Virus record (IMG/VR): IMGVR_UViG_3300008624_000520
Location: 1-64,000 of that record
DNA: 64,000 bases
Direction: 5' to 3' (one strand)
Source: a virus
The notes beneath the pieces are model-generated. The model had not been told where the DNA came from. It saw only the letters and a list, made by a program, of their open reading frames with translations, and did no database searches. The translations under genes were made by a program, and so were the position numbers. This document shows, one piece after another, positions 1-64,000 of this stretch (position 1 is the stretch's first letter; each line of letters starts with the position of its first letter).

Positions 1-2294
1 GTGAACTTAATGCTTTATATAGTACAAATTGTTCAGGATACGCAGCAGCTTACTTAGCTCAACAATGTGCTCTAGATGCTTTATATAATTCAGCATGTTC
101 AGGATATGCAGCAGCTTATTTAGCTCAACAATGCGCTTTAAATACATTGTATGATGAAGATTGTACAGGATACGCAGCAGCTTTATTAATATATGAATGT
201 GATTTAGATGTATTTTATTCCACACAATGCGACGGATATGCTAGTGCATTGGCACAAGAAGAAGCTTTGTATGATGCTATATATGGGACAGACGAGGATT
301 ATGGATATGATGATGGTAGTGATGATGGAAGTGATTATGGTTATGATGAATATGGAAATGCCTACGCAGAAGAAGACATGTGGTATGATGAAGAATATGG
401 TGAATATTTAGATCCTAATGATCCTTGTTATCAAAATGCTTGTGCAGACTTTACAGATGCTGATTGGTATGCACTAGACATAGAACAATTTGGGCAAGAG
501 CAAGTTGACGAATGGTATGGCCAAGATGTAGAGTTCTCAGACGAAGGTTATATAGACTACGGCACACAGACAGAAGAAGAGTATTGGACAAACATTGATG
601 AGGGTATGGATGAATATGATCAAGAGCAACAAGAAATGTATGATTCGTTTACAGAAGAAGATTGGTATGCTTATGATGTAGAGGAGTATGGCCAAGAACA
701 AGTAGATGAATGGTATGGAACAGAAGTAGAATTTACTGAAGATGGAACGTTTGCTTACGAAGAAGAACAATTTTATGAAGAAGAACAGTTTGAAGAACAA
801 TATAGTGAAGAAATTTATTTAACAGATGCTGAATGGTATGAAATAGACATAGAAGAGTTTGGCCAAGAGCAGGTAGATGAGTGGTATGGCGAAGATGTAA
901 CGTTTGATGAGGAAGGTTATATACCTGAAACCCATTGGGAAGAAATGTATGAAGAAGAGCTACTAGCACAAAACTTAACACAAGAAGAGATTTATATATT
1001 AGAAGAAGAAGTTGGTGTTGAAATATTCGTTGAAGAAGAGTGGGTACCTGAAGAAGAAAATGAGATATATGAGGAAGTGTTAGAGGATTATGAAAGAGAA
1101 GCTCTTGAAGAACAAGAAGAAGAGATATTCGAAGATTTTGATGAAACGTATGACGAAGAAGAGCTTTACATAGAAGAAGATGAGGCATTCGAAGACTTAA
1201 TAGATGAAGAAGAGTTAGAAGAACTTATTAATGAAGAACACGAAGAAGAGTTCTTTGAAGAAGAGGAGCAACAAGAAGAAGAACAACAAGAGAGCAAACA
1301 AATATATGCAGGACCTACTAATTCAGGCCAGGGAACACAAGTAGCTCAACAAGAACTGCAGACCTTTACTGCACAAGTAGCTCAACAAGAACAACAACAA
1401 GAACAACAAACAATACAACAAGCAGTATCACAAGACTCGTCATCAAGCAGTTCACAAGCAGTTGTTGCAGAGATAGATTTTGGTGGCACACAAGAAGAAC
1501 AACAAACAGTTGCTGAAGTCATACAAGAACAGTTAGACGACGGTTCAGGTAGTACCACAGGAGGCAGTTTTGACAGTAATTCATATTCAAGTGGTAGCAG
1601 TAGTAGTGGTAGTAGCGGTTTTGTAGCTAGTAGTAGTCAACAGGAACAAATAACACAGTCTACAGGTAATTCATTTATTGCAGAACAGCAAGAACAACAA
1701 ACAGGTCAATCACAGATACAAGTAGCAGAAGTAGAATCAGGGCCTGCAGTAACAGCTTTTGAAGTAGCAGAACAACAACAAGAAACACAAGAAGAACAAC
1801 AAGAATTAACCTTTGATGATGGTTCTAACTTTACCGTAGCAGATCAGAACTTTGAAAGTTCGTTTGATGACGCTTTAGGGGCGGGACAATCAATAGGACA
1901 GTTTTTAAGTAACCAACAACCTAACTTTGCTAAGTTTGATGTTGCACCACCTACTGTTGACGAACAACAAGTTACATCAGCTGTTGAATCATTAGCAGAT
2001 AGAATGGGATCACAAGTAGCAGCTCAAAACTTACAAACACAATTAGATAACGTGCAACAAGGTGGAGGGTTTGATGTAGATCAAACAGCAACGGTTGCTT
2101 TTATAGGTTATAGTTCAGGGTTCAGTGATTATACTGGACAAGAACAATTATCAGATAAGGATGATTGGTACATATCTAAAACAATGTACCCTGGCAACAA
2201 TGTTAAAGATAATGATTTAAGTTTTTATATGATGGCGGGTAGAACCCAAGGTAAATTACAAAAAATGATAGACAGTCAATATAATAGGGAGTAA
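1..2294 (+). CDS. Repetitive acidic, probably tail-associated virion protein (5' end missing)
   Basis: The reading frame is open from position 3, so the gene starts upstream of the window; the ATG at 147 is internal. The visible part is about 763 residues. It begins with four 22-residue Cys-containing repeats (core CSGYAAAYLAQQC), then three copies of a DWY...FGQEQVDEWYG motif. A very Glu/Asp-rich stretch, a Gln/Ser-rich low-complexity stretch and a more ordered C-terminus follow. There are no enzymatic motifs. Repeats of this kind occur, to my knowledge, in large structural proteins of marine T4-like phages, so a tail-fibre or virion surface role is inferred. Three short membrane-protein genes follow immediately on the same strand. 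Confidence 0.7.
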   Translation, partial: ELNALYSTNCSGYAAAYLAQQCALDALYNSACSGYAAAYLAQQCALNTLYDEDCTGYAAALLIYECDLDVFYSTQCDGYASALAQEEALYDAIYGTDEDYGYDDGSDDGSDYGYDEYGNAYAEEDMWYDEEYGEYLDPNDPCYQNACADFTDADWYALDIEQFGQEQVDEWYGQDVEFSDEGYIDYGTQTEEEYWTNIDEGMDEYDQEQQEMYDSFTEEDWYAYDVEEYGQEQVDEWYGTEVEFTEDGTFAYEEEQFYEEEQFEEQYSEEIYLTDAEWYEIDIEEFGQEQVDEWYGEDVTFDEEGYIPETHWEEMYEEELLAQNLTQEEIYILEEEVGVEIFVEEEWVPEEENEIYEEVLEDYEREALEEQEEEIFEDFDETYDEEELYIEEDEAFEDLIDEEELEELINEEHEEEFFEEEEQQEEEQQESKQIYAGPTNSGQGTQVAQQELQTFTAQVAQQEQQQEQQTIQQAVSQDSSSSSSQAVVAEIDFGGTQEEQQTVAEVIQEQLDDGSGSTTGGSFDSNSYSSGSSSSGSSGFVASSSQQEQITQSTGNSFIAEQQEQQTGQSQIQVAEVESGPAVTAFEVAEQQQETQEEQQELTFDDGSNFTVADQNFESSFDDALGAGQSIGQFLSNQQPNFAKFDVAPPTVDEQQVTSAVESLADRMGSQVAAQNLQTQLDNVQQGGGFDVDQTATVAFIGYSSGFSDYTGQEQLSDKDDWYISKTMYPGNNVKDNDLSFYMMAGRTQGKLQKMIDSQYNRE
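30..293 (+). repeat. Four tandem 66-bp coding repeats
   Basis: Units start at 30, 96, 162 and 228, each beginning with a Cys codon and encoding 22 residues. The first three are close copies and the fourth has diverged. The array continues to the window edge and probably beyond it. Each unit carries two Cys, Gly-Tyr and Ala-rich segments. Confidence 0.85.
450..917 (+). repeat. Three acidic protein repeats (DWYxxDxExxGQEQVDEWYG)
   Basis: Copies begin near 450, 648 and 819, each with a conserved core of about 33 codons separated by variable acidic spacers. The spacing from copy 1 to copy 2 is 198 bases, exactly three times the 66-base unit of the upstream array. The spacing from copy 2 to copy 3 is 171 bases. 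Confidence 0.75.
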
Positions 2295-2297
2295 AAA

Positions 2298-2645
2298 ATG
2301 GCAGAAGAAAAACAAATAGCACTTAAAGAATCAAGCCAAATAACTCTAGACGTAAAAAGTTTAATAGGCATACTTGCCATTATTCTATCAATAGCAGGTG
2401 TATATTTTACACTAACAGGATCGTTAGCAACAACAAAGTTAGATGTTATTAGAATGCAAGATGCTGTAGAAATGAACTCTGAGTTTAGAGTTAAATGGCC
2501 AAGAGGTGAACTCGGTGCTTTGCCTGATGATGCGGTTCAAGATTTAAATATTGAGTATCTTCAAAAGGAGATGGATCAATTACAAAAAGAATTTGATGAA
2601 CACATGAAGGCGCATAATAAAAATAGTAAGAAATTAGGAGACTAA
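2298..2645 (+). CDS. Small membrane protein with C-terminal coiled coil
   Basis: This 115-residue protein of unknown family has one hydrophobic segment at about residues 20-45, which reads as a single membrane span. The C-terminal part is charged and heptad-like. It starts 4 bases after the acidic structural gene, with GGGAG just upstream of the ATG, so the two are probably co-transcribed. The next gene starts 2 bases after its stop. Position suggests a role with the virion protein or at the membrane late in infection, but no function is identifiable. Confidence 0.75.
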   Translation: MAEEKQIALKESSQITLDVKSLIGILAIILSIAGVYFTLTGSLATTKLDVIRMQDAVEMNSEFRVKWPRGELGALPDDAVQDLNIEYLQKEMDQLQKEFDEHMKAHNKNSKKLGD

Positions 2646-2646
2646 G

Positions 2647-3078
2647 ATGGCAGAAGTAGAATATAAAGGGCTTAAAATAGGAGGCAGTCAATGGCTTATT
2701 ATCCTACCTTTACTAGGCTCTATAGTAGGTGGCCTCTGGGGAGGCTTTCAATTGTATGATAGACTTCTAGACGCAGAAGCAAAACTAGCAAAAGTTAATC
2801 CAGTTGCAATACAAGCAGAAGTAGAAAAGCTACAAGGTATAACTGATGTAATAAGAGAAGAGTTGGCAGAAGATATAAGGGTATCTAGTCAACTAGCTCG
2901 AGATGTTGAAAAGTCCGCAGCAGAGACACAACGAATAATTCGTAACGATGTTTATGAGATGGAACGTGAAATGCAGTCCAGATTTAAAGAAATGGATGCA
3001 GACATTAGAGAAATGCGGGATGATCTAGAAGACAGGATACAAACGATACTTGAAAACCCACTTAACGATGTGGAATAA
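2647..3078 (+). CDS. Membrane-anchored coiled-coil protein
   Basis: This 143-residue protein has a Gly-rich hydrophobic segment at about residues 14-35, followed by a long charged helix running to the end. This is the layout of a membrane-anchored coiled coil. It is preceded by AGGAG about 7 bases before the ATG and is tightly linked to the upstream gene. It resembles inner-membrane spanin subunits in architecture, but a better spanin pair lies at 41205-41913, so I leave the function open. Confidence 0.75.
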   Translation: MAEVEYKGLKIGGSQWLIILPLLGSIVGGLWGGFQLYDRLLDAEAKLAKVNPVAIQAEVEKLQGITDVIREELAEDIRVSSQLARDVEKSAAETQRIIRNDVYEMEREMQSRFKEMDADIREMRDDLEDRIQTILENPLNDVE

Positions 3079-3157
3079 GCTACCCATTTGGGTTATAGGT
3101 ACACTCGTTTATGGTATAGGCGGGTTTTGTATGTATATGATTATGTTTTGGACTTAA
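3068..3157 (+). CDS. Putative 29-residue membrane micro-protein
   Basis: An ATG overlapping the last 11 bases of the preceding gene opens a 29-codon frame. It encodes one strongly hydrophobic helix rich in Trp, Gly and Met, starting MWNKLPIWVIGTLVYG. It runs 17 bases into the convergent NAD synthase gene. The overlap, composition and similarity in design to other micro-proteins in this window support it. There is no conserved motif, so it is tentative. Confidence 0.45.
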   Translation: MWNKLPIWVIGTLVYGIGGFCMYMIMFWT

Positions 3158-3902
3158 ACGTACAAACAGGTATTGGCTTCATTTTGTGTATGTTTGCTTC
3201 TCTTAATTCCAAATATCTCTCATATACTTTCTCAGATAAAGGATCTGAAGGTGTTAAATTATTTTCTGCCACATTCATTGCCCATTCTAATTCAGAATAA
3301 CTTATTCCTAACTGATCTTCATCAGTTCTTCCATCAGCCCACAAACCATCTGTAGGTGCTGCATCTATTATGTCTTGATTGACACCTAATTTTTCTGCCA
3401 AATAATATACTTCTGTTTTTAATAGATCTCCTATAGGGCTTATATCAACTCCACCATCTCCATACTTAGTAAAGAACCCTACTCCAAAATCTTCTACTTT
3501 ATTCCCTGTACCACATACTAGCATATTATTAGCTTGTGCTATGTGATATAACGTTAGCATACGGAACCTGGCTTTAGAGTTTACTAATGCTAGCTCATTG
3601 CCACAACCCACCCTCGCCATCATTAGCTTAAAATTGTGCAATAATTGATTCAGTTCTACAGTTTTTGATCTAATATTATCGAAACGAAGACCTAATTCGT
3701 GCATATGAGTTTCTGCTAGTGTAACGCCCTTCTTATTGTGGATTTCAGGCATAAAAACTACTATCGTTGGTCTACCTGTCATAGCGCATAGAGTTGATGT
3801 TACTGCAGAGTCTACACCCCCTGATATTCCTACAACGAAGCCTTTATCTGAATAGGCTTCTAGCCAGCTAATGATTTGCGATATTTTGTCTTGTGTTTCC
3901 AT
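3141..3902 (-). CDS. nadE: NH3-dependent NAD synthase (NadE-like)
   Basis: The 253-residue protein carries the ATP-pyrophosphatase P-loop SGGVDS at residues 27-32. It also has the NAD synthase segment GTGNKVEDFGVGFFTKYGDG at 131-150 and DLLKTEVYYLA after it. The family adenylates nicotinic acid adenine dinucleotide and amidates it to NAD. Length matches the glutaminase-less, ammonia-dependent type. It overlaps the dehydrogenase gene upstream by 35 bases and belongs to a three-gene unit with it and the nucleotidyltransferase-cupin gene. NAD supply for the neighbouring NAD-dependent dehydrogenase is plausible. A sugar amidotransferase role is an alternative. Confidence 0.85.
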   Translation of the reverse strand: METQDKISQIISWLEAYSDKGFVVGISGGVDSAVTSTLCAMTGRPTIVVFMPEIHNKKGVTLAETHMHELGLRFDNIRSKTVELNQLLHNFKLMMARVGCGNELALVNSKARFRMLTLYHIAQANNMLVCGTGNKVEDFGVGFFTKYGDGGVDISPIGDLLKTEVYYLAEKLGVNQDIIDAAPTDGLWADGRTDEDQLGISYSELEWAMNVAENNLTPSDPLSEKVYERYLELREANIHKMKPIPVCTFKSKT

Positions 3903-5160
3903 AATGAATGACTTTTAATTTGTCATTTTTATATTCTCTCCAGGGATCAACTACAATGGCATCTATATTTAGTTTACAATATAGTTCTGGATGAGCTAAT
4001 AGGACGACAGCACTATGTGGTCCTTGGAAGAACCTATGATCCATTGCTAAAGGATCTACTTCTATTACTTCATGTCCTAATTCTTTAACATAATGACCTA
4101 CCAACAATGAATAGCTTCCTGCTGTGTAACCAACTCCTGGTTTGTATGATATTCCGTTAAGTAGTATAGGTAATCCTGCTTGCTCTGCTTCACTAACTAA
4201 AAACTTGGCTAAATTCTTAGCTTGTATCTCACGAGCATTCATAATAGCATCAAAGATGTCATATTCTAATCCTAAGTTCTGTGCCATGTAACGTAGAGCT
4301 ATATTATCCCTTGGGTGACATGCTCCACCATCTCCCATGCCGGCCTTCATGTATGCTTTGCTTACAATACGTTGTCTGCTACTAGCTAATGCGTTTGTAA
4401 CAACATCTACATTAATGTTACCTTGTTTCTCAGCAACATCTTGTATCATATTAACTAAACCTATTTTCATACTGATAAATGTATTGTAAAATACTTTAAT
4501 ACATTCACATTCGTCCCAAGTGCCTATATGATATTCAGGATTGTTTTCCATAATAGTATGATAGAACTCAACTAACTGATTAGCATCTGCTGTTCTCTCG
4601 CCGTCTTGTGTACCTATCATTACCATATCAGGATTAACCATATCCCAGCCTACTGTGCCCATGGCAATTAAATAAGGGTTATATACGAACCTTGTATTAG
4701 TTACTAAAGGAATAAACTCTCGTCTAACTGTACCTGGCAATACTGTGCTTATTAACACGAGTAGTTGGCTATCGTCCATGTACTTATTTGCTTCTGTTAA
4801 TACTTCTTGAACTATTTTATAGTCAAAGTCTTTAGGTTCTAAGTGAGCTGTAGGAGCTTTACCATCGTAAGCAGGATCGTGAGGTGTGGGTACTGCTACA
4901 AAGACTATTTCTCTGTCTGCAACACATTCTGCTATGGTATCTTTTTGTATAACGTTTTGTGTAAGAACTTTAACAACATCATAACCTGTAACGTCATGTT
5001 TCTTTGCTATTACCTCAGCACAAGGAAGGCCTAGTTTGCCTAGTCCTATAAATCCTATTTTACTTGATTGGGTTTGTAGGAGTTGATCTATATCTCCAAA
5101 TGTTTCTAGTTTGCTTGACGGTGTGATTGTTATCGCCTCGGCTCCACTATACGACTTCAT
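3868..5160 (-). CDS. UDP-sugar dehydrogenase (UDP-glucose/GDP-mannose dehydrogenase family)
   Basis: This 430-residue protein has an N-terminal Rossmann fold with GLGKLG at residues 39-44. A dehydrogenase core carries a catalytic-type Lys near 222 and a Cys at 281 within GDGGACHPRD, and a C-terminal nucleotide-binding domain is present. The family performs a two-step NAD-dependent oxidation of a nucleotide sugar to the uronic acid. The order is complete, unlike the shorter relative at 53124-53930. It overlaps both neighbours (14 bases upstream, 35 downstream), suggesting a translationally coupled operon for sugar-nucleotide metabolism. The exact sugar substrate cannot be read from sequence. 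Confidence 0.85.
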   Translation of the reverse strand: MKSYSGAEAITITPSSKLETFGDIDQLLQTQSSKIGFIGLGKLGLPCAEVIAKKHDVTGYDVVKVLTQNVIQKDTIAECVADREIVFVAVPTPHDPAYDGKAPTAHLEPKDFDYKIVQEVLTEANKYMDDSQLLVLISTVLPGTVRREFIPLVTNTRFVYNPYLIAMGTVGWDMVNPDMVMIGTQDGERTADANQLVEFYHTIMENNPEYHIGTWDECECIKVFYNTFISMKIGLVNMIQDVAEKQGNINVDVVTNALASSRQRIVSKAYMKAGMGDGGACHPRDNIALRYMAQNLGLEYDIFDAIMNAREIQAKNLAKFLVSEAEQAGLPILLNGISYKPGVGYTAGSYSLLVGHYVKELGHEVIEVDPLAMDHRFFQGPHSAVVLLAHPELYCKLNIDAIVVDPWREYKNDKLKVIHYGNTRQNIANH

Positions 5161-5896
5161 AATCTCTCTCTATATCTTCTTCACTCATTTGCTCTCCATA
5201 CTGTATTTCAATAATGTGGCAAGGTTTGCTACTGTTATTTGTTATTTGGTGCCACTCTTCAGCTCGCACCGTAAATACATCATCCTCTTTTAGGACTCTT
5301 AATGTATATCTATATTTATCAGTTTTAGCATGCTTCACCATGCATTTTCCTTTACTTATAAACCAAATTTCGGATCTTTTAAAATGTCTTTGATAACTAA
5401 TCTCTTCTCCTGGTGCAATTATAAGTTCTTTCACTTTAACCTTACCATCTCGGAAGATAACTCTATAAGAACCCCAACGTTTTTTGGTTATTTGTAATAT
5501 CTTAGAACTGCTGTTTTCTTTCTGATATCCACCTACACCATACACGAAGTTAATGCCTTTTACAAAGACTTCAGGGATATTATCACCTAAACGATCACCA
5601 CCATTACAAAATATAATGGTATCGTCTTTATTAAACTTGAGTAGGTAATTTAGGCCAGCTATGGCTGAATTATCTTTGTCATCAAATGATTGTACTTCAT
5701 CTACAAATTCAAGTGCTTTTAGTATAGCTGCTCTTTCACTGAATGGCATAAAAGGACTGCCTTTCTTACGTTTTAACCATTCATCGCTATTAAGGAGAAC
5801 AACGAGTTTGTCTCCCATTTCACTTGCTTCTTTTAGTAGTCGTAAATGTCCTGAATGTAAGGGATCGAAGCCACCGCTTACTACGGCTATCTTCAT
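5147..5896 (-). CDS. Nucleotidyltransferase-cupin fusion
   Basis: Residues 1-125 form a cytidylyltransferase-type domain with GGFDPLHSGH (HxGH at 14-17), as in RfaE/TagD enzymes that activate sugar or polyol phosphates. Residues 138-240 form a cupin like the C-terminal mannose-6-phosphate isomerase domain of type II enzymes. That domain has RWGSYRV, a QxH pair at 169-171, Glu176 and His216. Joining the two in one 249-residue chain suggests coupled isomerisation or epimerisation and nucleotidyl transfer. The gene begins an operon with the dehydrogenase and NAD synthase genes, overlapping the former by 14 bases. Each domain call is strong; the combined substrate is unknown. Confidence 0.8.
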   Translation of the reverse strand: MKIAVVSGGFDPLHSGHLRLLKEASEMGDKLVVLLNSDEWLKRKKGSPFMPFSERAAILKALEFVDEVQSFDDKDNSAIAGLNYLLKFNKDDTIIFCNGGDRLGDNIPEVFVKGINFVYGVGGYQKENSSSKILQITKKRWGSYRVIFRDGKVKVKELIIAPGEEISYQRHFKRSEIWFISKGKCMVKHAKTDKYRYTLRVLKEDDVFTVRAEEWHQITNNSSKPCHIIEIQYGEQMSEEDIERDYEVV

Positions 5897-6159
5897 TTCT
5901 TCTTAGGTGGAAAGTAACCGTTATGCCAATGCTTAGGTTCTACCAATCTCTGACCCGGTTCTCCATCCTCTTCCCAACCGTTAAGTAGATCACCCTGGAA
6001 GCCCTTAGGTTCATCATCCTTTCCCATAGCGTCTATAAGCATAGCTCTATAAGTTCCAGGAAAACCATAAGACGATATCTCATCAGGTTTAATCTTTTCT
6101 TTTACGTTCTTGGTTTTAGGACGACGAAGTTTACGCAGTAAGTTAGTTAAGAAAGCCAT
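5893..6159 (-). CDS. Hypothetical protein, 88 residues
   Basis: The frame is open further upstream, but the ATG at 6159 gives a typical start (MAFLTNLLRKLRRPK), and the longer version would lie inside the neighbouring gene. The N-terminus is hydrophobic and basic. The middle contains GFPGTYRAMLIDAMGKDDEP and the C-terminus is Lys/Pro-rich. I do not recognise the family. It overlaps the next gene downstream by 4 bases. Confidence 0.6.
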   Translation of the reverse strand: MAFLTNLLRKLRRPKTKNVKEKIKPDEISSYGFPGTYRAMLIDAMGKDDEPKGFQGDLLNGWEEDGEPGQRLVEPKHWHNGYFPPKKK

Positions 6160-6286
6160 ATATACCACACCATATATTAAGTATCGTCCATTCAAGGGGC
6201 ACATAAAGTATCGGAACGAGGACGAGGCCTACCAATACGATCAACAACCGATTATAATTATCACCTTCACTAAGCCAATTTCTCAT
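6143..6286 (-). CDS. Small membrane protein, 47 residues
   Basis: I chose the ATG at 6286 because AGGAGAAG lies about 10 bases upstream and the preceding gene stops immediately before it. The peptide has a polar N-terminus and one long hydrophobic stretch containing LLIVLVGLVLVPILYV, so it should span the membrane. The function is unknown. It overlaps the downstream gene by 17 bases. Confidence 0.6.
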   Translation of the reverse strand: MRNWLSEGDNYNRLLIVLVGLVLVPILYVPLEWTILNIWCGIYGFLN

Positions 6287-6287
6287 T

Positions 6288-6551
6288 TCACACACTTCTC
6301 CTATATTCAAGCTCTTTAGCATACCGCCACATATTATAATCTTCTTCAAAGCCCTCGAAATGCCTATCTATGCTAGGATAGGGGTTATATATCGGAGGAT
6401 ATTCGCCAGGTACTGGCTCGGGATATGTGGGTGGATACTTTATTAATAAAAACAGAATTCCGGATAAAAATGAAATCCCTAAAATAACGATACCAATGTT
6501 AGATAATTTTCTAAGTAGTTCTTTCACTATAATCTGATGTCCTATTGTCAT
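6288..6551 (-). CDS. Membrane protein with Pro/Tyr-rich tail
   Basis: One membrane span (IVILGISFLSGILFLLI) precedes a periplasmic-type Pro/Tyr-rich segment and a charged C-terminus ending in RRSV. Three starts are possible. The ATG at 6551 sits 5 bases after the stop of the micro-protein gene. The ATG at 6584 lies inside that gene. A GTG at 6527 would suit a TATAAATA late-promoter match at 6554-6561. Family unknown. Confidence 0.55.
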   Translation of the reverse strand: MTIGHQIIVKELLRKLSNIGIVILGISFLSGILFLLIKYPPTYPEPVPGEYPPIYNPYPSIDRHFEGFEEDYNMWRYAKELEYRRSV

Positions 6552-6556
6552 GTTAT

Positions 6557-6676
6557 TTATATAATAACGTAAAAGATTAACCATGGGATAATAACAAATA
6601 TTGTGAGTAATATTACCAAAGTTCCAAGGGTAATCTGTTCTTCTTGTAGTATTTCTTTAAAACGACGTATCAACAT
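6557..6676 (-). CDS. Membrane micro-protein, 39 residues
   Basis: An ATG at 6676 lies inside the 3' end of the preceding gene and opens a 39-codon frame. A charged amphipathic N-terminus (MLIRRFKEILQEEQ) is followed by about 20 hydrophobic residues. The charge layout (positive and polar end, then a single span) and the tight packing are those of a real membrane peptide. No family is recognised. Confidence 0.5.
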   Translation of the reverse strand: MLIRRFKEILQEEQITLGTLVILLTIFVIIPWLIFYVII

Positions 6677-6926
6677 GTGGTTTTCCTATATTATAATCAA
6701 AAGGCTTACTAATATTCATAAACGTAGGTCTTTTGTCTTTGCCAACCCATGTAAACCATTTACACATCATGGCAGGAGTAGGATTGTCATAATAATTTAA
6801 TATAGCTTTCTCATCTCCCAATACACCATTCATGCAATAAAGCTCTATTTCTTCTACATTAGAGGCAGCAATATACTCAATGGTTCCATTTATGTCCTTA
6901 CACGAGGCAAATATTATGTTATTCAT
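6657..6926 (-). CDS. Hypothetical protein, 89 residues
   Basis: This small soluble protein contains a Cys pair and the segment MMCKWFTWVGKDKRPTFMN. It has no signal or membrane segment and is of unknown family. A sigma70-like promoter (-10 TATAAT at 6933-6938) lies only a few bases upstream of the ATG, so it heads an early transcription unit that reads into the small membrane genes downstream. Confidence 0.6.
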   Translation of the reverse strand: MNNIIFASCKDINGTIEYIAASNVEEIELYCMNGVLGDEKAILNYYDNPTPAMMCKWFTWVGKDKRPTFMNISKPFDYNIGKPHVDTSF

Positions 6927-6932
6927 GCTACT

Positions 6933-6961
6933 ATTATACGGTACGAACGACCATAATACAA
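6933..6961 (-). promoter_or_regulatory. Sigma70-like early promoter
   Basis: The -10 box is a perfect TATAAT (6933-6938), with a 17-base spacer and a weak -35 TTGTAT (6956-6961). The -10 is followed by TAGTAGCATG, close to the TAGTAGTATG leader seen at several other sites in this window. Confidence 0.6.
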
Positions 6962-7446
6962 GAGGCCTCTATACCAAAAGACACGAAAAGGGTTAAAGGT
7001 TTTTTGGTACCGGAATTTCGCCTTTTTCATACTAGCGCGTTTTCTCTAGTTTTTGGCAAGATTTCTACCACCCTTTTTTGAACACTTTTTTGGCGCAAAA
7101 AATTTAAAAGAAAAAGAGATGTGGCCTATATACCCTTATACGCTGGACCAGAATATACGATTTTCATAGCTCACCTGAGGGTTCTTAGGCCTGATGCTAG
7201 GGTATGGCTCTCTGTACGCGCTAGCCCCTCTGCGTACGCGCGTGACTGCTCTATCTCTATACTCGTGGTCTCTGTCTCTATTAGAGCTGGATTAGGTCTT
7301 ATCGGGGCGGGCGGGTCAGGCCTGCTGGGGCGGAATCAGGGTGGAGGGTCTTAGAGGGGCTTAACTGCTTTTGGTGGTCTTAGTGCTTGACACGTCACTC
7401 ATGGCTATCAGAGGCTCTTTTCTAGGGTCTCTGAGTGCTTCTTAGT
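6962..7446. other. Long noncoding stretch, locally GC-rich
   Basis: No coding frame with a credible start or composition is seen on either strand over about 485 bases, which is unusual for this packed genome. The 7150-7440 half is richer in G and C than its surroundings. It contains GCGTACGC-type palindromes around 7215-7243 and four copies of TCTTAG (7183, 7349, 7378, 7440); two more follow at 7806 and 7896. It may be an origin or regulatory zone or encode structured RNA; none of these is shown. Confidence 0.5.
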
Positions 7447-7698
7447 TTAGTACGGACAGTCAGGCCATTCTTCAAACCTCTTGGTGCCTACTTTGTCAAG
7501 CAGTTCATCATGGGTGAATATGTCATAGCCTGTGTACAAAATCTCTTGTCCTACGCTAGGTTCTGGAGTATCTGCAAATGCTTTAAGGCCTAAAGCGTCT
7601 ATGGGCAGGTCTAATTCCTTCGCTAGTTCAGTAGTGGTGAGATTGCATATGTCATCGCCTATTTGATCTAAGATCATGTCATTAACTGGGTGGCTCAT
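7447..7698 (-). CDS. Hypothetical early protein, 83 residues
   Basis: This is a small acidic soluble protein of unknown family. It ends in an aromatic/Pro motif (FEEWPDCPY) and its N-terminal half is helical. A strong sigma70-like promoter ends about 40 bases upstream, so it is likely expressed immediately after infection, as are many phage host-takeover proteins. That role is inference from promoter context only. Confidence 0.65.
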   Translation of the reverse strand: MSHPVNDMILDQIGDDICNLTTTELAKELDLPIDALGLKAFADTPEPSVGQEILYTGYDIFTHDELLDKVGTKRFEEWPDCPY

Positions 7699-7736
7699 GC
7701 TGTTATTCCTCTATTGTTTCTATTATTCATACTACT

Positions 7737-7765
7737 ATTATGGCATCTTTGGAACCATTTGTCAA
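7737..7765 (-). promoter_or_regulatory. Strong sigma70-like early promoter
   Basis: A perfect -35 TTGACA (7760-7765), a 17-base spacer and -10 CATAAT (7737-7742) drive the 83-residue gene. The -10 is followed by AGTAGTATG, part of the shared leader sequence. Confidence 0.75.
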
Positions 7766-7960
7766 GAGATTTATGACACGAACGACATATAGAGCACCTA
7801 GCATCTCTTAGCACCTCTGCCCTCGCCATCGCCTGGCGCCCTGATCTGGTGGCCTCTGGGCTTGACTTTTGGTTCCGGCCTGGTTACATCTACGCTCTTA
7901 GGTATTACTCTCAAAACAGCTATTCAAGTATAGGATTACACACAATTACACACTCTGACC

Positions 7961-8248
7961 CTAAATTAGATGCCAAATAAGTGCAAATGTGAGATAAATC
8001 CCTGCGCAAGTCCACAGAGGGTACCTATATATGCTATCTTTGAGTATTAATCCTACTATAAACGCAGCTAAAACGACTGAAATGTCGAATAGGAACATAC
8101 CAAATTGGGCTATATACACACCAAACACCTCTGCGCTGTTGTTATAGACTAGCTCTTTCGCCACTAATTCGTCACTAAACTGTTTCGGATATGCTGTAAT
8201 TAAATGGAGTTGTTGAACAGGCTGCTGTGGATCGTTTCTCCGCCTCAC
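7961..8248 (-). CDS. Membrane protein with two predicted spans
   Basis: The C-terminal two thirds hold two hydrophobic segments (FGMFLFDISVVLAAFIVGLIL, then WTCAGIYLTFALIW). The start is uncertain. The longest form uses a GTG at 8248 and overlaps the upstream gene by 74 bases, whereas a GTG at 8164 just after the upstream stop gives a 67-residue protein that keeps both spans. Family unknown. No gene is seen in the 195 bases between it and the early promoter at 7737-7765. Confidence 0.55.
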   Translation of the reverse strand: MRRRNDPQQPVQQLHLITAYPKQFSDELVAKELVYNNSAEVFGVYIAQFGMFLFDISVVLAAFIVGLILKDSIYRYPLWTCAGIYLTFALIWHLI

Positions 8249-8417
8249 TGATGTATGGATGTGTTACACAAACTACATCTGTTGGCCTGATTGTTCTTAC
8301 TACCGTTTGTTTAGATCGTTGTAATATCTCTACTACCAGATTACTCTCGTTTAGGAGATCTATCAGCTTATCATAATTCTTACTGTCTATCTCTACTGTT
8401 ACTAGCTCGTTGGCCAT
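8175..8417 (-). CDS. Hypothetical protein, 80 residues
   Basis: The ATG is preceded by a purine-rich GAGAGAGG site. The N-terminal half alternates charged and hydrophobic residues (VTVEIDSKNYDKLIDLL) and looks alpha/beta. The C-terminal part overlaps the following gene in another frame and looks less ordered. Unknown function, in an early accessory cluster. Confidence 0.55.
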   Translation of the reverse strand: MANELVTVEIDSKNYDKLIDLLNESNLVVEILQRSKQTVVRTIRPTDVVCVTHPYISEAEKRSTAACSTTPFNYSISETV

Positions 8418-8433
8418 TGGTTTTTGCCTCTCT

Positions 8434-8640
8434 CTAAGGGTTTAGGATACCTAGTACATAGTTCTCTGCTACGTCTTCTGCGTATCGTTCTGCATGTTTA
8501 TATACATCTACACGCTTAACTAGGTCTTTATTCTCATAGCATTTGACGTAAAATCCCTCAGCATTCTTCAGCACTATTGCTTTCCTGCTTGAGTATTCGT
8601 CAGATCCATGAAATCTGTGATGTTCTTTATTCATATTCAT
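8434..8640 (-). CDS. Hypothetical protein, 68 residues
   Basis: This small basic soluble protein has N-terminal MNMNKEHHRFHGSDEYSSRK and a helical C-terminus. It has no membrane segment or known motif. It is separated by 16 bases from the next gene and probably shares its transcript. Confidence 0.55.
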   Translation of the reverse strand: MNMNKEHHRFHGSDEYSSRKAIVLKNAEGFYVKCYENKDLVKRVDVYKHAERYAEDVAENYVLGILNP

Positions 8641-8734
8641 CCGCGTACTCCGTACTTCTTTTAGTTATACTCTGTGCGTTAGAGTAATGGTCTAATAGTT
8701 TCTATATTTATTTATCCTATGCGTTTGTAATCTG

Positions 8735-8914
8735 TTAAGTGGTTTTCTTGGCGTCTTCTGCTGCTTGGCCTTGAGTTAAATTTACTAGAGCTGCTCGTTG
8801 TTTGCCCTTTCGTGTATATTTAGTTCTGTCCCTATGTGTCCTGGGCTTATGCAGTTGATCCATTGCCTTCTTAACAGGCGATCTCTTCTTTATTGTCTTA
8901 GAACGTTTTTTCAT
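8735..8914 (-). CDS. Small basic protein, 59 residues
   Basis: The frame starts at an ATG overlapping the 3' end of the FG-GAP lipoprotein gene by 17 bases. About a third of its residues are Lys or Arg (MKKRSKTIKKRSPVKKAMDQ at the start), so nucleic-acid binding is plausible. There is no membrane segment and no family I recognise. The overlap and the clean reading frame support it as real. Confidence 0.55.
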   Translation of the reverse strand: MKKRSKTIKKRSPVKKAMDQLHKPRTHRDRTKYTRKGKQRAALVNLTQGQAAEDAKKTT

Positions 8915-10925
8915 AACCTAACCTAAATCGTATGTCGTTGTTATTGTGCTTATAATTAAGGCCGTTAAACCCTATCTTATTACTTCCTACTGACGTGTAA
9001 CTAGACACACCAGCATAGAATCCTTTGTGATGTACGTCTACAAAGAACTCCATGTCTTGTAAATGAAAAGGATCTACTGTGACATTATATCTGCTGCCTA
9101 ATTCCGTAAATCCATCCACCTCTGTTAAATAGTATGCTAGGCCAAAGCGCATTTTGTTCCACAGGTGCTCAGCATATACTTGCCACGTTTCCATGTGTAT
9201 AGTTGCTTGTCCTGTGCCAAAATATACCGTTTGATTGTGCGCTTTTCTATTGTTTCGAGCATACCCAACACCCAGATGAGTATTCCCTAATTCAATATCA
9301 AACCCTAGCATACCGTTGTTCGTTATAATTAAATCGTTATTGCCGTCTAACTGTGCATATCTGAGATTGTTAAATAACAGCTTGTTCATTGATGCAAACT
9401 CTGCATAGCCTGATGGTTTCGTTAATATGTCTTTCGCCATTTGTGCTGGCGGATCTAATACCTGATAAAATGTATTGATAGACGTGTCGCCGTCATATAC
9501 CTGATGTCTACCTATAAAATCGTAGAAGTATTTGCCGTCTATCTCGACAGGGTAGAACGTTCTTTCACTACCTACTCCTGGAAAATCACTGTATATCTCA
9601 TACTCGTTATCAGTATTGATTAGTACATAGGTGCCGTCAACGACATCTACAATATCAGTATCACCGTCGTGATCGAAATCTAATAGCATCATCTCGCCGT
9701 CGCCATGGCCTGATTCAAATGTCTTTGCCTCTGTAAATGTGCCGTCTCCCATATTTTGAAAGAACTGTATAGCTCTACCATCATAATAGGGCTCGTGTGT
9801 TGTGCTTGCTAGCAGTATATCTAAATAGCCGTCGCCGTTGAAATCAAATACTTCCATGTCGTTAGCATTGCCATTAGTGCCAAAATAGTTAGGAGGAAGG
9901 TCAACTCTAAAATCTCTCCAGTCGTTGTTGCCGTTGTTATAAAATACAGCTCCTGCGCTATCTATAGGATTAAACCATCCTACTGCTACATCTCCATGGC
10001 CGTCGTTGTTAAAATCTCCTATTGCTGCTGTTGTTGCCCACAAGCTAGGCTCATAATTGAAATTGTGGTTAGGTGTAAATACTCCATGGCCGTCGTTAAA
10101 CATCATCGTCCAGCCCACACTCTCGTCTGTGTATATGCCAAATATATCTAAATCGCCATCGTTATCTACATCACCAGCATAATTGTCGTGTGTCCAAGCG
10201 CCTGATAAGTCTCCTGGTTGTTCGTGATATTGTGTAAATTGGAATTCAGGTAATTGGAAACTCTTGTTCTCATGGCCGTTGTCACCACTAAGATATAGTA
10301 TAGATGTCTTATAAAAATCGTCTATGCCGTCGCCGTTAAAATCTGCTACTATAGGTCGTTGCAAATGAGATACAAAACCACATGTATGATAAGGATCTGT
10401 CTTATAATCTAAATCACCATAGCCTATACACCCCATCTTCTCAGGTGTAAAAGATCCATTACCGTCGTTATAAAAGGCCCACAAATAGCTGTTGGGTTGA
10501 TCATCTCTAGAGCCTTCCCATCTCTCTTCGTAAAAGAAGTCTTCCCACCCGTCGCCATTTAAGTCTGCTTTAATTATTTGTCCATCCTGATCCCAGGGCT
10601 GTGATGGTAAATACTCATCATCGTTCCTGTGTTGTCCGTCGTGCAAACCTTCTGCTGTTATTTGAAAGAAACCATAATCCTCTATCTTATATTTGTCTGT
10701 TCTATCAAAATTCTCAGGTGGTTGATACTCTCCTCTACTGTATATTACTGTCGTTTCCACGCCTTCTAAATCGTAGACATGCTTTTCTTCTATTGGTGCA
10801 GGTGATACAGCTGATACCACTACCACACCACTATAAGGCATAGAGGGCTGTGACATCTCACTTGTTGACTTGCATCCGTATATAAAGAATCCACAAATAA
10901 CTATCAGTATAAATTTAAACTGCAT
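8898..10925 (-). CDS. Large FG-GAP/VCBS-repeat lipoprotein
   Basis: The 675-residue protein begins with a lipoprotein signal peptide (hydrophobic 4-16, lipobox FIYGC, Cys18). At least six Ca-binding FG-GAP/VCBS motifs of the type DxNxDGxxD follow between about residues 110 and 420, for example DFNGDGIDDF and DVDNDGDLDI, implying a beta-propeller. The last 130 residues alternate in a beta-strand pattern, rich in Tyr and Gly, and end in Phe, like an outer-membrane barrel. A phage-encoded outer-membrane lipoprotein could alter the infected cell surface, exclude other phages, or be carried in the virion. It overlaps the upstream gene by 11 bases. Family assignment is firm; function is inference. 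Confidence 0.75.
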   Translation of the reverse strand: MQFKFILIVICGFFIYGCKSTSEMSQPSMPYSGVVVVSAVSPAPIEEKHVYDLEGVETTVIYSRGEYQPPENFDRTDKYKIEDYGFFQITAEGLHDGQHRNDDEYLPSQPWDQDGQIIKADLNGDGWEDFFYEERWEGSRDDQPNSYLWAFYNDGNGSFTPEKMGCIGYGDLDYKTDPYHTCGFVSHLQRPIVADFNGDGIDDFYKTSILYLSGDNGHENKSFQLPEFQFTQYHEQPGDLSGAWTHDNYAGDVDNDGDLDIFGIYTDESVGWTMMFNDGHGVFTPNHNFNYEPSLWATTAAIGDFNNDGHGDVAVGWFNPIDSAGAVFYNNGNNDWRDFRVDLPPNYFGTNGNANDMEVFDFNGDGYLDILLASTTHEPYYDGRAIQFFQNMGDGTFTEAKTFESGHGDGEMMLLDFDHDGDTDIVDVVDGTYVLINTDNEYEIYSDFPGVGSERTFYPVEIDGKYFYDFIGRHQVYDGDTSINTFYQVLDPPAQMAKDILTKPSGYAEFASMNKLLFNNLRYAQLDGNNDLIITNNGMLGFDIELGNTHLGVGYARNNRKAHNQTVYFGTGQATIHMETWQVYAEHLWNKMRFGLAYYLTEVDGFTELGSRYNVTVDPFHLQDMEFFVDVHHKGFYAGVSSYTSVGSNKIGFNGLNYKHNNNDIRFRLGYEKTF

Positions 10926-11472
10926 CTAATTGGCCTCTCATAATTAAATCTCTCCATTGAGGAATTGTTAGTTCCATCTTGTTCTCTCTAATATATTCGT
11001 ATGCTGTTATCTCATCTGTAATATCAAACATCTGTCCTGCTGCCATTGCTGGTGGCGGTGGTGGTTGATAGTCAAGCAAATAACCAGATATCTTTTCAAA
11101 TGGTATATAAAAATCAAAGTCTGCCTTATAAACTGTCATCAAATGTGGCTGCAAATGTGTGCTATAAAACATATTATCTCTCTTTTGATTTATGCTGTGT
11201 AAGCTCATGCCATGTAAATATGCTGCGTGTTTGTGCTGTTCCATAGGATCTCTCAATACCAACACATGTTCCTTCTTTTCAAATTGATTTGTTAGCGCTC
11301 GCCAGTGGAATGGTTTGATAAAGGCCATCGTTGTCCGTGTACCTACATTTACAAAGAAATTCTCAAAACACTGAACACCAATAGGTCCGTGCATGTATAT
11401 CGTCAGGTTTGCTGTCTCTAAATATGTGTTTAGGACTTCTTGATCGTTATATCTCTCAGGCGCTGTCGTCAT
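10915..11472 (-). CDS. Possible sulfotransferase-like protein
   Basis: I chose the ATG at 11472, 8 bases after AAGGA; a TTG two codons earlier is the alternative. The 185-residue protein contains HVLVLRDPMEQHKHAAYLHG, which resembles the RDP segment of sulfotransferases that contacts the PAPS cofactor. The N-terminal phosphate-binding loop is not clear. A Pro run (YQPPPPPAM) lies near residue 137. It overlaps both neighbours. Function is tentative. Confidence 0.45.
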   Translation of the reverse strand: MTTAPERYNDQEVLNTYLETANLTIYMHGPIGVQCFENFFVNVGTRTTMAFIKPFHWRALTNQFEKKEHVLVLRDPMEQHKHAAYLHGMSLHSINQKRDNMFYSTHLQPHLMTVYKADFDFYIPFEKISGYLLDYQPPPPPAMAAGQMFDITDEITAYEYIRENKMELTIPQWRDLIMRGQLDAV

Positions 11473-11704
11473 CCTCAAGGTCCTTTGTCAATGCGTCTAA
11501 TACCAATTTATCATACGTCAATGGATCTAAAAAGTGTATATTCTTTCCGTGAAAGTGTATAAGAACTCTGCCGTTATGTTTTTTAGACAGTTTCTTGCAA
11601 TGCTCTATATACCTATCAATACCTTCTCTTATGCCTATTTTGTATGCTCTCCATGACATACCTATAGCACATATTCCTAATATAATTAAATGTCCTTCAT
11701 TCAT
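11456..11704 (-). CDS. Hypothetical protein with N-terminal hydrophobic segment
   Basis: This 82-residue protein has a short hydrophobic N-terminus (HLIILGICAIGMSW) that may be a membrane anchor, followed by a basic helix and an acidic end (DLEDDDSA). It overlaps the radical SAM gene by 8 bases, so the two are probably co-translated. Family unknown. Confidence 0.6.
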   Translation of the reverse strand: MNEGHLIILGICAIGMSWRAYKIGIREGIDRYIEHCKKLSKKHNGRVLIHFHGKNIHFLDPLTYDKLVLDALTKDLEDDDSA

Positions 11705-13322
11705 CTTTCCACTCCAGTTTCTTTTGCTTATACTCGTTAATTATTTGCTTGTGTAAATCTATCTGGCTCTTGCCTAATGGATCTATCTCATCAAATGTCT
11801 TTTCCATATCCTTTAAACTATATCTACCACCTGTTAAATATCTGTGGTAATAAAATATCCCAGGAGCCAGCTTGCTGGGTAGTACAGGATTAGCTGCTAC
11901 TTCTGAAAATAGTTTCCACGCTTCCCATACATTCATCGTCTCGTGTTGCCAATTGGCCACACCTGTTGAATTCATATAAAACTGCACAACCTCTTTTAAT
12001 TGTTCAGGTATCTCATCATAGTTGACACCCATCTCTTCGTGTGTTTTCTTTGTAAATACTCCTGACGTCCAGGCTGTTCTATCAAATTCACTAGGATTTG
12101 TTGCCATAGCATTTAAGTCTCCATCTGCTACCATTAATGGTGCAAAGCTATAACTATGGCCAGGCATGTTGTCCATAACCCAATCCCTTCCTTCTAAAAA
12201 TGTTTCTCTTGTTTCATAAGGAAGTCCTACGATCATAGATATTGTAGCTCTAAACTTTCCTTTATTGTTAAACCAATCTTGTACTTCTAATAATCCATCT
12301 TTAAGTCTATCTGGGTTCATGCCTTTGCCTACAAACCTAGCTGCTTTGTGATTAAAACTCTCTATGCCATAAAAGTGAGACCATAAACCCATATCCCAAA
12401 TGTCTTCCCACGTATCTGGTTTGGCCACTAATAAGTCTCCTCTTAAATAGCCTGCCAAGTTTACTTCAAAGGGTAATGACCTAACTACGTCTGCTACTTT
12501 CTTAAGTTTCTCAGGGCTATCGTTTATTGTCTCATCTGAGATCGTGTATGTGTTAATACCCCAGCGTTCATAATTATCTGTTAATTCTTCTCTTAAACTA
12601 TCTGCACATCTACTGTGATCTCCCTTCACTCCTAAAACTGTAAATGAACAGAACTTACACTCAAATATGCAACCGCGTCCCATTTCAATAGTTGGTACTT
12701 CATCAGATCTCATAAAGTCTCGATCCTGATACTTCACATGTGCATTAGGAAAAGGCCAAGCTGGATAATCGTGTCTACATTCCACTACCTTGCGTGTTGC
12801 ACCCCAATATTCTCTCTCATGAACGATACAATTATGTGTCTGTCCTGTTATCATCTTTAATAATTCTATAATGCCGTACTCTGCAAAGCCACCCACATAA
12901 TAATCTAATGGGTATCCTAGTGTAGCAGATATGTTTTGTGAGCCTCCAATGAACACTAAATCAGGATATAACGATTTAATATATCTGAGATTCTCTATAA
13001 TCTCTGCTACTTTCTCCTGGTTCTTCTTGCCTGCTCCTCCTAGTGGAAACATAGCAGACAGCCCTACCCAAATTGTGTCTTTCTTTACTCTTGTTTCAAA
13101 CAGCTCTACGAGTTCTTCACGTGACCATGCAGGCCAAAAGTCTATAACCTCTATATCCCATTCGTTCTCTCTTAGCCATGTGGCTATTCTGTGTGCTCCT
13201 GCTGATCGTTTGATGCTTGGCCAAAAGTCTGGCCTATCTTTAGTGTCTTGGTGTACTAATTGATTTCTAGTTTCGCTAGTGTCTTCTCGTTCAAGTATTC
13301 CACCTAGTATAATTCCATGCAT
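11697..13322 (-). CDS. B12-binding-type radical SAM enzyme (copy A)
   Basis: The 541-residue protein has an N-terminal cobalamin-binding-like region (AGAHRIATWLRENEWDIEVIDF at 41-62, then a GLSA and GGSQN alternation). The radical SAM cluster motif is CIFECKFC, with Cys 218, 222 and 225. Such enzymes bind a 4Fe-4S cluster and SAM and often methylate unreactive carbons or modify peptides, lipids or glycans. It is clearly homologous to the protein at 35766-37310 across its length, including GRGCIF, the DHSR segment, and the phrases ISDETIND and YGIESF. The metallopeptidase gene upstream overlaps by 19 bases. Class is firm; substrate unknown. Confidence 0.8.
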   Translation of the reverse strand: MHGIILGGILEREDTSETRNQLVHQDTKDRPDFWPSIKRSAGAHRIATWLRENEWDIEVIDFWPAWSREELVELFETRVKKDTIWVGLSAMFPLGGAGKKNQEKVAEIIENLRYIKSLYPDLVFIGGSQNISATLGYPLDYYVGGFAEYGIIELLKMITGQTHNCIVHEREYWGATRKVVECRHDYPAWPFPNAHVKYQDRDFMRSDEVPTIEMGRGCIFECKFCSFTVLGVKGDHSRCADSLREELTDNYERWGINTYTISDETINDSPEKLKKVADVVRSLPFEVNLAGYLRGDLLVAKPDTWEDIWDMGLWSHFYGIESFNHKAARFVGKGMNPDRLKDGLLEVQDWFNNKGKFRATISMIVGLPYETRETFLEGRDWVMDNMPGHSYSFAPLMVADGDLNAMATNPSEFDRTAWTSGVFTKKTHEEMGVNYDEIPEQLKEVVQFYMNSTGVANWQHETMNVWEAWKLFSEVAANPVLPSKLAPGIFYYHRYLTGGRYSLKDMEKTFDEIDPLGKSQIDLHKQIINEYKQKKLEWKDE

Positions 13323-13792
13323 CGTTTTTCCACTGATTTAACACGTCGTACAGTATTTCCTGTGTCTCTTATAAAACTATGTGCAAGCTCTTCCTGCATA
13401 TCCCATGCTTCTCGTTCCCAAGGTTGTTTAGGACCCATACTGCTGTTGCTATTCGTATCTCTATGTTCTTTGCCTTTCCAAAATTGTCGTAAATGCTTCT
13501 CTGTAAGTTCTCCCCTTACACCTTGCTTGACGTGTACCATCTCATGACACGTGGTGAGTATAAGATCGTAAACCTTTTGAAACTTGTCTATTTCTAATGT
13601 GTAGAAGTTGTGATCGTTTTGATAACAATAACCAAGGACATTGTCTTCGCTTAAGTTACGGAAATCTATTTCAATCCATAAGGATCGATGTCTAGGTAAT
13701 AAGGTAGTTATACAATGAGCTGCAACATGTTCTGCGATTACTCGCTGTTTCGCTAGCCCACCGGATACCTTAATGGTATTGCCTGGGTGCAT
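13304..13792 (-). CDS. Putative zinc metallopeptidase (SprT-like)
   Basis: This 162-residue protein has a classic HEMVH zinc-binding motif at residues 83-87. It is preceded by a helix (KVYDLILTTC) and followed by a Glu-containing segment, as in SprT/WLM-type minimal proteases. It overlaps the radical SAM gene by 19 bases, which suggests coupled expression. It could process a host or phage protein, possibly the radical SAM substrate, but this is inference. The motif gives good support for the class. Confidence 0.7.
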   Translation of the reverse strand: MHPGNTIKVSGGLAKQRVIAEHVAAHCITTLLPRHRSLWIEIDFRNLSEDNVLGYCYQNDHNFYTLEIDKFQKVYDLILTTCHEMVHVKQGVRGELTEKHLRQFWKGKEHRDTNSNSSMGPKQPWEREAWDMQEELAHSFIRDTGNTVRRVKSVEKRCMELY

Positions 13793-13795
13793 TTT

Positions 13796-14017
13796 TTAGT
13801 CCTCTGACGGTACATCATTAACTCTTAAAAGCGGATTATCTCTTTCCCTCATTTCATATTCTAAAATGGGATAGAGCTTATCTGCCATGTGATCGTCTGC
13901 CAATATTCTACATAACTCCACAAGTTGAGGACTGCTTAATCTTTTAATAATTTCTGCTATCCTGTCTACTTCTGGCTCTGGTGTAGATATCACTGTAAAA
14001 TCCGATTGCATGTTCAC
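13796..14017 (-). CDS. Hypothetical protein, 73 residues
   Basis: This is an acidic, largely helical protein with the segment IAEIIKRLSSPQLVELCRIL, suggestive of a small alpha-helical bundle. Family unknown. A near match to the late promoter (CATAAATA) lies just upstream. It ends 3 bases before the metallopeptidase gene starts. Confidence 0.6.
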   Translation of the reverse strand: MNMQSDFTVISTPEPEVDRIAEIIKRLSSPQLVELCRILADDHMADKLYPILEYEMRERDNPLLRVNDVPSED

Positions 14018-14019
14018 GA

Positions 14020-14268
14020 TTATTTATGCCTCATATCTGCTGCTACTCTCATCATTTTATCCAGAAGAGATTGTCTTGTGGCTCTCGCTCTGTACCACTC
14101 TTTCTTTCCTTCTTTAGGGCCTCGGGTATATTCATATAAAATATCGCCATTATTGTATTTGGTTTCAATACAGCCGTTATTAGCATGTATATACTTAACC
14201 CCTTTGGAAAATTCATCTAGTTGTTGTTGCAGTCTAACTGCTTCAACTTTTTCGGTATATTCTGTCAT
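14020..14268 (-). CDS. Hypothetical early protein, 82 residues
   Basis: The ATG at 14268 follows TGGAGAAACA, a good ribosome-binding site; longer frames run into the promoter. The protein is charged and helical, ending in a basic region (RARATRQSLLDKMMRVAAD). A strong sigma70-like promoter ends 22 bases upstream, so it is probably an early gene. Family unknown. Confidence 0.65.
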   Translation of the reverse strand: MTEYTEKVEAVRLQQQLDEFSKGVKYIHANNGCIETKYNNGDILYEYTRGPKEGKKEWYRARATRQSLLDKMMRVAADMRHK

Positions 14269-14290
14269 TGTTTCTCCAGTTTCTATATAC

Positions 14291-14319
14291 ATTATGACAG
14301 AAATAGGACCTAAAGTCAA
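14291..14319 (-). promoter_or_regulatory. Sigma70-like early promoter
   Basis: The -35 TTGACT (14314-14319) and -10 CATAAT (14291-14296) are separated by 17 bases. The sequence after the -10 (GTATATAGA) resembles the promoters at 47717 and 48179. Confidence 0.75.
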
Positions 14320-14359
14320 CTACGAATAGCCCCTTTTGGTCCTATTGATCTGTCTGTAA

Positions 14360-14530
14360 TTATTCGCCTTTAACTAGCGTCCATATACCGTAGCCTAAAG
14401 CTACCCAGGCTGCAACTTTTGCAAGTCCGCCAAACAATATGATTGCTAGAGAAACAGCTATAATCACACCGCCGTCCCAGCTGGTTCGCTCGGCAATGCG
14501 GTCTTTTACGAATTGAATTGCTGTATTCAT
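14360..14530 (-). CDS. Small membrane protein, 56 residues
   Basis: The ATG at 14530 is preceded by AGGAGGAAACGC, an ideal ribosome-binding site. The protein has an amphipathic charged N-terminus (MNTAIQFVKDRIAERTSWDG), then two adjoining hydrophobic segments rich in Gly and Ala that could form a hairpin, and a C-terminal KGE. To my knowledge similar short proteins occur in other marine phages. It lies directly downstream of the lipase gene and may act with it at the membrane, possibly as a holin-like protein. That function is inference. Confidence 0.65.
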   Translation of the reverse strand: MNTAIQFVKDRIAERTSWDGGVIIAVSLAIILFGGLAKVAAWVALGYGIWTLVKGE

Positions 14531-14544
14531 GCGTTTCCTCCTAT

Positions 14545-15303
14545 TTAGTTTTTGGTATCATTTTCTAAATGCTGAATATAATCTTTTATATTATGGTCAG
14601 CCACAAAATCCAATCGACCCTTCAATATCGTCTTTAATAAACTCCAACCTTTGTCCCTTATTCGCTCTGTAGACCATCGTCTTAAGCGAGTAACTTCTCC
14701 AGTTGATTTTATATAATAACAGTCTCCTGTATGCCTATACCATATCCAGCTAGGTACACAAGGAACCACGTCATTATTATTAACGAATCTTTGATGATTA
14801 AGATGTTTATCACACCATGCTCTAAATTGTGGCCCGCCTGCTCGAGGTGAACCAAAGGTGTACAATGTGTCGACATCATGTCCACCTGTGAACTCTAATC
14901 TTTGAGCTAGAATAGTAGCCATTGCGCCTCCTAAACTATGTCCTGTTGCCCATATCTTTTTGCCATGTGTTATTCTATCAATAAGCGATTCAACATGATC
15001 ATAAATCTTATCTACTTCTTCCTTGAATCCCTGGTGGATTTTATTACCAGAGACAGAGTCGGATTTAAAAACTTGCAAATCTGCTATGATATCGTTCATC
15101 GCTCCATGGCCTTTTTGTGTGCCTCTGCATGCTATAACGATATCATCCTTATTGTAATATACATAGCACTGGGCGCCTTCTATGTCAAAGAAACTGTGTT
15201 TGTTAAATCCTTTACGTTTGCCGGATTTAGCTCCTGTTTTCTCTGGATAGTAAGCGTACTGTGCAAATTTAGCAAAGAGGACTCGCCTCTCCTTTTCTGA
15301 CAT
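14545..15303 (-). CDS. Class 3 lipase-like hydrolase
   Basis: I chose the ATG at 15303, giving 252 residues. The nucleophile elbow GHSLGG sits at 121-126 (Ser123). A catalytic-type Asp lies in NNNDVVP and a His in ADHNIKDYIQHL near the C-terminus, the order expected of alpha/beta-hydrolase lipases of family PF01764. There is no signal peptide. A TATAAATA late promoter lies just upstream, suggesting expression late in infection. The next gene encodes a small membrane protein. Membrane phospholipid attack during lysis is a reasonable hypothesis; cutting another ester is the alternative. Confidence 0.8.
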   Translation of the reverse strand: MSEKERRVLFAKFAQYAYYPEKTGAKSGKRKGFNKHSFFDIEGAQCYVYYNKDDIVIACRGTQKGHGAMNDIIADLQVFKSDSVSGNKIHQGFKEEVDKIYDHVESLIDRITHGKKIWATGHSLGGAMATILAQRLEFTGGHDVDTLYTFGSPRAGGPQFRAWCDKHLNHQRFVNNNDVVPCVPSWIWYRHTGDCYYIKSTGEVTRLRRWSTERIRDKGWSLLKTILKGRLDFVADHNIKDYIQHLENDTKN

Positions 15304-15320
15304 ACTACTAATCATGTCAA

Positions 15321-15328
15321 TATTTATA
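15321..15328 (-). promoter_or_regulatory. T4-type late promoter (TATAAATA), minus strand
   Basis: Perfect late octamer upstream of the lipase gene. It lies one base from a second octamer on the opposite strand, forming a compact divergent late promoter. Confidence 0.6.
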
Positions 15329-15329
15329 A

Positions 15330-15337
15330 TATAAATA
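15330..15337 (+). promoter_or_regulatory. T4-type late promoter (TATAAATA), plus strand
   Basis: Perfect late octamer 30 bases before the plus-strand gene that starts at 15367, which itself has a strong AAGGAGAG ribosome-binding site. Confidence 0.6.
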
Positions 15338-15366
15338 CTGTAAAGAGTTTAACAAGGAGAGATAAT

Positions 15367-16761
15367 ATGGCAACAATGGCAAAAGCAGACTTTCTTAAAT
15401 ATGCTGGTTTCAGGCCTGGCGTATTTCTAGACAAATGTTCTGCATCTGAAGGACATTCCTTAAGTGGGTATGCAACTGATCAGGTTATCATTGGAGTAAT
15501 GACAGGACAAAACGCAAAAACAGCTAAACAAACATCAATTACCTCATTAATGAGTCTTCCAAATCCAGGCCAGGCTTTGGTAAGACTTATCCAGAGTGGA
15601 TCTTATAACCAATTAATACTACAAGATAAAACGCTGGTGCCTCTTGGCAAATTAGAAAAAACAGAGGAGTATCAACTTAATGGAAGAAAGAACCACAACA
15701 AGGGAAACATAGCAGAAATAATATTCTCTGCTGCTATAGTAGCTCGCTTTAAAGCAGGATGTGGCACACATACCAGGATCGGTGAGACAGAGATTAAAGC
15801 TATAATGGATCTGTGCAAAGTGAATGATAGCACTATCAAATTGGAGTCACCCAATAAGGGAACGACGATAAAAGATGATCTCGTCTTTACATATCAAATA
15901 GGCGAGCCTCATTGGCGCGCTGTCAAAAACCCCAAGCTATGGCCTCTGTGGAGTCAAATTATAGATGCTTCCATCAAATATGCTAACTCAGTCAATGTAG
16001 TAGATATGGTTGCAGAAGTGTGGGGCAATGGTGTTAAAAATAGTATCATTGTGCTATCAGACGGCGAAACAGATCAAAAAGGAACAAAGGTAGATGTAAG
16101 AGTACAAGTCACAGACCATGCTGGTGATTTATCAGGACCTGATTTCCTAAAGATATCACTTAAAGTAGATGGTGTAAAACAATTTGGCCAAATGGGAGGC
16201 ACAACCTTAGATGTACAAAAGAAACTCTGGAAAGACGCATTTGGTATTGATGTTGCAATGACTCAGCTATCTTATGATAAGCTTAAGGGAGGAATAGAAC
16301 ATTTCAAAGATACCGCCAATGCCATAATGGCAGTCTATAAGGAAGTGGCACCGAAAGTGCCTGACGCTCTACTAACACAATCAGGTGTAAGGGCCTTCAG
16401 TAGCTTTGTACAATACCACTTCTCAAAACGTGAAGAAGGCATGCTACTCGTAGACTTAAAAGGAGACCAGGCAATTCAATATGATGCAAGTAACTTAGAG
16501 GAGGCTTTTAACGGTTTAGAACTTGAATCAGAACTAGGAATATCAGAAGCCCAAAGGGTAGGTGGCAAAGTGGTAAAAGAGAATTTGCCTAAGTTAATGA
16601 TCTACGGCAAAGGACATAAACTAACAACCAAAGAGCCTCTGATAGAGATAAGAGTAAAACGTGGAGAGAGAAGCGCTGACGGCACACCATACTATCGTAA
16701 TGTTTTTGAAAAACAAAAAGGATTTACAATACTCTTTGCACAAGCTATTGAAATAGATTAA
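15367..16761 (+). CDS. Large protein, possible PD-(D/E)XK-type nuclease
   Basis: The 464-residue protein has no membrane segment. The segment NHNKGNIAEIIFSAAIVARF (about 108-127) supplies a Glu-bearing helix. The later GPDFLKISLKVDGVKQFG supplies an acidic residue followed by an alternating Lys-containing strand, as in PD-(D/E)XK nucleases. This fold call is weak, from pattern only. It heads a plus-strand island of three genes behind a late promoter, within an otherwise minus-strand region. If it is a nuclease, it could act in DNA packaging or genome processing. Confidence 0.45.
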   Translation: MATMAKADFLKYAGFRPGVFLDKCSASEGHSLSGYATDQVIIGVMTGQNAKTAKQTSITSLMSLPNPGQALVRLIQSGSYNQLILQDKTLVPLGKLEKTEEYQLNGRKNHNKGNIAEIIFSAAIVARFKAGCGTHTRIGETEIKAIMDLCKVNDSTIKLESPNKGTTIKDDLVFTYQIGEPHWRAVKNPKLWPLWSQIIDASIKYANSVNVVDMVAEVWGNGVKNSIIVLSDGETDQKGTKVDVRVQVTDHAGDLSGPDFLKISLKVDGVKQFGQMGGTTLDVQKKLWKDAFGIDVAMTQLSYDKLKGGIEHFKDTANAIMAVYKEVAPKVPDALLTQSGVRAFSSFVQYHFSKREEGMLLVDLKGDQAIQYDASNLEEAFNGLELESELGISEAQRVGGKVVKENLPKLMIYGKGHKLTTKEPLIEIRVKRGERSADGTPYYRNVFEKQKGFTILFAQAIEID

Positions 16762-16762
16762 T

Positions 16763-17722
16763 ATGGATAGTGTCTACAAATACGGTTATTGTCATCGCTA
16801 CAGGCCTGGCAAAGGAAATCAACATACAAAAGCAGATGGCACCCCCGAGCCAATGGGTGTGCAACAATGGTCTGATGGATTTTCAACAAGGTGGTGTCCT
16901 TCTGACATTAGGCAAAATTTCGATAATAGGAAAGAGTTAGCAGAGCAACTAGGTTGGTCAGATAACAATGTCAAGTATAGATTTAATCAGTGGGGTTTTA
17001 GACATCAAGGAGATTTTGTAGAGAATAAAAATGCTCTAGTAGCATTAGGTTGTAGCATAACATTTGGTATTGGAGTTAATTATGAACAGACATGGCCTTA
17101 TTTTGTAGCACAAGAGTTAGGACTAGACTGTGTAAATTTAGGCCAACCAGGAACAGGTATTCAAGCATCTTATCGTGCTGCTAAAATGTGGTTGCCTGTT
17201 ATAAAACCTAAAGCTGTAATGTTCTACGTTCCAGATCCTCATAGAATTGAACTCTGGCCTTATCCAGATGATAGAGAGGAAGATAACTACGCAGATTCTG
17301 TAAAATCCATAGGACCTTGGCATAACTCCGGCACTTCCGATAAGAAATGGAGAGACCATTTTGAAATGAGCATGTCAAGTCGTGAAGTCGCTATTAGACG
17401 AGAGGCCTATATGGATGCCATGAGACATATCTGTAAAGAATCTAAGTTCATAGATATACCAAGCACAGAACAAACAGCAGGTAGACCTTCTAAAACGGAC
17501 AATATAAATGATATGATAGTTATTGATAAAATACATAATATTGCTGAAGAGACTAAAGAAAAACTTAATCATACCCTGAGAGAACAGAACCCGAATGCTG
17601 AGTTTACGGCTTGCCTTAATACTGACGAGGCAAGATGGGCAAGGGACATGGTACATCCAGGACCAAGGGTGATGAGAGATAATATAGCTCCAATGTTTAT
17701 AAGGAAATACCGTGAGAGCTAG
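16763..17722 (+). CDS. SGNH/GDSL-type hydrolase (copy A)
   Basis: The 319-residue protein shows SGNH block I as ALGCSITFGIG (Ser near 98), an NLGQPGTG block resembling block II, and a C-terminal DMVHPGPR that supplies the Asp-x-x-His pair. SGNH enzymes remove acyl groups from polysaccharides or lipids. Its start is 2 bases after the previous stop. A second protein with the same blocks is at 37322-38191, next to a B12 radical SAM gene. Likely substrates are acetylated glycans of the host or virion surface, by inference. Confidence 0.7.
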   Translation: MDSVYKYGYCHRYRPGKGNQHTKADGTPEPMGVQQWSDGFSTRWCPSDIRQNFDNRKELAEQLGWSDNNVKYRFNQWGFRHQGDFVENKNALVALGCSITFGIGVNYEQTWPYFVAQELGLDCVNLGQPGTGIQASYRAAKMWLPVIKPKAVMFYVPDPHRIELWPYPDDREEDNYADSVKSIGPWHNSGTSDKKWRDHFEMSMSSREVAIRREAYMDAMRHICKESKFIDIPSTEQTAGRPSKTDNINDMIVIDKIHNIAEETKEKLNHTLREQNPNAEFTACLNTDEARWARDMVHPGPRVMRDNIAPMFIRKYRES

Positions 17723-18242
17723 TCTATTCTTTTTGTTTAATCACGGCGGTGAATTATATATCGTTGACAATAATCATGTACAAGATGTTCCTAAACCTCG
17801 TGATCTAATCAGACGTTTTTCACAAATAGAAGCTATTAGAGAGCATGCGTTACATCTAGGTAGGCCAATAGTAATGGATTCTGCTCGAGATCGTACAAAG
17901 AAACACACCCCAGAAGGAATAGAAAGAATAAGACAAGCGAAACTAGGAGACAATCATCCTAGCAGAATACATGGTGTCTCTCCAGAACATAAGGAAAAGA
18001 TATCTAGGACTATGACAGGGACAAGACACGGCGAGAACAATCCTATGTATGGTAGAACACACTCAAAAGAAACTAGGATTAAAATGTCTGAGGCTTCTTT
18101 TTATAAGGAGAGGCGTCGTTGGGTAGTATCGCCTGAAGGTAAGACAACAACCATACCTATTAGTGAGCCTAGGCCAGAAGGCTGGCAATGGGGCAGGTTC
18201 TATGATCCTTATAAGCCTGATACAGATCCATTCAACGTATAA
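17712..18242 (+). CDS. NUMOD3-motif protein (homing endonuclease-like, no nuclease domain)
   Basis: This 176-residue protein starts at a GTG overlapping the previous gene by 11 bases. Its middle holds NUMOD3-type DNA-binding motifs: GIERIRQAKLGDNHPS, then HKEKISRTMTGTRHGENN, then NPMYGRTHSKETRIKMSEA. These modules normally follow a GIY-YIG or HNH nuclease in phage homing endonucleases. Here no nuclease motif is visible in the 60 residues before them. It may be a remnant of a mobile gene or a DNA-binding protein. It ends convergently, overlapping the next minus-strand gene by 34 bases. Confidence 0.7.
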   Translation: MRASLFFLFNHGGELYIVDNNHVQDVPKPRDLIRRFSQIEAIREHALHLGRPIVMDSARDRTKKHTPEGIERIRQAKLGDNHPSRIHGVSPEHKEKISRTMTGTRHGENNPMYGRTHSKETRIKMSEASFYKERRRWVVSPEGKTTTIPISEPRPEGWQWGRFYDPYKPDTDPFNV

Positions 18243-18706
18243 ACCTTTCCGCTTTCCACTTTATCCAATAAAGCTACTACCTGTTTAGCAGGAGTTTCGT
18301 AATGGCCTTCTATTAAATGTCCTGGATCTACACCAAAGTATATCTCAGGTTTAAGATGTGCATAATAGCGCATAATATGAAGATTCATTGACTTATAAGC
18401 AAAGTATGGAGCATATTCTGGGTGATCTTTAGCACCTATACCACTGCTAAACATCCAACCTACCTTGTTGGCCTTGTTGTTGCTTAGTATGTCTATACAA
18501 ATAAGACAATTCATATGGTAGCTCACTTGATCAAAACCTTCTGGCATAAAATGGTGGTTAAAAAAGATTAGATCATACTCGTTCTGTGTAAAGGTAAATG
18601 TGCTTAGTTCATCTCTTGGTATAACTGTGACATCGTAGGTCTTTGCTAGTTCACTAGACAAACAGGCTCCAAATTTACTACTACCTCCTGTTATCAGCGC
18701 TTTCAT
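18209..18706 (-). CDS. Short-chain dehydrogenase-like protein
   Basis: This 165-residue protein begins with a Rossmann nucleotide-binding motif (MKALITGGSSKFGACLSSEL) and carries the SDR YxxxK pair in YFAYK. It is shorter than typical members (about 250 residues), so the C-terminal substrate region is reduced. It overlaps the radical SAM gene upstream by 26 bases and probably acts in the same pathway. An NAD(P)-dependent sugar or polyol step is plausible. Confidence 0.7.
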   Translation of the reverse strand: MKALITGGSSKFGACLSSELAKTYDVTVIPRDELSTFTFTQNEYDLIFFNHHFMPEGFDQVSYHMNCLICIDILSNNKANKVGWMFSSGIGAKDHPEYAPYFAYKSMNLHIMRYYAHLKPEIYFGVDPGHLIEGHYETPAKQVVALLDKVESGKVYTLNGSVSGL

Positions 18707-19817
18707 ATATCTTTTCCATTATAGGTGTAGGTCCACAAACATCATAACACTCTAATATTCTATTACCTTCCCATCTCTCATAAACAGGACGAAAAGGATC
18801 ACTATCTAATATCTCTTTTAATGACATCTCATTTAGATTATTATGTACATCTTTAAAAACATCTTCCATTTGCCACTGCTGTATTCTACCTACTATCCTG
18901 TTCTTTAAATACTTTTTACTCAAGTGGCCAAAGAAACTACATGGCCAGACAGAGCCATCACAATTAATTCTCAGCTCGTTGCCTCCTCCTAGTGAGTGAT
19001 TAGCAGCACAAGTGATACAGCCTGGTTTATCTTTATATAATGTTTCTACTCTATCCTTATAGTCTGCGTAGTCTAATGTGTCTGTATTAATTAGATTTAT
19101 AAAATCAACAGACCTCTGTGGAATCTCGTTTATATCTCTGCCTGTTGCTGGAAAGATCTCATATTCTATATTATAATCCTTATCCCTAGCAGGCATAGGG
19201 CCTCCTTCAAAGCCATTAGGATTTTTAAATCTTATCTCAAATCCCAACCAGTCTGCCATCTCTTTAGCTTCTTTTAACTGATGTTCGTTGTGTTTAAACT
19301 TTAGAAACTCCCATATACCTGTAGCTCCTGTCTGTGAGTAGGAGTACATGTTATTTCTAACCTTATTCCACTTTACATTCCTTCTGTATATGTGATTAGT
19401 ATCTTCTAGGCCATCTACTGAGAATATAACATATCTGCTGTGGTTCTTTTCAAATAACTCGCCTAAAGATATCCAAAAAGGTGTCGTTTTCATACCACCA
19501 TTGGTATTAATTTGTATAGCGGAGTCAGGTCGTACTTCTGTGATATGTTCGAGAATAGGAAGAAGTTCTGGACATGTGCAAGGGTCACCATAATCTCCTG
19601 CAAATGTCCAGAAGTTTATTTGTTTTATAAAGTCCTTAGGAAAGTGATCCTTGAATCGTTGAAGGGTGTAAGCCTCTTCAACGATATTGGGATTAAGATT
19701 GGGCGAGAAGTTGTTGTACCTAGGACACCAAGGACATATAGAATTACAAAGAGTTGATACTTCTAAATGTACAGCACGGATATTTTCGTATATCCAATGT
19801 TTATTGGGTGAAGTCAA
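18681..19817 (-). CDS. Radical SAM enzyme with C-terminal auxiliary cluster region
   Basis: The 378-residue protein has a CxxxCxxC cluster motif (CNSICPWC, Cys 24, 28, 31). A second Cys-rich region follows (CITCAANHS, then DGSVWPCSFFGHL), like the SPASM/twitch extension that holds additional Fe-S clusters in peptide- or sugar-modifying enzymes. The only in-frame start is a TTG overlapping the preceding gene. It is unrelated in detail to the two B12-type copies. It is followed by an overlapping SDR gene, a pairing that suggests a small modification pathway. Confidence 0.75.
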   Translation of the reverse strand: MTSPNKHWIYENIRAVHLEVSTLCNSICPWCPRYNNFSPNLNPNIVEEAYTLQRFKDHFPKDFIKQINFWTFAGDYGDPCTCPELLPILEHITEVRPDSAIQINTNGGMKTTPFWISLGELFEKNHSRYVIFSVDGLEDTNHIYRRNVKWNKVRNNMYSYSQTGATGIWEFLKFKHNEHQLKEAKEMADWLGFEIRFKNPNGFEGGPMPARDKDYNIEYEIFPATGRDINEIPQRSVDFINLINTDTLDYADYKDRVETLYKDKPGCITCAANHSLGGGNELRINCDGSVWPCSFFGHLSKKYLKNRIVGRIQQWQMEDVFKDVHNNLNEMSLKEILDSDPFRPVYERWEGNRILECYDVCGPTPIMEKIYESADNRR

Positions 19818-20334
19818 CTTTAGCCTTCAACTCTTCCATCTTTTTGGAAACGTCTTTGGCTTTATAGCTTTTCTTTTTAGGTTTAACATATTCTGTTATG
19901 CCTAAATCTCCTAAGATACCTTCTAACTTAGGATATAATGCTATCAGTTGCTGATCTTTCACTGCTGTTATAAACTCAGCTTCTTTATGATGTACACCTT
20001 CTATAATTGACATCCAATTCATCTCTTGTTTCCAAGGTGGGAGGTTCTTAATGTTGGCATTAGGATCTGTGAACTGTTTAATTCTACGAAATTCTAATGT
20101 CAGTGTTGTTTCACCCATACCATCAGGTATATCATCTTCTATCTTTGTAGCGTCTGGTTTGCCTTCTGGTAGACCCCAATCAATTTGTTCAGCTCCTACA
20201 CCCCATCTTACAAATGGGACGATAGTTTGATTGCCTGCTGCAATCTCTTTAATTCTATCTACTTGGTTCTTTTTGCCTCTAGCTTCAAAGACCCAATCAA
20301 AAGCCTCATTGAGTTGTCTGAATTTCTGTGCCAT
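19801..20334 (-). CDS. Conserved T4-like phage protein (DUF6433-like)
   Basis: This 177-residue protein contains IDWGLPEGKPDATKIED followed by a helical segment (WMSIIEGVHHKEAEFITAVK) and a Lys-rich C-terminus. From memory the pattern of an LPEG-P motif followed by E-x-x-H-x-K/D-E-A-E-x-x-x-A-V-K matches DUF6433, a family of unknown function in T4-like marine phages; I cannot run a search. It sits between a membrane/SAP-like protein and a radical SAM gene. Confidence 0.6.
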   Translation of the reverse strand: MAQKFRQLNEAFDWVFEARGKKNQVDRIKEIAAGNQTIVPFVRWGVGAEQIDWGLPEGKPDATKIEDDIPDGMGETTLTLEFRRIKQFTDPNANIKNLPPWKQEMNWMSIIEGVHHKEAEFITAVKDQQLIALYPKLEGILGDLGITEYVKPKKKSYKAKDVSKKMEELKAKVDFTQ

Positions 20335-20335
20335 G

Positions 20336-20605
20336 TTACTTTGCCTGTTTGATAAATGCGTCTATCATTTTAGCTTTCGTTTCTCTGGCATCCAATTTAA
20401 TACCTTGTGCAGCAGCTGTATCATCTATCTGCTTTTTAGTAAGCTTCTGAAGATCTGTTTTGCTGGGTGCAACATTGTCTATTGGTTTGGGAGTTGGTTT
20501 TACAGCTTTGACCGTAGCTTTCTTCACTACATCAGGTTTATTATAACCTAGTATCACTGCTAAAACTATTACTCCAATAAAGATATATAGAGCTATATTT
20601 TCCAT
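20336..20605 (-). CDS. Membrane-anchored protein with SAP/HeH-like C-terminus
   Basis: The 89-residue protein has an N-terminal membrane span (IALYIFIGVIVLAVILGY) and a Lys/Pro linker. Its last 35 residues have the helix-extended-helix spacing of SAP or Rho-N domains (LTKKQIDDTAAAQGIKLDA). Such modules bind nucleic acid in many phage proteins, so this may tether DNA or RNA to the membrane. The fold call is tentative. Confidence 0.6.
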   Translation of the reverse strand: MENIALYIFIGVIVLAVILGYNKPDVVKKATVKAVKPTPKPIDNVAPSKTDLQKLTKKQIDDTAAAQGIKLDARETKAKMIDAFIKQAK

Positions 20606-20624
20606 TTTGTATTACCTTTCATTA

Positions 20625-21527
20625 TTAAAAATCATCTATTACGTCAATCAATCCTTTCATTTTATGTTCAATAAAATAGTTTAATAACTGACTTCTATCA
20701 CCACCGCGTTGTGTGGTGTAATTATTTATAATAGCTTCTTTGATGTCTTCTGGTGTTTTGGTTAAGTCAATTAGCAAAGAATTACGGTTATAACCGTGTG
20801 CCATGTGTCCTTTTACAAATTCTTCTGGTTTCTGTGCTTTCCACTCTGCTAATTTGGTCTTTCTAATAGGGCTTTGACGTTGGCCTTTCACAAACACATC
20901 ATCTGCTGATAATATATTAGGTACTCCGTCACCCTTATCACCTCTAATAATATGTTCTAATAAGACTTGATGTGCTGGCTCGTTAATCTTAACCCATTTC
21001 TTTTGTGCTGGTGCCCATTGTTTAACATTAGCCCATTTCTGTAGTTGTTTAAAGTCGTGATCGCCTGAGACTATAAGAAAAGGATCAGGTATATGTTCAT
21101 CAAATGGTAACTGTCCACTTTCCTCTGGACTTGTGCCGTGTGTTTGACTGTATTCTGCTAGTGTACCTATAATATCATCTGCCTCAGCTCCGTCTACATC
21201 TATAACAGGATAAGGAAATACTTCTGCTAACTCATCTCTAACCAAGTTGAGTGCGTCAAATATCATATTCCAATCTAATTGACTAGCTTCCCGTGATGAT
21301 TTTCTGTTTGCTTTATAATAAGGAAATACTTGCCGTCTCCAATAATGTCTGTTATCACATGCTATTACTAGCTCGCCATATTCACTCCCCCAACGCTTCT
21401 TATAAGAGCGTATGGTGTTTAATATCATATGTCTAAGCAAATCTAAATGTACTTCAACATCAGGACGTCCTCTCGTCTCTGCCATAAACGAACCTATTGC
21501 TGTTTGATTATAGTCTACAACAATCAT
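20625..21527 (-). CDS. rnh: T4-type RNase H (5'-3' exonuclease)
   Basis: The 300-residue protein starts MIVVDYNQTAIGSF, and the acidic metal-binding cluster appears in DVDGAEADDIIGTLAEY and LIVSGDHDFKQLQ. The helix-hairpin-type GDKGDGVPNILS follows. These are hallmarks of the FEN/T4 RNase H family, which removes RNA primers from lagging-strand fragments. It abuts the 370-residue gene upstream (shared base at 21527), so both probably belong to an early unit driven from 22670-22698. Confidence 0.85.
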   Translation of the reverse strand: MIVVDYNQTAIGSFMAETRGRPDVEVHLDLLRHMILNTIRSYKKRWGSEYGELVIACDNRHYWRRQVFPYYKANRKSSREASQLDWNMIFDALNLVRDELAEVFPYPVIDVDGAEADDIIGTLAEYSQTHGTSPEESGQLPFDEHIPDPFLIVSGDHDFKQLQKWANVKQWAPAQKKWVKINEPAHQVLLEHIIRGDKGDGVPNILSADDVFVKGQRQSPIRKTKLAEWKAQKPEEFVKGHMAHGYNRNSLLIDLTKTPEDIKEAIINNYTTQRGGDRSQLLNYFIEHKMKGLIDVIDDF

Positions 21528-22639
21528 TAGATAGCCTTTAAGATTAGCATGTGAGGATTAATACGGGTTTTAACTTTCATTTTCTTACCTCGTATCTTAT
21601 CTACATAAGGACTGATAGCCTTAGGTCCTAGTTTCATAAATCCTTTTAGTTGTTCTTCATGCTTCCTTAGTGTTTTCTCATAAGATAATTCTGTATCATA
21701 GCCTGTAATAGACGTTCCTTTAACACCTAAACCACCTGCCATTCCAGATGTGTAGAGTCCTAGACGTTTTCTTTTTGTGTCATATACCCATACTTCTGTG
21801 CTACCTAATATATCTACAGGATTAATAGATGCTATATTCAAGTCTTTATTAGCTTTCATATGTCTTAAGCGAGAAACAATCTTACGTGGATCTTGTGGCT
21901 TCTTACGTCTAACTGCCTTCTTCGGAGTTGCTCCTAATTGCAACATGTCTAATAGTTCTTTTAAATGCTCTACGATCTTTCTGGCATTAGGTTTATTAAT
22001 ATGACTATAACCTTCGACTAACTGTTCATCCCAGTCTGATCTATCTCTAATATTACGAACTCTAACAAGCTCTACGAACTCATCATAAACATATGATATT
22101 TCCTTATGAGCCTGACTACACTCTTCCTTATTAAGATTAAGAGATCTAAGTAATGACTCATTCTCCATTACCTTTTTACCTGTACTTAATCTATCTACTA
22201 TCTCATCAATAGCACCTATGAATATTGGTAGCTCATTCCTTATTGGAACGACTGTCATAACCTTTCTATGTTCTTTTTCTTTTTTATATTTTTCAGCAGT
22301 CTGGTCAAAGTATGGTAATTTGCTGTAAATGTATTCCCTTTGAGATTCTAACATCCAACCCACTTTAAGAGCCCACCAAGTATATTTTGAAATAGTTAAA
22401 AAGGCCCAATCAGGAGCTGCCAATGTTCTTTTAATCTCATCTTTAGTCCAGCCGGATTCTTTTTTAACCCATTCCCTAAAAGACTTATAACATTCTTTAT
22501 TAGGTATTTCTTGATGTATGAAGTAATCAGCTTCTTTATATATCTTAGCTCTGTCTTCTTCGGTTACTGCGAGGCTTGCTTTGCCCCAATTAGGTTCAGG
22601 TAACAGATATACCTGACGTTTACGTTTAGTTCGTGCCAT
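21527..22639 (-). CDS. Large hypothetical early protein, 370 residues
   Basis: The ATG follows AAAGGAG at a good distance. The protein is basic, mostly helical and soluble. It has a Trp-rich central segment (WAFLTISKYTWWALKVGW) and a C-terminal domain containing EVWVYDTKRKRLGLYTSGMA, which looks like beta structure. I do not recognise it with confidence. Its strong early promoter and position before RNase H suggest a role in replication or host takeover. Confidence 0.65.
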   Translation of the reverse strand: MARTKRKRQVYLLPEPNWGKASLAVTEEDRAKIYKEADYFIHQEIPNKECYKSFREWVKKESGWTKDEIKRTLAAPDWAFLTISKYTWWALKVGWMLESQREYIYSKLPYFDQTAEKYKKEKEHRKVMTVVPIRNELPIFIGAIDEIVDRLSTGKKVMENESLLRSLNLNKEECSQAHKEISYVYDEFVELVRVRNIRDRSDWDEQLVEGYSHINKPNARKIVEHLKELLDMLQLGATPKKAVRRKKPQDPRKIVSRLRHMKANKDLNIASINPVDILGSTEVWVYDTKRKRLGLYTSGMAGGLGVKGTSITGYDTELSYEKTLRKHEEQLKGFMKLGPKAISPYVDKIRGKKMKVKTRINPHMLILKAI

Positions 22640-22669
22640 GAAAGGACTCCTTTATTAATCATACTACTA

Positions 22670-22698
22670 ATTATAAGACCTCGTGAAGTAAAGGTCAA
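22670..22698 (-). promoter_or_regulatory. Strong sigma70-like early promoter
   Basis: The -35 TTGACC (22693-22698), a 17-base spacer and a perfect TATAAT (22670-22675) are followed directly by TAGTAGTATG, the leader shared with other sites in this window. It serves the 370-residue gene and RNase H. Confidence 0.75.
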
Positions 22699-22714
22699 CG
22701 GTCTAGAGTACCAA

Positions 22715-23056
22715 TTATTCTGAGCTTTCTTCTTGCCAGGTAGATGTTTGTGGTTTGGGTGTTGTTGTTTCACCTAAGAACTTCCAGTTAAGGACTCTGT
22801 CATATGTGACTGTCCTCCAACCTTCTGCATCCACATCATATACTACTAACTGCCCTGGTTTTGATCTAGACACTTGCGTGGTACTTAATTCAGGAATAAC
22901 ACCAGGCTTTAAAGTGCAATTCATTTCTCTTACACTTCCATCCACCTTATGAAATCTAAACTGTCCGTACCCTAATTTTAACAACCCTTCTACCTCTTGG
23001 CGGTAGTCGTCATCGTTACGTCTAGGCTCATACCCTTTCTCTTCTATGTTAGGCAT
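22715..23056 (-). CDS. SH3-fold protein (DUF2693-like)
   Basis: The 113-residue protein contains GQFRFHKVDGSVREMNCTLKP and a later VVYDVDAEGWRTVTYDRVLNW. Together these fit the short SH3-like beta-barrel family widespread in T4-like phages. It probably binds RNA, DNA or protein; the role is not established. It overlaps the next gene upstream by 8 bases. Confidence 0.7.
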   Translation of the reverse strand: MPNIEEKGYEPRRNDDDYRQEVEGLLKLGYGQFRFHKVDGSVREMNCTLKPGVIPELSTTQVSRSKPGQLVVYDVDAEGWRTVTYDRVLNWKFLGETTTPKPQTSTWQEESSE

Positions 23057-24617
23057 CTTTCTTCTCCTTCAATTTTTGATCTATTAACCATTGTAATTCT
23101 TTCTCTTTAACTGGGTCCATCTTAGATTCTTCACCGTATTTTGCTGGTAGCCAATCGTCTTCTGTTGGTTTAAAATTATCTAGCACTTGATTCTCTTCTA
23201 TTTCTTGCCACTTCAACGTTCCTTTCATCTGCTCTGGTTCTAATGTAGTATCTTCTTCTAAGAACATATCGATATGCATGTCTTCTGTTACTTTAACAGT
23301 TTCTGGACCTAGCTCGTAATAGTCTCCTCTATCTACTGATCCTTTAGCTTGCCAGGACTCTGGGTCAGGCTTGTCTGTTGATGATATACCTACTTCTGGC
23401 ACTGATTCCTTCTCAACAACATCGTCATCTAATCTTACAGGTGTTATCCTTCCACCCATTCTCTCTTTTATACTAAGGTTTGCTGCTATAACTAGAATTA
23501 TAGCTAATGGGTCAAATACAAATATTAATAATAGTATAAGGATTACTACAGCTCTATCAATATTTTCTGTTGTATCGTCGCCGTAAAGAAATTGTGCTAC
23601 ATATCTCACAGGGCCAACTTCCTTGTCTAAATCTCTTACAATAGCTCGTTCCTCAAACAAGTCCTCATTGTATGCTCCTATTTGGTCGTATGCCTCGTCA
23701 ATAGTGGCCTGGATCTCATCTATTTGTATGTCTCTAGTTGCTGAACTCTGACTCTCATTTTCCCTTAACCTGTTTATCTCATCATTAGCTCTGTCTATGT
23801 CGCCTTGTGTGGTTTCTCTATATTGTACAATTTGGTTACGATAACCTGCTATTTGTTCCTCAGCATAACGTCTAAGTTCAACTATATCTGCGTCTATCTT
23901 TGCTCTTTCCTCTCTTTGGCTCTCTCTTACTTGTAAACCTAATGCCACATTGTCAACAGTCTCGTCTCTTCTAAAAGCTCCTGTGTCTGTTGTCGTAGTA
24001 CCTTGGTTAGTATAAGATGCAACTATAGCGTCTAAACCGTCAAGTTCTTGTTGTTTTTGTGCTAAATCTGTGTCCAAACTAGCCCTAATTTTGTCTATTT
24101 GTTCCTCAGAGTACTCTATGTCGCCTTGTATTCTTTCCCATGCCGTATCTCGTATCTCTTCCTGTTGACGTATGCTTTCTGTTACATCAAGAGTAGAACC
24201 TTGTTGGATTCTTAGTATTCTATCCTCAGCTGCTGCTATTTTGCCATTTTCTCGTTCTATTAGTTGTTCAACGCGCTCTACTTTTGCTTGTGCATCACCT
24301 GAAACTGCTGCCTGATCTAAATGTGCTTTAGATAGGAACCCGAATATACCTATTGATGTTATGATGGATAGCACTACGACAGATGTAACCATGTAGCTCT
24401 TCATTAAGAGACTGGTGCGTTGCCAATACTGATATATCCATGATGCTGTAACAAGTTTAGCAATTTCTAATACAACACCCATAGATAAAATAGCCATAGG
24501 TAGTGCTGAGAATATAGCCATAAGTCCTACGATGGAGAAGTACGCAGCTACTGCTGATACAGCTAGTGCTGAGAATACTGTTCCTATAATAAATGTCATA
24601 CTTCTAGTCTGAAACAT
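23049..24617 (-). CDS. Multi-span membrane protein with long coiled coil
   Basis: I chose the ATG at 24617, which forms a TAATG overlap with the preceding stop and follows GGGGAG, giving 522 residues. Three to four membrane spans lie in the first 110 residues. A coiled coil of about 230 residues follows (repeated Glu/Gln/Arg heptads), then another span (VVILILLLIFVFDPLAIILVI) and an acidic C-terminal tail. To my knowledge similar proteins occur in marine T4-like phages, with unknown role. Possible functions are membrane anchoring of replication or superinfection control. Confidence 0.7.
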   Translation of the reverse strand: MFQTRSMTFIIGTVFSALAVSAVAAYFSIVGLMAIFSALPMAILSMGVVLEIAKLVTASWIYQYWQRTSLLMKSYMVTSVVVLSIITSIGIFGFLSKAHLDQAAVSGDAQAKVERVEQLIERENGKIAAAEDRILRIQQGSTLDVTESIRQQEEIRDTAWERIQGDIEYSEEQIDKIRASLDTDLAQKQQELDGLDAIVASYTNQGTTTTDTGAFRRDETVDNVALGLQVRESQREERAKIDADIVELRRYAEEQIAGYRNQIVQYRETTQGDIDRANDEINRLRENESQSSATRDIQIDEIQATIDEAYDQIGAYNEDLFEERAIVRDLDKEVGPVRYVAQFLYGDDTTENIDRAVVILILLLIFVFDPLAIILVIAANLSIKERMGGRITPVRLDDDVVEKESVPEVGISSTDKPDPESWQAKGSVDRGDYYELGPETVKVTEDMHIDMFLEEDTTLEPEQMKGTLKWQEIEENQVLDNFKPTEDDWLPAKYGEESKMDPVKEKELQWLIDQKLKEKKDA

Positions 24618-24964
24618 TAGTTTACTCCCCAATTTCTCCAAGTGGCCTGGTCTCTTGTTTTAGGCGACCATTCAATTGGTTGGAAATCTTTTAAGTGGCT
24701 GGCTCTTAATCTAACATGTAGCATATCATTAACACAAAACTCATCATCTCTTTGTTGCCATTGCAATAAAAACTCTTGCATCTTCGCAGGTGCACGTGAT
24801 GAATATTCTGCTATGATTTCTTTTGTTAATGTCTGCGTACATTCTTTAACAACCTTTGAACTACCAAAGTATTTCTCAAATAGTTTATCTGTCTTGCAGG
24901 AATATCCAATATAATATCTTCCGTCTGGAAAATAAGTACAATATACTCTATGTTTTTTAGCCAT
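24617..24964 (-). CDS. Small GIY-YIG-like nuclease domain protein
   Basis: The ATG at 24964 lies just after the upstream stop and gives 115 residues; longer frames overlap the cupin gene. The N-terminus has the two-part motif VYCTYFPDGRYYIGYS, corresponding to GIY and YIG, then KYFGSSK. The remaining conserved Arg/Glu residues of active GIY-YIG nucleases are less clear. It has no DNA-recognition modules, so it may be a free-standing phage nuclease or homing relic. Confidence 0.65.
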   Translation of the reverse strand: MAKKHRVYCTYFPDGRYYIGYSCKTDKLFEKYFGSSKVVKECTQTLTKEIIAEYSSRAPAKMQEFLLQWQQRDDEFCVNDMLHVRLRASHLKDFQPIEWSPKTRDQATWRNWGVN

Positions 24965-24968
24965 ATGA

Positions 24969-25301
24969 CTATTTATGTGTTCTTTTACCGTCGAAAACAC
25001 AGACAAAGTATAGATCTTCAGTACCGTCGTTAATAACTTGATGAAAGTCTCCATCCTCTATTAACTTAATATCACCTGCTTTGACTGGCCATTTAGCCTC
25101 TTCTATCTTTATTTTGCCTTCGCCTTCCACAAAAATATAAACTTCTTCTTGCCCAGGATGTGTATGTCCTGTTGTTCGTTTGCCTGGATACAGTCGTGTA
25201 CTGCTTAATACCAAGTTGTTTAAGTGTGTATTGTCTTTTACTTCATAGGTATCGTTTGATTTAACGACCACACCACCTACGTCACTAATTGTTTGCTTCA
25301 T
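24969..25301 (-). CDS. Single-domain cupin
   Basis: The ATG at 25301 follows GAGGAAGA; 110 residues. The two cupin motifs are visible: PGKRTTGHTHPGQEEVYIFV with its metal-binding His and Glu, and a second with GDFHQVINDG. Such proteins bind a metal and act as isomerases, dioxygenases or sensors. It overlaps the zinc-ribbon gene upstream. The substrate is unknown; a link to sugar-nucleotide metabolism is possible. Confidence 0.75.
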   Translation of the reverse strand: MKQTISDVGGVVVKSNDTYEVKDNTHLNNLVLSSTRLYPGKRTTGHTHPGQEEVYIFVEGEGKIKIEEAKWPVKAGDIKLIEDGDFHQVINDGTEDLYFVCVFDGKRTHK

Positions 25302-25464
25302 ATTCTTCCTCATATATATCTTTCATTTCAAATGATTGCTCTTGTTCCAATTCTTCACCACAAAATGGACAGAACTTTAAGACGTAGAAGTGATGATCGT
25401 GATCATTTTCTAAATGACCAACACCCTCACATTTCATACATTCAAATCGATCTCTACCTTCCAT
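25285..25464 (-). CDS. Small zinc-ribbon protein, 59 residues
   Basis: The frame starts at 25464, inside the end of nrdB, and ends inside the cupin gene. It encodes two CxxC pairs (CMKC at 9-12 and CPFC at 32-35) flanking a His-rich stretch (HLENDHDHHF), with an acidic C-terminus. The spacing fits a zinc ribbon. Its place directly after nrdB suggests an early or middle gene; the function is unknown. Confidence 0.65.
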   Translation of the reverse strand: MEGRDRFECMKCEGVGHLENDHDHHFYVLKFCPFCGEELEQEQSFEMKDIYEEEYEANN

Positions 25465-26455
25465 TCTTTGCAGCTCCCCAAACCTCTGACCAATCTCCTG
25501 TTAGAGCACCACGAGCATAATCGGTAGCTCTGTTCTCAAAGAAGTTTGTATGAGTAGGAGCGTTAATCATCTCCTCTACCCACAACAAAGGATTTCTTTT
25601 ATGTTTAAATATGCCTTTCATTCCCATTGCTATTAGCCTTCTATCTGCTATATATCTAATATATTTCTTAACTTCTTCTGGCGTCAAGTTCTCCATTGGA
25701 CCCATAGCAAATGCTAGATCAATAAACTTATCTTCTAGTTCAACCATCTTCTCTGCTATGTCGTAAATTTCTTTCTTTAATTTGTCCTTCCACAATTTTC
25801 TGTTCTCTTTTATATACTGTCTGAATAGTTTTATCATAGATTCAGCGTGCATTGTTTCATCTACGATGCTCCATGTTATTATTTGTCCCATGCCCTTCAT
25901 CTTACCGTGACGTGGAAAGTTTAGTAGCATTATAAAAGATGAGAACAGTTGCATGCCTTCAGTAAATGCTGAGAATGCTGCTATATTTGTAGCTACAGAC
26001 TCTGGTGTGCCGTTAGCATTAGCTAACTCCATGAAGTATTCATGTTTATCCGCCATAGATTGATATTCTAAAAACTCACTATAGGTAGACTCAGGCATTC
26101 CTAATGTCTCGATTAAGTGACTATAAGCTGCTATATGTAGTGCCTCCCGTGCTGCAAATCCTGATAACATCATACGAATTTCAGGTTGTGGAAAGTATGG
26201 AAGATAATTATTAACGTAACTACCTGCTACATCTATATCTCCTTGTGTAAAGAATCTAAATATATTTGTAAGGAAAGCCTTCTCAGGATCTGTTAGTTTG
26301 TCCTTCCAGTCCTTTACATCATCTGCCATAGGTACTTCTGTATGTATCCAATGTGATTGTTCGTGTTTAAGCCATGCTTCATACGCCCAAGGATAATTAA
26401 ATGGTTTAAAATATGTTCTCTCTTCTGTTAATCTTGCTTTTCTAGGCCGTGCCAT
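25454..26455 (-). CDS. nrdB: Ribonucleotide reductase class I small subunit
   Basis: The 333-residue protein has the di-iron ligand helices of NrdB: an Asp in GDIDVAGSY near 73-75, REALHIAAY with Glu104, His107 and radical-type Tyr111, EGMQLFSS, and DETMHAE. NrdB generates the radical used by NrdA to make deoxyribonucleotides for phage replication. The gene is separated from nrdA by a QueC-like and a sulfotransferase-like gene, each overlapping its neighbour or abutting it, so the set is probably one transcript. Confidence 0.9.
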   Translation of the reverse strand: MARPRKARLTEERTYFKPFNYPWAYEAWLKHEQSHWIHTEVPMADDVKDWKDKLTDPEKAFLTNIFRFFTQGDIDVAGSYVNNYLPYFPQPEIRMMLSGFAAREALHIAAYSHLIETLGMPESTYSEFLEYQSMADKHEYFMELANANGTPESVATNIAAFSAFTEGMQLFSSFIMLLNFPRHGKMKGMGQIITWSIVDETMHAESMIKLFRQYIKENRKLWKDKLKKEIYDIAEKMVELEDKFIDLAFAMGPMENLTPEEVKKYIRYIADRRLIAMGMKGIFKHKRNPLLWVEEMINAPTHTNFFENRATDYARGALTGDWSEVWGAAKNGR

Positions 26456-27095
26456 AGTCTATCTCTCCTGCTTCTTTAAACCCCCATTCTCTTTCCTTAC
26501 ACCAAAAACATTCACCACATCTTCCACGTATTAACTCTACGCAGCTATGTGAGAAACGACTTATATCATTCAATACATTAAATTCTTTTGCTAATAAGAC
26601 TATTTGATCTTTAGTTAAGTCTGCAAAAGGTTGTAAATATATCTCACTTATAGGTGTTCCTTCGTGTTTATAATCAGAATCTCTAGCTAATAGCCTGGGT
26701 CCTGGTGTGTGATAAGAACATAAGCTCTTATAATTAGGTGGATATTCATTTACTCCATTAAATAGAACATCTGCATAGCCATTGACTATTACTTCTTTCA
26801 TTCCACCTAGTAATTGTTGTTGTACTTCTTCTCCTTGATAATCTTGTTCCCTATTCCAGTCTACACCATCTGAGTTTATTACCCAAGGATGCAACTGTTT
26901 TGTTCCATAATAATCACAAGACCACTCTAACATTCTAGTAGCGTATGTTAATGCTCCATCTACTTTAGGTACTGTGAATGGAATACACTCTTGATTTCGT
27001 TCTAAACATTCTCCATAGACTATATGCCACAGGATAGAACTATCTAATCCTCCTGAGACCACAACACCTATCTTTTTATCCCTAGGTATTTGCAT
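26442..27095 (-). CDS. QueC-like PP-loop ATPase
   Basis: This 217-residue protein has the pyrophosphatase loop SGGLDSS near residue 14 and a C-terminal zinc motif SCVELIRGRCGECFWCKERE. That Cys arrangement matches QueC, which converts carboxy-deazaguanine to preQ0. Phage QueC enzymes can feed deazaguanine modification of DNA or tRNA queuosine. No other pathway gene (FolE, QueD, QueE, DpdA) is visible in the window. It overlaps nrdB by 14 bases. Related ATPases acting on other substrates cannot be excluded. Confidence 0.75.
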   Translation of the reverse strand: MQIPRDKKIGVVVSGGLDSSILWHIVYGECLERNQECIPFTVPKVDGALTYATRMLEWSCDYYGTKQLHPWVINSDGVDWNREQDYQGEEVQQQLLGGMKEVIVNGYADVLFNGVNEYPPNYKSLCSYHTPGPRLLARDSDYKHEGTPISEIYLQPFADLTKDQIVLLAKEFNVLNDISRFSHSCVELIRGRCGECFWCKEREWGFKEAGEIDYGTA

Positions 27096-27711
27096 TTACA
27101 AATTTAACTCCTTCAAAATAACTATAATCTTCTTCATAAAAATTCATTACTGAATCAACTGTTTCTTCCCATGTCTTATGCAGTAAAAAATTCTCTGGCA
27201 TACGGTTTAATTTATATTTTAACCAGTCATAAGCTTTCTCATGATCTTCATCTACGTAGGCAAATCCTAATTTTTGTTTATACTCTAAAACTCCTGGCTC
27301 ATGCCACAATTCAGGTTGACTAATAGGATTGATTCTTTTATGACGCCGTAACCAATACCTATACATCTTCTCGCCTATTAATATTTCTTCTACGACATTT
27401 CTGTTATAAAGATAAACTCTTGCTAACTTCACGTCTATCATACTTACACAATCTTTCTGAAAGGTAAAGTGAGGGTCTTCAAAACTTTCAGGAATATCAT
27501 CTGAACCGCTGTCCACAACCATATTAATTGCACTCATCCAACGACTAAATGGATCTCTATATATTAAGAAACATTTATGAGAATCTGTTAGTCCTGCATT
27601 ACCTATCTCATGGTCTTCCATTACATATTTCATGGTCTGTGAAGCATTTTTATATATCCATAAAAAATGCTTGTCATAGTGAGGCGAATAGTATGTATTA
27701 CCATTCATCAT
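27082..27711 (-). CDS. Sulfotransferase-like protein
   Basis: The 209-residue protein has KHFLWIYKNASQTMKYVM, like the 5'-phosphosulfate-binding loop, and KCFLIYRDPFSRWMSAI, like the RDP...R 3'-phosphate site of the Sulfotransfer_2 family. The family moves sulfate from PAPS to carbohydrates or other acceptors. It is inserted between nrdA and the QueC-like gene, sharing one base with nrdA and overlapping the other by 14. A role in modifying phage or host surface glycans is inferred. Confidence 0.65.
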   Translation of the reverse strand: MMNGNTYYSPHYDKHFLWIYKNASQTMKYVMEDHEIGNAGLTDSHKCFLIYRDPFSRWMSAINMVVDSGSDDIPESFEDPHFTFQKDCVSMIDVKLARVYLYNRNVVEEILIGEKMYRYWLRRHKRINPISQPELWHEPGVLEYKQKLGFAYVDEDHEKAYDWLKYKLNRMPENFLLHKTWEETVDSVMNFYEEDYSYFEGVKFVNANT

Positions 27712-29507
27712 TAACCCTCACAAGCTAGACATTCACCATCAGCCACGTCTCTCATATCTAATTCCTGTATTATCTCTCTTTCTATTCGTTTAGAAACTTT
27801 ATCTGCCTTTCCTAACTTCTCTGAACGGCAATAATATAACGTTTTAATACCTGACTTCCATGCTAAAAAGTGAACAGCATGTAGATATGCTATATTTGCG
27901 TCAGGCCTGAAGAAAAGATTTAAAGATTGTGCTTGATCTATGTACTCTTGTCTATCTGCGCCATGTTCAATTAACCATCGTTGATCTATTTCCATAGATG
28001 TTTTAAATAAGCTCTTCTGTTCGTCAGATAATATTTTTAAGTGTTGTACAGAACCATCGTTGCTTATGATCGACGACCAAATATCGTCATAATTCGTTCT
28101 CGGATGTTTTTCACAATACTCTGTGATGATTGCATCCAGGTATTTATTTTTGTTGAGGTATGCACCCGATAAGGTATCTTGCCTGTAAGCATTAGCTCTA
28201 AACGGTTCAATAGATGGCGAAGTGTTCCCCATAATAATACTACTGGAAGCATTAGGAGCAATAGCCATAACATGGCTAAAACGAACCCCTCTTCCTTTAG
28301 CATCTGGAGCCTCTCCTCTTTCTTTCCCGAGCCTTTTGTTTGCTTCATCTAATTTTCCTCTAATGTATCTAAATATTCTCAAGTTGGCACCACGTGCTTG
28401 TGCACTTTCCCATGCAATACCATTCTTTTGAAGGTAGGCATGAAATCCTAAAGCTCCAACCCCTATGCTCCTTTCACGACTAGCAGAGTATTGTGCTCTT
28501 CTAACCTGTGAGGGTGCGTTATCTATAAAATATTGCAAGACATTATCTAACATCTCTGCAACATCGTCTAAAAATTTTGGATCTCGAACCCAGGCTGCGT
28601 AATGCTCTAGGTTCACAGACGATAAACAACATACTGCTGTCCTTTTTTCGTCTGTTGGTAAAATAATCTCTGAACAGAGATTACTCTGATTAATTCTTAA
28701 CCCTAATTCCTTTTGGAATTCAGGCATCTGTCTATTACTTGTATCTATAAAATGTAGGTATGGTTCCCCTGTTTCCATTCTAAGTTCTAGTATCCTTTGC
28801 CATAATCCTCTGGCTGATACTGTTTCTGTTACTGCTCCTGAATGTGGGTCTGTCAAATTCCAGCCATCATCAGCATCATCATCTACCATACACCGTTCTA
28901 TTATTTCCATAAAACGATCAGTTATATTAATTCCATGATGAAGGTTAAGACATCTCATATTAGGATCGCCTGTTGCCTTTCTCATTTCTAAAAACATTAA
29001 CACATCTGGATGGGAGATATCTAGGTATGTAGCATACGAGCCTCTTCTTGTTTTGCCCTGTCTATATGCTAAACAGGACGCATCGTATGTTTTTAGGTGG
29101 GACATAACTCCTGTTGATTTATCATCAGAACTCCTTATGCCAAATCCTATACCTACACCTCCACCTAACATTGACAACCAATTAGTCTCAGACAGGTTTT
29201 TTACTAATCCTTCTGCTGTGTCATCAATATAATTTAAGAAGCATGATATAGGCATACCACGATTAGAGCGTCCATAGGAAAGAATAGGAGTGCTGTATGA
29301 GAGCCAATGCTTACTGGCGTATTCATATAGTCTTTGTGCATGTTCTGGATTGCTAGCAAACTGTGAACTTACATAAGCAAAACGTTCTTGAGGAGAGGTT
29401 TCCTCGTCCTTCATGTAACTTTCTCTTAATCTTTGTAATCCTAACTCATCAAATAGAGTATCACGATCCCTGTCAATTTGTATGCCTAAATAATCTTCCC
29501 TTGCCAC
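27711..29507 (-). CDS. nrdA: Ribonucleotide reductase class I large subunit
   Basis: The 598-residue protein shows the redox pair Cys89 (PISCF) and Cys in CCLSSVNL (293/294), the radical Cys278 in NLCSEI, and a C-terminal GECLACEG redox tail. It lacks the N-terminal ATP-cone of about 90 residues found in cellular NrdA, so it should escape dATP feedback inhibition, as is common in phages. It works with the NrdB encoded nearby. It overlaps the oxygenase gene upstream by 22 bases. Confidence 0.92.
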   Translation of the reverse strand: MAREDYLGIQIDRDRDTLFDELGLQRLRESYMKDEETSPQERFAYVSSQFASNPEHAQRLYEYASKHWLSYSTPILSYGRSNRGMPISCFLNYIDDTAEGLVKNLSETNWLSMLGGGVGIGFGIRSSDDKSTGVMSHLKTYDASCLAYRQGKTRRGSYATYLDISHPDVLMFLEMRKATGDPNMRCLNLHHGINITDRFMEIIERCMVDDDADDGWNLTDPHSGAVTETVSARGLWQRILELRMETGEPYLHFIDTSNRQMPEFQKELGLRINQSNLCSEIILPTDEKRTAVCCLSSVNLEHYAAWVRDPKFLDDVAEMLDNVLQYFIDNAPSQVRRAQYSASRERSIGVGALGFHAYLQKNGIAWESAQARGANLRIFRYIRGKLDEANKRLGKERGEAPDAKGRGVRFSHVMAIAPNASSSIIMGNTSPSIEPFRANAYRQDTLSGAYLNKNKYLDAIITEYCEKHPRTNYDDIWSSIISNDGSVQHLKILSDEQKSLFKTSMEIDQRWLIEHGADRQEYIDQAQSLNLFFRPDANIAYLHAVHFLAWKSGIKTLYYCRSEKLGKADKVSKRIEREIIQELDMRDVADGECLACEG

Positions 29508-30004
29508 TCTTTTATTCCTTGTACTACTTCTTCAAATGTTTTGTCTTTAAATGATATCCTGGCCATTACTCTTTGTTTGTCAGGATTCACCCTATGTAAT
29601 ATACTTGTATTCAACACCGCTGCTTCATAAGTAAATTTTCCTTCTTCATACTCTACTGCTGTAAATTGTCCTTCTAAAATAATGTTTATTGCACACTTTA
29701 CACCTTTACGATTATATTGACTTTTTGTTATTTCATTATCAACATGCCAAGGATAATCAGATTCTATCCACATATATGCAGTCGTAAACTCACCCCAATC
29801 TGTTGGGTAGTGTTCTAAAAAACTCTCTCTAAACTTTGCCAATTCAGGAGTAAAATCATTATATGGTAATGCAGTTATTACTCCATAATCCTTGCCTTTA
29901 TATGTGTAAGGAATTTTATATGCTTTGTCTTTTACGTTGATTGCTTCAGTTCTAAGCTTTTCAGAGTCCCAAAAGGACTTCAGTAAAGGATAGACTGGGG
30001 TCAT
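29486..30004 (-). CDS. 2OG-Fe(II) oxygenase-like protein
   Basis: This 172-residue protein has WHVDNE, giving the His-x-Asp iron pair, then LNTSILHRVNPDKQRVMARI, giving the distal His and a 2-oxoglutarate-binding Arg. The double-stranded beta-helix pattern between them fits small aspartyl/prolyl-hydroxylase-type enzymes. Such proteins are frequent in marine T4-like phages with unknown targets. It overlaps nrdA by 22 bases. Confidence 0.65.
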   Translation of the reverse strand: MTPVYPLLKSFWDSEKLRTEAINVKDKAYKIPYTYKGKDYGVITALPYNDFTPELAKFRESFLEHYPTDWGEFTTAYMWIESDYPWHVDNEITKSQYNRKGVKCAINIILEGQFTAVEYEEGKFTYEAAVLNTSILHRVNPDKQRVMARISFKDKTFEEVVQGIKEWQGKII

Positions 30005-30225
30005 TTCAACTTCAACTTGTTCTTCAGCTCTGCGTTCTCTGCGTTTAACTCATTAATGCGTTTATATGCGCTAGTGAGTTGGCCTTGCATAGTATTTACT
30101 TCACCTTTAAGTAGGGTAATCATGCCATTTAGGGCTTCATCTATTTGTACTAACTTTCGTCTGTACACTTCAGCTTGTCCACCCAGGGAGATAGCATCTT
30201 CTTCAGATGTCATTGGTTTAACCAT
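30001..30225 (-). CDS. Coiled-coil protein, 74 residues
   Basis: The ATG at 30225 makes a TAATG overlap with the primase stop and follows GGAGGAAG. The protein is a charged helix with clear heptads at its C-terminus (AYKRINELNAENAELKNKLK). No known family. It probably oligomerises; coupling to primase suggests an accessory role. Confidence 0.65.
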   Translation of the reverse strand: MVKPMTSEEDAISLGGQAEVYRRKLVQIDEALNGMITLLKGEVNTMQGQLTSAYKRINELNAENAELKNKLKLK

Positions 30226-31241
30226 TAACACTTCCTCCAACTAATAAATTTAAGTTCAGCTTCCAGATTTTGGAACACATTATTACTTATAATATCTTCC
30301 ATATTGACTGTCTGAACACCAGCCAACACCATTTCATTTATATCTTTTTCCAGAATGTTGTCAGGCCATATTACGACCCTTTTACCAGACTTAATATATC
30401 TGTCAACGATGTTACAGACTTCTTTATTCTTAGGCTGATTATCTACGATAATAATACTATCCTCTGGAAGATTTAATGTTTCTATTTTATTAAACGAAGT
30501 GCCTGCGCATGCTATACAATTATCTAAAAACAAACTGTCTAAAGGTCCTTCAACAATTTTTACAGGCTTACTTTTACTTATACAATCTAATCCAAAAACT
30601 GTTGGACTATCTTCATTTATTTTAACCAATATGTACCTTAATGGTGAGTTACCATATGATCTTAATGTGACTGCTGTTAGGATACCTTCTTCATTAAAGA
30701 ATGGTATTGCCAACCTAGATTCGTCTGACTTTATCCTGTCTTTATATTTAGGATTTAACTGACATATATCTTTAATGTTCTCTATGTGATATAACCTGTG
30801 CCATTGATCTTTAGGTATCTGTCTTTGGGTACAATACTCTACTGCCATATGACTAGCATCTAACGTATCAACTCTATCCATAAGTTTGTCAATCAATCTA
30901 TCAGGAGCACCAAATTCTGGTGTCTTAAATTCAAACTCAGGTTCTTTATTGGCGCGAGGAGCTGCTACACCCTCTGAATATCTTTCCAGAATGTACTGTT
31001 TATGTAATAATGGATCTGTTATTTTTAATAACCCACCAAAGGTCTTACCGGCGTCACAATTATGACACTTGTAGAACATGTCGTTCTTTTTACGGTAAAT
31101 ATATCCTCGCGCCTTGTTCTTTTTCTTTGAACTGTCGCCACAGATAGGGCAACGGAAGTTAAATAGGTAATCGTCCTTACGTTTGAATCTATCAAACCGG
31201 TGTGAGATCATCATTATATATTTCAAGTCTAAGTGTAGCAT
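30225..31241 (-). CDS. 61: T4-type DNA primase
   Basis: The 338-residue protein has an N-terminal zinc finger (CPIC at 31-34 and CHNC at 59-62). The Toprim core follows: IVEGPLDSLF supplies the Glu and SIIIVDNQPKN the acidic pair region. This matches phage T4 gp61, which makes RNA primers with the gp41 helicase. The start could be at residue 1 or the Met-Met at 10-11; I kept the longest. The helicase gene lies at 50565-51944. Confidence 0.85.
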   Translation of the reverse strand: MLHLDLKYIMMISHRFDRFKRKDDYLFNFRCPICGDSSKKKNKARGYIYRKKNDMFYKCHNCDAGKTFGGLLKITDPLLHKQYILERYSEGVAAPRANKEPEFEFKTPEFGAPDRLIDKLMDRVDTLDASHMAVEYCTQRQIPKDQWHRLYHIENIKDICQLNPKYKDRIKSDESRLAIPFFNEEGILTAVTLRSYGNSPLRYILVKINEDSPTVFGLDCISKSKPVKIVEGPLDSLFLDNCIACAGTSFNKIETLNLPEDSIIIVDNQPKNKEVCNIVDRYIKSGKRVVIWPDNILEKDINEMVLAGVQTVNMEDIISNNVFQNLEAELKFISWRKC

Positions 31242-31308
31242 ATAGTCATAATTATAGTAGATCCCGAACCTGGAATCAAATAGAATTATACCGTTTTGGT
31301 GTTCTTTA

Positions 31309-31767
31309 CTACTGTGCTAATAAAGACACAATCTTACCCATATTGGGGAAGAGTGCAGATCCAGCGATCAAGGCTCCTAATAAGACCCATTTCCACTTCT
31401 CAAGTTGATCTATACGTTTTTCCAGATGTGCTTGTTCTTTATCTATATGTGTGCGAAGTTTTTCAATAGCTAATAATATCTTTTCGTTATGGTCTTTTAA
31501 TGAGTCGGCTGTTTCCCTGGATGCGGTTGTAATTCTAGAGTGTAACTCTTTCACTACTGCGTCTGATTCTTTTCTTCTTTCCATTCGATCTCTTTCCGAT
31601 GTGTCAAGGCGTTCTTCATGCACTGCAATAGTTGCTGCTATCACCGAACTTGCCTCTCCAATTTTATCCAAAGTATTATCTAATTTACCAAGCATATGGC
31701 CTAATGAGGCGATGTCTGCTTTGATAGTAGCTATTTCTCTGTCAGTTTTACTTGCTGCTGCTGGCAT
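31309..31767 (-). CDS. Coiled-coil protein with C-terminal membrane span
   Basis: The 152-residue protein is a long charged helix with heptads from about 10 to 125, then a membrane segment (WKWVLLGALIAGSALF) near the end. This tail-anchored layout is seen in phage membrane or virion accessory proteins. It overlaps the next gene upstream by 20 bases and starts the structural-gene block. Function unknown. Confidence 0.65.
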   Translation of the reverse strand: MPAAASKTDREIATIKADIASLGHMLGKLDNTLDKIGEASSVIAATIAVHEERLDTSERDRMERRKESDAVVKELHSRITTASRETADSLKDHNEKILLAIEKLRTHIDKEQAHLEKRIDQLEKWKWVLLGALIAGSALFPNMGKIVSLLAQ

Positions 31768-32323
31768 TTTTCTTTATCTTCTTATTTATTTTCGCTTTCC
31801 GTCTAAATAAACTAGGCATTCCGATACCTGGATATGGCCATTTTGCCAATGTTCTTACACCTGGCTCACCTCTAGGGCCTATTCCGATAGCGTCAATACC
31901 ACCATGTCCTACAGCATTAGCTGCTACTTCTTCTGTAAAATAATCTTTAAATGATATAAGATTATGCTCTAATAACTTTGCGTTCTGTTGAACGTGTTCA
32001 TCGTTCATATAAAGTTCTAACAATGTTGCTACATCTTCAAAAGTGTCTTGTTCTTCATACTCCCTCATCAGTGCTAACGCTGAGGCAAAAGATAATAATC
32101 TTTTACCCTGATAGTTAGCTGAATGATTAAGAGCATGTTGTACTTTATATACGAATTTCTGAAGCATTGAATACATGTTTAACTCTTGTGTTCCTGATGG
32201 TTCACGAAGTTTCTTTCCTGTCTTATCTACAATGCCTGCTTTAAACGCTTCCGACTTTTCAATCGGTGTGGCCATCATCTTTAAGATTCTTAATGCTACT
32301 ATTGCGTCTAATGCTCTGGACAT
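31748..32323 (-). CDS. Conserved T4-like phage protein, 191 residues
   Basis: The start MSRALDAIVALRILKMMATP follows AAGGAAAA. The protein is helical with a Gly/Pro-rich segment (GIGPRGEPGVRT) and a Lys-rich end. I recall related N-termini in T4-like marine phages next to structural genes, but no function. It abuts the DUF7207-like gene. Confidence 0.65.
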   Translation of the reverse strand: MSRALDAIVALRILKMMATPIEKSEAFKAGIVDKTGKKLREPSGTQELNMYSMLQKFVYKVQHALNHSANYQGKRLLSFASALALMREYEEQDTFEDVATLLELYMNDEHVQQNAKLLEHNLISFKDYFTEEVAANAVGHGGIDAIGIGPRGEPGVRTLAKWPYPGIGMPSLFRRKAKINKKIKKNASSSK

Positions 32324-32710
32324 TTATATTTTCCTTAAAACTTCTATTAACTCATCATTCAATGGAACATCTGTTTCTATATTCTTTGGTAGGTTAGCGG
32401 AATAAACTACTTCCTCTGGAATCCTATCTAAAAATACTAAAAACGTTTTCAAATTACTCCAATATTTTTCCTCTAGTTTGAAAAACAACATTTCTGTCGT
32501 TGCATTTCCAAACACATTATATAAAAGAACGAGATGATTTATAATCAACCTTTCATTTGGATCGCCTGTCTTTTCATATCTGTTAAACAAGCGTTTCAAA
32601 TATTTAAATCGTTTTAAATCATCTTCTAATTCCGACATTCCCGTACATGACGGGTTGTCGTAATGTTTAATGGCAAAAATCAAAAAATTATCATTATTTA
32701 GTTCAGTCAT
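32324..32710 (-). CDS. Conserved T4-like phage protein (DUF7207-like)
   Basis: I chose the ATG at 32710 (MTELNNDNFLIFAIKHYDNP); an earlier Met lies inside the neighbouring gene. The 128-residue helical protein contains DDLKRFKYLKRLFNRY and NHLVLLYNVFG, which I remember as typical of DUF7207 of marine T4-like phages. It is found among structural genes and its role is unknown. Confidence 0.65.
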   Translation of the reverse strand: MTELNNDNFLIFAIKHYDNPSCTGMSELEDDLKRFKYLKRLFNRYEKTGDPNERLIINHLVLLYNVFGNATTEMLFFKLEEKYWSNLKTFLVFLDRIPEEVVYSANLPKNIETDVPLNDELIEVLRKI

Positions 32711-32712
32711 TA

Positions 32713-33159
32713 TTAAGCCACGGTTGCTGTCCCTCCAATGAAGTACCATTTTGCTAACCCTGTATCATATAATAATGTGGCTGAGTGTCCAGCCTGGCTA
32801 AAAGATATACTATTAGCCGTATTTGAATTTGCTAAGGTTACTGTATGGCCACCGGCATTGGAAGACATTATAATAATTTTTATCTGTCCATCCGATCCAG
32901 CAGCTAGAGTACATTCTCCTGCTGCTGAAACATCATTGATCCATGTAACATTAGTGGTTAATTGTATAGCTGCTGCTGCAGTAATTGTATCGTGATCTCC
33001 TATTGAAATCTTATCATTAAATACTGCGGGAGTTGCTATGTTTCCAAATAATGCTGCATTTGTAAGTGATTTAGAGTCTGTACCCTGAACCAAATACAAT
33101 TTATCGGCAGCGGCTGCATTTGTTGCAGCCGTAAGATCTGATACTTTACTATCTGCCAT
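32713..33159 (-). CDS. Virion structural protein with N-terminal attachment-like motif
   Basis: The 148-residue Ala/Thr-rich protein begins MADSKVSDLTAATNAAAADK and continues LYLVQGTDSKSLT, a pattern common at the N-terminus of phage tail-fibre or decoration proteins. The rest alternates like beta strands and ends in a short hydrophobic strand. No enzymatic motifs. It lies between two other structural genes. Confidence 0.65.
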   Translation of the reverse strand: MADSKVSDLTAATNAAAADKLYLVQGTDSKSLTNAALFGNIATPAVFNDKISIGDHDTITAAAAIQLTTNVTWINDVSAAGECTLAAGSDGQIKIIIMSSNAGGHTVTLANSNTANSISFSQAGHSATLLYDTGLAKWYFIGGTATVA

Positions 33160-33171
33160 TAGTAACTCCTA

Positions 33172-33756
33172 TTACGCTACGACTGTTATTGTACCAGCTG
33201 CTGTACCTATACTTGCTGCACTTGTGATAGTGGAAGCTGTGTTAGTTCCATTATCTTTAATTGTGCCTGAATTTAATGCAAGTGGATTGGCTCCAAAGCT
33301 TAATACGTCATTGGCGTTTGTAGCTGCGTTTGCTGCTGCAATAACAAGTGAGAACACTAATTCATTGGTACCTGTACCACTAGCGTATGATAATACATGT
33401 GGTCCACGGCCTGAACCAGAACCTTGGTTACCATTGGTAACTGATAGTTGTGGTGTTCCTGTTACTGCTACTTCTTCATTGAATCTTACTCTAGCTGAAA
33501 GCGTAAAGCCTGCTGACTTATCTGCTGCTGTTGTAATCCATTCAATTTCTGTTATATCTGCTGCTCCAAGATTAGTTGTTAGAGAAGACATGGCTACTAG
33601 AACTTCTGGATCAGCGCCTGTACGGCCATTTCCTGTCATAGTAGATCCTGCTTCAACTACCCAACCTTGAGTGCTAGCATATACTTCTTTTTTCTGAGCA
33701 GTTGTTAACCATTTAGGCTTACTTTCATCTGCGTCTGTTGCTCCCCAATTTGGCAT
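33172..33756 (-). CDS. Virion structural protein with Ig-like (SwmB-type) domain
   Basis: The first 35 residues (MPNWGATDADESKPKWLTTA...) form a conserved-looking peptide I associate with marine phage structural proteins. The remainder is Thr/Ala/Gly-rich beta sequence containing RFNEEVAVTGTPQLSVTNGN, a SwmB/Ig-like signature. A decoration or tail surface protein is likely. It follows the large structural gene by 10 bases. Confidence 0.65.
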   Translation of the reverse strand: MPNWGATDADESKPKWLTTAQKKEVYASTQGWVVEAGSTMTGNGRTGADPEVLVAMSSLTTNLGAADITEIEWITTAADKSAGFTLSARVRFNEEVAVTGTPQLSVTNGNQGSGSGRGPHVLSYASGTGTNELVFSLVIAAANAATNANDVLSFGANPLALNSGTIKDNGTNTASTITSAASIGTAAGTITVVA

Positions 33757-33766
33757 TTTTTTTCTC

Positions 33767-35725
33767 CTATTCTACGTGTTTTTTAAAATTGTCATGTGAT
33801 GCATGAGCGTGATCTTGCATCTTTAGTTTATCTGCCGGCTTGTGCTTCATATATCTATCTAAAAATTTATGTGCATGTGCCGAACTCACTTTATGAGTCT
33901 TTCCGTCTTTAAACTTGACTCCATCGTGCTTATCACCTAATGATACTGCCTTTCTCATTTGAGCGACAATATGTTCTGGGCCTTTATTCTCAGAACCATC
34001 ATGTTTACTTTTTCCAGGCTTTGGGTCCTTTTTAACAGGAGCCATTCCTCTACCCGAATCTTGTTTAATATCTCTTAAGGCATCCTGTTTGGCGCCTTCT
34101 TGGACATCGTTATATAATCTGTCTGTTTCCTTTTGAAGTTCTACATTAGGATCTATTACTAAAGGATCAGGACTTAATACGTCTCTAACTGTTTTGTGAA
34201 CATCTCTAATCGCCTGATTAGGTGTCTTAGGCAATGGATTTTCCTCTTCGCCATCTGTTTCTGTTTCTTCTCTTGTGTATGTAGTCTTTCCGCCGTATCC
34301 TGTAACTTTGCCGTCTTTGTTTTTAGAAACAAATCGTTGGCTAGATTTGACTTTAAGCCCCATACTCTTTTCCATAGACTTGACTGCTTTTGAAGCGTCT
34401 TTTAATTTAACTGCTCCACCAATTCCACCTTCTTCTAACTCGGATTCTTTTAGTTTAAGTTTTTTCTCTGCTCTTTCCAAATTCTTCGTATCTTTAGGCC
34501 ATTGAACATTGGCATTGCCAATTCTTTCTTGTTTAGCCTTCTTATAACTCTTTAAAGTCTTTGGTGAAAGTTCAGTCAAATCCTGTTCTTTAACTACCTT
34601 CTTTTTCTTAGCATAAGAAATAGTTTTCTTACTAGCTGCTTGTTTAGACAACCAGTTAGGATCTTTTCTCTTTGCTCTACCTTCACTGCTGTCATCAAAG
34701 TATCCATGACCTAAAGCATAATCTTTAAGTCTACCTTCTTCTAAAGGATGTTCTAATTCTTCGTTGGCATGTTTTAGATGTTTCTGAGCTTCCGGATGAT
34801 CTGATAGGCCTTTCTTAACCTTTTCCATTGCTTTGGCTGCTCCGGAATAATTACCACCTTTGTATCTCTTATCAAAAGCTATACCCTTTGCCATCTTAAG
34901 ATGTTTTTTGGTTATTGTTTCATCTAAATCGTTAAAAAATTCTTTTTTCTCTTCTTGAGGAATATCTCTGATGTTCTCGACGCCTTTATCTTCTAATGAC
35001 TTATTAAGGTGCTCTTTGTAAGCCGCGTTAAACGCTAAAATATCTTTGGTTATTTCAGACTCTCTTACACTTGACTTCTCTTTTTCTTTTCTCAGAGACT
35101 TAGGTAGGTCTGATAAATCACGTTTCCTACGTTTAAATTTCTTATCAATTAAACCTTCTCCAAGTTTTGGCCTCTTGTCTGTTCCTTTAGTCTCTTCTAC
35201 ATCAGGTTTGCCTGACTGTTTAGGACCATCGGTAATTTCTGGGACTACTGAACCGCCTTGTTTAGGTGACTCTTTATCTCCCTCATGTTTGTCTGCTGGG
35301 CGATTAGCGCCTCTTGCATGTTCTTCTTTCATGTCTTCTTCCTCTGCATTAGATTGGCCGAGTCCATTTGTGTCTTTAAGTTTTTTGCCAGAAGCTTTCT
35401 TTTTGACCTTCTTGTCTCTTTTAGCTTCTTGCTCATCTTTGTTGCCATCATATATGATGACATCTTCTTCACTTATCACGCCTGTTTCCTCGGTCTGATA
35501 TTTAGTCTTTTGAGTGTGTAACCTAGCTCTATTATATGTAATGTCGTCTCCAAATTGAAACCCCATCATTGAATCGAGCAACTGTCTCAAAGCTTGTCTT
35601 TCATAAGGTGTTAAAACCTTACCCATTTTAATACTCGCCAAAGCTCTGTGTAATATGGGTAACTGTCTAGCTGGCATCATGCCTTGCCTAATCAGTCTAT
35701 CTAGTCTTTGATTAATACTTTCCAC
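33767..35725 (-). CDS. Large charged virion protein, 652 residues
   Basis: The start is a GTG preceded by AGAGGAAAA and a late promoter at 35747. The N-terminal 75 residues are ordered (INQRLDRLIRQGMMPARQLP). A very long Lys/Glu/Asp-rich low-complexity region follows, then a His-rich C-terminal module (HKVSSAHAHKFLDRYMKHKP). An ELSPKTLKSYKKA motif in the middle recurs as ELSPATLKRYTHK in the protein at 40121-41212, hinting at a shared module. A head-internal or scaffold-like structural role is plausible. Confidence 0.65.
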   Translation of the reverse strand: MESINQRLDRLIRQGMMPARQLPILHRALASIKMGKVLTPYERQALRQLLDSMMGFQFGDDITYNRARLHTQKTKYQTEETGVISEEDVIIYDGNKDEQEAKRDKKVKKKASGKKLKDTNGLGQSNAEEEDMKEEHARGANRPADKHEGDKESPKQGGSVVPEITDGPKQSGKPDVEETKGTDKRPKLGEGLIDKKFKRRKRDLSDLPKSLRKEKEKSSVRESEITKDILAFNAAYKEHLNKSLEDKGVENIRDIPQEEKKEFFNDLDETITKKHLKMAKGIAFDKRYKGGNYSGAAKAMEKVKKGLSDHPEAQKHLKHANEELEHPLEEGRLKDYALGHGYFDDSSEGRAKRKDPNWLSKQAASKKTISYAKKKKVVKEQDLTELSPKTLKSYKKAKQERIGNANVQWPKDTKNLERAEKKLKLKESELEEGGIGGAVKLKDASKAVKSMEKSMGLKVKSSQRFVSKNKDGKVTGYGGKTTYTREETETDGEEENPLPKTPNQAIRDVHKTVRDVLSPDPLVIDPNVELQKETDRLYNDVQEGAKQDALRDIKQDSGRGMAPVKKDPKPGKSKHDGSENKGPEHIVAQMRKAVSLGDKHDGVKFKDGKTHKVSSAHAHKFLDRYMKHKPADKLKMQDHAHASHDNFKKHVE

Positions 35726-35746
35726 TCATTTTCCTCTTATTACTTG

Positions 35747-35754
35747 TATTTATA
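35747..35754 (-). promoter_or_regulatory. T4-type late promoter (TATAAATA)
   Basis: Perfect octamer 21 bases before the GTG start of the 652-residue structural gene. Confidence 0.65.
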
Positions 35755-35765
35755 CATTCCGGCCA

Positions 35766-37310
35766 CTAGATAGCCAATTTCTTTTGTTTATACGTTTCTA
35801 TAAAGTTCTTTGCATATTCACTTGGTATTGGTAACTCGCTTTGTAGTTTGGACATATCTTCCCATTTATATTGTGGATCTATTAACCAATTATGATAGCC
35901 AAATGGCAATGGTGGCTGATCAGTTCCCGTTGTGTACCACTCATGTTCCAAAAAGTTTATTACTTCATACAAATCTAGAGTATCTGATTTCCAGTTCATA
36001 AAAGATACTTCTTCCTGGAATGTGCTTTCTTCTGTTTTATATACAGTTTTATTAGGATTTTCTTCTCTTTTCTTAAGAGCTTCATACATTTTGCCATATC
36101 TTTTTTGAGGACCATCTTTCCATGTTCTATTGCCTATAATAGTTTCTGTAAATCCGTATTTTGCTGGGTCTTTTGAAAATCTGCTTTGTTCATCGTATGG
36201 TCTTGGGTCACTAGGTATCCACAAAGGATTGATTAAAGCAGTTTGGCCTTGCCAATTATTTTCTAACCATCTTTTTGTTTCCCTTAGAGTATCTAAAGTT
36301 TCATATGGTAAACCAGCAATTAAATTTATATGTCCCTGAAAAAATCCTTGCTGCTTAGCCCAATGTTTGTAATTTAAAAGACCATCTTGTAGTTTAACAG
36401 TTTCCATGCCCTTTCCTACCGACTTTCCTGAAGGTCTATGGAAAGATTCAATGCCATAGAATTGAGAATTTAATCCTAAATCATGTATCATTTGCCAGTC
36501 ATCTGGTTTAGAAACTAATAAATCTCCTCGAATATAACCTGCCATATTAGGTTTAAAGGGTAGTTTTTTAATTTGATTAGCATATCTGTATAGCTTTTCT
36601 GTGTAATCGTTTACTGTTTCGTCTGCTATTGAGTAGTTAGTTACACCCCATTTTTCATAATTTGTAAGTAATTCATTATATAAATTGTCCTCTGCTCTGC
36701 TGTGATCTTCTTTAATTCCTCTATGGGTTAGTGTACAGAAGTGGCAATTAAATATACAACCACGGCCAAACTCTACTGTAAGGACCTCCTGTGGCTGGAT
36801 ATGATCCCTATCTTCGTAATAAGTAGATAAGTCTTTTAATTGTGCTGCAGGATAATCATGTGTTGCATCTATACGACGGTAAGGATGTCCATTAAGCCAC
36901 ATGTGATCTGAATACTTTGGATTGCCTTTAAGAATAGCAGTTATGGCCAATTCTCCGTAACCGTGTACCACATAATCAATTGGTAATCCTTCTACATTAT
37001 ATAATGATTGAGAGCCTGCTACGATTAAAACGTCAGGATATTCTTTTTTAAACCAGGGTACAAATTTATATAGATGTTTAAATCTAATTGAGAATGTAGC
37101 GCTTAGGCCTAAGAATTTTGTTTTGTTTGTTACTCGTTGGCGGGAGAACTCTTTTAACTCATCTAGAGTCCAAGAGTTTACAAAGTCTAGAACTTCTATA
37201 TCCCAACCTTCTCGTCTTAAGTGTGTTGCTATTTTGTGAGCTCCTGGAGCTCTTTTGATTGAATCATAATAATAGTCAACCACACCACCCATAATAATAC
37301 CGTGGTTCAT
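35766..37310 (-). CDS. B12-binding-type radical SAM enzyme (copy B)
   Basis: The 514-residue protein matches copy A at 11697-13322 from end to end. Shared elements include the N-terminal GAHKIATHLRREGWDIEVLDF, the cluster motif CIFNCHFC (Cys 185, 189, 192), EDHSRAEDNL, and YIRGDLLVSKPDDW followed by GLNSQFYGIESF. It lies directly downstream of an SGNH hydrolase gene (12-base gap) in the middle of the virion structural block, so it is likely expressed late. A carbon-centred modification of a virion component or surface glycan is possible; the substrate is unknown. Confidence 0.8.
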   Translation of the reverse strand: MNHGIIMGGVVDYYYDSIKRAPGAHKIATHLRREGWDIEVLDFVNSWTLDELKEFSRQRVTNKTKFLGLSATFSIRFKHLYKFVPWFKKEYPDVLIVAGSQSLYNVEGLPIDYVVHGYGELAITAILKGNPKYSDHMWLNGHPYRRIDATHDYPAAQLKDLSTYYEDRDHIQPQEVLTVEFGRGCIFNCHFCTLTHRGIKEDHSRAEDNLYNELLTNYEKWGVTNYSIADETVNDYTEKLYRYANQIKKLPFKPNMAGYIRGDLLVSKPDDWQMIHDLGLNSQFYGIESFHRPSGKSVGKGMETVKLQDGLLNYKHWAKQQGFFQGHINLIAGLPYETLDTLRETKRWLENNWQGQTALINPLWIPSDPRPYDEQSRFSKDPAKYGFTETIIGNRTWKDGPQKRYGKMYEALKKREENPNKTVYKTEESTFQEEVSFMNWKSDTLDLYEVINFLEHEWYTTGTDQPPLPFGYHNWLIDPQYKWEDMSKLQSELPIPSEYAKNFIETYKQKKLAI

Positions 37311-37321
37311 ATTGTTATTTA

Positions 37322-38191
37322 TTACACTTTTAGAAAACTATATATCATGTCGGCATAATCGTCATGTGAGTTCTGGCCAGGGTGGGCATTGTCCATAGGG
37401 GCTCTGTCATGCCATTCCCATCTAGGTAATGATACATCAGGATAATCTTTCAGGAGGCCAAATGATACATCTCTTGCATAACCACCCATTGCCAATTTTA
37501 TTTTCTTTTGTCTAGCTATTCTTGCTATGTTATCTACATGTTTCCATAAAAATAATTGTAATGGCACTCCTTCCTTACCTGCTTTAATTTCATCATTTAG
37601 TTCGTCGTATTGTTTCTCATCAAAATTACAAAGTAACTGAACCCACTCCTTACTGTGCGGAACGATATTTGTTAGTGCTCCTAATACCTTAAACTGCTGA
37701 TCTCTAAAAGATAATAATTTAATCTCAGGGAATGAAACTATTGCTATATCAATATCCATTAAATGAGTTACTAATTGGAATTTCTTGTGTACGACTAACA
37801 TGTTGGCTCCTGCCGAACCAAAATTATATACACCGTAATTAGGAGGTAGTTTTTCTTGTAGTCTCTTAGGAAAACTATACTCTACACCCGCTCCCATAAC
37901 ATCACTAGAGCCAAAGCATCCTACCTTAATCTTTCTTTCTAAAGGAAAATCATCTCTATGATTGTATTTGTTAATTTGATAATTCCAAGGATAATCTTCC
38001 CAACCGTATAATGTAGATGTTTCTACAGGGCCTTTAAAATCTTTTAATATACCATAGGGTGCTAGATCATCTAATGTTTTAAAGTCTTTGAAATTTTTTG
38101 CTATAAATTGTTCACTAGCGTAGTTGTTTTTCAGCGAGTCTTGAGATAAAACCTTCTTCAACCATCCTGAATAAGTCACTTTGTCTGCCAT
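37322..38191 (-). CDS. SGNH/GDSL-type hydrolase (copy B)
   Basis: The 289-residue protein has KVGCFGSSDVMGAGVEYS as block I (catalytic-type Ser), YNFGSAGANM as block II-like, and MDNAHPGQNSHDDYA supplying the terminal Asp-x-x-His. It is comparable with copy A at 16763-17722 but diverged. It is sandwiched between a B12 radical SAM gene and a structural gene, with gaps of 11 and 4 bases, arguing for co-expression late in infection. Confidence 0.7.
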   Translation of the reverse strand: MADKVTYSGWLKKVLSQDSLKNNYASEQFIAKNFKDFKTLDDLAPYGILKDFKGPVETSTLYGWEDYPWNYQINKYNHRDDFPLERKIKVGCFGSSDVMGAGVEYSFPKRLQEKLPPNYGVYNFGSAGANMLVVHKKFQLVTHLMDIDIAIVSFPEIKLLSFRDQQFKVLGALTNIVPHSKEWVQLLCNFDEKQYDELNDEIKAGKEGVPLQLFLWKHVDNIARIARQKKIKLAMGGYARDVSFGLLKDYPDVSLPRWEWHDRAPMDNAHPGQNSHDDYADMIYSFLKV

Positions 38192-38195
38192 GATA

Positions 38196-40094
38196 TTAGC
38201 CTACTGAGAAACTGAACGCTTTATATGCTTTTGATTTTCCTTTGAGTGTTGGTCCACCAGTACCAATACGTGATTTGAATTTTTTAGGTTTAGGTGCTTT
38301 GTACTTGCCTGGTTTTTTAATTGCGTATTTTTTAGCTTTTTTTCCAGAAGCACCACGTATTGGTTTGGCTGCTTTAAATTTCTTACTGACTGTTGCACTT
38401 CTTTTGCCTCTATTTTTCATACGATTAATTTCGTTCTTTCTTAACTGAGGCATTAATTTAACAGAAATACGACTAACTAACGGCTGGAATCTTTTTATCA
38501 TTCTTTCTAAACGTGCTTTCTCTGCTGGTGGTAGAGTGGATCTGTCCCTGCCTCTTAATAGACGTTTATAAACCATAAGTCTTGCACCACGTGTTGCCCT
38601 ACGTTTTAATCTATCTGGAGTAGAGCCACGTCTAAGTGCTATACCACGTGCTACTTTTAATTTTTGTCTATTACGTCTAGCAGCAAAACGTCTTTTCATA
38701 CGTCCTTGTACGGATAATTCTTCCGTAACTGCAATATCATTTAAAGAATCACCATCAAAGTCATCATAAGCTAATTCATCTGGATCATATAATCCCATTT
38801 TAACTTCTTGATCAAATGTTATGTTCTCTGCTTCTTTATCTAATGCTTTAACATCTTCCCAAGTAATTTCTCCACCTTCATATGCTCCTGTAAGGATGCC
38901 ATCTAAGTTTGATTGCCATTGTGCATTTACTGCATTGTCTTCAGGGTATTTTTCTTTGGAGTATTCAGCCTGTAATGGATTTATTTGATCTAAATTAAAC
39001 CCTTTATCTTCTGTTACTTTAACACCCTTCTCATCTTGTGGCTTTCTTGCTTTAATGTTTAAGGGTTTAATGGGATCATTTGCTGGATTGTCTTGTCCTG
39101 GTGTTAGCTTTTTAAAATAATCTCTTCCAATATCTGTGCCCCACTCATGACTGCCAGGACCCATTGCTGCTTTATATTCTGCTGTTTCAAAGATCCAACC
39201 TATCTTACTATTAATAGAATCGCCTGCTGCTAATGCTTTTTGTCCTATAGACCATGCTGGCTTAGGATATCTTTTTAAATTTTTGCCGATCCATTTGCCC
39301 TTAGGCTTATCGGATTTTAACGTGTAGGAACCTATTACGTTAGACTTAGGACTTGAAAAAACAAACGCTCCATCTTTACCGCTGTCTTTTTTCTTAACTT
39401 TTTTAACTGGTTTTTTAATAGGACGACCAGAAGCTGCGTCTTCTCTCTGTATCTGTGGGTGATGACTATCTTGTCCTACTCCCATTGACGGCCCTTTCCT
39501 AATCTTTTTTTTTGTCTTTTTAGCATAATGCTTAGCCATTTGATCTAGCTCTTTATCTGAAGGTCGTTTACTCCAGCTCTTAGGTGGATCGTAGTCTTTA
39601 GGAAATTTAATATCTTCTGCAAACCTAGCTTTTAATGCTGTCCTGGCATGCCTCATTTTCATTTCTTTTTTCCAATCACCCTGAGGGCCTGGCTTCAATC
39701 CCAATTTCTTTCTAATTTTGTTTTTAATTCTTTGTTTACCTTCTGTATATTCAGGCTCAAATTGTTGTGTAAAGGTTCCTTCTGCATAGGCCTTTTTGGT
39801 TGAATGTTTCCCTTTACCCCACATACTATTTTTAACATCTTTCATAGTGGGTGTAGGTTTTCTTGTAGACGATATTACTTTTTTACTTAATATTTTTTTA
39901 CTTAAAGCTTTGGTTGCTTTAATTTGTTTGTGTTTTTGACTCCAGCCCTTGTCTTGTCTTTCTAGATAATCTGCTGTTTTATAAACTGGATATTGTTCGT
40001 TAAAATCTTTCCACGCTGTTGCGTAAGCTATAGATTTTTCTCTTTTGGTGAGTTTGCCGTCCTTGGCGTAACTCTTTTTGATGTGTTTGACCAT
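38196..40094 (-). CDS. Large basic virion protein, 632 residues
   Basis: The protein is strongly basic at both ends. The N-terminus (KDGKLTKREKSIAYATAWKD) and the last 180 residues are Arg/Lys-rich, including MKRRFAARRNRQKLKVARGI, and it ends in AFSFSVG. Similar Arg-rich C-terminal modules occur, from memory, in structural proteins of T4-like marine phages. DNA contact inside the head is a reasonable inference. It is not an enzyme by motif. Confidence 0.65.
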   Translation of the reverse strand: MVKHIKKSYAKDGKLTKREKSIAYATAWKDFNEQYPVYKTADYLERQDKGWSQKHKQIKATKALSKKILSKKVISSTRKPTPTMKDVKNSMWGKGKHSTKKAYAEGTFTQQFEPEYTEGKQRIKNKIRKKLGLKPGPQGDWKKEMKMRHARTALKARFAEDIKFPKDYDPPKSWSKRPSDKELDQMAKHYAKKTKKKIRKGPSMGVGQDSHHPQIQREDAASGRPIKKPVKKVKKKDSGKDGAFVFSSPKSNVIGSYTLKSDKPKGKWIGKNLKRYPKPAWSIGQKALAAGDSINSKIGWIFETAEYKAAMGPGSHEWGTDIGRDYFKKLTPGQDNPANDPIKPLNIKARKPQDEKGVKVTEDKGFNLDQINPLQAEYSKEKYPEDNAVNAQWQSNLDGILTGAYEGGEITWEDVKALDKEAENITFDQEVKMGLYDPDELAYDDFDGDSLNDIAVTEELSVQGRMKRRFAARRNRQKLKVARGIALRRGSTPDRLKRRATRGARLMVYKRLLRGRDRSTLPPAEKARLERMIKRFQPLVSRISVKLMPQLRKNEINRMKNRGKRSATVSKKFKAAKPIRGASGKKAKKYAIKKPGKYKAPKPKKFKSRIGTGGPTLKGKSKAYKAFSFSVG

Positions 40095-40120
40095 ACGCTC
40101 GTGTTTAGCGGATGGTGGCG

Positions 40121-41212
40121 CTACTTCGCTAATCTTTTTTTTTGGGGGCGACCAAAAGAACCTATTTGGCCTATTGGGTTTTTGCTAGCATCTACTGATA
40201 ACCCTGTACGTTTCTCTGCTGCTTTAATGGATTTTCTTGCTTTTTCTAAACCACCAGACATTAATTTGGATAGGCTTTCTACCACTCTTTCTTGTTCATG
40301 AACCAAGCCTACAGTCTTGCCTTTCTTGTCTTTTACTGGTTTTCCTGTTTTTGAATATTCTTTTTTAAATATTTGCTTACCAGCTCTTCTAATATTCTTC
40401 ATCTGTTTAGAATCTAACTCATGAGGTGGTGTATCAGAAAGAACTTTATGTGTATATCTTTTTAATGTAGCAGGCGATAGTTCTTGTAAATCGTTAAACT
40501 CTCTAAAGTGACGTGCATATGGACCATACTTCTTTTTTAATCTTGCTTTAGCTTTTTTGGCATCAGCATCTGAAATTCTAAATCCGCCTGTATCATGCTT
40601 TGCTCTTTCTAACTTTCTTTGTTTTTCGTCTTGTCTTTCTGCTTTTGATTTTTTAGCTGCGTCCTTGTTACCTTTTAGTAAAAGAGATGATGGGTACTTC
40701 TCTTCTTTTTGAACATGATGTCTTTTAGGTGAACCACAGCTTCTACATTGATCACTTCTATTTTTCTCTGCGCCACAATCTCCACAGTCCCAACCTGTTT
40801 TGGCTGCTCTGCCACCGTCGTACATTTTTCTGGCTTCTCTAATATCTTCTACAACATTTTCAGGTATATCTAAATACTCTGCTGTTTCCTTTACAGACCA
40901 ATTAGTTTTAATACCTTTCTTTTTCATTTCTTTTTCTATTCTTTTATTGTGTAGCGCCATTGTTTTCTTATCAGTGTCTCCACCTGGGTCTGATTCAATA
41001 ATGTTTGAAATTCTTTCATAAAGTCCACGATCACCGGAAAGTCTTCCTCGTTTACTAACCTTTCTTAAATCGTCTTTTGCCACTCTTCTTGCTCCTTTAG
41101 AGCCGGCTCGTTTACTTTGTTTAGCTGCTGCTGGAGAATAACCACCGGAAGTTCGGCCCCATGTGCCTGCTTTAAGTCTTCCAATTTTTTTGTCAGTATT
41201 ACTGTTAGTCAT
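40121..41212 (-). CDS. Basic virion protein with RanBP2-like zinc ribbon
   Basis: The 363-residue protein has a WDCGDCGAEKNRSDQCRSCG motif near residue 140, close to a RanBP2-type zinc finger with a slightly shortened loop. Long basic helices surround it. The ELSPATLKRY segment is shared with the 652-residue structural protein. A late promoter lies 31 bases upstream. A head or tail structural or assembly role is inferred. Confidence 0.6.
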   Translation of the reverse strand: MTNSNTDKKIGRLKAGTWGRTSGGYSPAAAKQSKRAGSKGARRVAKDDLRKVSKRGRLSGDRGLYERISNIIESDPGGDTDKKTMALHNKRIEKEMKKKGIKTNWSVKETAEYLDIPENVVEDIREARKMYDGGRAAKTGWDCGDCGAEKNRSDQCRSCGSPKRHHVQKEEKYPSSLLLKGNKDAAKKSKAERQDEKQRKLERAKHDTGGFRISDADAKKAKARLKKKYGPYARHFREFNDLQELSPATLKRYTHKVLSDTPPHELDSKQMKNIRRAGKQIFKKEYSKTGKPVKDKKGKTVGLVHEQERVVESLSKLMSGGLEKARKSIKAAEKRTGLSVDASKNPIGQIGSFGRPQKKRLAK

Positions 41213-41600
41213 CCTCTACGCCAATTTGTGCCTTATATTCATTATTTATACTTTTTTCATAGTAGACAATGATAGTTTTCTGCTGTTCTATATATCTTTT
41301 TAATTCTCCCATGTTTAGGGATAGATTTTCATAGTCAGGGACACTAATAGCGAAGAAAACAAAGTCTCCGTAGTCTTTTTCAAATTTTTCTTTAAATTCT
41401 TCGAAGTTATCTGCTGTTACAGCATAAAACTGTACAGGATATAGATTAACACCCTGTGGGTGACCCATTATAGGTATGTTTCTCTCTACAAACTTTGTCT
41501 GTACCTGTACTTCTTTTGGTAATAAACTACAGCTACTCAGGCTTATCAGCAGTGGTAGCAGTAGAATCTTCAAAGTCTTCGAATAACTTTTTTGTTGCAT
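41205..41600 (-). CDS. Outer-membrane spanin-like lipoprotein (o-spanin)
   Basis: The 131-residue protein has a lipoprotein signal peptide (KILLLPLLISLSSC, lipid-anchor Cys24) and a charged periplasmic domain. The gene overlaps the membrane coiled-coil gene upstream by 68 bases in another frame, the classic Rz/Rz1 arrangement in which the two subunits join inner and outer membranes to complete lysis. The C-terminal segment LKRYIEQQKTIIVYYE is, from memory, recurrent in marine phages. Confidence 0.7.
   Translation of the reverse strand: MQQKSYSKTLKILLLPLLISLSSCSLLPKEVQVQTKFVERNIPIMGHPQGVNLYPVQFYAVTADNFEEFKEKFEKDYGDFVFFAISVPDYENLSLNMGELKRYIEQQKTIIVYYEKSINNEYKAQIGVEDD
41243..41250 (-). promoter_or_regulatory. 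T4-type late promoter (TATAAATA)
   Basis: Perfect octamer within the 3' end of the o-spanin gene, 31 bases before the zinc-ribbon structural gene. Confidence 0.6.
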
Positions 41601-41913
41601 TATTTACTCTCGTTTCTATTAACCCAGGTTTCCTCAGGGTTAGCATTGTTAAATCATGTGATCTTAATTTTTCTTGTAAGGCATCGCCATATTCTTCTGA
41701 TGCTTGTAATTTTACTTTCAATTCATCGTTGGCTAGTTGGAAAGCTCTATTATCTAGCGTCATTTGATCTATTGTTTCTTGGTTAGTTGTTGCTGCTATT
41801 GCTAATGCAGCATTATTTTCTGTTAGTCTTTCTATCTTTCTTTCTGACATCCAATAATAACCGCCAAAAGCTAGTATCATCGCAACTATTATTCCTATGA
41901 GTATTTTACTCAT
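41533..41913 (-). CDS. Inner-membrane spanin-like protein (i-spanin)
   Basis: The 126-residue protein has an N-terminal membrane anchor (LIGIIVAMILAFGGYYW) followed by a coiled coil through about residue 90 and an acidic tail. This is the layout of Rz-type i-spanins. Its 3' end overlaps the lipoprotein gene by 68 bases out of frame. The pair should fuse inner and outer membranes at lysis. Confidence 0.7.
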   Translation of the reverse strand: MSKILIGIIVAMILAFGGYYWMSERKIERLTENNAALAIAATTNQETIDQMTLDNRAFQLANDELKVKLQASEEYGDALQEKLRSHDLTMLTLRKPGLIETRVNNATKKLFEDFEDSTATTADKPE

Positions 41914-42145
41914 TTATTTTCCTCTCTAACTCGTCTATCTTGTTTGCGAGTAAGGGATAGTCCCTTCTCCATTTAACTTCTTTTTTGGCCACTTCTATAT
42001 CATATTTTTCAGACAAATAATTCATAAATTTATCTACCTTTAACTGAAACCATTTGCCTGCTTTAGTATTTAAAAACCATTTAGCAAATGCTGTACCAAA
42101 GGTAGCAGTTGCCATTGATATTAATAATCTATAAACTATTAACAT
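41906..42145 (-). CDS. Small conserved protein with hydrophobic N-terminus
   Basis: This 79-residue protein has a moderately hydrophobic N-terminus (MLIVYRLLISMATATFGTAF) and a basic helical body (FQLKVDKFMNYLSEKYDIEV). The ATG overlaps the end of the upstream gene by 7 bases and follows GGAAGA. It adjoins the spanin genes, so it may belong to the lysis module; its function is unknown. Confidence 0.65.
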   Translation of the reverse strand: MLIVYRLLISMATATFGTAFAKWFLNTKAGKWFQLKVDKFMNYLSEKYDIEVAKKEVKWRRDYPLLANKIDELERKINE

Positions 42146-42765
42146 TTAAATTCTTCCGCAAGTAGGAATCTTTTAAAGTCTTTATATCCTGTTTCGCCTT
42201 CGTTTAACTTCATGCCTTCTCTTGTTGCTTTATATAATTTTTTAGCATGATCGTCAGCATGGTTAGTATGTAACCCTGCTTTAAACGATTTGTAATCACC
42301 ATTTCTAGCGTGGTCTCTCATTTTTGTACCACTAATTCCTGCTACACCTGTAGCATCAGGGTCTCTTTGGCCTGCTGAAAGTATATGTATTTTCTTATAA
42401 TTGTATTCTTTTCCATTATACTTTTTAGCTAATGATTTAAAGTCTTTTACTCTATCACTACCAACTACCATTGTTGCGTGTGTATGTCCTTCTTGATTAA
42501 ACTTCTTTAATTGGGCTAAGAAATGTGGGTGATCTTTTGTTGAATGCTCAAAATTAACATCTGGATGCACATGTCTTAAAAATTCTTTTTTATGTTCGTG
42601 GTGTAAAGGGTCTGCCTTATGATGTTGTTTATGACTCACTATTACAGCATGATTTGCCCCTATCTTATCTGCATGTGACTTAACTTTATCTACGACTTTG
42701 CTATGGCCAGCAGTAGGTGGGTTCATACGGCCGTATGAAAATACAATATGTTTGTCTTCTGCCAT
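42139..42765 (-). CDS. Nucleotidyltransferase-like protein (HxGH superfamily)
   Basis: The 208-residue protein opens with SYGRMNPPTAGH, the variant of the HxGH nucleotide-binding motif seen in NMN adenylyltransferases. Its second signature is GISGTKMRDHARNG (ISxTxxR). It transfers AMP or CMP to a phosphate-bearing substrate. The position beside structural and ligase-like genes is notable. Possible roles are NAD metabolism or modification of a virion component. Confidence 0.75.
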   Translation of the reverse strand: MAEDKHIVFSYGRMNPPTAGHSKVVDKVKSHADKIGANHAVIVSHKQHHKADPLHHEHKKEFLRHVHPDVNFEHSTKDHPHFLAQLKKFNQEGHTHATMVVGSDRVKDFKSLAKKYNGKEYNYKKIHILSAGQRDPDATGVAGISGTKMRDHARNGDYKSFKAGLHTNHADDHAKKLYKATREGMKLNEGETGYKDFKRFLLAEEFKC

Positions 42766-42766
42766 A

Positions 42767-42817
42767 TTAATTGCTACAAGTACATGGATCGCATTTACAG
42801 CTTTCGCATTTGCACAT
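42767..42817 (-). CDS. 16-residue Cys-rich micro-protein
   Basis: The ATG at 42817 is preceded by CAGGAGGCAATC, a perfect ribosome-binding site. The frame encodes MCKCESCKCDPCTCSN, with six Cys in 16 residues in paired CxC/CxxC spacing, like a metallothionein fragment. The stop is one base before the ATG region of the nucleotidyltransferase gene. Metal binding is strongly suggested; the role is unknown. Confidence 0.65.
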   Translation of the reverse strand: MCKCESCKCDPCTCSN

Positions 42818-42831
42818 GATTGCCTCCTGTT

Positions 42832-43032
42832 TTATTCTTCATCTAATAACTCTTGTATTTCTTCTTCTAGACGATACCATTCCATACCTTTGGTTACTTC
42901 TTGCTGTTTTCTCAATTCTTCTATTCTTTGTTTCTTTCTTCGATACTCTTTTCCTTCTTCAAGCATCTTGTCAACTACTTTCTGCAACTTTTTAAAGTCT
43001 TCGTCCCCCATGGTTAACATATCCCAATACAT
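42832..43032 (-). CDS. Coiled-coil protein, 66 residues
   Basis: An almost wholly helical, highly charged protein with heptads (KYRRKKQRIEELRKQQ-type composition). It follows the ligase-like gene by 4 bases and precedes the Cys-rich micro-protein. Family unknown. Confidence 0.65.
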   Translation of the reverse strand: MYWDMLTMGDEDFKKLQKVVDKMLEEGKEYRRKKQRIEELRKQQEVTKGMEWYRLEEEIQELLDEE

Positions 43033-43036
43033 ATCC

Positions 43037-44188
43037 TTATCCTTTATTAAAATTAGCAGCGCTAAATTCTTTTCTGTCTACAAATTTAGAAGGTCTGCCA
43101 TTTCTTATAGCTACAAATCCTTCTGGTTTACTCTCTGCTCCTGCTATCTCATGCCCCCATTGTGACTTCTGAGATAGAGTGTTGGTTATAATATTCTTGG
43201 CCGATTGCAAATGTTTGTGCATATTCATAGGGCCTTCAAAGTGCTCTTTATTCTTATTTATGTGATCTATTGTATTATCTTTGGTTGTTTGATGCCTGGC
43301 CTTAGCTGCGTCAGTTTTTACACCATCTATTTTCTTTTGATGTGTAGCTGAATGATGTTCTACAAAACCTTCGTGGGAATGTTCTGTCCCTGTTCTTACC
43401 GTGTGGTTTATATACGTTTTTAAAGCAGTAGAGTGCTTACCTACTGTGTCGTGATGTTCGTCTGGTGTGTTTTTAAAGTGTGCTACTGCTTGTTGTAGGT
43501 GATGATCTACTTGTTTCCTGTCCTCTAAGGAGTATCTATTTTGAGATGTATCGTGTGTAGTATCCATCAAATGAACGTCCTTATGCCCCTTAAAATGGCT
43601 CATATCAGGGTTATGTACTGCCTTTAATGACTTAATGTCCTTGCCTTCGTACTGTGTATGTACTGCTAATCCTAGCTTAGCTTTCGATGCTTTTTTACCG
43701 TGTTCTGAATCTGCCGGGGCGTGATATGTAATTGTATTAGGTGTAAATTCTACTCTATTTCCGTTCTGCTTTACCCCTGTGTGCATAACATCTGCTTGAT
43801 ATATGCCTTGTGGTTTAATTTTATGTGCGTGATCTAATGATGCTTTAAGTTTTTCTACTAAACCTGGCGCATGGCCGTGATTCTTTTCTATATCTTCAGG
43901 TGTGTAGTTTATCTTAGGAGTTTTATTGAATGCTGATTTAGATGCTACAAAGAACTTCTTTGTTTCAGGATGCTCGCCGAATACAATAGCAGGACTGCCA
44001 TCGTATTTCATTGTAACAGCTGTGTCCTTACCACCCTTTCCAGATAGCTTTTTGTGCATATCATTAACGGTGTGAAAGGCATGTCCAAACCCTTTTTTGC
44101 CTGCATGTATGACGTGATCTTCGACATGCTCTAGGTGTTTGAGTTTGTCCTCATCTTGTTGTTCAGTTAAAAATTCAGTAAACCTCAT
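43037..44188 (-). CDS. Possible nucleotidyltransferase/ligase-fold protein (DUF6267-like)
   Basis: The 383-residue His-rich protein contains MKYDGSPAIVFG near residue 60, which has the K-x-D-G core of the DNA/RNA ligase adenylation motif I. It also has GIYQADVMH, and a C-terminal EGFVAIRNGRPSKFV resembling motif IV/V (E-G-x-V followed by Lys). I recall DGSPA-containing proteins classed as DUF6267 in T4-like phages. A covalent nucleotidyl transfer to RNA, DNA or protein is a testable inference. The neighbouring gene also encodes a nucleotidyltransferase. Confidence 0.6.
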   Translation of the reverse strand: MRFTEFLTEQQDEDKLKHLEHVEDHVIHAGKKGFGHAFHTVNDMHKKLSGKGGKDTAVTMKYDGSPAIVFGEHPETKKFFVASKSAFNKTPKINYTPEDIEKNHGHAPGLVEKLKASLDHAHKIKPQGIYQADVMHTGVKQNGNRVEFTPNTITYHAPADSEHGKKASKAKLGLAVHTQYEGKDIKSLKAVHNPDMSHFKGHKDVHLMDTTHDTSQNRYSLEDRKQVDHHLQQAVAHFKNTPDEHHDTVGKHSTALKTYINHTVRTGTEHSHEGFVEHHSATHQKKIDGVKTDAAKARHQTTKDNTIDHINKNKEHFEGPMNMHKHLQSAKNIITNTLSQKSQWGHEIAGAESKPEGFVAIRNGRPSKFVDRKEFSAANFNKG

Positions 44189-44193
44189 ACCAG

Positions 44194-44201
44194 TATTTAT
44201 A
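44194..44201 (-). promoter_or_regulatory. T4-type late promoter (TATAAATA)
   Basis: Perfect octamer only 5 bases before the ATG at 44188. A normal late start site 6-7 bases downstream would leave almost no leader. Confidence 0.55.
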
Positions 44202-44967
44202 ATAATTTAATGAACGGAAAATTTAATCTCTTCTTTACCGTTCCTTTTAGTTTTCTAACCTCTGACTCTCTTAAAGGAACATAAAAGAACTCATCATCTA
44301 TATATTTTGTCTTTGACTCGTCACCTTTTACTATTCCATGTCTCCCTAATCTATCTAAAACAATAGAAGTTTCTGTATATGTTACGTCTGCTCCTGTATC
44401 TAAAACTCTTTCTATGAATTCCTTATCACCAAAATGGTGGCCTGTGAAAGACTCATCATAACCTCCAGCTTCCCAGAACGTTTCTTTACCTATTACAAAG
44501 CAATTTCTATGTCCTGGTTGTTGCATTACTGTTTGTTTGGCTGGTACATAAGCATGATGATAATATAATTTGCCTTCTTCAAACTTTTTCCTTTTTAATC
44601 TAGCAATATCAGGAGCGTACATACGCATATCCATATCAAAAAATGCTATGAAATCTGTTTCTGCGTAGTGTGCTATTAAATTTCTACAACCATGTGAGTT
44701 GAACCCTAGGTTTCTAGTGCATTTCCATAGCTGTATGGTGGGTCCTGAATCAGGTATCCAAACATCTTTTAGTATTTCGTATGCTTGAAATATCTCTGAA
44801 CCATCATCGACGATAAATATATCTATTTGATCTGGCCAAGTCTGCCAAACTTTGATTTGTTCTTCTAAACGCTCCGGTTCTTGAAAATAAGTATAACCTG
44901 CTGTAAACCTATTCTTCAACCTGGATGTTCGTGATGTCTTCTGCGGGAAAGTCAATTGCGTCTCCAT
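44197..44967 (-). CDS. Family 2-type glycosyltransferase
   Basis: This 256-residue protein has FIVDDGS (nucleotide-binding Asp pair) and FFDMDMRM, a DxD metal motif, then a GGYDESFTGHHFGDKEF acceptor-side motif typical of GT-A fold family 2 enzymes. It transfers a sugar from a nucleotide-sugar donor. It could act on phage virion proteins or host surface glycans. Its stop lies within the late promoter of the next gene. Confidence 0.75.
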   Translation of the reverse strand: METQLTFPQKTSRTSRLKNRFTAGYTYFQEPERLEEQIKVWQTWPDQIDIFIVDDGSEIFQAYEILKDVWIPDSGPTIQLWKCTRNLGFNSHGCRNLIAHYAETDFIAFFDMDMRMYAPDIARLKRKKFEEGKLYYHHAYVPAKQTVMQQPGHRNCFVIGKETFWEAGGYDESFTGHHFGDKEFIERVLDTGADVTYTETSIVLDRLGRHGIVKGDESKTKYIDDEFFYVPLRESEVRKLKGTVKKRLNFPFIKLL

Positions 44968-45238
44968 ATCTTAACTGGAAATTTTCGTTATGTGTCAAAT
45001 TATTTTGTTCATAAACTTCATGACCTGTTATAACTTCAATAACTGTGGGAGTAATTCTTCCTTCTAATATATGTTGAAGTGAAGTTATCATTGCACCGAT
45101 TTCCTCTAGTGTAGGAACCTTGTTGGTTCTGCCTACAATGTATTCTCTACTACCAACTGACTGCCACATAGGAAAGTCTCTACTCTCTCCTTTGGACTCC
45201 CAAATGTTAGTGCATGCTACGACCTTCAGTTGAGGCAT
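44909..45238 (-). CDS. Hypothetical protein, 109 residues
   Basis: A soluble alpha/beta protein beginning MPQLKVVACTNIWESKGES. No motif recognised. It overlaps the glycosyltransferase gene by 59 bases in another frame; a clean start and composition support both genes. Confidence 0.55.
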   Translation of the reverse strand: MPQLKVVACTNIWESKGESRDFPMWQSVGSREYIVGRTNKVPTLEEIGAMITSLQHILEGRITPTVIEVITGHEVYEQNNLTHNENFQLRYGDAIDFPAEDITNIQVEE

Positions 45239-45404
45239 CGTATATCTCCAGTTTATCTTTTACGTCAGCTATATCTATATTGTTTTTAACAGCTAATGTC
45301 TCAGCTGTATGTTTCCAATATGCTCTAAAGCTGGGTTCCATAGTTCTATTTTCTGCTTTTAAACAGTTAATCACTCTTTGTAGTGCTGTTGTTTTCATTT
45401 TCAC
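45207..45404 (-). CDS. Hypothetical protein, 65 residues
   Basis: A helical basic protein (MKMKTTALQRVINCLKAENR). It overlaps the next gene by 32 bases and the preceding one by 38, so the cluster is tightly coupled. Function unknown. Confidence 0.5.
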   Translation of the reverse strand: MKMKTTALQRVINCLKAENRTMEPSFRAYWKHTAETLAVKNNIDIADVKDKLEIYDASTEGRSMH

Positions 45405-45831
45405 TCCTTGCGGTTCTACTTCTGAGATCAGTTGTGCTAAACGAATGATCTCTTTTATTATAAATTATTTCAATTTTTCTTTGATGGCATATTGCCTTTG
45501 CTGTAAATTCCTTACTTTTATATTCTTCACCTATAATTCTTACATTTAAAGGTAAGGTTAAAAATAAGTCCTCTAAGTCTTTTTCAGTATTGTACATGAC
45601 TATCTCATCTACAAATTTTACACCTGCTAATTGTATTTGTCTTTCTACAATACTTTGGACAGGATAATTCTTCTCTGATCTATCGATGGTTGGGTCTACT
45701 TGTAAAGCTGCTATTAAATAATCACAATGTCTTTTGGCTTCTTCTAACATTACAATATGGCCAGCATGTAGAAAATCAAACGTGCTACATGTTATTCCTA
45801 CCTTGCCAACATCCTTATAATCTAATCGCAT
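45367..45831 (-). CDS. Cytidylyltransferase (TagD/glycerol-3-phosphate type)
   Basis: The 154-residue protein has CSTFDFLHAGHIVMLEEAKR (HxGH) and a C-terminal STTDLRSR (motif with conserved Arg), with a typical length for TagD-type CTP:phosphopolyol transferases. It activates a polyol or sugar phosphate for glycan synthesis. It is the third HxGH enzyme in this window. It overlaps the following and preceding genes. Confidence 0.8.
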   Translation of the reverse strand: MRLDYKDVGKVGITCSTFDFLHAGHIVMLEEAKRHCDYLIAALQVDPTIDRSEKNYPVQSIVERQIQLAGVKFVDEIVMYNTEKDLEDLFLTLPLNVRIIGEEYKSKEFTAKAICHQRKIEIIYNKRDHSFSTTDLRSRTARSENENNSTTKSD

Positions 45832-46319
45832 ACTTCCTTACCCCATCTCTCGATTTCGTCTGTTATATAGTCTGGCAAATCTGAAGGATCACCATCTATT
45901 TTATCATGTTCTATTTTAAACCAACCACCACTCTCTTCTCTAATGTCTATATCTTCATCTCTCCACCAATAGACACCAGCAAAATTATAAAACTCATCCA
46001 CATAAGTCATGGTTAATTTAATATTTGGATCTAATCCGGATAAGTCTTCTGATAATATTCTAAAGAAATTGTTAGGCGAAATCCAGGCGGAAGTAATACT
46101 TACTTCTGTTCCCATGAATTCAGTGACGTTAGCTTTTCTAGGACCTATGTTGAATTCCATAAATTCAACGTCAGCATATTCATCATCAGGTAAGATGTGA
46201 GAATATTCTAGTCCTGTTTCACCGATTTCTTCCAACCAGTTAAATACATCTAGAAATGCTTCTTCTGACTCTTTGTTGCCTGATACGAATTTTATGGTGC
46301 TATAGACGTTGTTTGCCAT
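45822..46319 (-). CDS. Hypothetical protein, possible ferredoxin-like fold
   Basis: The 165-residue acidic protein begins MANNVYSTIKFVSGNKESE and has an alternating strand/helix pattern with aromatic C-terminal segments (GVYWWRDEDIDI, ESGGWFKIEHD). The N-terminus is reminiscent of YubB-type ferredoxin-like phage/plasmid proteins, though this is weak. Function unknown. Confidence 0.55.
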   Translation of the reverse strand: MANNVYSTIKFVSGNKESEEAFLDVFNWLEEIGETGLEYSHILPDDEYADVEFMEFNIGPRKANVTEFMGTEVSITSAWISPNNFFRILSEDLSGLDPNIKLTMTYVDEFYNFAGVYWWRDEDIDIREESGGWFKIEHDKIDGDPSDLPDYITDEIERWGKEVCD

Positions 46320-46524
46320 TTTTCTTCCTTTGGTTGACGAATTCTTTTGCCATTTCTTTAGAGTACTCCTCTCCTACTTTTTTATCTGGATTAAATACAA
46401 AGTTCGTAAAAACTTCTTCTCCATCTCTAATATATGTTACCTTGTGCATATGTTCTCCACAGCTTTCTCTACTGTATTCAACATTTGCGCCTAAAAATTC
46501 GTCTCCAAAAGAAGCAACTAGCAC
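46300..46524 (-). CDS. Hypothetical protein, about 74 residues
   Basis: I use the GTG at 46524, which lies 6 bases after AAGGA; a TTG two codons earlier is the alternative. The protein is a small alpha/beta domain with two Cys-containing segments and a Lys-rich C-terminus (KEFVNQRKKNGKQRL). It overlaps the gene after it by 20 bases. Unknown. Confidence 0.55.
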   Translation of the reverse strand: MLVASFGDEFLGANVEYSRESCGEHMHKVTYIRDGEEVFTNFVFNPDKKVGEEYSKEMAKEFVNQRKKNGKQRL

Positions 46525-46526
46525 AT

Positions 46527-46733
46527 TCAATCCTTGCGGAAATGTTTATCAATTGCTAATAGTTTATCTTCTGCCTCAGCAATCTTTATTAATTCTCCAT
46601 CGATTGCTGCTATAATATCTGGGTGCTCTCCTATTCCTGCTGGATTTGTCAAGTAGACTATTATGTTAGCTTTGGCAGAGCCTATCTCACCATTGTATTT
46701 TGCTACTAAACCTTCTATTAATTGTTGTTTCAT
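46527..46733 (-). CDS. Small conserved helical protein, 68 residues
   Basis: The protein has the phrase VYLTNPAGIGEHPDIIAAID, which I remember as recurrent in T4-like marine phages, and a helical C-terminus. It directly follows the tRNA gene. Function unknown. Confidence 0.6.
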   Translation of the reverse strand: MKQQLIEGLVAKYNGEIGSAKANIIVYLTNPAGIGEHPDIIAAIDGELIKIAEAEDKLLAIDKHFRKD

Positions 46734-46746
46734 ATTCTTTCCTGTC

Positions 46747-46822
46747 TGGAGCTAGAGATAGGACTTGAACCTACGACCTGAGGTTTACAAAACCCCTGCT
46801 CTACCATCTGAGCTACTCTAGC
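46747..46822 (-). tRNA. tRNA-Thr (anticodon TGT)
   Basis: The 76-base minus-strand sequence folds as a tRNA. The acceptor arms GCTAGAG and CTCTAGC pair over 7 bases, the T-arm carries TTCAAGT, and the anticodon loop is TTTGTAA, giving TGT (Thr). The 3' CCA is encoded. It is the only tRNA I found here. Phages commonly use such genes to supplement host translation of AT-rich codons. Confidence 0.92.
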
Positions 46823-46924
46823 ATTTAAATCTAGTAGGCCTTTTATTTTTGTTACAGTAGTCACGCATGCGCTTGTTATATACCTAGGACTCTGTTTATT
46901 TATCATAGTTTTTTCTCATCATAG

Positions 46925-47052
46925 TTATTTGTGGTGTTTTAGCACTGACGCAAAGGCAAACCACATACCTGTCTCACCTATTCTGTTGCCAATCCAGGTG
47001 GCAGATCCGAATCTAAGTCAAAATGTGCAGGGATACAGGAAAAAATTATCAA
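46925..47052 (-). pseudogene. Possible frame-disrupted small gene
   Basis: From a TTG at 47052, preceded by GGAGG, a 24-codon frame runs to 46978 (starting with a lipoprotein-like IIFSC). A -1 shift within it continues to 46925 in a protein-like frame containing TWIGNRIGETGMWFAFAS. Read together they give a plausible roughly 45-residue small lipoprotein. The break could be an indel, a programmed shift or chance. Confidence 0.35.
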
Positions 47053-47079
47053 ACTATATCCCTCCACGGTCAAGCATCC

Positions 47080-47334
47080 TTATGAAAAGCTAACGTTAGC
47101 TGCGTGTGCTGCTGCTACCATAGCTCGACTTGGGGTGCCAAGGCGATAAGTTGTATTACCTGCCTTGTTCACGTTGGTATAAATTGCATACCCTGCAGCT
47201 CTGAGTTCTGAAACTCTAGCTGGGAGTTGCTGAATACCAAGACGTGATCTAGCTTGTCCAATAGACAAGCTTTTGCCAGTGTTCAAAAAATTCAAGATTT
47301 TTTGAGGCTGACTTACCACTTTACGAGTTCCCAT
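47080..47334 (-). CDS. Small winged-helix/HTH-like DNA-binding protein
   Basis: The ATG at 47334 follows GGAGG 8 bases upstream; 84 residues. The segment ILNFLNTGKSLSIGQARSRLGIQ followed by LPARVSELRAAGYAI has the order of a helix-turn-helix plus wing. Such small proteins in T4-like phages are thought to regulate transcription. It ends just before the noncoding block that precedes the tRNA. Confidence 0.65.
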   Translation of the reverse strand: MGTRKVVSQPQKILNFLNTGKSLSIGQARSRLGIQQLPARVSELRAAGYAIYTNVNKAGNTTYRLGTPSRAMVAAAHAANVSFS

Positions 47335-47360
47335 GTTATAGGCCTCCATATTATTGGTTA

Positions 47361-47690
47361 CTAAAGCGTCCCTTCATTTACAATCGTGTCAGATGAAACA
47401 GCAGGTGCTGCTACATTAACAGTTCTTGTAGACTTAGGAACATTACGATACACAACCTTTTGCAATGCGTCCCTTACTTCAAATTGAGAAGATAACTCCT
47501 CATTTTGTAATAAGAATTTGGATGCGTCTTGCTTGGTCATGGCTTCCGGTAATTCACAAAACCAAGTATCGGTGTTGTCATTAGCCGTAAGTTTTTTAAT
47601 ACGAGAAACCATATCATTACCAAATCTAGCCTTAGTCTGGCCGGATGCTGTAACGCTATAGCCTGCGTATGTAAATAATTGTTCAGTCAT
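47361..47690 (-). CDS. Hypothetical early protein, 109 residues
   Basis: The ATG at 47690 follows GGAG. The protein (MTEQLFTYAGYSVTASGQTK) is soluble with a Ser/Thr/Val-rich C-terminus. A strong early promoter ends 27 bases upstream, so it heads a unit with the HTH-like gene. Unknown family. Confidence 0.6.
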   Translation of the reverse strand: MTEQLFTYAGYSVTASGQTKARFGNDMVSRIKKLTANDNTDTWFCELPEAMTKQDASKFLLQNEELSSQFEVRDALQKVVYRNVPKSTRTVNVAAPAVSSDTIVNEGTL

Positions 47691-47716
47691 AACAAATTTC
47701 TCCATTTAACATATAC

Positions 47717-47745
47717 ATTATAGACTCATACTAAGTATAAGTCAA
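47717..47745 (-). promoter_or_regulatory. Strong sigma70-like early promoter
   Basis: The -35 TTGACT (47740-47745), a 17-base spacer ending GAGTC and a perfect TATAAT (47717-47722) are followed by GTATA. The spacer end and start region match the DNA polymerase promoter at 57457-57485. Confidence 0.8.
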
Positions 47746-47769
47746 CTACCAATAGGACCAAAAAGCTAA

Positions 47770-48147
47770 TTAAGCAGCTTGTCTTAAAAGCCTCTCTATG
47801 AGTGGCTCTTTAGAATAAGATATACGATTTTTAAAACAGTAATAACCTGGGTCCTGGTCTGCATCATTAGCATCCATGTCCCATCTTAAGGCTGTTGGTA
47901 TATCCCTAGCGCCCATTTGAACAAGTCCACGTAGGTGTGCTTTCCACGCTTTAAACGCTTCGGCTTCCATTACCCTTTCTTGCTCAAATATTTCATCGGC
48001 TTCTTTGGAAAGTCTATCATATGAGTCTCTGGCGTCTTCAACAGTTTCCCAGTCAGGGCAAAACCTACTACCATATGCGCTCTTATGTAGATCGCTATAA
48101 TAGACTTGGATCTGTTCTAACTCTGTTAATTCGTCCCATTCTTTCAT
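47770..48147 (-). CDS. Hypothetical early protein, 125 residues
   Basis: The ATG at 48147 follows AAGGTAAAG; longer frames run through the promoter. The protein is acidic and helical (WETVEDARDSYDRLSKEADE) with a basic C-terminal end. It is served by the early promoter at 48179-48207. Unknown family. Confidence 0.6.
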   Translation of the reverse strand: MKEWDELTELEQIQVYYSDLHKSAYGSRFCPDWETVEDARDSYDRLSKEADEIFEQERVMEAEAFKAWKAHLRGLVQMGARDIPTALRWDMDANDADQDPGYYCFKNRISYSKEPLIERLLRQAA

Positions 48148-48178
48148 ATTCTTTACCTTTTTTCCAATTTGTACATAC

Positions 48179-48207
48179 ATTATGCACTCTGGCGAACCAA
48201 AAGTCAA
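48179..48207 (-). promoter_or_regulatory. Sigma70-like early promoter
   Basis: The -35 TTGACT (48202-48207), a 17-base spacer and -10 CATAAT (48179-48184) are followed by GTATGTA. It overlaps the 3' end of the oxygenase gene, so it sits in a coding sequence. Confidence 0.7.
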
Positions 48208-48800
48208 CCTTTTTCTGGTGTTATATCCTCTTGATTTGATTGTTTTTCTGCATAATGTAAGTAGGTAGTTAGTACATATTTGTCTGAATTTGTTGGATTT
48301 TTGCACTGATAAGGGTATTCCCACGTGGGTGGAAACACCACAGCTCTCCCTTTTCTGGGTTCAACTCCAACAGCTTGTCTTGGAAATTCTGTGTTGCCGT
48401 CATTATCTGACAGATACACTCTAAATGCTACGGCTCTAATAGAATCTGAATTATCCATCACATCTATATGGCCTGCATAACTGTCCTCTGAATTTGCTCG
48501 GAACCTGGTAATAAGAATCTCTTCCATTCCCTGGTGAGCTATTAAATTTGGTATCTCTAGTTCTTCTAGATATTTGCCATAGAGTTTGGCAATTTGTTCA
48601 ACTATTCCATTATGAAAGTCTTCTTCAAAATGGTATCTTGTGTATTCATATCCGGTTGCTGTTAACCCTTGTTCATCTTCAACAGACTTATGAAGGTCTA
48701 AATTTAATTTAAATATGTTGATAAGGTCTTCACAGTTAGAGTCTGAAAAGACACCATCAAATATTCTAAGGGCTCCTAATCTTGGGTTTGTTTTTTCCAT
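48204..48800 (-). CDS. 2OG-Fe(II) oxygenase-like protein, with a Tyr replacing a usual His
   Basis: The 198-residue protein has GHIDVMDN (His-x-Asp) and the C-terminal FPPTWEYPYQCKNP ... YVLTTYLHY block of phage prolyl-hydroxylase-like enzymes. Where relatives have His (YPH), this protein has Tyr (YPY), so the distal iron ligand seems absent. It may be inactive, use another ligand, or have altered chemistry. A late promoter lies about 70 bases upstream. Confidence 0.65.
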   Translation of the reverse strand: MEKTNPRLGALRIFDGVFSDSNCEDLINIFKLNLDLHKSVEDEQGLTATGYEYTRYHFEEDFHNGIVEQIAKLYGKYLEELEIPNLIAHQGMEEILITRFRANSEDSYAGHIDVMDNSDSIRAVAFRVYLSDNDGNTEFPRQAVGVEPRKGRAVVFPPTWEYPYQCKNPTNSDKYVLTTYLHYAEKQSNQEDITPEKG

Positions 48801-49006
48801 ACTATTTTCACTCCACGTCTTACCAATTCATTAACATATTGTTGTCGTTTTTTTGGCTTTGTGTTATCATTATTTATAGCATCAAATAATGTCTTCTTTG
48901 ATTGACATTTTAAATAATAGTGTTCTTCAACAGACCTATTTGTTGATCTTCCTGTTACTGGATCTTTGAGCCATTTCCTTCCACTGGGTTTAAATTTAGC
49001 TGGCAT
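48776..49006 (-). CDS. Small basic conserved protein, 76 residues
   Basis: The ATG at 49006 is used (MPAKFKPSGRKWLKDPVTGR), since earlier codons belong to an overlapping micro-protein. It is Lys/Arg-rich with KKTLFDAINNDNTKPKKRQQ and VRRGVKIVW, which I recognise as typical of a small T4-like phage family of unknown role, probably nucleic-acid binding. It overlaps the oxygenase gene by 25 bases. Confidence 0.65.
   Translation of the reverse strand: MPAKFKPSGRKWLKDPVTGRSTNRSVEEHYYLKCQSKKTLFDAINNDNTKPKKRQQYVNELVRRGVKIVWKKQTQD
48871..48878 (-). promoter_or_regulatory. T4-type late promoter (TATAAATA)
   Basis: Perfect octamer inside the small basic gene, 71 bases before the oxygenase gene. Confidence 0.5.
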
Positions 49007-49091
49007 TATTTTTCCTTCTTTCGTCCCAACGACCAATATAGTATGAAACTATACTCACTATTATAAAGTTCATTATCATATAATATTCCAT
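48996..49091 (-). CDS. Membrane micro-protein, 31 residues
   Basis: The ATG at 49091 forms a TGATG overlap with the MscS-like gene stop and is preceded by GGAGAA. The frame encodes one hydrophobic helix (YMIMNFIIVSIVSYYIG) followed by a charged tail (RWDERRKNNAS). The translation signals are good, so I consider it a real gene. Confidence 0.65.
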   Translation of the reverse strand: MEYYMIMNFIIVSIVSYYIGRWDERRKNNAS

Positions 49092-49498
49092 CACTTCTCC
49101 TTCATATTCTTAATTGCATTACCATTCTTTTTAATCTCTTCATCTTGAAGAGCATCTATAATTTTCTGTGCCTTCTCTTGTTTGGTATCAACATGTAAGT
49201 CCTCGTCAACTATTTTCTCTAATTTGAGAAATGCTATTCTTTCATTCTGTACATATCTCCATGTATAACCGTCTGTTCCATATACACCAAATACCGTTTC
49301 TGTAATCCCTATCTTAACTATAAGTGCAGGGCAACCGTCTAATATTACTTTATCACCCTCTGCAAATGCTGGACTCATTTTAAATTTAATCCCTTTAACA
49401 AAGGACGTAGCCCAATCTCTTAATGCCAGCGCAACAATGAGCGTAAAGACTGCTCCTAAGAATTCTACATAGAATTGACTTAGTTCTATATCAGGCAT
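49091..49498 (-). CDS. Membrane protein with MscS-like beta domain
   Basis: The 135-residue protein has one membrane span (FYVEFLGAVFTLIVALALRDW), then AEGDKVILDGCPALIVKIG and a WRYVQNERIA segment. These two pieces match the beta domain of small-conductance mechanosensitive channels (GDxV...G.V..I...WRYVPN-type). Only one transmembrane helix is present, as against three in MscS, so it may be a mini-channel or modulate host channels. It shares one base with the holin-like gene. Confidence 0.6.
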   Translation of the reverse strand: MPDIELSQFYVEFLGAVFTLIVALALRDWATSFVKGIKFKMSPAFAEGDKVILDGCPALIVKIGITETVFGVYGTDGYTWRYVQNERIAFLKLEKIVDEDLHVDTKQEKAQKIIDALQDEEIKKNGNAIKNMKEK

Positions 49499-49857
49499 TA
49501 TTTTTTCGTGTGATGTTCTGTTGATGTACTATTAACATATAAGCCAAACCAAGCTGCTCCTGCTCCTACTAACACTGATATTAAACCAGATTGTGCTACA
49601 GTAGGATCTGGCAATGCCATGAACCAATTTGCTGACTGATATAACAAGTAGATATACATCGTGATAAACACTCTAGGAAAAATTCTCCATCTACTAAAAT
49701 ATTCTGGTGCAACCCACATCCAGCCTCTCTTGTCAGGCTGTGCCCACCAAGGTCGTAAGTTGGGATCTGTACCGTCACCGTCTGCAGCAGTTTTCAGTGC
49801 ATTGTAATCAGCTAAACTTATGCTAACATGATCGTCTGTTCTATTCTGTTCTGCCAT
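49498..49857 (-). CDS. Two-span membrane protein (holin candidate)
   Basis: The 119-residue protein has a polar N-terminus and two membrane spans (RVFITMYIYLLYQSANWF and SVLVGAGAAWFGLYV) with a short charged tail. Small two-span proteins in late units are often holins. A late promoter lies 70 bases upstream. Supporting evidence for holin function is positional and architectural only. Confidence 0.55.
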   Translation of the reverse strand: MAEQNRTDDHVSISLADYNALKTAADGDGTDPNLRPWWAQPDKRGWMWVAPEYFSRWRIFPRVFITMYIYLLYQSANWFMALPDPTVAQSGLISVLVGAGAAWFGLYVNSTSTEHHTKK

Positions 49858-50587
49858 TTGTAAATAACTCCGTATAATTTTTATGTCTAATCTTCACTTT
49901 CAATAAATGCTGGATTAGATCACTACTATTTATATTAGTTTTGAGCTTAGCAAAAGGGATATAACCCAATCTTAACCCTGGATCTTCAAAATCTGGTAAG
50001 TCTAACCTATCTTTTAATTTTCTATGAATAATTCTAGCTCTTTTCTTAAATCCTATACCATCTATTTCAGGGCCGAGCCAAACATTAAATCCTGTTCTGG
50101 CGATAGTTTGTGGATGATATTGTTCTTTTTTAACACTTACATCACCAGAGAATACTATCTCTGCAAAATGTTTCCCTACATGTGGATAATTTATATACAA
50201 GTAACCAGGCTTCCTTGTTACAGTAAACTCCTCATAATCTGCTGGAAACAATTCCATAAAACTAGGTCCTGATTCATAACCCCACCTAGGTGGATAACCA
50301 GCATCTACCAATTCATAATAATGAATAAGATGATTAAGCCTTGACATTTCTGGATCGTCTTCATGATCTGCAAAATATTCATGTAATTTATTGAGATCGT
50401 CTGTTGGTTCTTGCCCTAACATGTAGACTATTTTGTCTATTTCACCTTTGATTTCTTCTTTTGTTTCGCCTAAATAAAAGAACTCTTTGGATTCATGCCT
50501 ATGATCTTCTAAAAATTTCGTATATCTTTTGGCCACTACTGTTGGAAGTGGTTCCCATTCAATATCATTTATATTTAAAGTCGTCAT
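49841..50587 (-). CDS. Hypothetical protein, 248 residues
   Basis: The ATG at 50587 follows AGGAGAACA; the longer frame lies within the helicase gene end. The protein (MTTLNINDIEWEPLPTVVAK) is alpha/beta, with a possible beta-hairpin core (FNVWLGPEIDGIGFKKR). It is located between gp41 and the holin-like gene. Function unknown. Confidence 0.6.
   Translation of the reverse strand: MTTLNINDIEWEPLPTVVAKRYTKFLEDHRHESKEFFYLGETKEEIKGEIDKIVYMLGQEPTDDLNKLHEYFADHEDDPEMSRLNHLIHYYELVDAGYPPRWGYESGPSFMELFPADYEEFTVTRKPGYLYINYPHVGKHFAEIVFSGDVSVKKEQYHPQTIARTGFNVWLGPEIDGIGFKKRARIIHRKLKDRLDLPDFEDPGLRLGYIPFAKLKTNINSSDLIQHLLKVKIRHKNYTELFTNGRTE
49927..49934 (-). promoter_or_regulatory. T4-type late promoter (TATAAATA)
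   Basis: Perfect octamer upstream of the holin-like, MscS-like and micro-protein genes. Confidence 0.55.
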
Positions 50588-51944
50588 ATTTGTTCTCCTC
50601 TCTTCCCTTTTCAAATACCGGAACTTCAATGTTTGCATCTGTTAATTGTTGTTGTGCAGACGGGTCTAAATCAAATAATTTCATTTTTGCTCTGTCTACA
50701 CCTATCATAAATCTTTTATTTCTTGTGGGGTCTGCATATCTATTTTTTAATTGTTTAATCATAAACTGGCCCATCTGTTCTAATTCTTCTGTACTTATCA
50801 TAGCAAACATTAAGTCTGCTGTTGCTGGTAATCCAAAACTTTCTGATGTATCTGTCAAATCTATATCACTACTAGAAAACCCTGATCTTGTTGTCTGTGT
50901 TGCACTAAGAATAGGAACATTTTGTTCTACTGCTAATCCTCTTAATTCTTCTGCAATACTTTTAATAATAACATAAGTATTGGCCTGACTGCCTGGTCTA
51001 AATCTTTGACTCGTACATATATTTAAATAATCTATGAATATGATATCAGGAAAGAAATTTCTCTTTAACTTTAATTCATTTATTAATGCTTTAAAATGTC
51101 CTGTATGTGCTGATGCTGTAGGATATTCTTTTATAATAAGTCTGCCTTCTATCTTTTTATTAATCTTATCTATCCTGTTATCAAACATCGCCTTGGATAA
51201 ATCTTTTAACTCCATAATAGGTATATTCATTAGATTAGCGTCTATACGTTCAGCTATTCTTTCTTCTGCCATTTCTAGGGTAATATAGAGTACATTTTTA
51301 CCCTTAGAGATGCAACTAGACGCCATATGGCACATAAAAAGGGATTTACCTACACCCGTGCCTGCTAATAATATGTTTAATGTTTTATTAGATAACCCGC
51401 CTTCTGTTATTCTATTAAACATATCTAAATCAAACTCTACTTTCTCTTCTAACCTATGATAATAATCATATCTTTTATTTGCGTCTTCTATAAAGTCATG
51501 TCCAATATTTGTATCAAATCCTACTGCCAGTGCTTCTGATAATATCTCAGGTAACGCATCTCTGCCTTGCTCTTTATTCTTTCCATCAAGTATTTGGATA
51601 CTATCCATAACACCTAAGTATAATGCTTTATCCTTACAGAACTTTTCTGTTTCATCTACTAACCATTTCGTATCAGGCTTATCTTCTGTTAAAGAATTAA
51701 CTAAATCTAAACAAACTTTATGAGTCTCTTCGTTTAAAGTCTTATCCTCATTTAAGCTAAGAATTACAGCCTGTTTGTTTGGTGGATTATTATACTTTTC
51801 TACAAAATCACGAATAATTGTAAAAACTTTTTGGTCTTCATTATTCATAAAGTATTGAGCTTTCAGAAAGGGCATAACCTTCCTGACATACTGTTCAGAA
51901 TGTATTAGGTTTTCTATTATTACTTGTTCAATTCTGTCCTTCAT
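50565..51944 (-). CDS. 41: T4-type replicative DNA helicase
   Basis: The 459-residue protein has an N-terminal helical domain, then Walker A GTGVGKS at 195-201, LEMAEERIAERIDA, and Walker B DIIFIDYLNI, as in DnaB-type helicases of T4 (gp41). It unwinds DNA 5'-3' and pairs with the gp61 primase. It follows uvsX and a small zinc-ribbon gene, overlapping the latter by 17 bases. Confidence 0.9.
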   Translation of the reverse strand: MKDRIEQVIIENLIHSEQYVRKVMPFLKAQYFMNNEDQKVFTIIRDFVEKYNNPPNKQAVILSLNEDKTLNEETHKVCLDLVNSLTEDKPDTKWLVDETEKFCKDKALYLGVMDSIQILDGKNKEQGRDALPEILSEALAVGFDTNIGHDFIEDANKRYDYYHRLEEKVEFDLDMFNRITEGGLSNKTLNILLAGTGVGKSLFMCHMASSCISKGKNVLYITLEMAEERIAERIDANLMNIPIMELKDLSKAMFDNRIDKINKKIEGRLIIKEYPTASAHTGHFKALINELKLKRNFFPDIIFIDYLNICTSQRFRPGSQANTYVIIKSIAEELRGLAVEQNVPILSATQTTRSGFSSSDIDLTDTSESFGLPATADLMFAMISTEELEQMGQFMIKQLKNRYADPTRNKRFMIGVDRAKMKLFDLDPSAQQQLTDANIEVPVFEKGREENKYDDFKYK

Positions 51945-52104
51945 CCATTTCCTTTACATACTCATTATATACTTCTGCTACACAATTTCCACAGATGTAT
52001 GTCTCCTCCATATCATCATTATGGAAACAATATGCTTTGTCTTCTTCTAGATTTAGTGCTTTCTCACACCTATCACACTTTGTCGTATTCTTGCTCAATG
52101 TCAC
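51928..52104 (-). CDS. Small zinc-ribbon protein, about 58 residues
   Basis: The ORF begins far upstream inside uvsX, but a GTG at 52104 or a TTG two codons later gives the plausible protein. It has CDRC and CGNC pairs about 25 residues apart around KAYCFHNDDMEE, a zinc ribbon. It overlaps uvsX by about 30 bases and gp41 by 17, as small replication accessory genes often do. Function unknown. Confidence 0.65.
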   Translation of the reverse strand: MTLSKNTTKCDRCEKALNLEEDKAYCFHNDDMEETYICGNCVAEVYNEYVKEMDEGQN

Positions 52105-53140
52105 TATCTGAAAACTCTTTTTGCATGTCTCCAGCTCCCAAACTATATCTATTTTCAACCCATTTGTTGAATCCTTCATCCTCTAACAAAGGTATCCAAA
52201 AATCACTACCCATGTCTTTAAGTCTAACTTTCACTTCAGGAGCGATTTCTCCTGTTTCGGGATTCTGTTTTTGATACCATCCAACAGTAGGTTTAATAAC
52301 ATATCCAGATTCTAATCCCATTTCTAATAAACCAGACCAAGGACTAATACCCTCTTCCCAGGAAACTTGCACAATTATCTTAGACTTCTCTCTAACAAAT
52401 CTAGACTTTTCAACATTTATTACAAATTCATAACCTGTAACTTCTGTTCCTGTTTTTTGTTGCCTTCTGCCTATAATATAAATGTTGTCTGCTGAATAAT
52501 ATATACCTGTTCCACCACTTACAACGTCTTTAGGAAACAATCCTATTTCTTTATATGTGTGATTAACCACAATCGCTGGTATATCTTTTATAGTTAAATG
52601 AGGTGTAATCATTCTAAACAGTGACTTCATTTGTTTAGCTCTTGTCATATCTGCTACTGATTTACCCTCTAAAGCATCTTCTACTTCTTTTTTACTTGCC
52701 AAGTTACCCACACTATCAACAATAATCATTACATGGTCGTCTCTTTCTAAACCATTCAACTGTTGCATAGCATCGTGTTTTAATTGTTCTATGTCTGATA
52801 TTGGACTGTGGATTACCCTATTGGTGTCTATTTTAAATGTATCAAAATATGCCTGTGGTGCTCCAAACTCACTATCATAAAACAAAATAACACCATCTTT
52901 ATATTTGTCTAAATATGCTTTAGCCAACAACATAGCAAATGCTGTTTTAAAATGTTTACTTGGTCCTGCAAATACAGTTAATCCTGTTGTAAGACCTCCG
53001 TCTAATTTTCCACTCAACGCAACATTAACTGCAGGTACAGATGTCTGTATTATATCCTGTTCGTTAAAAAATTTGGAATCAGTTAAGACTTCAGATTGTT
53101 TAATCGTCGTGTTTTTCTTTAATTTATCTATTAGGTTCAT
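52073..53140 (-). CDS. uvsX: UvsX-type RecA-like recombinase
   Basis: The 355-residue protein has a RecA-like core with Walker A GPSKHFKT at 59-66, LFYDSEFGAP, and MIIVDSVGNL as Walker B. T4 UvsX drives homologous recombination and recombination-dependent replication. It follows a UDP-sugar dehydrogenase-like gene, which overlaps it by 17 bases. Length and motifs fit well. Confidence 0.9.
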   Translation of the reverse strand: MNLIDKLKKNTTIKQSEVLTDSKFFNEQDIIQTSVPAVNVALSGKLDGGLTTGLTVFAGPSKHFKTAFAMLLAKAYLDKYKDGVILFYDSEFGAPQAYFDTFKIDTNRVIHSPISDIEQLKHDAMQQLNGLERDDHVMIIVDSVGNLASKKEVEDALEGKSVADMTRAKQMKSLFRMITPHLTIKDIPAIVVNHTYKEIGLFPKDVVSGGTGIYYSADNIYIIGRRQQKTGTEVTGYEFVINVEKSRFVREKSKIIVQVSWEEGISPWSGLLEMGLESGYVIKPTVGWYQKQNPETGEIAPEVKVRLKDMGSDFWIPLLEDEGFNKWVENRYSLGAGDMQKEFSDSDIEQEYDKV

Positions 53141-53930
53141 TACCTCTCCTTATTCTGTTTGCATCTACCGCAACTTTTAAAATATTATCACTATTATAGC
53201 ACAGCGACGAAGTGTGAGTCAAGTCTTTAGGTAAACAAGTACCACCAAATCCTACCTTTCCGTCTGGTCCTGGTACTGCCCAATGTGTTTTACCCAAATT
53301 AGGATCATTACTAAAAAAGTCTGAAATCACATCGTAATCCATATCCCAAGCATCACATATATTTTTAAATTCATTTGCTAAACCTACTTTAACAGCAAGT
53401 GCTGCATTTCTTGCTATTTTTATCATTGCTGCTTCTTCTGGTTTAATATGACACCATATATTTTTGTGGCATTCAATAGTTTCTATAAAATGATCCATTT
53501 GATACCCACCTACTACCAATGGTAACTCTGGGTTATCAATATCTTCTTTCCAATGCCTTTCTCTTAAAAACTCTGGCCATATAATTGCTCCATAACTTTT
53601 AGTGTATTGAGCTGTTTGATCAGGACCAATTGTGCTCCTTATAACTATTCTATTTACTTTTTTATAGACGTTCTTACATACTTCATCTATTATAGAAGTA
53701 TCTAATTTACTAGGCCAAACTGCTGATCCTGTTTTTTCTTTTTCAGGATCAACCAACAGATTTGTAGGAACACATATAATAGCATAATCTATGCCCCACC
53801 AATCTTCTATTCTTTTATCTAGAGCAGGATCATGAATTAATACACCAGGACTTCCTTTAACATGATTCTTAAAGAAATACTCTGTAGCTTTACCTACAAA
53901 ACCATAACCTACTATCGCTATTTTAGCCAT
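53124..53930 (-). CDS. Short UDP-sugar dehydrogenase-like protein
   Basis: I chose the ATG at 53930 (MAKIAIVGYGFVGKATEYFF), giving 268 residues. The Rossmann GYGFVG motif and the catalytic segment GFGGTCLPKDL are present. The C-terminal nucleotide-sugar-binding domain of the family (about 120 residues) is missing. It may be a truncated but functional enzyme, or act on an unusual substrate. It lies between a small basic gene and uvsX. Confidence 0.75.
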   Translation of the reverse strand: MAKIAIVGYGFVGKATEYFFKNHVKGSPGVLIHDPALDKRIEDWWGIDYAIICVPTNLLVDPEKEKTGSAVWPSKLDTSIIDEVCKNVYKKVNRIVIRSTIGPDQTAQYTKSYGAIIWPEFLRERHWKEDIDNPELPLVVGGYQMDHFIETIECHKNIWCHIKPEEAAMIKIARNAALAVKVGLANEFKNICDAWDMDYDVISDFFSNDPNLGKTHWAVPGPDGKVGFGGTCLPKDLTHTSSLCYNSDNILKVAVDANRIRRGNEPNR

Positions 53931-54108
53931 TCTTAATTCTTCGTTCAAGTATTTCAATTTGACTATCCTTTTTCTTTTGCCAGGCGGTCTCATTTCTATC
54001 TTTACCGTTACTCATCTTTTTAGCTGTAAATTTGGAAGCTTTTAATCTTTCTAAAGCTCCTTCTCTTCTTTCCTTACGGCCAAACTTTCTATCTTTTCCG
54101 TGTCTCAT
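53923..54108 (-). CDS. Small basic protein with L17-like N-terminus, 61 residues
   Basis: The ATG at 54108 follows GGAGAGAAG. The N-terminus MRHGKDRKFGRKERREGALE resembles the start of ribosomal protein L17, and the rest is Lys/Arg-rich helix. It may bind RNA; no other L17 feature is present. It overlaps the dehydrogenase gene by 8 bases. Confidence 0.6.
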   Translation of the reverse strand: MRHGKDRKFGRKERREGALERLKASKFTAKKMSNGKDRNETAWQKKKDSQIEILERRIKNG

Positions 54109-54208
54109 CTTCTCTCCAAAAATCATTTTCAAAAGCAACTTGAATACCAACATATATCGCCGTATTGACAAGTATTAATACTAAAAACATAACCCAACCT
54201 GAAATCAT
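54089..54208 (-). CDS. Membrane micro-protein, 39 residues
   Basis: The ATG at 54208 forms an ATGA overlap with the methyltransferase stop. The peptide has one span (GWVMFLVLILVNTAIYVGIQ) and a charged tail (ENDFWREDETRKR). It overlaps the next basic gene by 20 bases. Translational coupling and composition support it. Confidence 0.6.
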   Translation of the reverse strand: MISGWVMFLVLILVNTAIYVGIQVAFENDFWREDETRKR

Positions 54209-54861
54209 TTAATAAAAACTCCTAACCAAAAATCTTTTTTATCTGACATATCAACTCCACCTGCATAAGTTTGTACAATCCAATCATCCATATTTTCTGT
54301 TCCTCCGTATCCGCCTATTGGTACCATCTCAGAAAACTCTTCTCGTTTCTTTGAATACTCATAAAATTTATCTAATTTCATAGGTGTAGTTTCTATTGCT
54401 TTAATAACATCTGCTCCCTTAGGACCACAATTAACCTGAAGAGGATATTCTATGCCTATATCAGAGTGAGCATTACCTGACATAGCCCAATCTATTTCTA
54501 ATGATGTACCACTTGTTTCTTTTCTTAAACTTTCCACAATTAATACCTTTGGTTTAGATATATTGATAATCTGTTCCAACAAATGAAATGGACTATGCAA
54601 ATGATATAATAATCCCATACACAGAACAACATCAAATTCATGGCCGAGCCATTGTTTATAATAATCATTAGCTGTGCCATAAAAATCTGGTGTAATATCT
54701 CCACTTGGATCATATCTTATATGTGGGTCTACTGTAAATAAACTGTCTGCATATTCATTAACAAGTTCTGAGTGAACACCAGTAGAAGCGCCAAATTCAA
54801 TAACACTTTTATTTGATGCATACTTTTCAAATACCTCTCTCAGAAAAGTAGAATACTTCAT
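54205..54861 (-). CDS. SAM-dependent methyltransferase
   Basis: The ATG at 54861 overlaps the previous stop (ATGA) and gives 218 residues. SAM-binding motif I is VIEFGASTGVHSELV, and the post-motif LCMGLLYHLHSPFHLL is typical of class I methyltransferases acting on small molecules or sugars. It is inserted between DNA polymerase and uvsX, with micro-protein genes on both sides. The substrate is unknown. Confidence 0.8.
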   Translation of the reverse strand: MKYSTFLREVFEKYASNKSVIEFGASTGVHSELVNEYADSLFTVDPHIRYDPSGDITPDFYGTANDYYKQWLGHEFDVVLCMGLLYHLHSPFHLLEQIINISKPKVLIVESLRKETSGTSLEIDWAMSGNAHSDIGIEYPLQVNCGPKGADVIKAIETTPMKLDKFYEYSKKREEFSEMVPIGGYGGTENMDDWIVQTYAGGVDMSDKKDFWLGVFIK

Positions 54862-54935
54862 ACTATATAATTCCACACAAGGATTGCAATAAACGCTCCA
54901 AACAGTATATTATAAATTATAATATCTAAATTCAT
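54858..54935 (-). CDS. Membrane micro-protein, 25 residues
   Basis: The ATG at 54935 overlaps the DNA polymerase stop (ATGA) and follows AGGAGTTATTTGG. The peptide MNLDIIIYNILFGAFIAILV is almost entirely one membrane helix. Good translation signals support it despite its size. Confidence 0.65.
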   Translation of the reverse strand: MNLDIIIYNILFGAFIAILVWNYIV

Positions 54936-57427
54936 CCAAATAACTCCTCTAATGATGCTTGTGGCTCTGTATGCCAACCCAATGGATTTAAAATATGCTC
55001 CAAGGGATCAACAAATGCCTTTTGAAAAATTAAATCATAATCAATATATTTTTCTAAACCAAATTCTGTAGGGAGTTTTGTAACAAATGCTATCGTATTT
55101 TCCTTTAAAGGATTAGGTTCTTTTAAATACAAAAACTTAATTTTATCTCCCTCTTGGATTTTTTCATATTTTAATCCTAAATCAAGTTTACCTAAATAAT
55201 GATTATATAATAATCCACCCCTAACATGAATAGGAGTACCTTTACCATATATGTCTGCTGTACTTCTATATTTACTCATATTATTACAACCCCTAGGGAA
55301 CGCAATTAGTTCTGCTGACTTAGTGAGAAAGTCCTTTTTGGCGTCTGCTACGTAGGTTTGTAAAGTATCTTGATCGCTAGTAAGTATTAAACGTACGGCC
55401 TCCCTTAGAGACTCTCTAATTACGCCAGGAGTGCTTGATCTCACTATCTCTAAACCCATTACCTTTAATTTAGGGGCTTGTAACCGCAATCCTTCATCGT
55501 CATATACATTCAAAGCATAACGTTTCTTAGCTACAAATATGCCTTTGTCTGCTATTATCTCCCTTTTAAAATCTATTTTCTTTTCAAAAGCATTAGTATA
55601 ATTAGCTAACCTTTGCATTGCCTGATCTATTGCTGGTTCTATTTTCTCTGATGCCACCTTGTCTATTAAACTAATAACTTTTTGTCTAGACTTATCAGGG
55701 AAAAAGTTTTGAACCATATTGTCTAATGTAACATAACAAGAATCAGTATCACTATAAAAAGAATAAGTTTTATCTTCTGTGCCACAGACTTTATTAACAT
55801 ACTTATCAATTTCCTTTGCTGTATCTCTAATTACTAATTGTCCTGTCATTGTAATACCTTCTGCAATTCTATCATCATAGAATCTAAAGTATTGGTTTGC
55901 CAGGGCACCATATAAACTATTTAATTGGATCTTTCTTGCCATTTGGAAGTTATTATATTTACTAACTTCATTCTCATAAACTTTAGCTCCTGTTTCTTGG
56001 AACTTCCTCTGAGAATCTTGCATAAGTCTTTTATATCTTAATCTATCATTAAAAAACTTCTGTACTATCTCAGGAAACAGGCCTTGCTTTTCTCTTGTGT
56101 AACAAGATCCATTAGCTGCCATAGCGTAATTCTTTTCTTTTAATTTGTCTAACTTATACCTATCTAACAAATCATCTACTTTTACTTCATATTGAAAACC
56201 AGGAACAATAGTTTCTGGACTCATATTGTATTGCATAAGTATAGAAGGATATAGACTTGTGGCATCAAAACTAGCCACCCAATCATAGCCACCTGGTACA
56301 GGCTCTTGTACATAAGCCCCTTCGATTGTTCTCTCTTTCCTACCACCACCCTGATGTAAGACAATTTTCTTCTCCCACAAATGATTATATAATAAACTAT
56401 CCCAAGTTCTAACTGCAGAATATACATCGTTATAATTACATTTAGCATCGTATGCCATTGTAACTGCCAGTTCAATAAGTTTCATCTTATCTTCTAACTC
56501 ATCAACAAGAACTGTATCAATAATATTATACTCTACAAATCTATTCCAATCTTTTTCATAAAACTCTTTAAATGTCTCATAACCGCTTTCAAGTTTGTTT
56601 TTACCTAACTCTGTTTCAGCAATAAAATCTAATCTATAAGATTCCCTAGTAACATAAGTAAATTTTCTATACAAATCTAAATAGTCTAAATTTGCAACAC
56701 CTGTTATTTCATATGCTGTCACTTCTTTTTGCATAAACCTAACTTTTCTTTTATTAACCAAGCCAAATGGAGAAAATCTTTTATGTTCTCCTTCTCCTAA
56801 TATTCTCTCTGTTCTGGATAGTAAATATGGTATATCAAATAAATTACTATTCCAACCTGTAATAATATCTGGACAGTTTTCTTCCCACCACTCTAAAAAG
56901 GTTTTAAGAAGATTATATTCGTCTGTACAATTAATATAATCTATATCATAATCTGCTACTTCTGCTGATGGTGTAAACTCCCCAAGTCCGAAAGTTGTTA
57001 TCTTCTTGGTGTTGTTGTTTTGAAGTGTGATAACTAAAACTTTCTCGCTTGGAGAGTCTACGTTAGGAAATCCACCCTCTGATGTTGTTTCAATATCAAT
57101 AGAGTAGATAGCCATTTTTTTAGCATCCCATTCGATATCTCCAGGATACTTTTCTGTTATGTATTGATAGGCATAATAGTTCTGTCCAAATATTGGAAAA
57201 TTAGAAACGTCTTTATACCTATTAAAAAATTCTGTTGCTTCTTTATTAGAATCAAATTGTATAGGAGATACGGTCTCTCCATAAATGCTTTTGTATTCTG
57301 AGGGTTTGTCTGATTTGACAAATAGGGTGGGTCTAAAATTATGTCGTGATGTAAAACGTTCGCCGTTCTTTACTCCGCGAACTAGAATTTTGTCACCATA
57401 GTGACGTGCATAAGTATAAAAATTCAT
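54932..57427 (-). CDS. 43: T4-type family B DNA polymerase
   Basis: The 831-residue protein has exonuclease motifs (DIE at 111-113; NSNLFDIPYLLSR) and polymerase motifs ASFDATSLYPS and YSDTDSCY. The C-terminus ends in LEELFG, a short hydrophobic tail like the clamp-binding end of phage polymerases. A sigma70-like promoter lies just upstream, so it is an early gene. It is slightly shorter than T4 gp43 (898). Confidence 0.95.
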   Translation of the reverse strand: MNFYTYARHYGDKILVRGVKNGERFTSRHNFRPTLFVKSDKPSEYKSIYGETVSPIQFDSNKEATEFFNRYKDVSNFPIFGQNYYAYQYITEKYPGDIEWDAKKMAIYSIDIETTSEGGFPNVDSPSEKVLVITLQNNNTKKITTFGLGEFTPSAEVADYDIDYINCTDEYNLLKTFLEWWEENCPDIITGWNSNLFDIPYLLSRTERILGEGEHKRFSPFGLVNKRKVRFMQKEVTAYEITGVANLDYLDLYRKFTYVTRESYRLDFIAETELGKNKLESGYETFKEFYEKDWNRFVEYNIIDTVLVDELEDKMKLIELAVTMAYDAKCNYNDVYSAVRTWDSLLYNHLWEKKIVLHQGGGRKERTIEGAYVQEPVPGGYDWVASFDATSLYPSILMQYNMSPETIVPGFQYEVKVDDLLDRYKLDKLKEKNYAMAANGSCYTREKQGLFPEIVQKFFNDRLRYKRLMQDSQRKFQETGAKVYENEVSKYNNFQMARKIQLNSLYGALANQYFRFYDDRIAEGITMTGQLVIRDTAKEIDKYVNKVCGTEDKTYSFYSDTDSCYVTLDNMVQNFFPDKSRQKVISLIDKVASEKIEPAIDQAMQRLANYTNAFEKKIDFKREIIADKGIFVAKKRYALNVYDDEGLRLQAPKLKVMGLEIVRSSTPGVIRESLREAVRLILTSDQDTLQTYVADAKKDFLTKSAELIAFPRGCNNMSKYRSTADIYGKGTPIHVRGGLLYNHYLGKLDLGLKYEKIQEGDKIKFLYLKEPNPLKENTIAFVTKLPTEFGLEKYIDYDLIFQKAFVDPLEHILNPLGWHTEPQASLEELFG

Positions 57428-57456
57428 TATATATCCAACACCATAATATACTACAC

Positions 57457-57485
57457 ATTATAGACTCTTACGAACCTATAATCAA
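57457..57485 (-). promoter_or_regulatory. Sigma70-like early promoter for DNA polymerase
   Basis: The -35 TTGATT (57480-57485), a 17-base spacer ending GAGTC and a perfect TATAAT (57457-57462) lie 30 bases before the polymerase ATG. The block matches the promoter at 47717-47745. Confidence 0.75.
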
Positions 57486-57938
57486 CTAATCTTCTTTAAA
57501 AAAGGTACGATTAATTAAATGTTCTTCTGCTATTTCTTGTTTTGAACGTCCATGATATTTGACTGCATGATGTGTCTCAATCATATACTCATTTACGTTA
57601 TGCCTATATTTAATAGGTTCAACCGGCGCACCATTAGCATCTGTTCCGCCTTCTGTTTCTTTTATAGTAATAAACTCACCGAGGATTCTTCCATATTTAC
57701 CTTTTCCATCAAGCCTCGTTTTGAGTATAGCTCCATTCTTGAGTTGGTCTTTAAGGAATTCTTTAGCCATGAGTCCGAACTTTTTCTCGTCGAGGTCACG
57801 GGTCCTACTCTCGGGAGTATCAATCCCATACAAACGTACTCTCTGCTTTTTGAGCCAGACACCGAAACCGAGGTCGATATCAACATCTACTGTATCTCCG
57901 TCTACTACTCTTACAATTTTACTTCTATATTCGTACAC
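57486..57938 (-). CDS. Thermonuclease (SNase)-like protein
   Basis: The 150-residue protein has VDGDTVDVDIDLGFGVW, RLYGIDTPES and GKYGRILGE, the three signature segments of staphylococcal nuclease-like enzymes with active-site Asp, Arg and Glu. It has no signal peptide. It could degrade host DNA or act in nucleic-acid processing. A late promoter lies 33 bases upstream. Confidence 0.8.
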   Translation of the reverse strand: MYEYRSKIVRVVDGDTVDVDIDLGFGVWLKKQRVRLYGIDTPESRTRDLDEKKFGLMAKEFLKDQLKNGAILKTRLDGKGKYGRILGEFITIKETEGGTDANGAPVEPIKYRHNVNEYMIETHHAVKYHGRSKQEIAEEHLINRTFFKED

Positions 57939-58277
57939 TTAATTCTTAGTTATTTCGTTTAGTACCTTTTTATTTATAAAGTCTGGTTGTATAAGACCAG
58001 ATCCAAACTTAGAATTATAAGCATTTAATAAATTTTTATCAGGATCGTAAACTGAAATTATATGATTAGGAAATATAGGAACTTTGTGCTGTTTTGCAAA
58101 GGGAGCGTAAGGAGCTAGGCCTACACCAAACTCATCTTCACTACCTGGTTTAGGCATCATTAGGATAACTGCTGGTTTCTCTACAAGTAAAAATGCTTTA
58201 CCATCTATTTCTGTATCTGAAACCTGCCCTATAATGTCCTCACCTGAGGTTAGTTTAATAATCTGAACGTTTGCCAT
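57939..58277 (-). CDS. Sm/LSm-like small protein, 112 residues
   Basis: The protein begins MANVQIIKLTSGEDIIGQVS, the motif of small RNA-binding Sm-like folds in T4-like phages, and continues with a GVGLAPYAPFAK loop and LLNAYNSKFGSGL. Conserved in marine T4-like phages from memory. A role in RNA binding is inferred. It precedes the nuclease gene by 0 bases. Confidence 0.65.
   Translation of the reverse strand: MANVQIIKLTSGEDIIGQVSDTEIDGKAFLLVEKPAVILMMPKPGSEDEFGVGLAPYAPFAKQHKVPIFPNHIISVYDPDKNLLNAYNSKFGSGLIQPDFINKKVLNEITKN
57971..57978 (-). promoter_or_regulatory. T4-type late promoter (TATAAATA)
   Basis: Perfect octamer inside the 3' end of the Sm-like gene, 33 bases before the SNase gene. 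Confidence 0.55.
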
Positions 58278-58292
58278 GCTCCTTCTCCTGCA

Positions 58293-58751
58293 TTATTTAG
58301 TTTTTATTTCAATTGATTTAGGCTTTTTGGCCTCTGGTATTTCATTTACCAAAGATACTGTCAAAACCCCGTCTTTTAACTTGGCACCTTTTACTACTAC
58401 GGTGTCAGCCAAAGACCAGGAGCGCGTGAATTTACGTTCAGCTATTCCTTTGTGTATAAAGTTGTCAGGTGTGCCGTCTATGCAGCCCTGAAGTTGATCT
58501 CCCTTAATAGTAAGTGTTCCATCCTCTACTGTAACATCTAGATCTTCTTCTTTGAAACCAGCAAGTGCTAGTTGTATTTCAAATTTCTCGTCATCTATTT
58601 TTTGAATGTTAAAAGGTGGAAAGTTATTATTTACCGGCTCAAAGTCCTTTTGAAGTAAATCAAAGACTCTGTTGAATCCGATAAATTGTCTTTCTATTTG
58701 TGGGAAGGTGTGGACGAAATTGTCCCAATTCGCTGTGGTTAGTTTTACCAT
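58293..58751 (-). CDS. Small heat-shock protein (Hsp20)
   Basis: The 152-residue protein has an alpha-crystallin domain (FEIQLALAGFKEEDLDVTVED, then RSWSLADTVVVKGAKLKDGV, GVLTVSL). A short N-terminal arm and C-terminal basic tail are present. Phage Hsp20 is typical of marine T4-like phages and likely protects virion or replication proteins. A terminator separates it from the upstream RNA. Confidence 0.85.
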   Translation of the reverse strand: MVKLTTANWDNFVHTFPQIERQFIGFNRVFDLLQKDFEPVNNNFPPFNIQKIDDEKFEIQLALAGFKEEDLDVTVEDGTLTIKGDQLQGCIDGTPDNFIHKGIAERKFTRSWSLADTVVVKGAKLKDGVLTVSLVNEIPEAKKPKSIEIKTK

Positions 58752-58773
58752 TGTTTTCTCCTTATTAAGCGAG

Positions 58774-58965
58774 TTAAAAAATGGACACCCTTTCGGCGTG
58801 TCCTCTTAGGATGATCAGGGGGTGCAGTTTCAAAGTCTTTAGCGTTAAAACTAATTCATCTTCAGTTTTCCCCCCATCACAAACTGCTGGTCTCATTTCA
58901 ATCCATCCAGTAGCGCCTGTTTAACCAAGCATTCCTGCGTTGTTTTTCGACTTCGCATTTTTATT
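58774..58965 (-). ncRNA. Candidate ncRNA between late promoter and terminator
   Basis: About 190 bases run from a TATAAATA at 58972 to a terminator at 58774-58803 without a convincing gene. The sequence has a GGGGGG/CCCCC pairing and a CTGG...CCAG stem. A short frame (58776-58896) reads through the terminator hairpin and is unlikely. This is a structured-RNA candidate; promoter, terminator and lack of ORF are direct observations, and RNA function is inference. Confidence 0.45.
58776..58803 (-). terminator. Rho-independent terminator
   Basis: On the minus strand GGACACGCC, a GAAA tetraloop-like turn and GGGTGTCC form a hairpin with one bulge, followed by ATTTTTT. It sits just upstream of hsp20 and would end the candidate RNA. 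Confidence 0.7.
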
Positions 58966-59638
58966 TATACGCAGAAGAATTTCTAGACACCATTTTATCC
59001 CTAATTTGGTCCTCTATGGGTAAATTTCTGAACCATAAGTTCATTGCGTACTTCTCTCCTGCTAATACCGGTTGTGCTTGATGCATTGTTTTAGGATCAG
59101 GAACCTGTGTTCCTATGACTGTATTGCTAAATACCACACATCTACCTGCTTTGGGTTTGACCCCCTTACCTAACTCTGTAAATACTGTGGCACCACCATC
59201 TGTCACATCATTACAATATAAAAGAACCGTTGCTACTCTATTTCCTTTTGTTCCATGTGGTCCTGTGTGGGCTCGTTCTGTATTTATAGGAAAAGCATCT
59301 AAGTGGGCATCATATTCCTCTCCTAATTCGTAATGTAATGCTTGCACATTTTCTGCTTGTGTGTGATGTAATTGTGTTAATTGAGATGCTCTCAATAAAA
59401 AGTGAACGGCTGTTACGCTTTTCCTATAATCCAACCAGCCCATTTGATTTGTTCTTGCATAATGTTCGTAATCATCACCTTCCTTTCCTTGTGTGACTCT
59501 GCCACGAGTCCATTCAACATTATCTTCCATATCTTTTATCAGTTGCTTACATTCAGGCTTACTCATAAAATTATCCCAAACCATAATCGTTGGGTTGAAT
59601 AAACTAATTACCTGTTTTAATTCTGCCATAAAATCCAC
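58961..59638 (-). CDS. Prolyl-4-hydroxylase-type 2OG-Fe(II) oxygenase
   Basis: The 225-residue protein has YDAHLDAF (His-x-Asp), a long central strand region and a distal MHQAQPVLAGEKYAMNLWF with His and Lys, which is the full 2OG-Fe(II) set. Alternative starts at Met4 are possible. It overlaps the radical SAM gene by 35 bases, so the two are likely coupled. It could hydroxylate a peptide or protein side chain. Confidence 0.8.
   Translation of the reverse strand: MDFMAELKQVISLFNPTIMVWDNFMSKPECKQLIKDMEDNVEWTRGRVTQGKEGDDYEHYARTNQMGWLDYRKSVTAVHFLLRASQLTQLHHTQAENVQALHYELGEEYDAHLDAFPINTERAHTGPHGTKGNRVATVLLYCNDVTDGGATVFTELGKGVKPKAGRCVVFSNTVIGTQVPDPKTMHQAQPVLAGEKYAMNLWFRNLPIEDQIRDKMVSRNSSAYK
58972..58979 (-). 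promoter_or_regulatory. T4-type late promoter (TATAAATA)
   Basis: Perfect octamer at the 3' end of the oxygenase gene. It points to a gene-free segment ending in a terminator, not to a nearby start codon. Confidence 0.55.
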
Positions 59639-60917
59639 CTAGTTCAGGAAAGGTTTTTATAAAATCTGTTCCCCTTCTCCTGTCATGTTCATCTACAAAG
59701 CTAACAAAATCGTTTCTTTGTACTTCTAATTCTTTTCCTTTAAATCTATTTGCTTTAATCCAATCAACTGTTCTTTTAAATTTCATTATTTCATAAGTTT
59801 GATATATATGATCGAAGTCTCGCATAGTTTCTAAACTATTGTCTAACATACTTATAACATTATCGTCTGCAATCCTAGCAGTTAGGTGTAATGGTTCAAC
59901 CATATTAGGCATATCTACTGTAATTAAATCACCATAAGTATTTTTCAATTCTGCTACTTTAAATATGAACTCATCAAAGTTAGGAATAGATAAGAAACAA
60001 AAAGTACACATGATTCCTACAGGTATGCCTGCTGCTAAAACTCTATGTAGGTTCTGTTCAAACCTATTCATTTTTAAACCATTCCTTATATACTCTGCTT
60101 GGTCGCCCCAGCTGTCTATACTGACATAACATTTTTGGCCAGGCAAATCTGCAACTAACCTGATGTATTCTAAAACTCTCCTTTCAGTCACCATCAAATT
60201 TGTGCTTATTTCGAAAGATAAGTTCTCTTTAGGATGCTCTTTAACATACTCCAATAGCTTAAACGTATTATTGTCTAATAAGGGTTCTCCACCCGTCAAG
60301 CGTATAGTATTTAGGTGTGGATATGCCTCAGGCAACCACTTCCAAAACTTCTTAACGTCGGGGTTCTGTGAGGGTGCTAGAATGTCATTTCTTGTTTGAT
60401 ACTTATCGTGATTTGGCTTGCTTTTTAAGTCATATGTTCCATACTTGTCTAACTCCTTTTGCCATGTAGAACTCTTTCCTGCCCCACAATAACTACATGA
60501 CATTTGACATTTATTAGTGAAACTAACCGTCAAATACCTTGGCCATACATCTTCCTCAGGAGGAATTGATGCTGTTTTTGCTATTAAGTCTGGATCGTCT
60601 TTTAAAAACTGTACAGCGAGCATTTGTCTGTCGCTAAAGTTTCCTGTTTTTTCTATATTATAACAATAAGCGTCTTCTGCGGGTTTACCGCCTTCTAACA
60701 TTTCTTGTCTTACTGCTTTGGTATAGGGTGTGTTGTGTAGATCGCTTTGTGAAGGGATTTTATGTTGGGGACAATGATAGCATGAATGCTTTAGTCCTTC
60801 TGCTAAACTCAATTCCAAATAATACCACTTTAATAAACAGAATCCTGGACCTATCTCGTCCAAATCATTTTTTATTTTACTTAACCAGTATTCCTGATTA
60901 TTTAATTTTCTTGCCAA
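59604..60917 (-). CDS. Twitch-type radical SAM enzyme
   Basis: The 437-residue protein has a CQMSCSYCGAG cluster motif near residue 144, GGEPL, a later IDSWGDQAEYIRNGL segment and an N-terminal CYHCP pair. I recall twitch-domain radical SAM proteins with this layout in marine phages. Start is a TTG. It overlaps the RegA gene and the hydroxylase gene, so it may form a two-enzyme module. Substrate unknown; a phage peptide is one possibility. Confidence 0.75.
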   Translation of the reverse strand: MARKLNNQEYWLSKIKNDLDEIGPGFCLLKWYYLELSLAEGLKHSCYHCPQHKIPSQSDLHNTPYTKAVRQEMLEGGKPAEDAYCYNIEKTGNFSDRQMLAVQFLKDDPDLIAKTASIPPEEDVWPRYLTVSFTNKCQMSCSYCGAGKSSTWQKELDKYGTYDLKSKPNHDKYQTRNDILAPSQNPDVKKFWKWLPEAYPHLNTIRLTGGEPLLDNNTFKLLEYVKEHPKENLSFEISTNLMVTERRVLEYIRLVADLPGQKCYVSIDSWGDQAEYIRNGLKMNRFEQNLHRVLAAGIPVGIMCTFCFLSIPNFDEFIFKVAELKNTYGDLITVDMPNMVEPLHLTARIADDNVISMLDNSLETMRDFDHIYQTYEIMKFKRTVDWIKANRFKGKELEVQRNDFVSFVDEHDRRRGTDFIKTFPELGGFYGRIKTGN

Positions 60918-61317
60918 TGTTGTATTTGGGGATCAATTCCCACTCACCTTTTTCTTTAAATGATATAATTTTTATCTGACTTAAAGGTGCAAATTCCTTT
61001 GGCTCTGTTATTAAAACTACTAAATCCCAATCGGATAGTAATTTAGCTATGGTGTTTCGTCTCTCTAAGTCGTTGTCTTGGAAGTCTGCCTCCTTGCCAT
61101 CTAATGCAAACAATTCTTTAAAATGTGTTATAAAGTATCTGCCTTTCTTATGTAATATATGGCACGACTGATAAAGGACTTTTTCTTTTTTCGAAGCAAC
61201 ACCTATTCGAGATAGGGTTTCCCTGACTTTCAGGAAATCTTCGGGGTCCTTCAAAGAAACTTCTAAGGGTGAATACCCAGGATAGTCAATGTTGAAGTAA
61301 TTGTCTTGATCACTCAT
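60898..61317 (-). CDS. regA: RegA translational repressor
   Basis: Residues after the start include VSLKDPEDFLKVRETLSRIG, KVLYQSCHILHKKGRYFI and EWELIPKYNIG, nearly collinear with T4 RegA, which binds mRNA start regions and represses early genes, including the clamp loader and its own. I use the ATG at 61317; a TTG two codons earlier also fits. It lies after gp62, as in T4, while a radical SAM gene follows instead of gene 43. Confidence 0.9.
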   Translation of the reverse strand: MSDQDNYFNIDYPGYSPLEVSLKDPEDFLKVRETLSRIGVASKKEKVLYQSCHILHKKGRYFITHFKELFALDGKEADFQDNDLERRNTIAKLLSDWDLVVLITEPKEFAPLSQIKIISFKEKGEWELIPKYNIGKKIK

Positions 61318-61363
61318 TCTCAATACGCCTTTCGTGTATCATATAAATTATTAGGTTACCAAT

Positions 61364-61371
61364 TATTTATA
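61364..61371 (-). promoter_or_regulatory. T4-type late promoter (TATAAATA)
   Basis: Perfect octamer at the 3' end of gp62, about 47 bases before regA. In T4 regA is not mainly late, so this may be chance or a real divergence. Confidence 0.4.
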
Positions 61372-61831
61372 CTTTACCGCCTTTAGACGTATTAAGGTAT
61401 AGTTTTATAACATCAATATCAGTGTCTGATAAAAGTCTTAAAGCTTCTTTTGCTTTATTAAAACTATATCCAAAAAAGCGCTGTATCGCGTCAATGTTCT
61501 CCTCTTCAGATTTTAACCACTTATTATATCTTTTTGCTTTTCGTACTACTTCTCTTAAGAAATCGTACTGCAATTTTTTATCTAGATGAGATCTAGAATT
61601 CATTTCATTGCCTGCAATAACTGTATCAGGCCCCATTCCCATAGCTCTATTTACAATAAAAGCATTATATTCATTCTCAGTTCTCTCATCAACTATTAAA
61701 TCTTCTTTACTAAAATTAATGGAATTCACAAAGTCAAAAGGAGAAATCTTCTTCAATTTCTCCTGGAATTGATCTTCAACGATCTCCTCTACGGGATCGC
61801 CAAACCCTTCTAATATTGCTTTATCAACCAT
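61367..61831 (-). CDS. 62: Clamp-loader small subunit (gp62)
   Basis: The 154-residue protein matches T4 gp62: ISPFDFVNSINFSKEDLIVDE, FIVNRAMGMGPDT and NEMNSRSHLDKKLQYDFL. It pairs with gp44 to load the sliding clamp. The start is preceded by a TAGTAGT sequence overlapping a micro-protein gene. In T4, gp62 follows gp44 directly; here three small genes lie between. Confidence 0.9.
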   Translation of the reverse strand: MVDKAILEGFGDPVEEIVEDQFQEKLKKISPFDFVNSINFSKEDLIVDERTENEYNAFIVNRAMGMGPDTVIAGNEMNSRSHLDKKLQYDFLREVVRKAKRYNKWLKSEEENIDAIQRFFGYSFNKAKEALRLLSDTDIDVIKLYLNTSKGGKV

Positions 61832-61905
61832 ACTACTAATTTATAAGTGAAATAAGCTAATCCACCTATAAAAAACCAAATTGTAAAATTATAAAAAAAT
61901 TCCAT
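61810..61905 (-). CDS. Membrane micro-protein, 31 residues
   Basis: The ATG at 61905 forms a TAATG overlap with the preceding lipoprotein stop. The peptide MEFFYNFTIWFFIGGLAYFT is aromatic and hydrophobic, then basic, and overlaps the gp62 start by 22 bases. The same linked-overlap design appears elsewhere in this window. Confidence 0.55.
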   Translation of the reverse strand: MEFFYNFTIWFFIGGLAYFTYKLVVWLIKQY

Positions 61906-62084
61906 TAATCAAATAAAGTTTCTGCTCTACAGACATTATTCCTTCTGCAAATTTCTAAATTGTGTTGAAATACTACTGGCTCAACCCACTCAAAACGGGG
62001 CATACCTTCTTCGTACCAATAAGGAACATAATCTGTCGTACTACACCCTACTAGGAATGTTATCATTAGCAAATATCTAGTCAT
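61905..62084 (-). CDS. Small lipoprotein, 59 residues
   Basis: The ATG at 62084 has AGGAAAGAG upstream. The N-terminus MTRYLLMITFLVGC is a short lipoprotein signal with lipobox Cys14. The rest is small and aromatic, with two more Cys (46, 52) that could form a disulfide. It lies between the RHH gene and the micro-protein. A surface or exclusion role is possible. Confidence 0.6.
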   Translation of the reverse strand: MTRYLLMITFLVGCSTTDYVPYWYEEGMPRFEWVEPVVFQHNLEICRRNNVCRAETLFD

Positions 62085-62102
62085 TTTGTTTCTCTCTTTC
62101 CT

Positions 62103-62276
62103 CTAATTAAATCCAAAATCATTCTCTTTACTCTCTCTGTAACTTTCGAGCAAAAGCTCTGTTATAGAAATTTTACGTTTTTTGGCTTCTGCCTTTAATT
62201 CCTTTTTTAACTCCTCAGGAACACGAATGTCTATTCTGGCAGTTGCCTTTCCTGCTTCATTATAATCTTTTGTCAT
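62103..62276 (-). CDS. Ribbon-helix-helix (CopG/Arc-type) protein
   Basis: The ATG at 62276 forms an ATGA overlap with the gp44 stop, preceded by GGAG. The 57-residue protein contains ARIDIRVPEELKKELKAEA, a strand-helix-helix pattern typical of RHH DNA-binding repressors. Insertion between 44 and 62 suggests a regulator of the operon, by inference. Confidence 0.75.
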   Translation of the reverse strand: MTKDYNEAGKATARIDIRVPEELKKELKAEAKKRKISITELLLESYRESKENDFGFN

Positions 62277-63217
62277 GCAAACTCCACATTTGCCATAATT
62301 TCTGTCAAACATGCAGTAAGGTTAATTTCCTGATCTGCCACAAATGCCGCTTTATACTGATAATCGGCTATTAACAGAACTAGCTGTGGAATTGACTTAA
62401 TCTCAGGTAATAGAATATCATATATCTGTCTAAATATACCCTGAGGGTCAGTATCCACATTATTGGCTACCCACTGCCTCATCTTCTTCCAATTCTTCTC
62501 CCTTAGGCTCTCTATGAGCTGCTTAGCGTTGATTTCTTGGAAGTTACTTAATACACCCTCATCTATTTTTCCTGCTACGGAGTACCTTTGTAGCTCATTT
62601 ATGACCCTTCTATAGTCAGGAAAATACTTCATTAGGAGCTCCGCTAACACTTTCTCAGAGTAGTCTATTCCTTCATTACTAAGGATATACTGCATCCTTT
62701 GTAAGAACTTAGCAGCGAGCTGAGGACGATCTGAGGGTGCTATCTTAAAGTCCACTACCGTTGTTCTACTATGTAACGGTGTTATAATCCTATTTATATA
62801 GTTACAAGTAAATATGAACCTACAATTCGACGAAAACGTTTCTATAAACGCCCGTAATGCTGGTTGAACACTCTCTCTGTTCAAATAGTCAGCCTCATCA
62901 AGTATAACTACCTTGGTTTTACCCTCAAAGGATACTGCTGATGCAAAGTTGCGTATCTTAGTTCTAAGTGTATCTATTTGTCTACCCTCATCACTACCAT
63001 TAATAATAATGTAGTCACATCCTAGTTCTTCACATAATGCACGCGCGAGGGTTGTTTTGCCTGTACCTGCTGATCCAGACAATAGTAAGTTAGGTATCTC
63101 CTTTTTAGTAATAAACTGCTGAAATGTAGTTTTTACTTCATCAGGCAATATACAGTCCTCTATACTATGTGGACGATATTTTTCTACCCATAAAAATTGT
63201 TGTGGTTCCATATTCAT
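62273..63217 (-). CDS. 44: Clamp-loader large subunit (gp44)
   Basis: The 314-residue AAA+ protein has WVEKYRP near the start, Walker A GSAGTGKT at 48-55, Walker B VVILDEAD at 103-110, and sensor/arginine-finger-like LHSRTTVVDF. It is the ATPase of the sliding-clamp loader, working with gp62. It starts at Met1 or Met3. Confidence 0.93.
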   Translation of the reverse strand: MNMEPQQFLWVEKYRPHSIEDCILPDEVKTTFQQFITKKEIPNLLLSGSAGTGKTTLARALCEELGCDYIIINGSDEGRQIDTLRTKIRNFASAVSFEGKTKVVILDEADYLNRESVQPALRAFIETFSSNCRFIFTCNYINRIITPLHSRTTVVDFKIAPSDRPQLAAKFLQRMQYILSNEGIDYSEKVLAELLMKYFPDYRRVINELQRYSVAGKIDEGVLSNFQEINAKQLIESLREKNWKKMRQWVANNVDTDPQGIFRQIYDILLPEIKSIPQLVLLIADYQYKAAFVADQEINLTACLTEIMANVEFA

Positions 63218-63276
63218 TTTATCAGAAACTTTTTTTGCTCCAAAATATCTTCGATTTTTTTCCGTCGAAAAAAGGT

Positions 63277-63897
63277 CTAGCCAAATTTCTCCTTTACAGA
63301 AGTCGAATCTGAAAAGTTCAACTCTATATTAGTACCGACACTATCATACTCGTCAGACATTACTGCTACTTCTGTAGCTGCCTCTTGTACATGTTGCATT
63401 ACATTTTCAGGTGTACTTATGTCGTAAGGATCGTCTTCAGCATTGTCTTGGAAACCTTCTTCAACAAATGACTTAACTATTGTTCCGTCAGTTACTATTG
63501 CTGCATATCTCCAGGACCTCATTCCAAATCCTAAATTATCTTTTCGGACATCCATGCCCATCTTAATTGTAAACTCACCACTACCATCAGGTATCAGTTT
63601 AACATTTACAATTTCCTGTTTCTCTTTCCACTCTTCCATAACGAATGTATCATTAACACTAACACAATAGATATCATCTATGCCTAGTTCTCTAAACTCA
63701 GAATATAGCTCTTCAAATCCAGGAAGTTGTTGTCCTGAACATGTAGGAGTAAATGCTCCTGGCAAACCAAAAACTATTACTGTCTTATCTTTAAACAGAT
63801 CATCTGTTGTTAATGTAGTCCATTTAAAACCCTCTGTTGCGTGGGTTATTCTTCTATGGAATGTTGCTTGTGGAATTTCTTCTGGCAATCTACTCAT
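63277..63897 (-). CDS. Peroxiredoxin (Prx5-like)
   Basis: The 206-residue protein has GAFTPTCSGQQLPG, with the peroxidatic Cys, and a distal GMRSWRYAAIV with the conserved Arg. A second domain-like tail extends beyond the usual 160 residues. It reduces peroxides and could protect the infected cell. It is unusual beside replication genes. Its ATG overlaps the previous stop as ATGA. Confidence 0.8.
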   Translation of the reverse strand: MSRLPEEIPQATFHRRITHATEGFKWTTLTTDDLFKDKTVIVFGLPGAFTPTCSGQQLPGFEELYSEFRELGIDDIYCVSVNDTFVMEEWKEKQEIVNVKLIPDGSGEFTIKMGMDVRKDNLGFGMRSWRYAAIVTDGTIVKSFVEEGFQDNAEDDPYDISTPENVMQHVQEAATEVAVMSDEYDSVGTNIELNFSDSTSVKEKFG

Positions 63898-64000
63898 TTA
63901 TCCATCTCCGATTGATTAAATATATCTAAATCACCCTTCATTACTTTCCTAACAAGTGATATTGCTGGATTTGGACGAGTAAATATATACTCTATGGTTT
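63894..64000 (-). CDS. C-terminal end of an unknown gene (continues past window)
   Basis: The frame is open from the window edge to a TGA at 63894-63896 and ends FTRPNPAISLVRKVMKGDLD then IFNQSEMDK. It is protein-like. By T4 order the sliding clamp gp45 might be expected here, but the sequence does not resemble the T4 gp45 end. Only about 35 residues are visible. Confidence 0.55.
   Translation of the reverse strand, partial: TIEYIFTRPNPAISLVRKVMKGDLDIFNQSEMDK

Follow-up and report, generated by a model that had tools for sequence, protein, structure and literature searches.

Locus and neighbouring genes

Two related genes, rSAM-A and rSAM-B, are carried on the minus strand by an uncultivated marine T4-like phage (IMG/VR record IMGVR_UViG_3300008624_000520), of which a stretch of 64,000 nucleotides, here called the window, was analysed. 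rSAM-A (35766..37310) codes for a protein of 514 amino acids with a B12-type domain and a radical SAM domain. rSAM-B (11697..13322), coding for 541 amino acids, is a second member of the same family and belongs to another clade of its tree. rSAM-A is framed by two genes of the same strand, K4 downstream (33767..35725) and K5 upstream (38196..40094), both judged by eye to code for large basic proteins. K5 matches phrog_23027 (1.3e-7) and phrog_30733 (1.4e-6), both of unknown function. Directly upstream of rSAM-A, in the slot between K4 and K5, lies SGNH-1 (37322..38191, minus strand), which codes for a divergent SGNH-like hydrolase of 289 amino acids and is an optional occupant of this slot.

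Other recognisable neighbours of rSAM-A code for Rz-like spanins, a DUF6267 protein, cytidylyltransferase-like proteins and a primase; others are homologous to genes that carry the annotation S-layer-domain protein or ribonucleotide reductase in relatives. As none of these is a capsid or tail gene, the placement of rSAM-A within late structural genes, proposed in an earlier sequence-only reading of this DNA, is not confirmed in that form.

Sequence families and predicted fold

A single BLASTP comparison aligns rSAM-A and rSAM-B across 555 columns with 35% identity (E = 5e-111); they are full-length homologues, as had been noticed from the sequence. The cluster motif common to both, also noticed then, is confirmed: PF04055 scores above the Pfam cut-off in each protein (8.5e-8 for rSAM-A, 6.6e-11 for rSAM-B), both contain CxxxCxxC, and its cysteines (C185, C189 and C192) are invariant across 41 aligned relatives. 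Together with the fold of rSAM-A, these features place both proteins in the radical SAM superfamily.

The cobalamin-type N-terminus claimed for both proteins fared less evenly. It is backed by the predicted fold, modelled for rSAM-A, but the B12-binding family PF02310 reaches just 25.8 bits in rSAM-A (1e-5, Pfam cut-off 32.1) and gives no Pfam match in rSAM-B. Structure prediction had been suggested as a check of the cobalamin site, and the ligand-free AF2 model of rSAM-A (pLDDT 92.6) has the fold of B12-type radical SAM enzymes. Its VIA-align Z scores are 20.8 with TsrM, 20.7 with CysS, 20.1 with MgmA, 19.9 with AprD4 and 19.9 with OxsB, and Foldseek links it to B12-type radical SAM structures as well. 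TsrM, CysS, TokK, MgmA and OxsB share one order of parts, composed of an N-terminal B12-type Rossmann domain, a barrel with the CxxxCxxC motif and a C-terminal helical part; residues 1 to about 495 of rSAM-A align with TsrM, CysS and OxsB. The presence of the N-terminal cobalamin-type Rossmann domain in rSAM-A is further indicated by profile matches to CysS (2.4e-9) and TokK (4.5e-9); in their best stretches, these matches fall within the B12 domain or run from there into the cluster motif. The model thus supports a B12-type radical SAM architecture with putative cobalamin binding, at 11-15% identity to B12 enzymes of solved structure in the structural alignments.

Cobalamin binding stays putative because AprD4, a radical SAM 1,2-diol dehydratase with the same fold, fits the model equally well. 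AprD4 is not known to use cobalamin and acts on aminoglycoside precursors. rSAM-A could accordingly be an AprD4-type, B12-independent enzyme, in which the B12-like domain is structural and the chemistry is hydrogen abstraction, for example in dehydration or isomerisation of a sugar; besides the tied Z score, the sub-cut-off or missing B12-binding Pfam match in the two proteins speaks for such an enzyme. We nevertheless consider it unlikely, since the profile matches of the B12 domain go to CysS and to TokK, the latter solved with hydroxycobalamin, and since the best NCBIfam scores fall mostly on families with a B12 domain, several of them methylases.

These NCBIfam scores do not assign either protein to a functional family, none being near its curated cut-off. 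For rSAM-A, the family of the P-methyltransferase PhpK (TIGR04479) ranks first with 45.8 bits against a cut-off of 600, followed by HpnR (32.4 against 650), HpnJ (25.5 against 577.6) and BchE (25.1 against 481.35). With the same cut-offs, PhpK is again the top model for rSAM-B (44.1 bits; HpnR 23.2, HpnJ 23.3, BchE 11.7). Membership in all four families was rejected on these grounds. A PHROG search at 0.1 returned no match for the radical SAM proteins. Among six pairs for which dN/dS was run, the three with usable dS gave 0.09, 0.09 and 0.18.

Links to cobalamin were looked for as well. At the Rfam gathering level no cobalamin riboswitch is present in the window, where the search returned only a tRNA, and weak CobS-like matches in 5 of 13 records (61.7-79.9 bits against a cut-off of 558.55) were not taken to indicate a supply of B12. 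In a host devoid of B12, rSAM-A would be unable to act as we propose below.

Distribution and genomic slots

The family comprises 105 relatives in IMG/VR, of which 78 loci were kept. A search of 50,697 named phage records at E 1e-5 found no relative of rSAM-A, and the family profile finds no member in HTVC008M or Melnitz-3. Cellular genomes (GTDB) yielded seven distant relatives in a scan built on two short peptide patterns, which may therefore miss others. The nearest viral models in BFVD, both from uncultured Caudovirales, are A0A6J5LFT0 (TM 0.79, 23% identity) and A0A6J5LDK6 (TM 0.75, 19%), named merely "COG1032 Fe-S oxidoreductase" and "Radical SAM".

The clade of rSAM-A, clade A, consists of 20 contigs, nine of them distinct at 85% identity. 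In 20/20 contigs and 9/9 distinct phages, its member is flanked by the same pair of basic-protein genes: K4 follows immediately downstream in every contig, and K5 is always upstream, with one intervening gene in ten. The sister clade C has its gene between gp4 and gp2 in 18 contigs (five distinct), where these names come from PHROG for one locus and from clustering for the rest; gp4 and gp2 are neighbours in T4 itself. Six further clade-C contigs carry the gene between a 2OG-Fe oxygenase and lysozyme, and at one clade-C locus (L070) the neighbours are capsid or tail genes. Elsewhere in the family, the gene is found behind a uvsW-type helicase, next to gp32, or in an interval between regA and an Hsp20-like gene that was identified by eye.

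As slots differ in this way between lineages, the neighbours do not name the substrate. The candidate that a flanking protein is a dedicated substrate was also rejected, because stretches similar to K4 or K5 occur in Melnitz and HTVC008M where the enzyme is missing (59 amino acids of K4 are shared at 61% identity with a Melnitz protein) and other clades occupy other slots.

Late promoter motifs

The octamer AATAAATA (37316..37323, minus strand), a T4-type late promoter motif of the form (N)ATAAATA, begins 13 nt before the start codon of rSAM-A and overlaps the stop codon of SGNH-1. In the geometry of T4-type late promoters, transcription from it is expected to start at the position of the rSAM-A start codon, and a simple motif test detects no Shine-Dalgarno sequence before this gene. 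The motif TATAAATA precedes K4 (35747..35754, minus strand) and also the gene at 40121-41212 (41243..41250, minus strand); transcription from the latter may read through K5, SGNH-1 and rSAM-A too. Across clade A, 14 of 20 rows and 6 of 9 distinct members have NATAAATA at exactly -13 and, by the same simple test, no Shine-Dalgarno sequence; the late motif is missing in three of the nine. NATAAATA is given as the late promoter of S-PM2 in the available excerpts of PMC2984593.

From these motifs, rSAM-A is probably a late gene expressed from a promoter of its own, which upholds the earlier designation "late" in its case. For rSAM-B, a late promoter motif was looked for over 60 nt and not found. 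The stable clade-A slot, the motif at -13 and the gp4/gp2 site of clade C make the family genes look late. Many late genes in these phages appear leaderless.

SGNH-1 and its proposed pairing with rSAM-A

An SGNH-like gene does adjoin rSAM-A, as had been stated, and its identification as a hydrolase holds in part. Conserved residues favour it: S96, D267 and H270 are invariant in eight aligned sequences (including three near-identical pairs), and we take them to be the serine of SGNH block I and the Asp-x-x-His of block V. In the same alignment there is no invariant Asn (block III) near P155. SGNH-1 has no Pfam match, and Foldseek matches it to GDSL/TesA enzymes (best E 1.3e-6) on a model of low confidence (pLDDT 57.6, below 50 in the first 83 residues).

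The same reading had coupled rSAM-A to this neighbour and suggested that the two enzymes could jointly modify a glycan or lipid of the virion or a surface. The genes adjoin in two phage types, and in two further loci (L083 and L118) an SGNH-like gene stands at a distance of three genes from a family member. SGNH-like genes of other kinds are found elsewhere in several clade-A phages, and when those in the slot are counted in, 6 of 9 distinct clade-A loci hold some SGNH-like gene. A profile of eight SGNH rows finds a match in 5 of the 8 records that carry a clade-A gene and in 4 of the 23 remaining IMG/VR records, a comparison biased by a profile drawn partly from clade-A phages, by two records (G000 and G001) that are the same phage and by many records that are fragments. 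The window also holds glycosyltransferase-like and UDP-glucose-dehydrogenase-like genes. Co-occurrence at the level of the genome thus mildly favours the pathway, and its complete lack, named beforehand as grounds for abandoning the idea, is not what is seen, since SGNH-like genes do occur elsewhere in clade-A phages.

The slot itself tells otherwise. SGNH-1-type genes occupy it in 6 of 20 clade-A contigs and 2 of 9 distinct phages, leaving seven distinct phages that lack one there, and a reciprocal scan of IMG/VR with SGNH-1 recovered five loci, all from the same two phage types. When these two types are compared, identity is 38-40% for the SGNH proteins and 73% for the radical SAM proteins. 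Proximity was evaluated by permutation, a procedure measuring nearness only. Near-identical contigs were dropped, and the 37 loci used are those of the dereplicated representatives with L118 added and the four genome_contigs loci removed: 2 of 10 SGNH genes were adjacent to a family member where 0.68 were expected (p 0.14), and 4 of 10 lay within three genes where 2.03 were expected (p 0.12). Nearness therefore does not significantly exceed chance. Slot occupancy, reciprocal scan, permutation and unequal divergence all argue against a dedicated unit of SGNH-1 and rSAM-A, and the promoter motif that rSAM-A has to itself speaks against joint action as well. With occupancy of 2/9 and p values of 0.12-0.14, the two-enzyme pathway lacks support and we regard it as very improbable. 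SGNH-1 is most likely independent cargo that entered the same permissive gap, and not a dedicated partner.

Proposed function

We propose that rSAM-A and rSAM-B belong to a virus-borne family of cobalamin-domain type, that rSAM-A acts late and is likeliest a radical methylase, and that SGNH-1 is independent cargo; we give this reading as a whole about an even chance. The N-terminal Rossmann domain of rSAM-A resembles in predicted fold that of B12-dependent enzymes, and the central barrel carries, by fold and motif, the [4Fe-4S] cluster site of SAM-cleaving enzymes. The late promoter motif would start the transcript at the start codon. Our best guess is that rSAM-A methylates an unreactive carbon or phosphorus by cobalamin-dependent radical chemistry, and the target may be a product made late, either a virion protein or a glycan or lipid of the virion or envelope. 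The narrower idea that B12-dependent radical methylases of T4-like marine phages, as late genes, modify virion proteins, such as internal components of the head or connector, seems improbable to us.

Phages rich in radical SAM genes have been described before. Radical-SAM-rich T4-like marine phages were reported in 2017. The available excerpts of PMC5332604 and PMC7029224 cover T4-like genomes from the environment, part of them relatives of HTVC008M, that carry as many as 12 radical SAM genes plus an A-type Fe-S carrier, and also radical SAM cassettes among pelagimyophages; B12-type members, conserved slots and late promoters are not mentioned in these excerpts. Those of PMC9723712 describe a virus with 15 radical SAM enzymes from methane-cycling settings and mention viral radical SAM enzymes that have a vitamin B12-binding domain, although these viruses and hosts differ from the present phage. 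A search of literature outside subscription sources found no report on the radical SAM family of rSAM-A or on its late promoters or expression.

This wealth of radical SAM and Fe-S carrier genes in T4-like marine phages (an ATC gene is present in 9 of 31 records) and the widely varying slots would suit a family that serves host or phage metabolism, by modification of a cofactor, nucleotide or RNA and not of the virion, and merely travels as cargo in late operons. Such a role appears rather unlikely, as clade A combines the late motif with a slot that is very stable across large divergence, and most clade-C contigs have the gene inserted between gp4 and gp2.

If the late methylase reading is true, marine phages spend scarce cofactors late in their own cycle, namely SAM, an Fe-S cluster and, probably, also vitamin B12, and the ocean supply of B12 would be tied to phage production. 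The family, hardly found in cells by our scans, may contain new radical enzymes, and one gene in one stable slot with one late promoter motif offers a testable setting. The weak case for an SGNH partner is also a caution against annotating two-enzyme pathways.

Other radical SAM genes and companions

PF04055 matches four times in the record (three above cut-off), a count missed in the earlier reading. The fourth radical SAM gene (59604..60917, minus strand) matches at 60003-60527 with 1.7e-13. The remaining one (18681..19817, minus strand) is of SPASM/twitch type, with PF13186 at 4.6e-6 and with PF04055 and N_Twi_rSAM (5e-11) below cut-off. The B12-type family profile matches neither.

Two companions of rSAM-B, both on the minus strand, code for proteins of 82 amino acids (11456..11704) and 187 amino acids (10915..11478, no Pfam match). 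Homologues lie near clade-B radical SAM genes in three loci (L053, L096 and L119), within three genes for the former and within two for the latter.

The second SGNH gene and its radical SAM and SDR neighbours, noted previously, are present. SGNH-2 (16763..17722, plus strand, 319 amino acids; DUF6473 at 6.3e-4, below cut-off) is a distant relative of SGNH-1 (25% over 101 amino acids, E = 1e-5 in a single comparison). It belongs to a different gene group, together with the twitch radical SAM gene and a weakly SDR-like one (18209..18706, minus strand, 0.009). A 170-kb relative has a larger cassette made up of relatives of the latter two genes; a cassette comparable to the SGNH-2 group is carried by L120, where the homologue of the SDR-like protein is 33% identical over 159 amino acids.

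Two B12-type radical SAM proteins and their family

The sequence-only reading had described two full-length homologues of B12 radical SAM class, one of them coupled to an SGNH hydrolase, and as an observation this is mostly right. Both proteins, rSAM-A (35766-37310, 514 aa) and rSAM-B (11697-13322, 541 aa), are real, encoded on the minus strand, homologous over their full length (35% identity, E 5e-111), and contain a radical SAM domain above the Pfam cut-off. The enzyme class holds at the level of architecture, as judged on the fold of rSAM-A; the B12-binding Pfam domain stays below cut-off in rSAM-A and is unmatched in rSAM-B. The source IMG/VR record (72,099 bases) contains four PF04055 matches, three of them over cut-off, and two of the four belong to the B12-type family. 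The SGNH gene adjoining rSAM-A (37322-38191, minus strand) has no Pfam match; the second SGNH-like gene is indeed present at 16763-17722 (plus strand), near a twitch-type radical SAM gene (18681-19817) and a weakly SDR-like gene (18209-18706).

The structural model of rSAM-A, predicted from 41 aligned sequences, reaches a mean pLDDT of 92.6. Its top structural matches, covering nearly the whole protein, are TsrM (Z 20.8), CysS (20.7), MgmA (20.1), AprD4 (19.9) and OxsB (19.9), where matches at most 1 Z apart count as tied; by sequence profile it is matched to CysS and TokK, most strongly in the B12 domain. AprD4, which shares this fold, is not known to use cobalamin, and the fold alone is therefore no proof of B12 binding. 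None of the curated functional models comes near its own cut-off. Radical methylation is the commonest chemistry among the closest relatives and is the inference favoured here.

Searching IMG/VR with rSAM-A alone yielded 18 loci, and a seven-sequence alignment yielded 105 relatives, the best 80 of which lie in 78 loci. With that alignment, a scan of GTDB genomes, seeded by short peptide patterns and so able to miss relatives, gave seven matches, the strongest at E 2e-46 with 30% identity and the weakest at E 5e-5. In tblastn against 50,697 phage records, from which those very near the window's are possibly left out, rSAM-A matched nothing at E 1e-5 and rSAM-B gave a single match (E 0.1, limit 1). 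In BFVD, two proteins of uncultured Caudovirales are clear relatives by structure, at 23% and 19% identity. Profile search of the collected loci returned 87 family rows, reduced to 44, four of them cellular, by dereplication at 85% identity.

A quick tree, supported by SH-aLRT only, places rSAM-A with eight others in clade A, and rSAM-B in clade B with two tandem copies from locus L053, L096, then L045 and L043; clade C and deeper viral lineages are also split off. On this separation, rSAM-A and rSAM-B are old paralogues and did not arise by recent duplication. Copy number is two in six of 31 IMG/VR records selected for carrying the family (G000 and G001 being the same phage), three in the 170-kb relative G002, and three plus a weak fragment in G028. 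Tandem copies occur at L053:8268-11596 and in G028 (L094), the latter with 11 radical SAM matches within 39.9 kb.

Genomic slots and late promoter motifs

One conserved gene led to cultured relatives of the window phage, which are T4-like: in Pelagibacter phage HTVC008M and Methylophilales phage Melnitz-3, a series of genes is homologous to genes of the window. Neither the radical SAM family nor a match to the SGNH profile was found in these two. The surroundings of rSAM-A comprise DUF6267, cytidylyltransferase-like proteins, Rz-like spanins, two large basic proteins, K5 (38196-40094) and K4 (33767-35725), and homologues of S-layer-domain protein, primase and ribonucleotide reductase. They include no recognisable capsid or tail genes, and the "virion gene block" proposed earlier is therefore unsupported by homology. 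The DUF6267 protein (43037-44188, PF19782, 4e-96) is possibly a packaged nucleotidyltransferase: by eye, its N-terminus, MRFTEFLTE, resembles the capsid-targeting N-termini of T4, and an internal KYDGSP resembles the ligase-type KxDG motif.

In clade A, K5 and K4 flank the gene in 20 of 20 contigs (9 distinct at 85% identity). NATAAATA, which an excerpt of PMC2984593 gives as late promoter of cyanophage S-PM2, starts at exactly -13 relative to the start codon in 14 of 20 rows (6 of 9 distinct), all 14 without Shine-Dalgarno sequence by a simple motif test; it is missing in L033-L035 and L039 (one type), L037 and L038. The form in front of rSAM-A is AATAAATA, which also stands at -13 ahead of the third family member of the 170-kb phage G002. 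The T4 late promoter, TATAAATA (same excerpt, PMC2984593), is not in overall excess in the window, where its 14 sites compare with 9.9 expected and 13 of 100 shuffles reach that number. Nine of these 14 sites, however, precede a same-strand gene start by no more than 80 nt (1.3 expected), a count that none of 5,000 random placements reached.

Clade C carries the gene between gp4 and gp2, in the order gp4-rSAM-gp2, in 18 contigs (5 distinct); in T4, gp4 and gp2 adjoin each other. In both clade-C loci scanned, L070 and L064, gp4 and rSAM share four bases at the stop of the one and the start of the other, and TATAAATA lies upstream of gp4 and of gp2. The other six contigs (one type, L076-L081) carry the gene between 2OG-Fe oxygenase and lysozyme, and other family members follow uvsW-type helicase or regA. 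The dN/dS ratios are 0.09, 0.09 and 0.18 for the three of six pairs with usable synonymous distances. Together, these ratios, slots and promoter motifs indicate that the gene is kept by selection and, in most of clades A and C, is positioned for late expression.

The -13 spacing extends to other genes. With starts taken from a mechanical ORF caller, NATAAATA sites up to 60 nt upstream lie at exactly -13 in 26 of 42 cases in clade-A phages, in 9 of 24 for clade C and in 6 of 9 for stretches of HTVC008M; no site does so in a T4 late stretch (14 sites), P-SSM2 (5) or a Melnitz stretch (2). Window examples are 37316-37323, 44194-44201 and 15321-15328, with others in related loci. This suggests that late mRNAs may be leaderless in this phage group, of which the searched portions of the literature contain no evident report.

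Phages of this kind were already known to carry radical SAM genes, since T4-like environmental genomes with up to 12 of them and an Fe-S carrier (2017, PMC5332604), pelagimyophages with radical SAM cassettes (2020, PMC7029224) and a virus with 15 such enzymes and mention of a B12-binding domain (2022, PMC9723712) appear in the consulted portions of these reports. A-type carrier occurs in 9 of the 31 records and is absent from the window's, itself a fragment. The searched portions of the literature report neither this B12-type family nor the fixed slots and late promoters of its members; the interest lies in a virus-borne family behaving as late gene. That it modifies virion proteins would be striking, but we consider it unlikely.

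SGNH genes and radical SAM cassettes

A joint pathway of rSAM-A and the adjacent SGNH hydrolase, suggested earlier, is unsupported. An extra gene between K5 and rSAM is the SGNH gene in 6 of 20 clade-A contigs, representing two phage types, the only ones returned when IMG/VR was searched with it, and a 61-aa gene in 4 of 20. SGNH-like genes, collected by iterated profile (20 rows), are no closer to family members than by chance, within a test limited by small numbers: 2 of 10 adjoin a member (0.68 expected, p 0.14) and 4 of 10 lie within three genes (2.03 expected, p 0.12). Against this negative reading, some SGNH-like gene occurs in 6 of 9 distinct clade-A loci, and the SGNH profile, built partly from clade-A phages, matches 5 of 8 clade-A records versus 4 of 23 others in IMG/VR.

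The genes near the second SGNH-like gene of the window have relatives that make up a cassette in the 170-kb relative (L120, G002:6000-24000): five consecutive twitch-like radical SAM genes, SDR-like gene, carbamoyltransferase (phrog_1601) and, by eye, ferredoxin and SGNH-like genes. L122 (G026:20000-38000) has six twitch-like radical SAM genes inside about 9 kb and a carbamoyltransferase; both cassettes contain, by eye, ferredoxin and aminotransferase-like genes. A weakly CobS-like protein is encoded at G002:112413-113132 and G000:67366-68073, and in G002 some 400 bases separate the end of its match from the third family copy downstream. In the window, the proteins at 27082-27711 and 10915-11478, with no Pfam match, look by eye like small sulfotransferase-type proteins with an RDP motif. 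The PP-loop protein at 26442-27095 has a QueC-like C-terminal motif (phrog_1550, 2.7e-10), and its relatives in L098 and L094 adjoin a B12-type radical SAM gene or lie one gene away.
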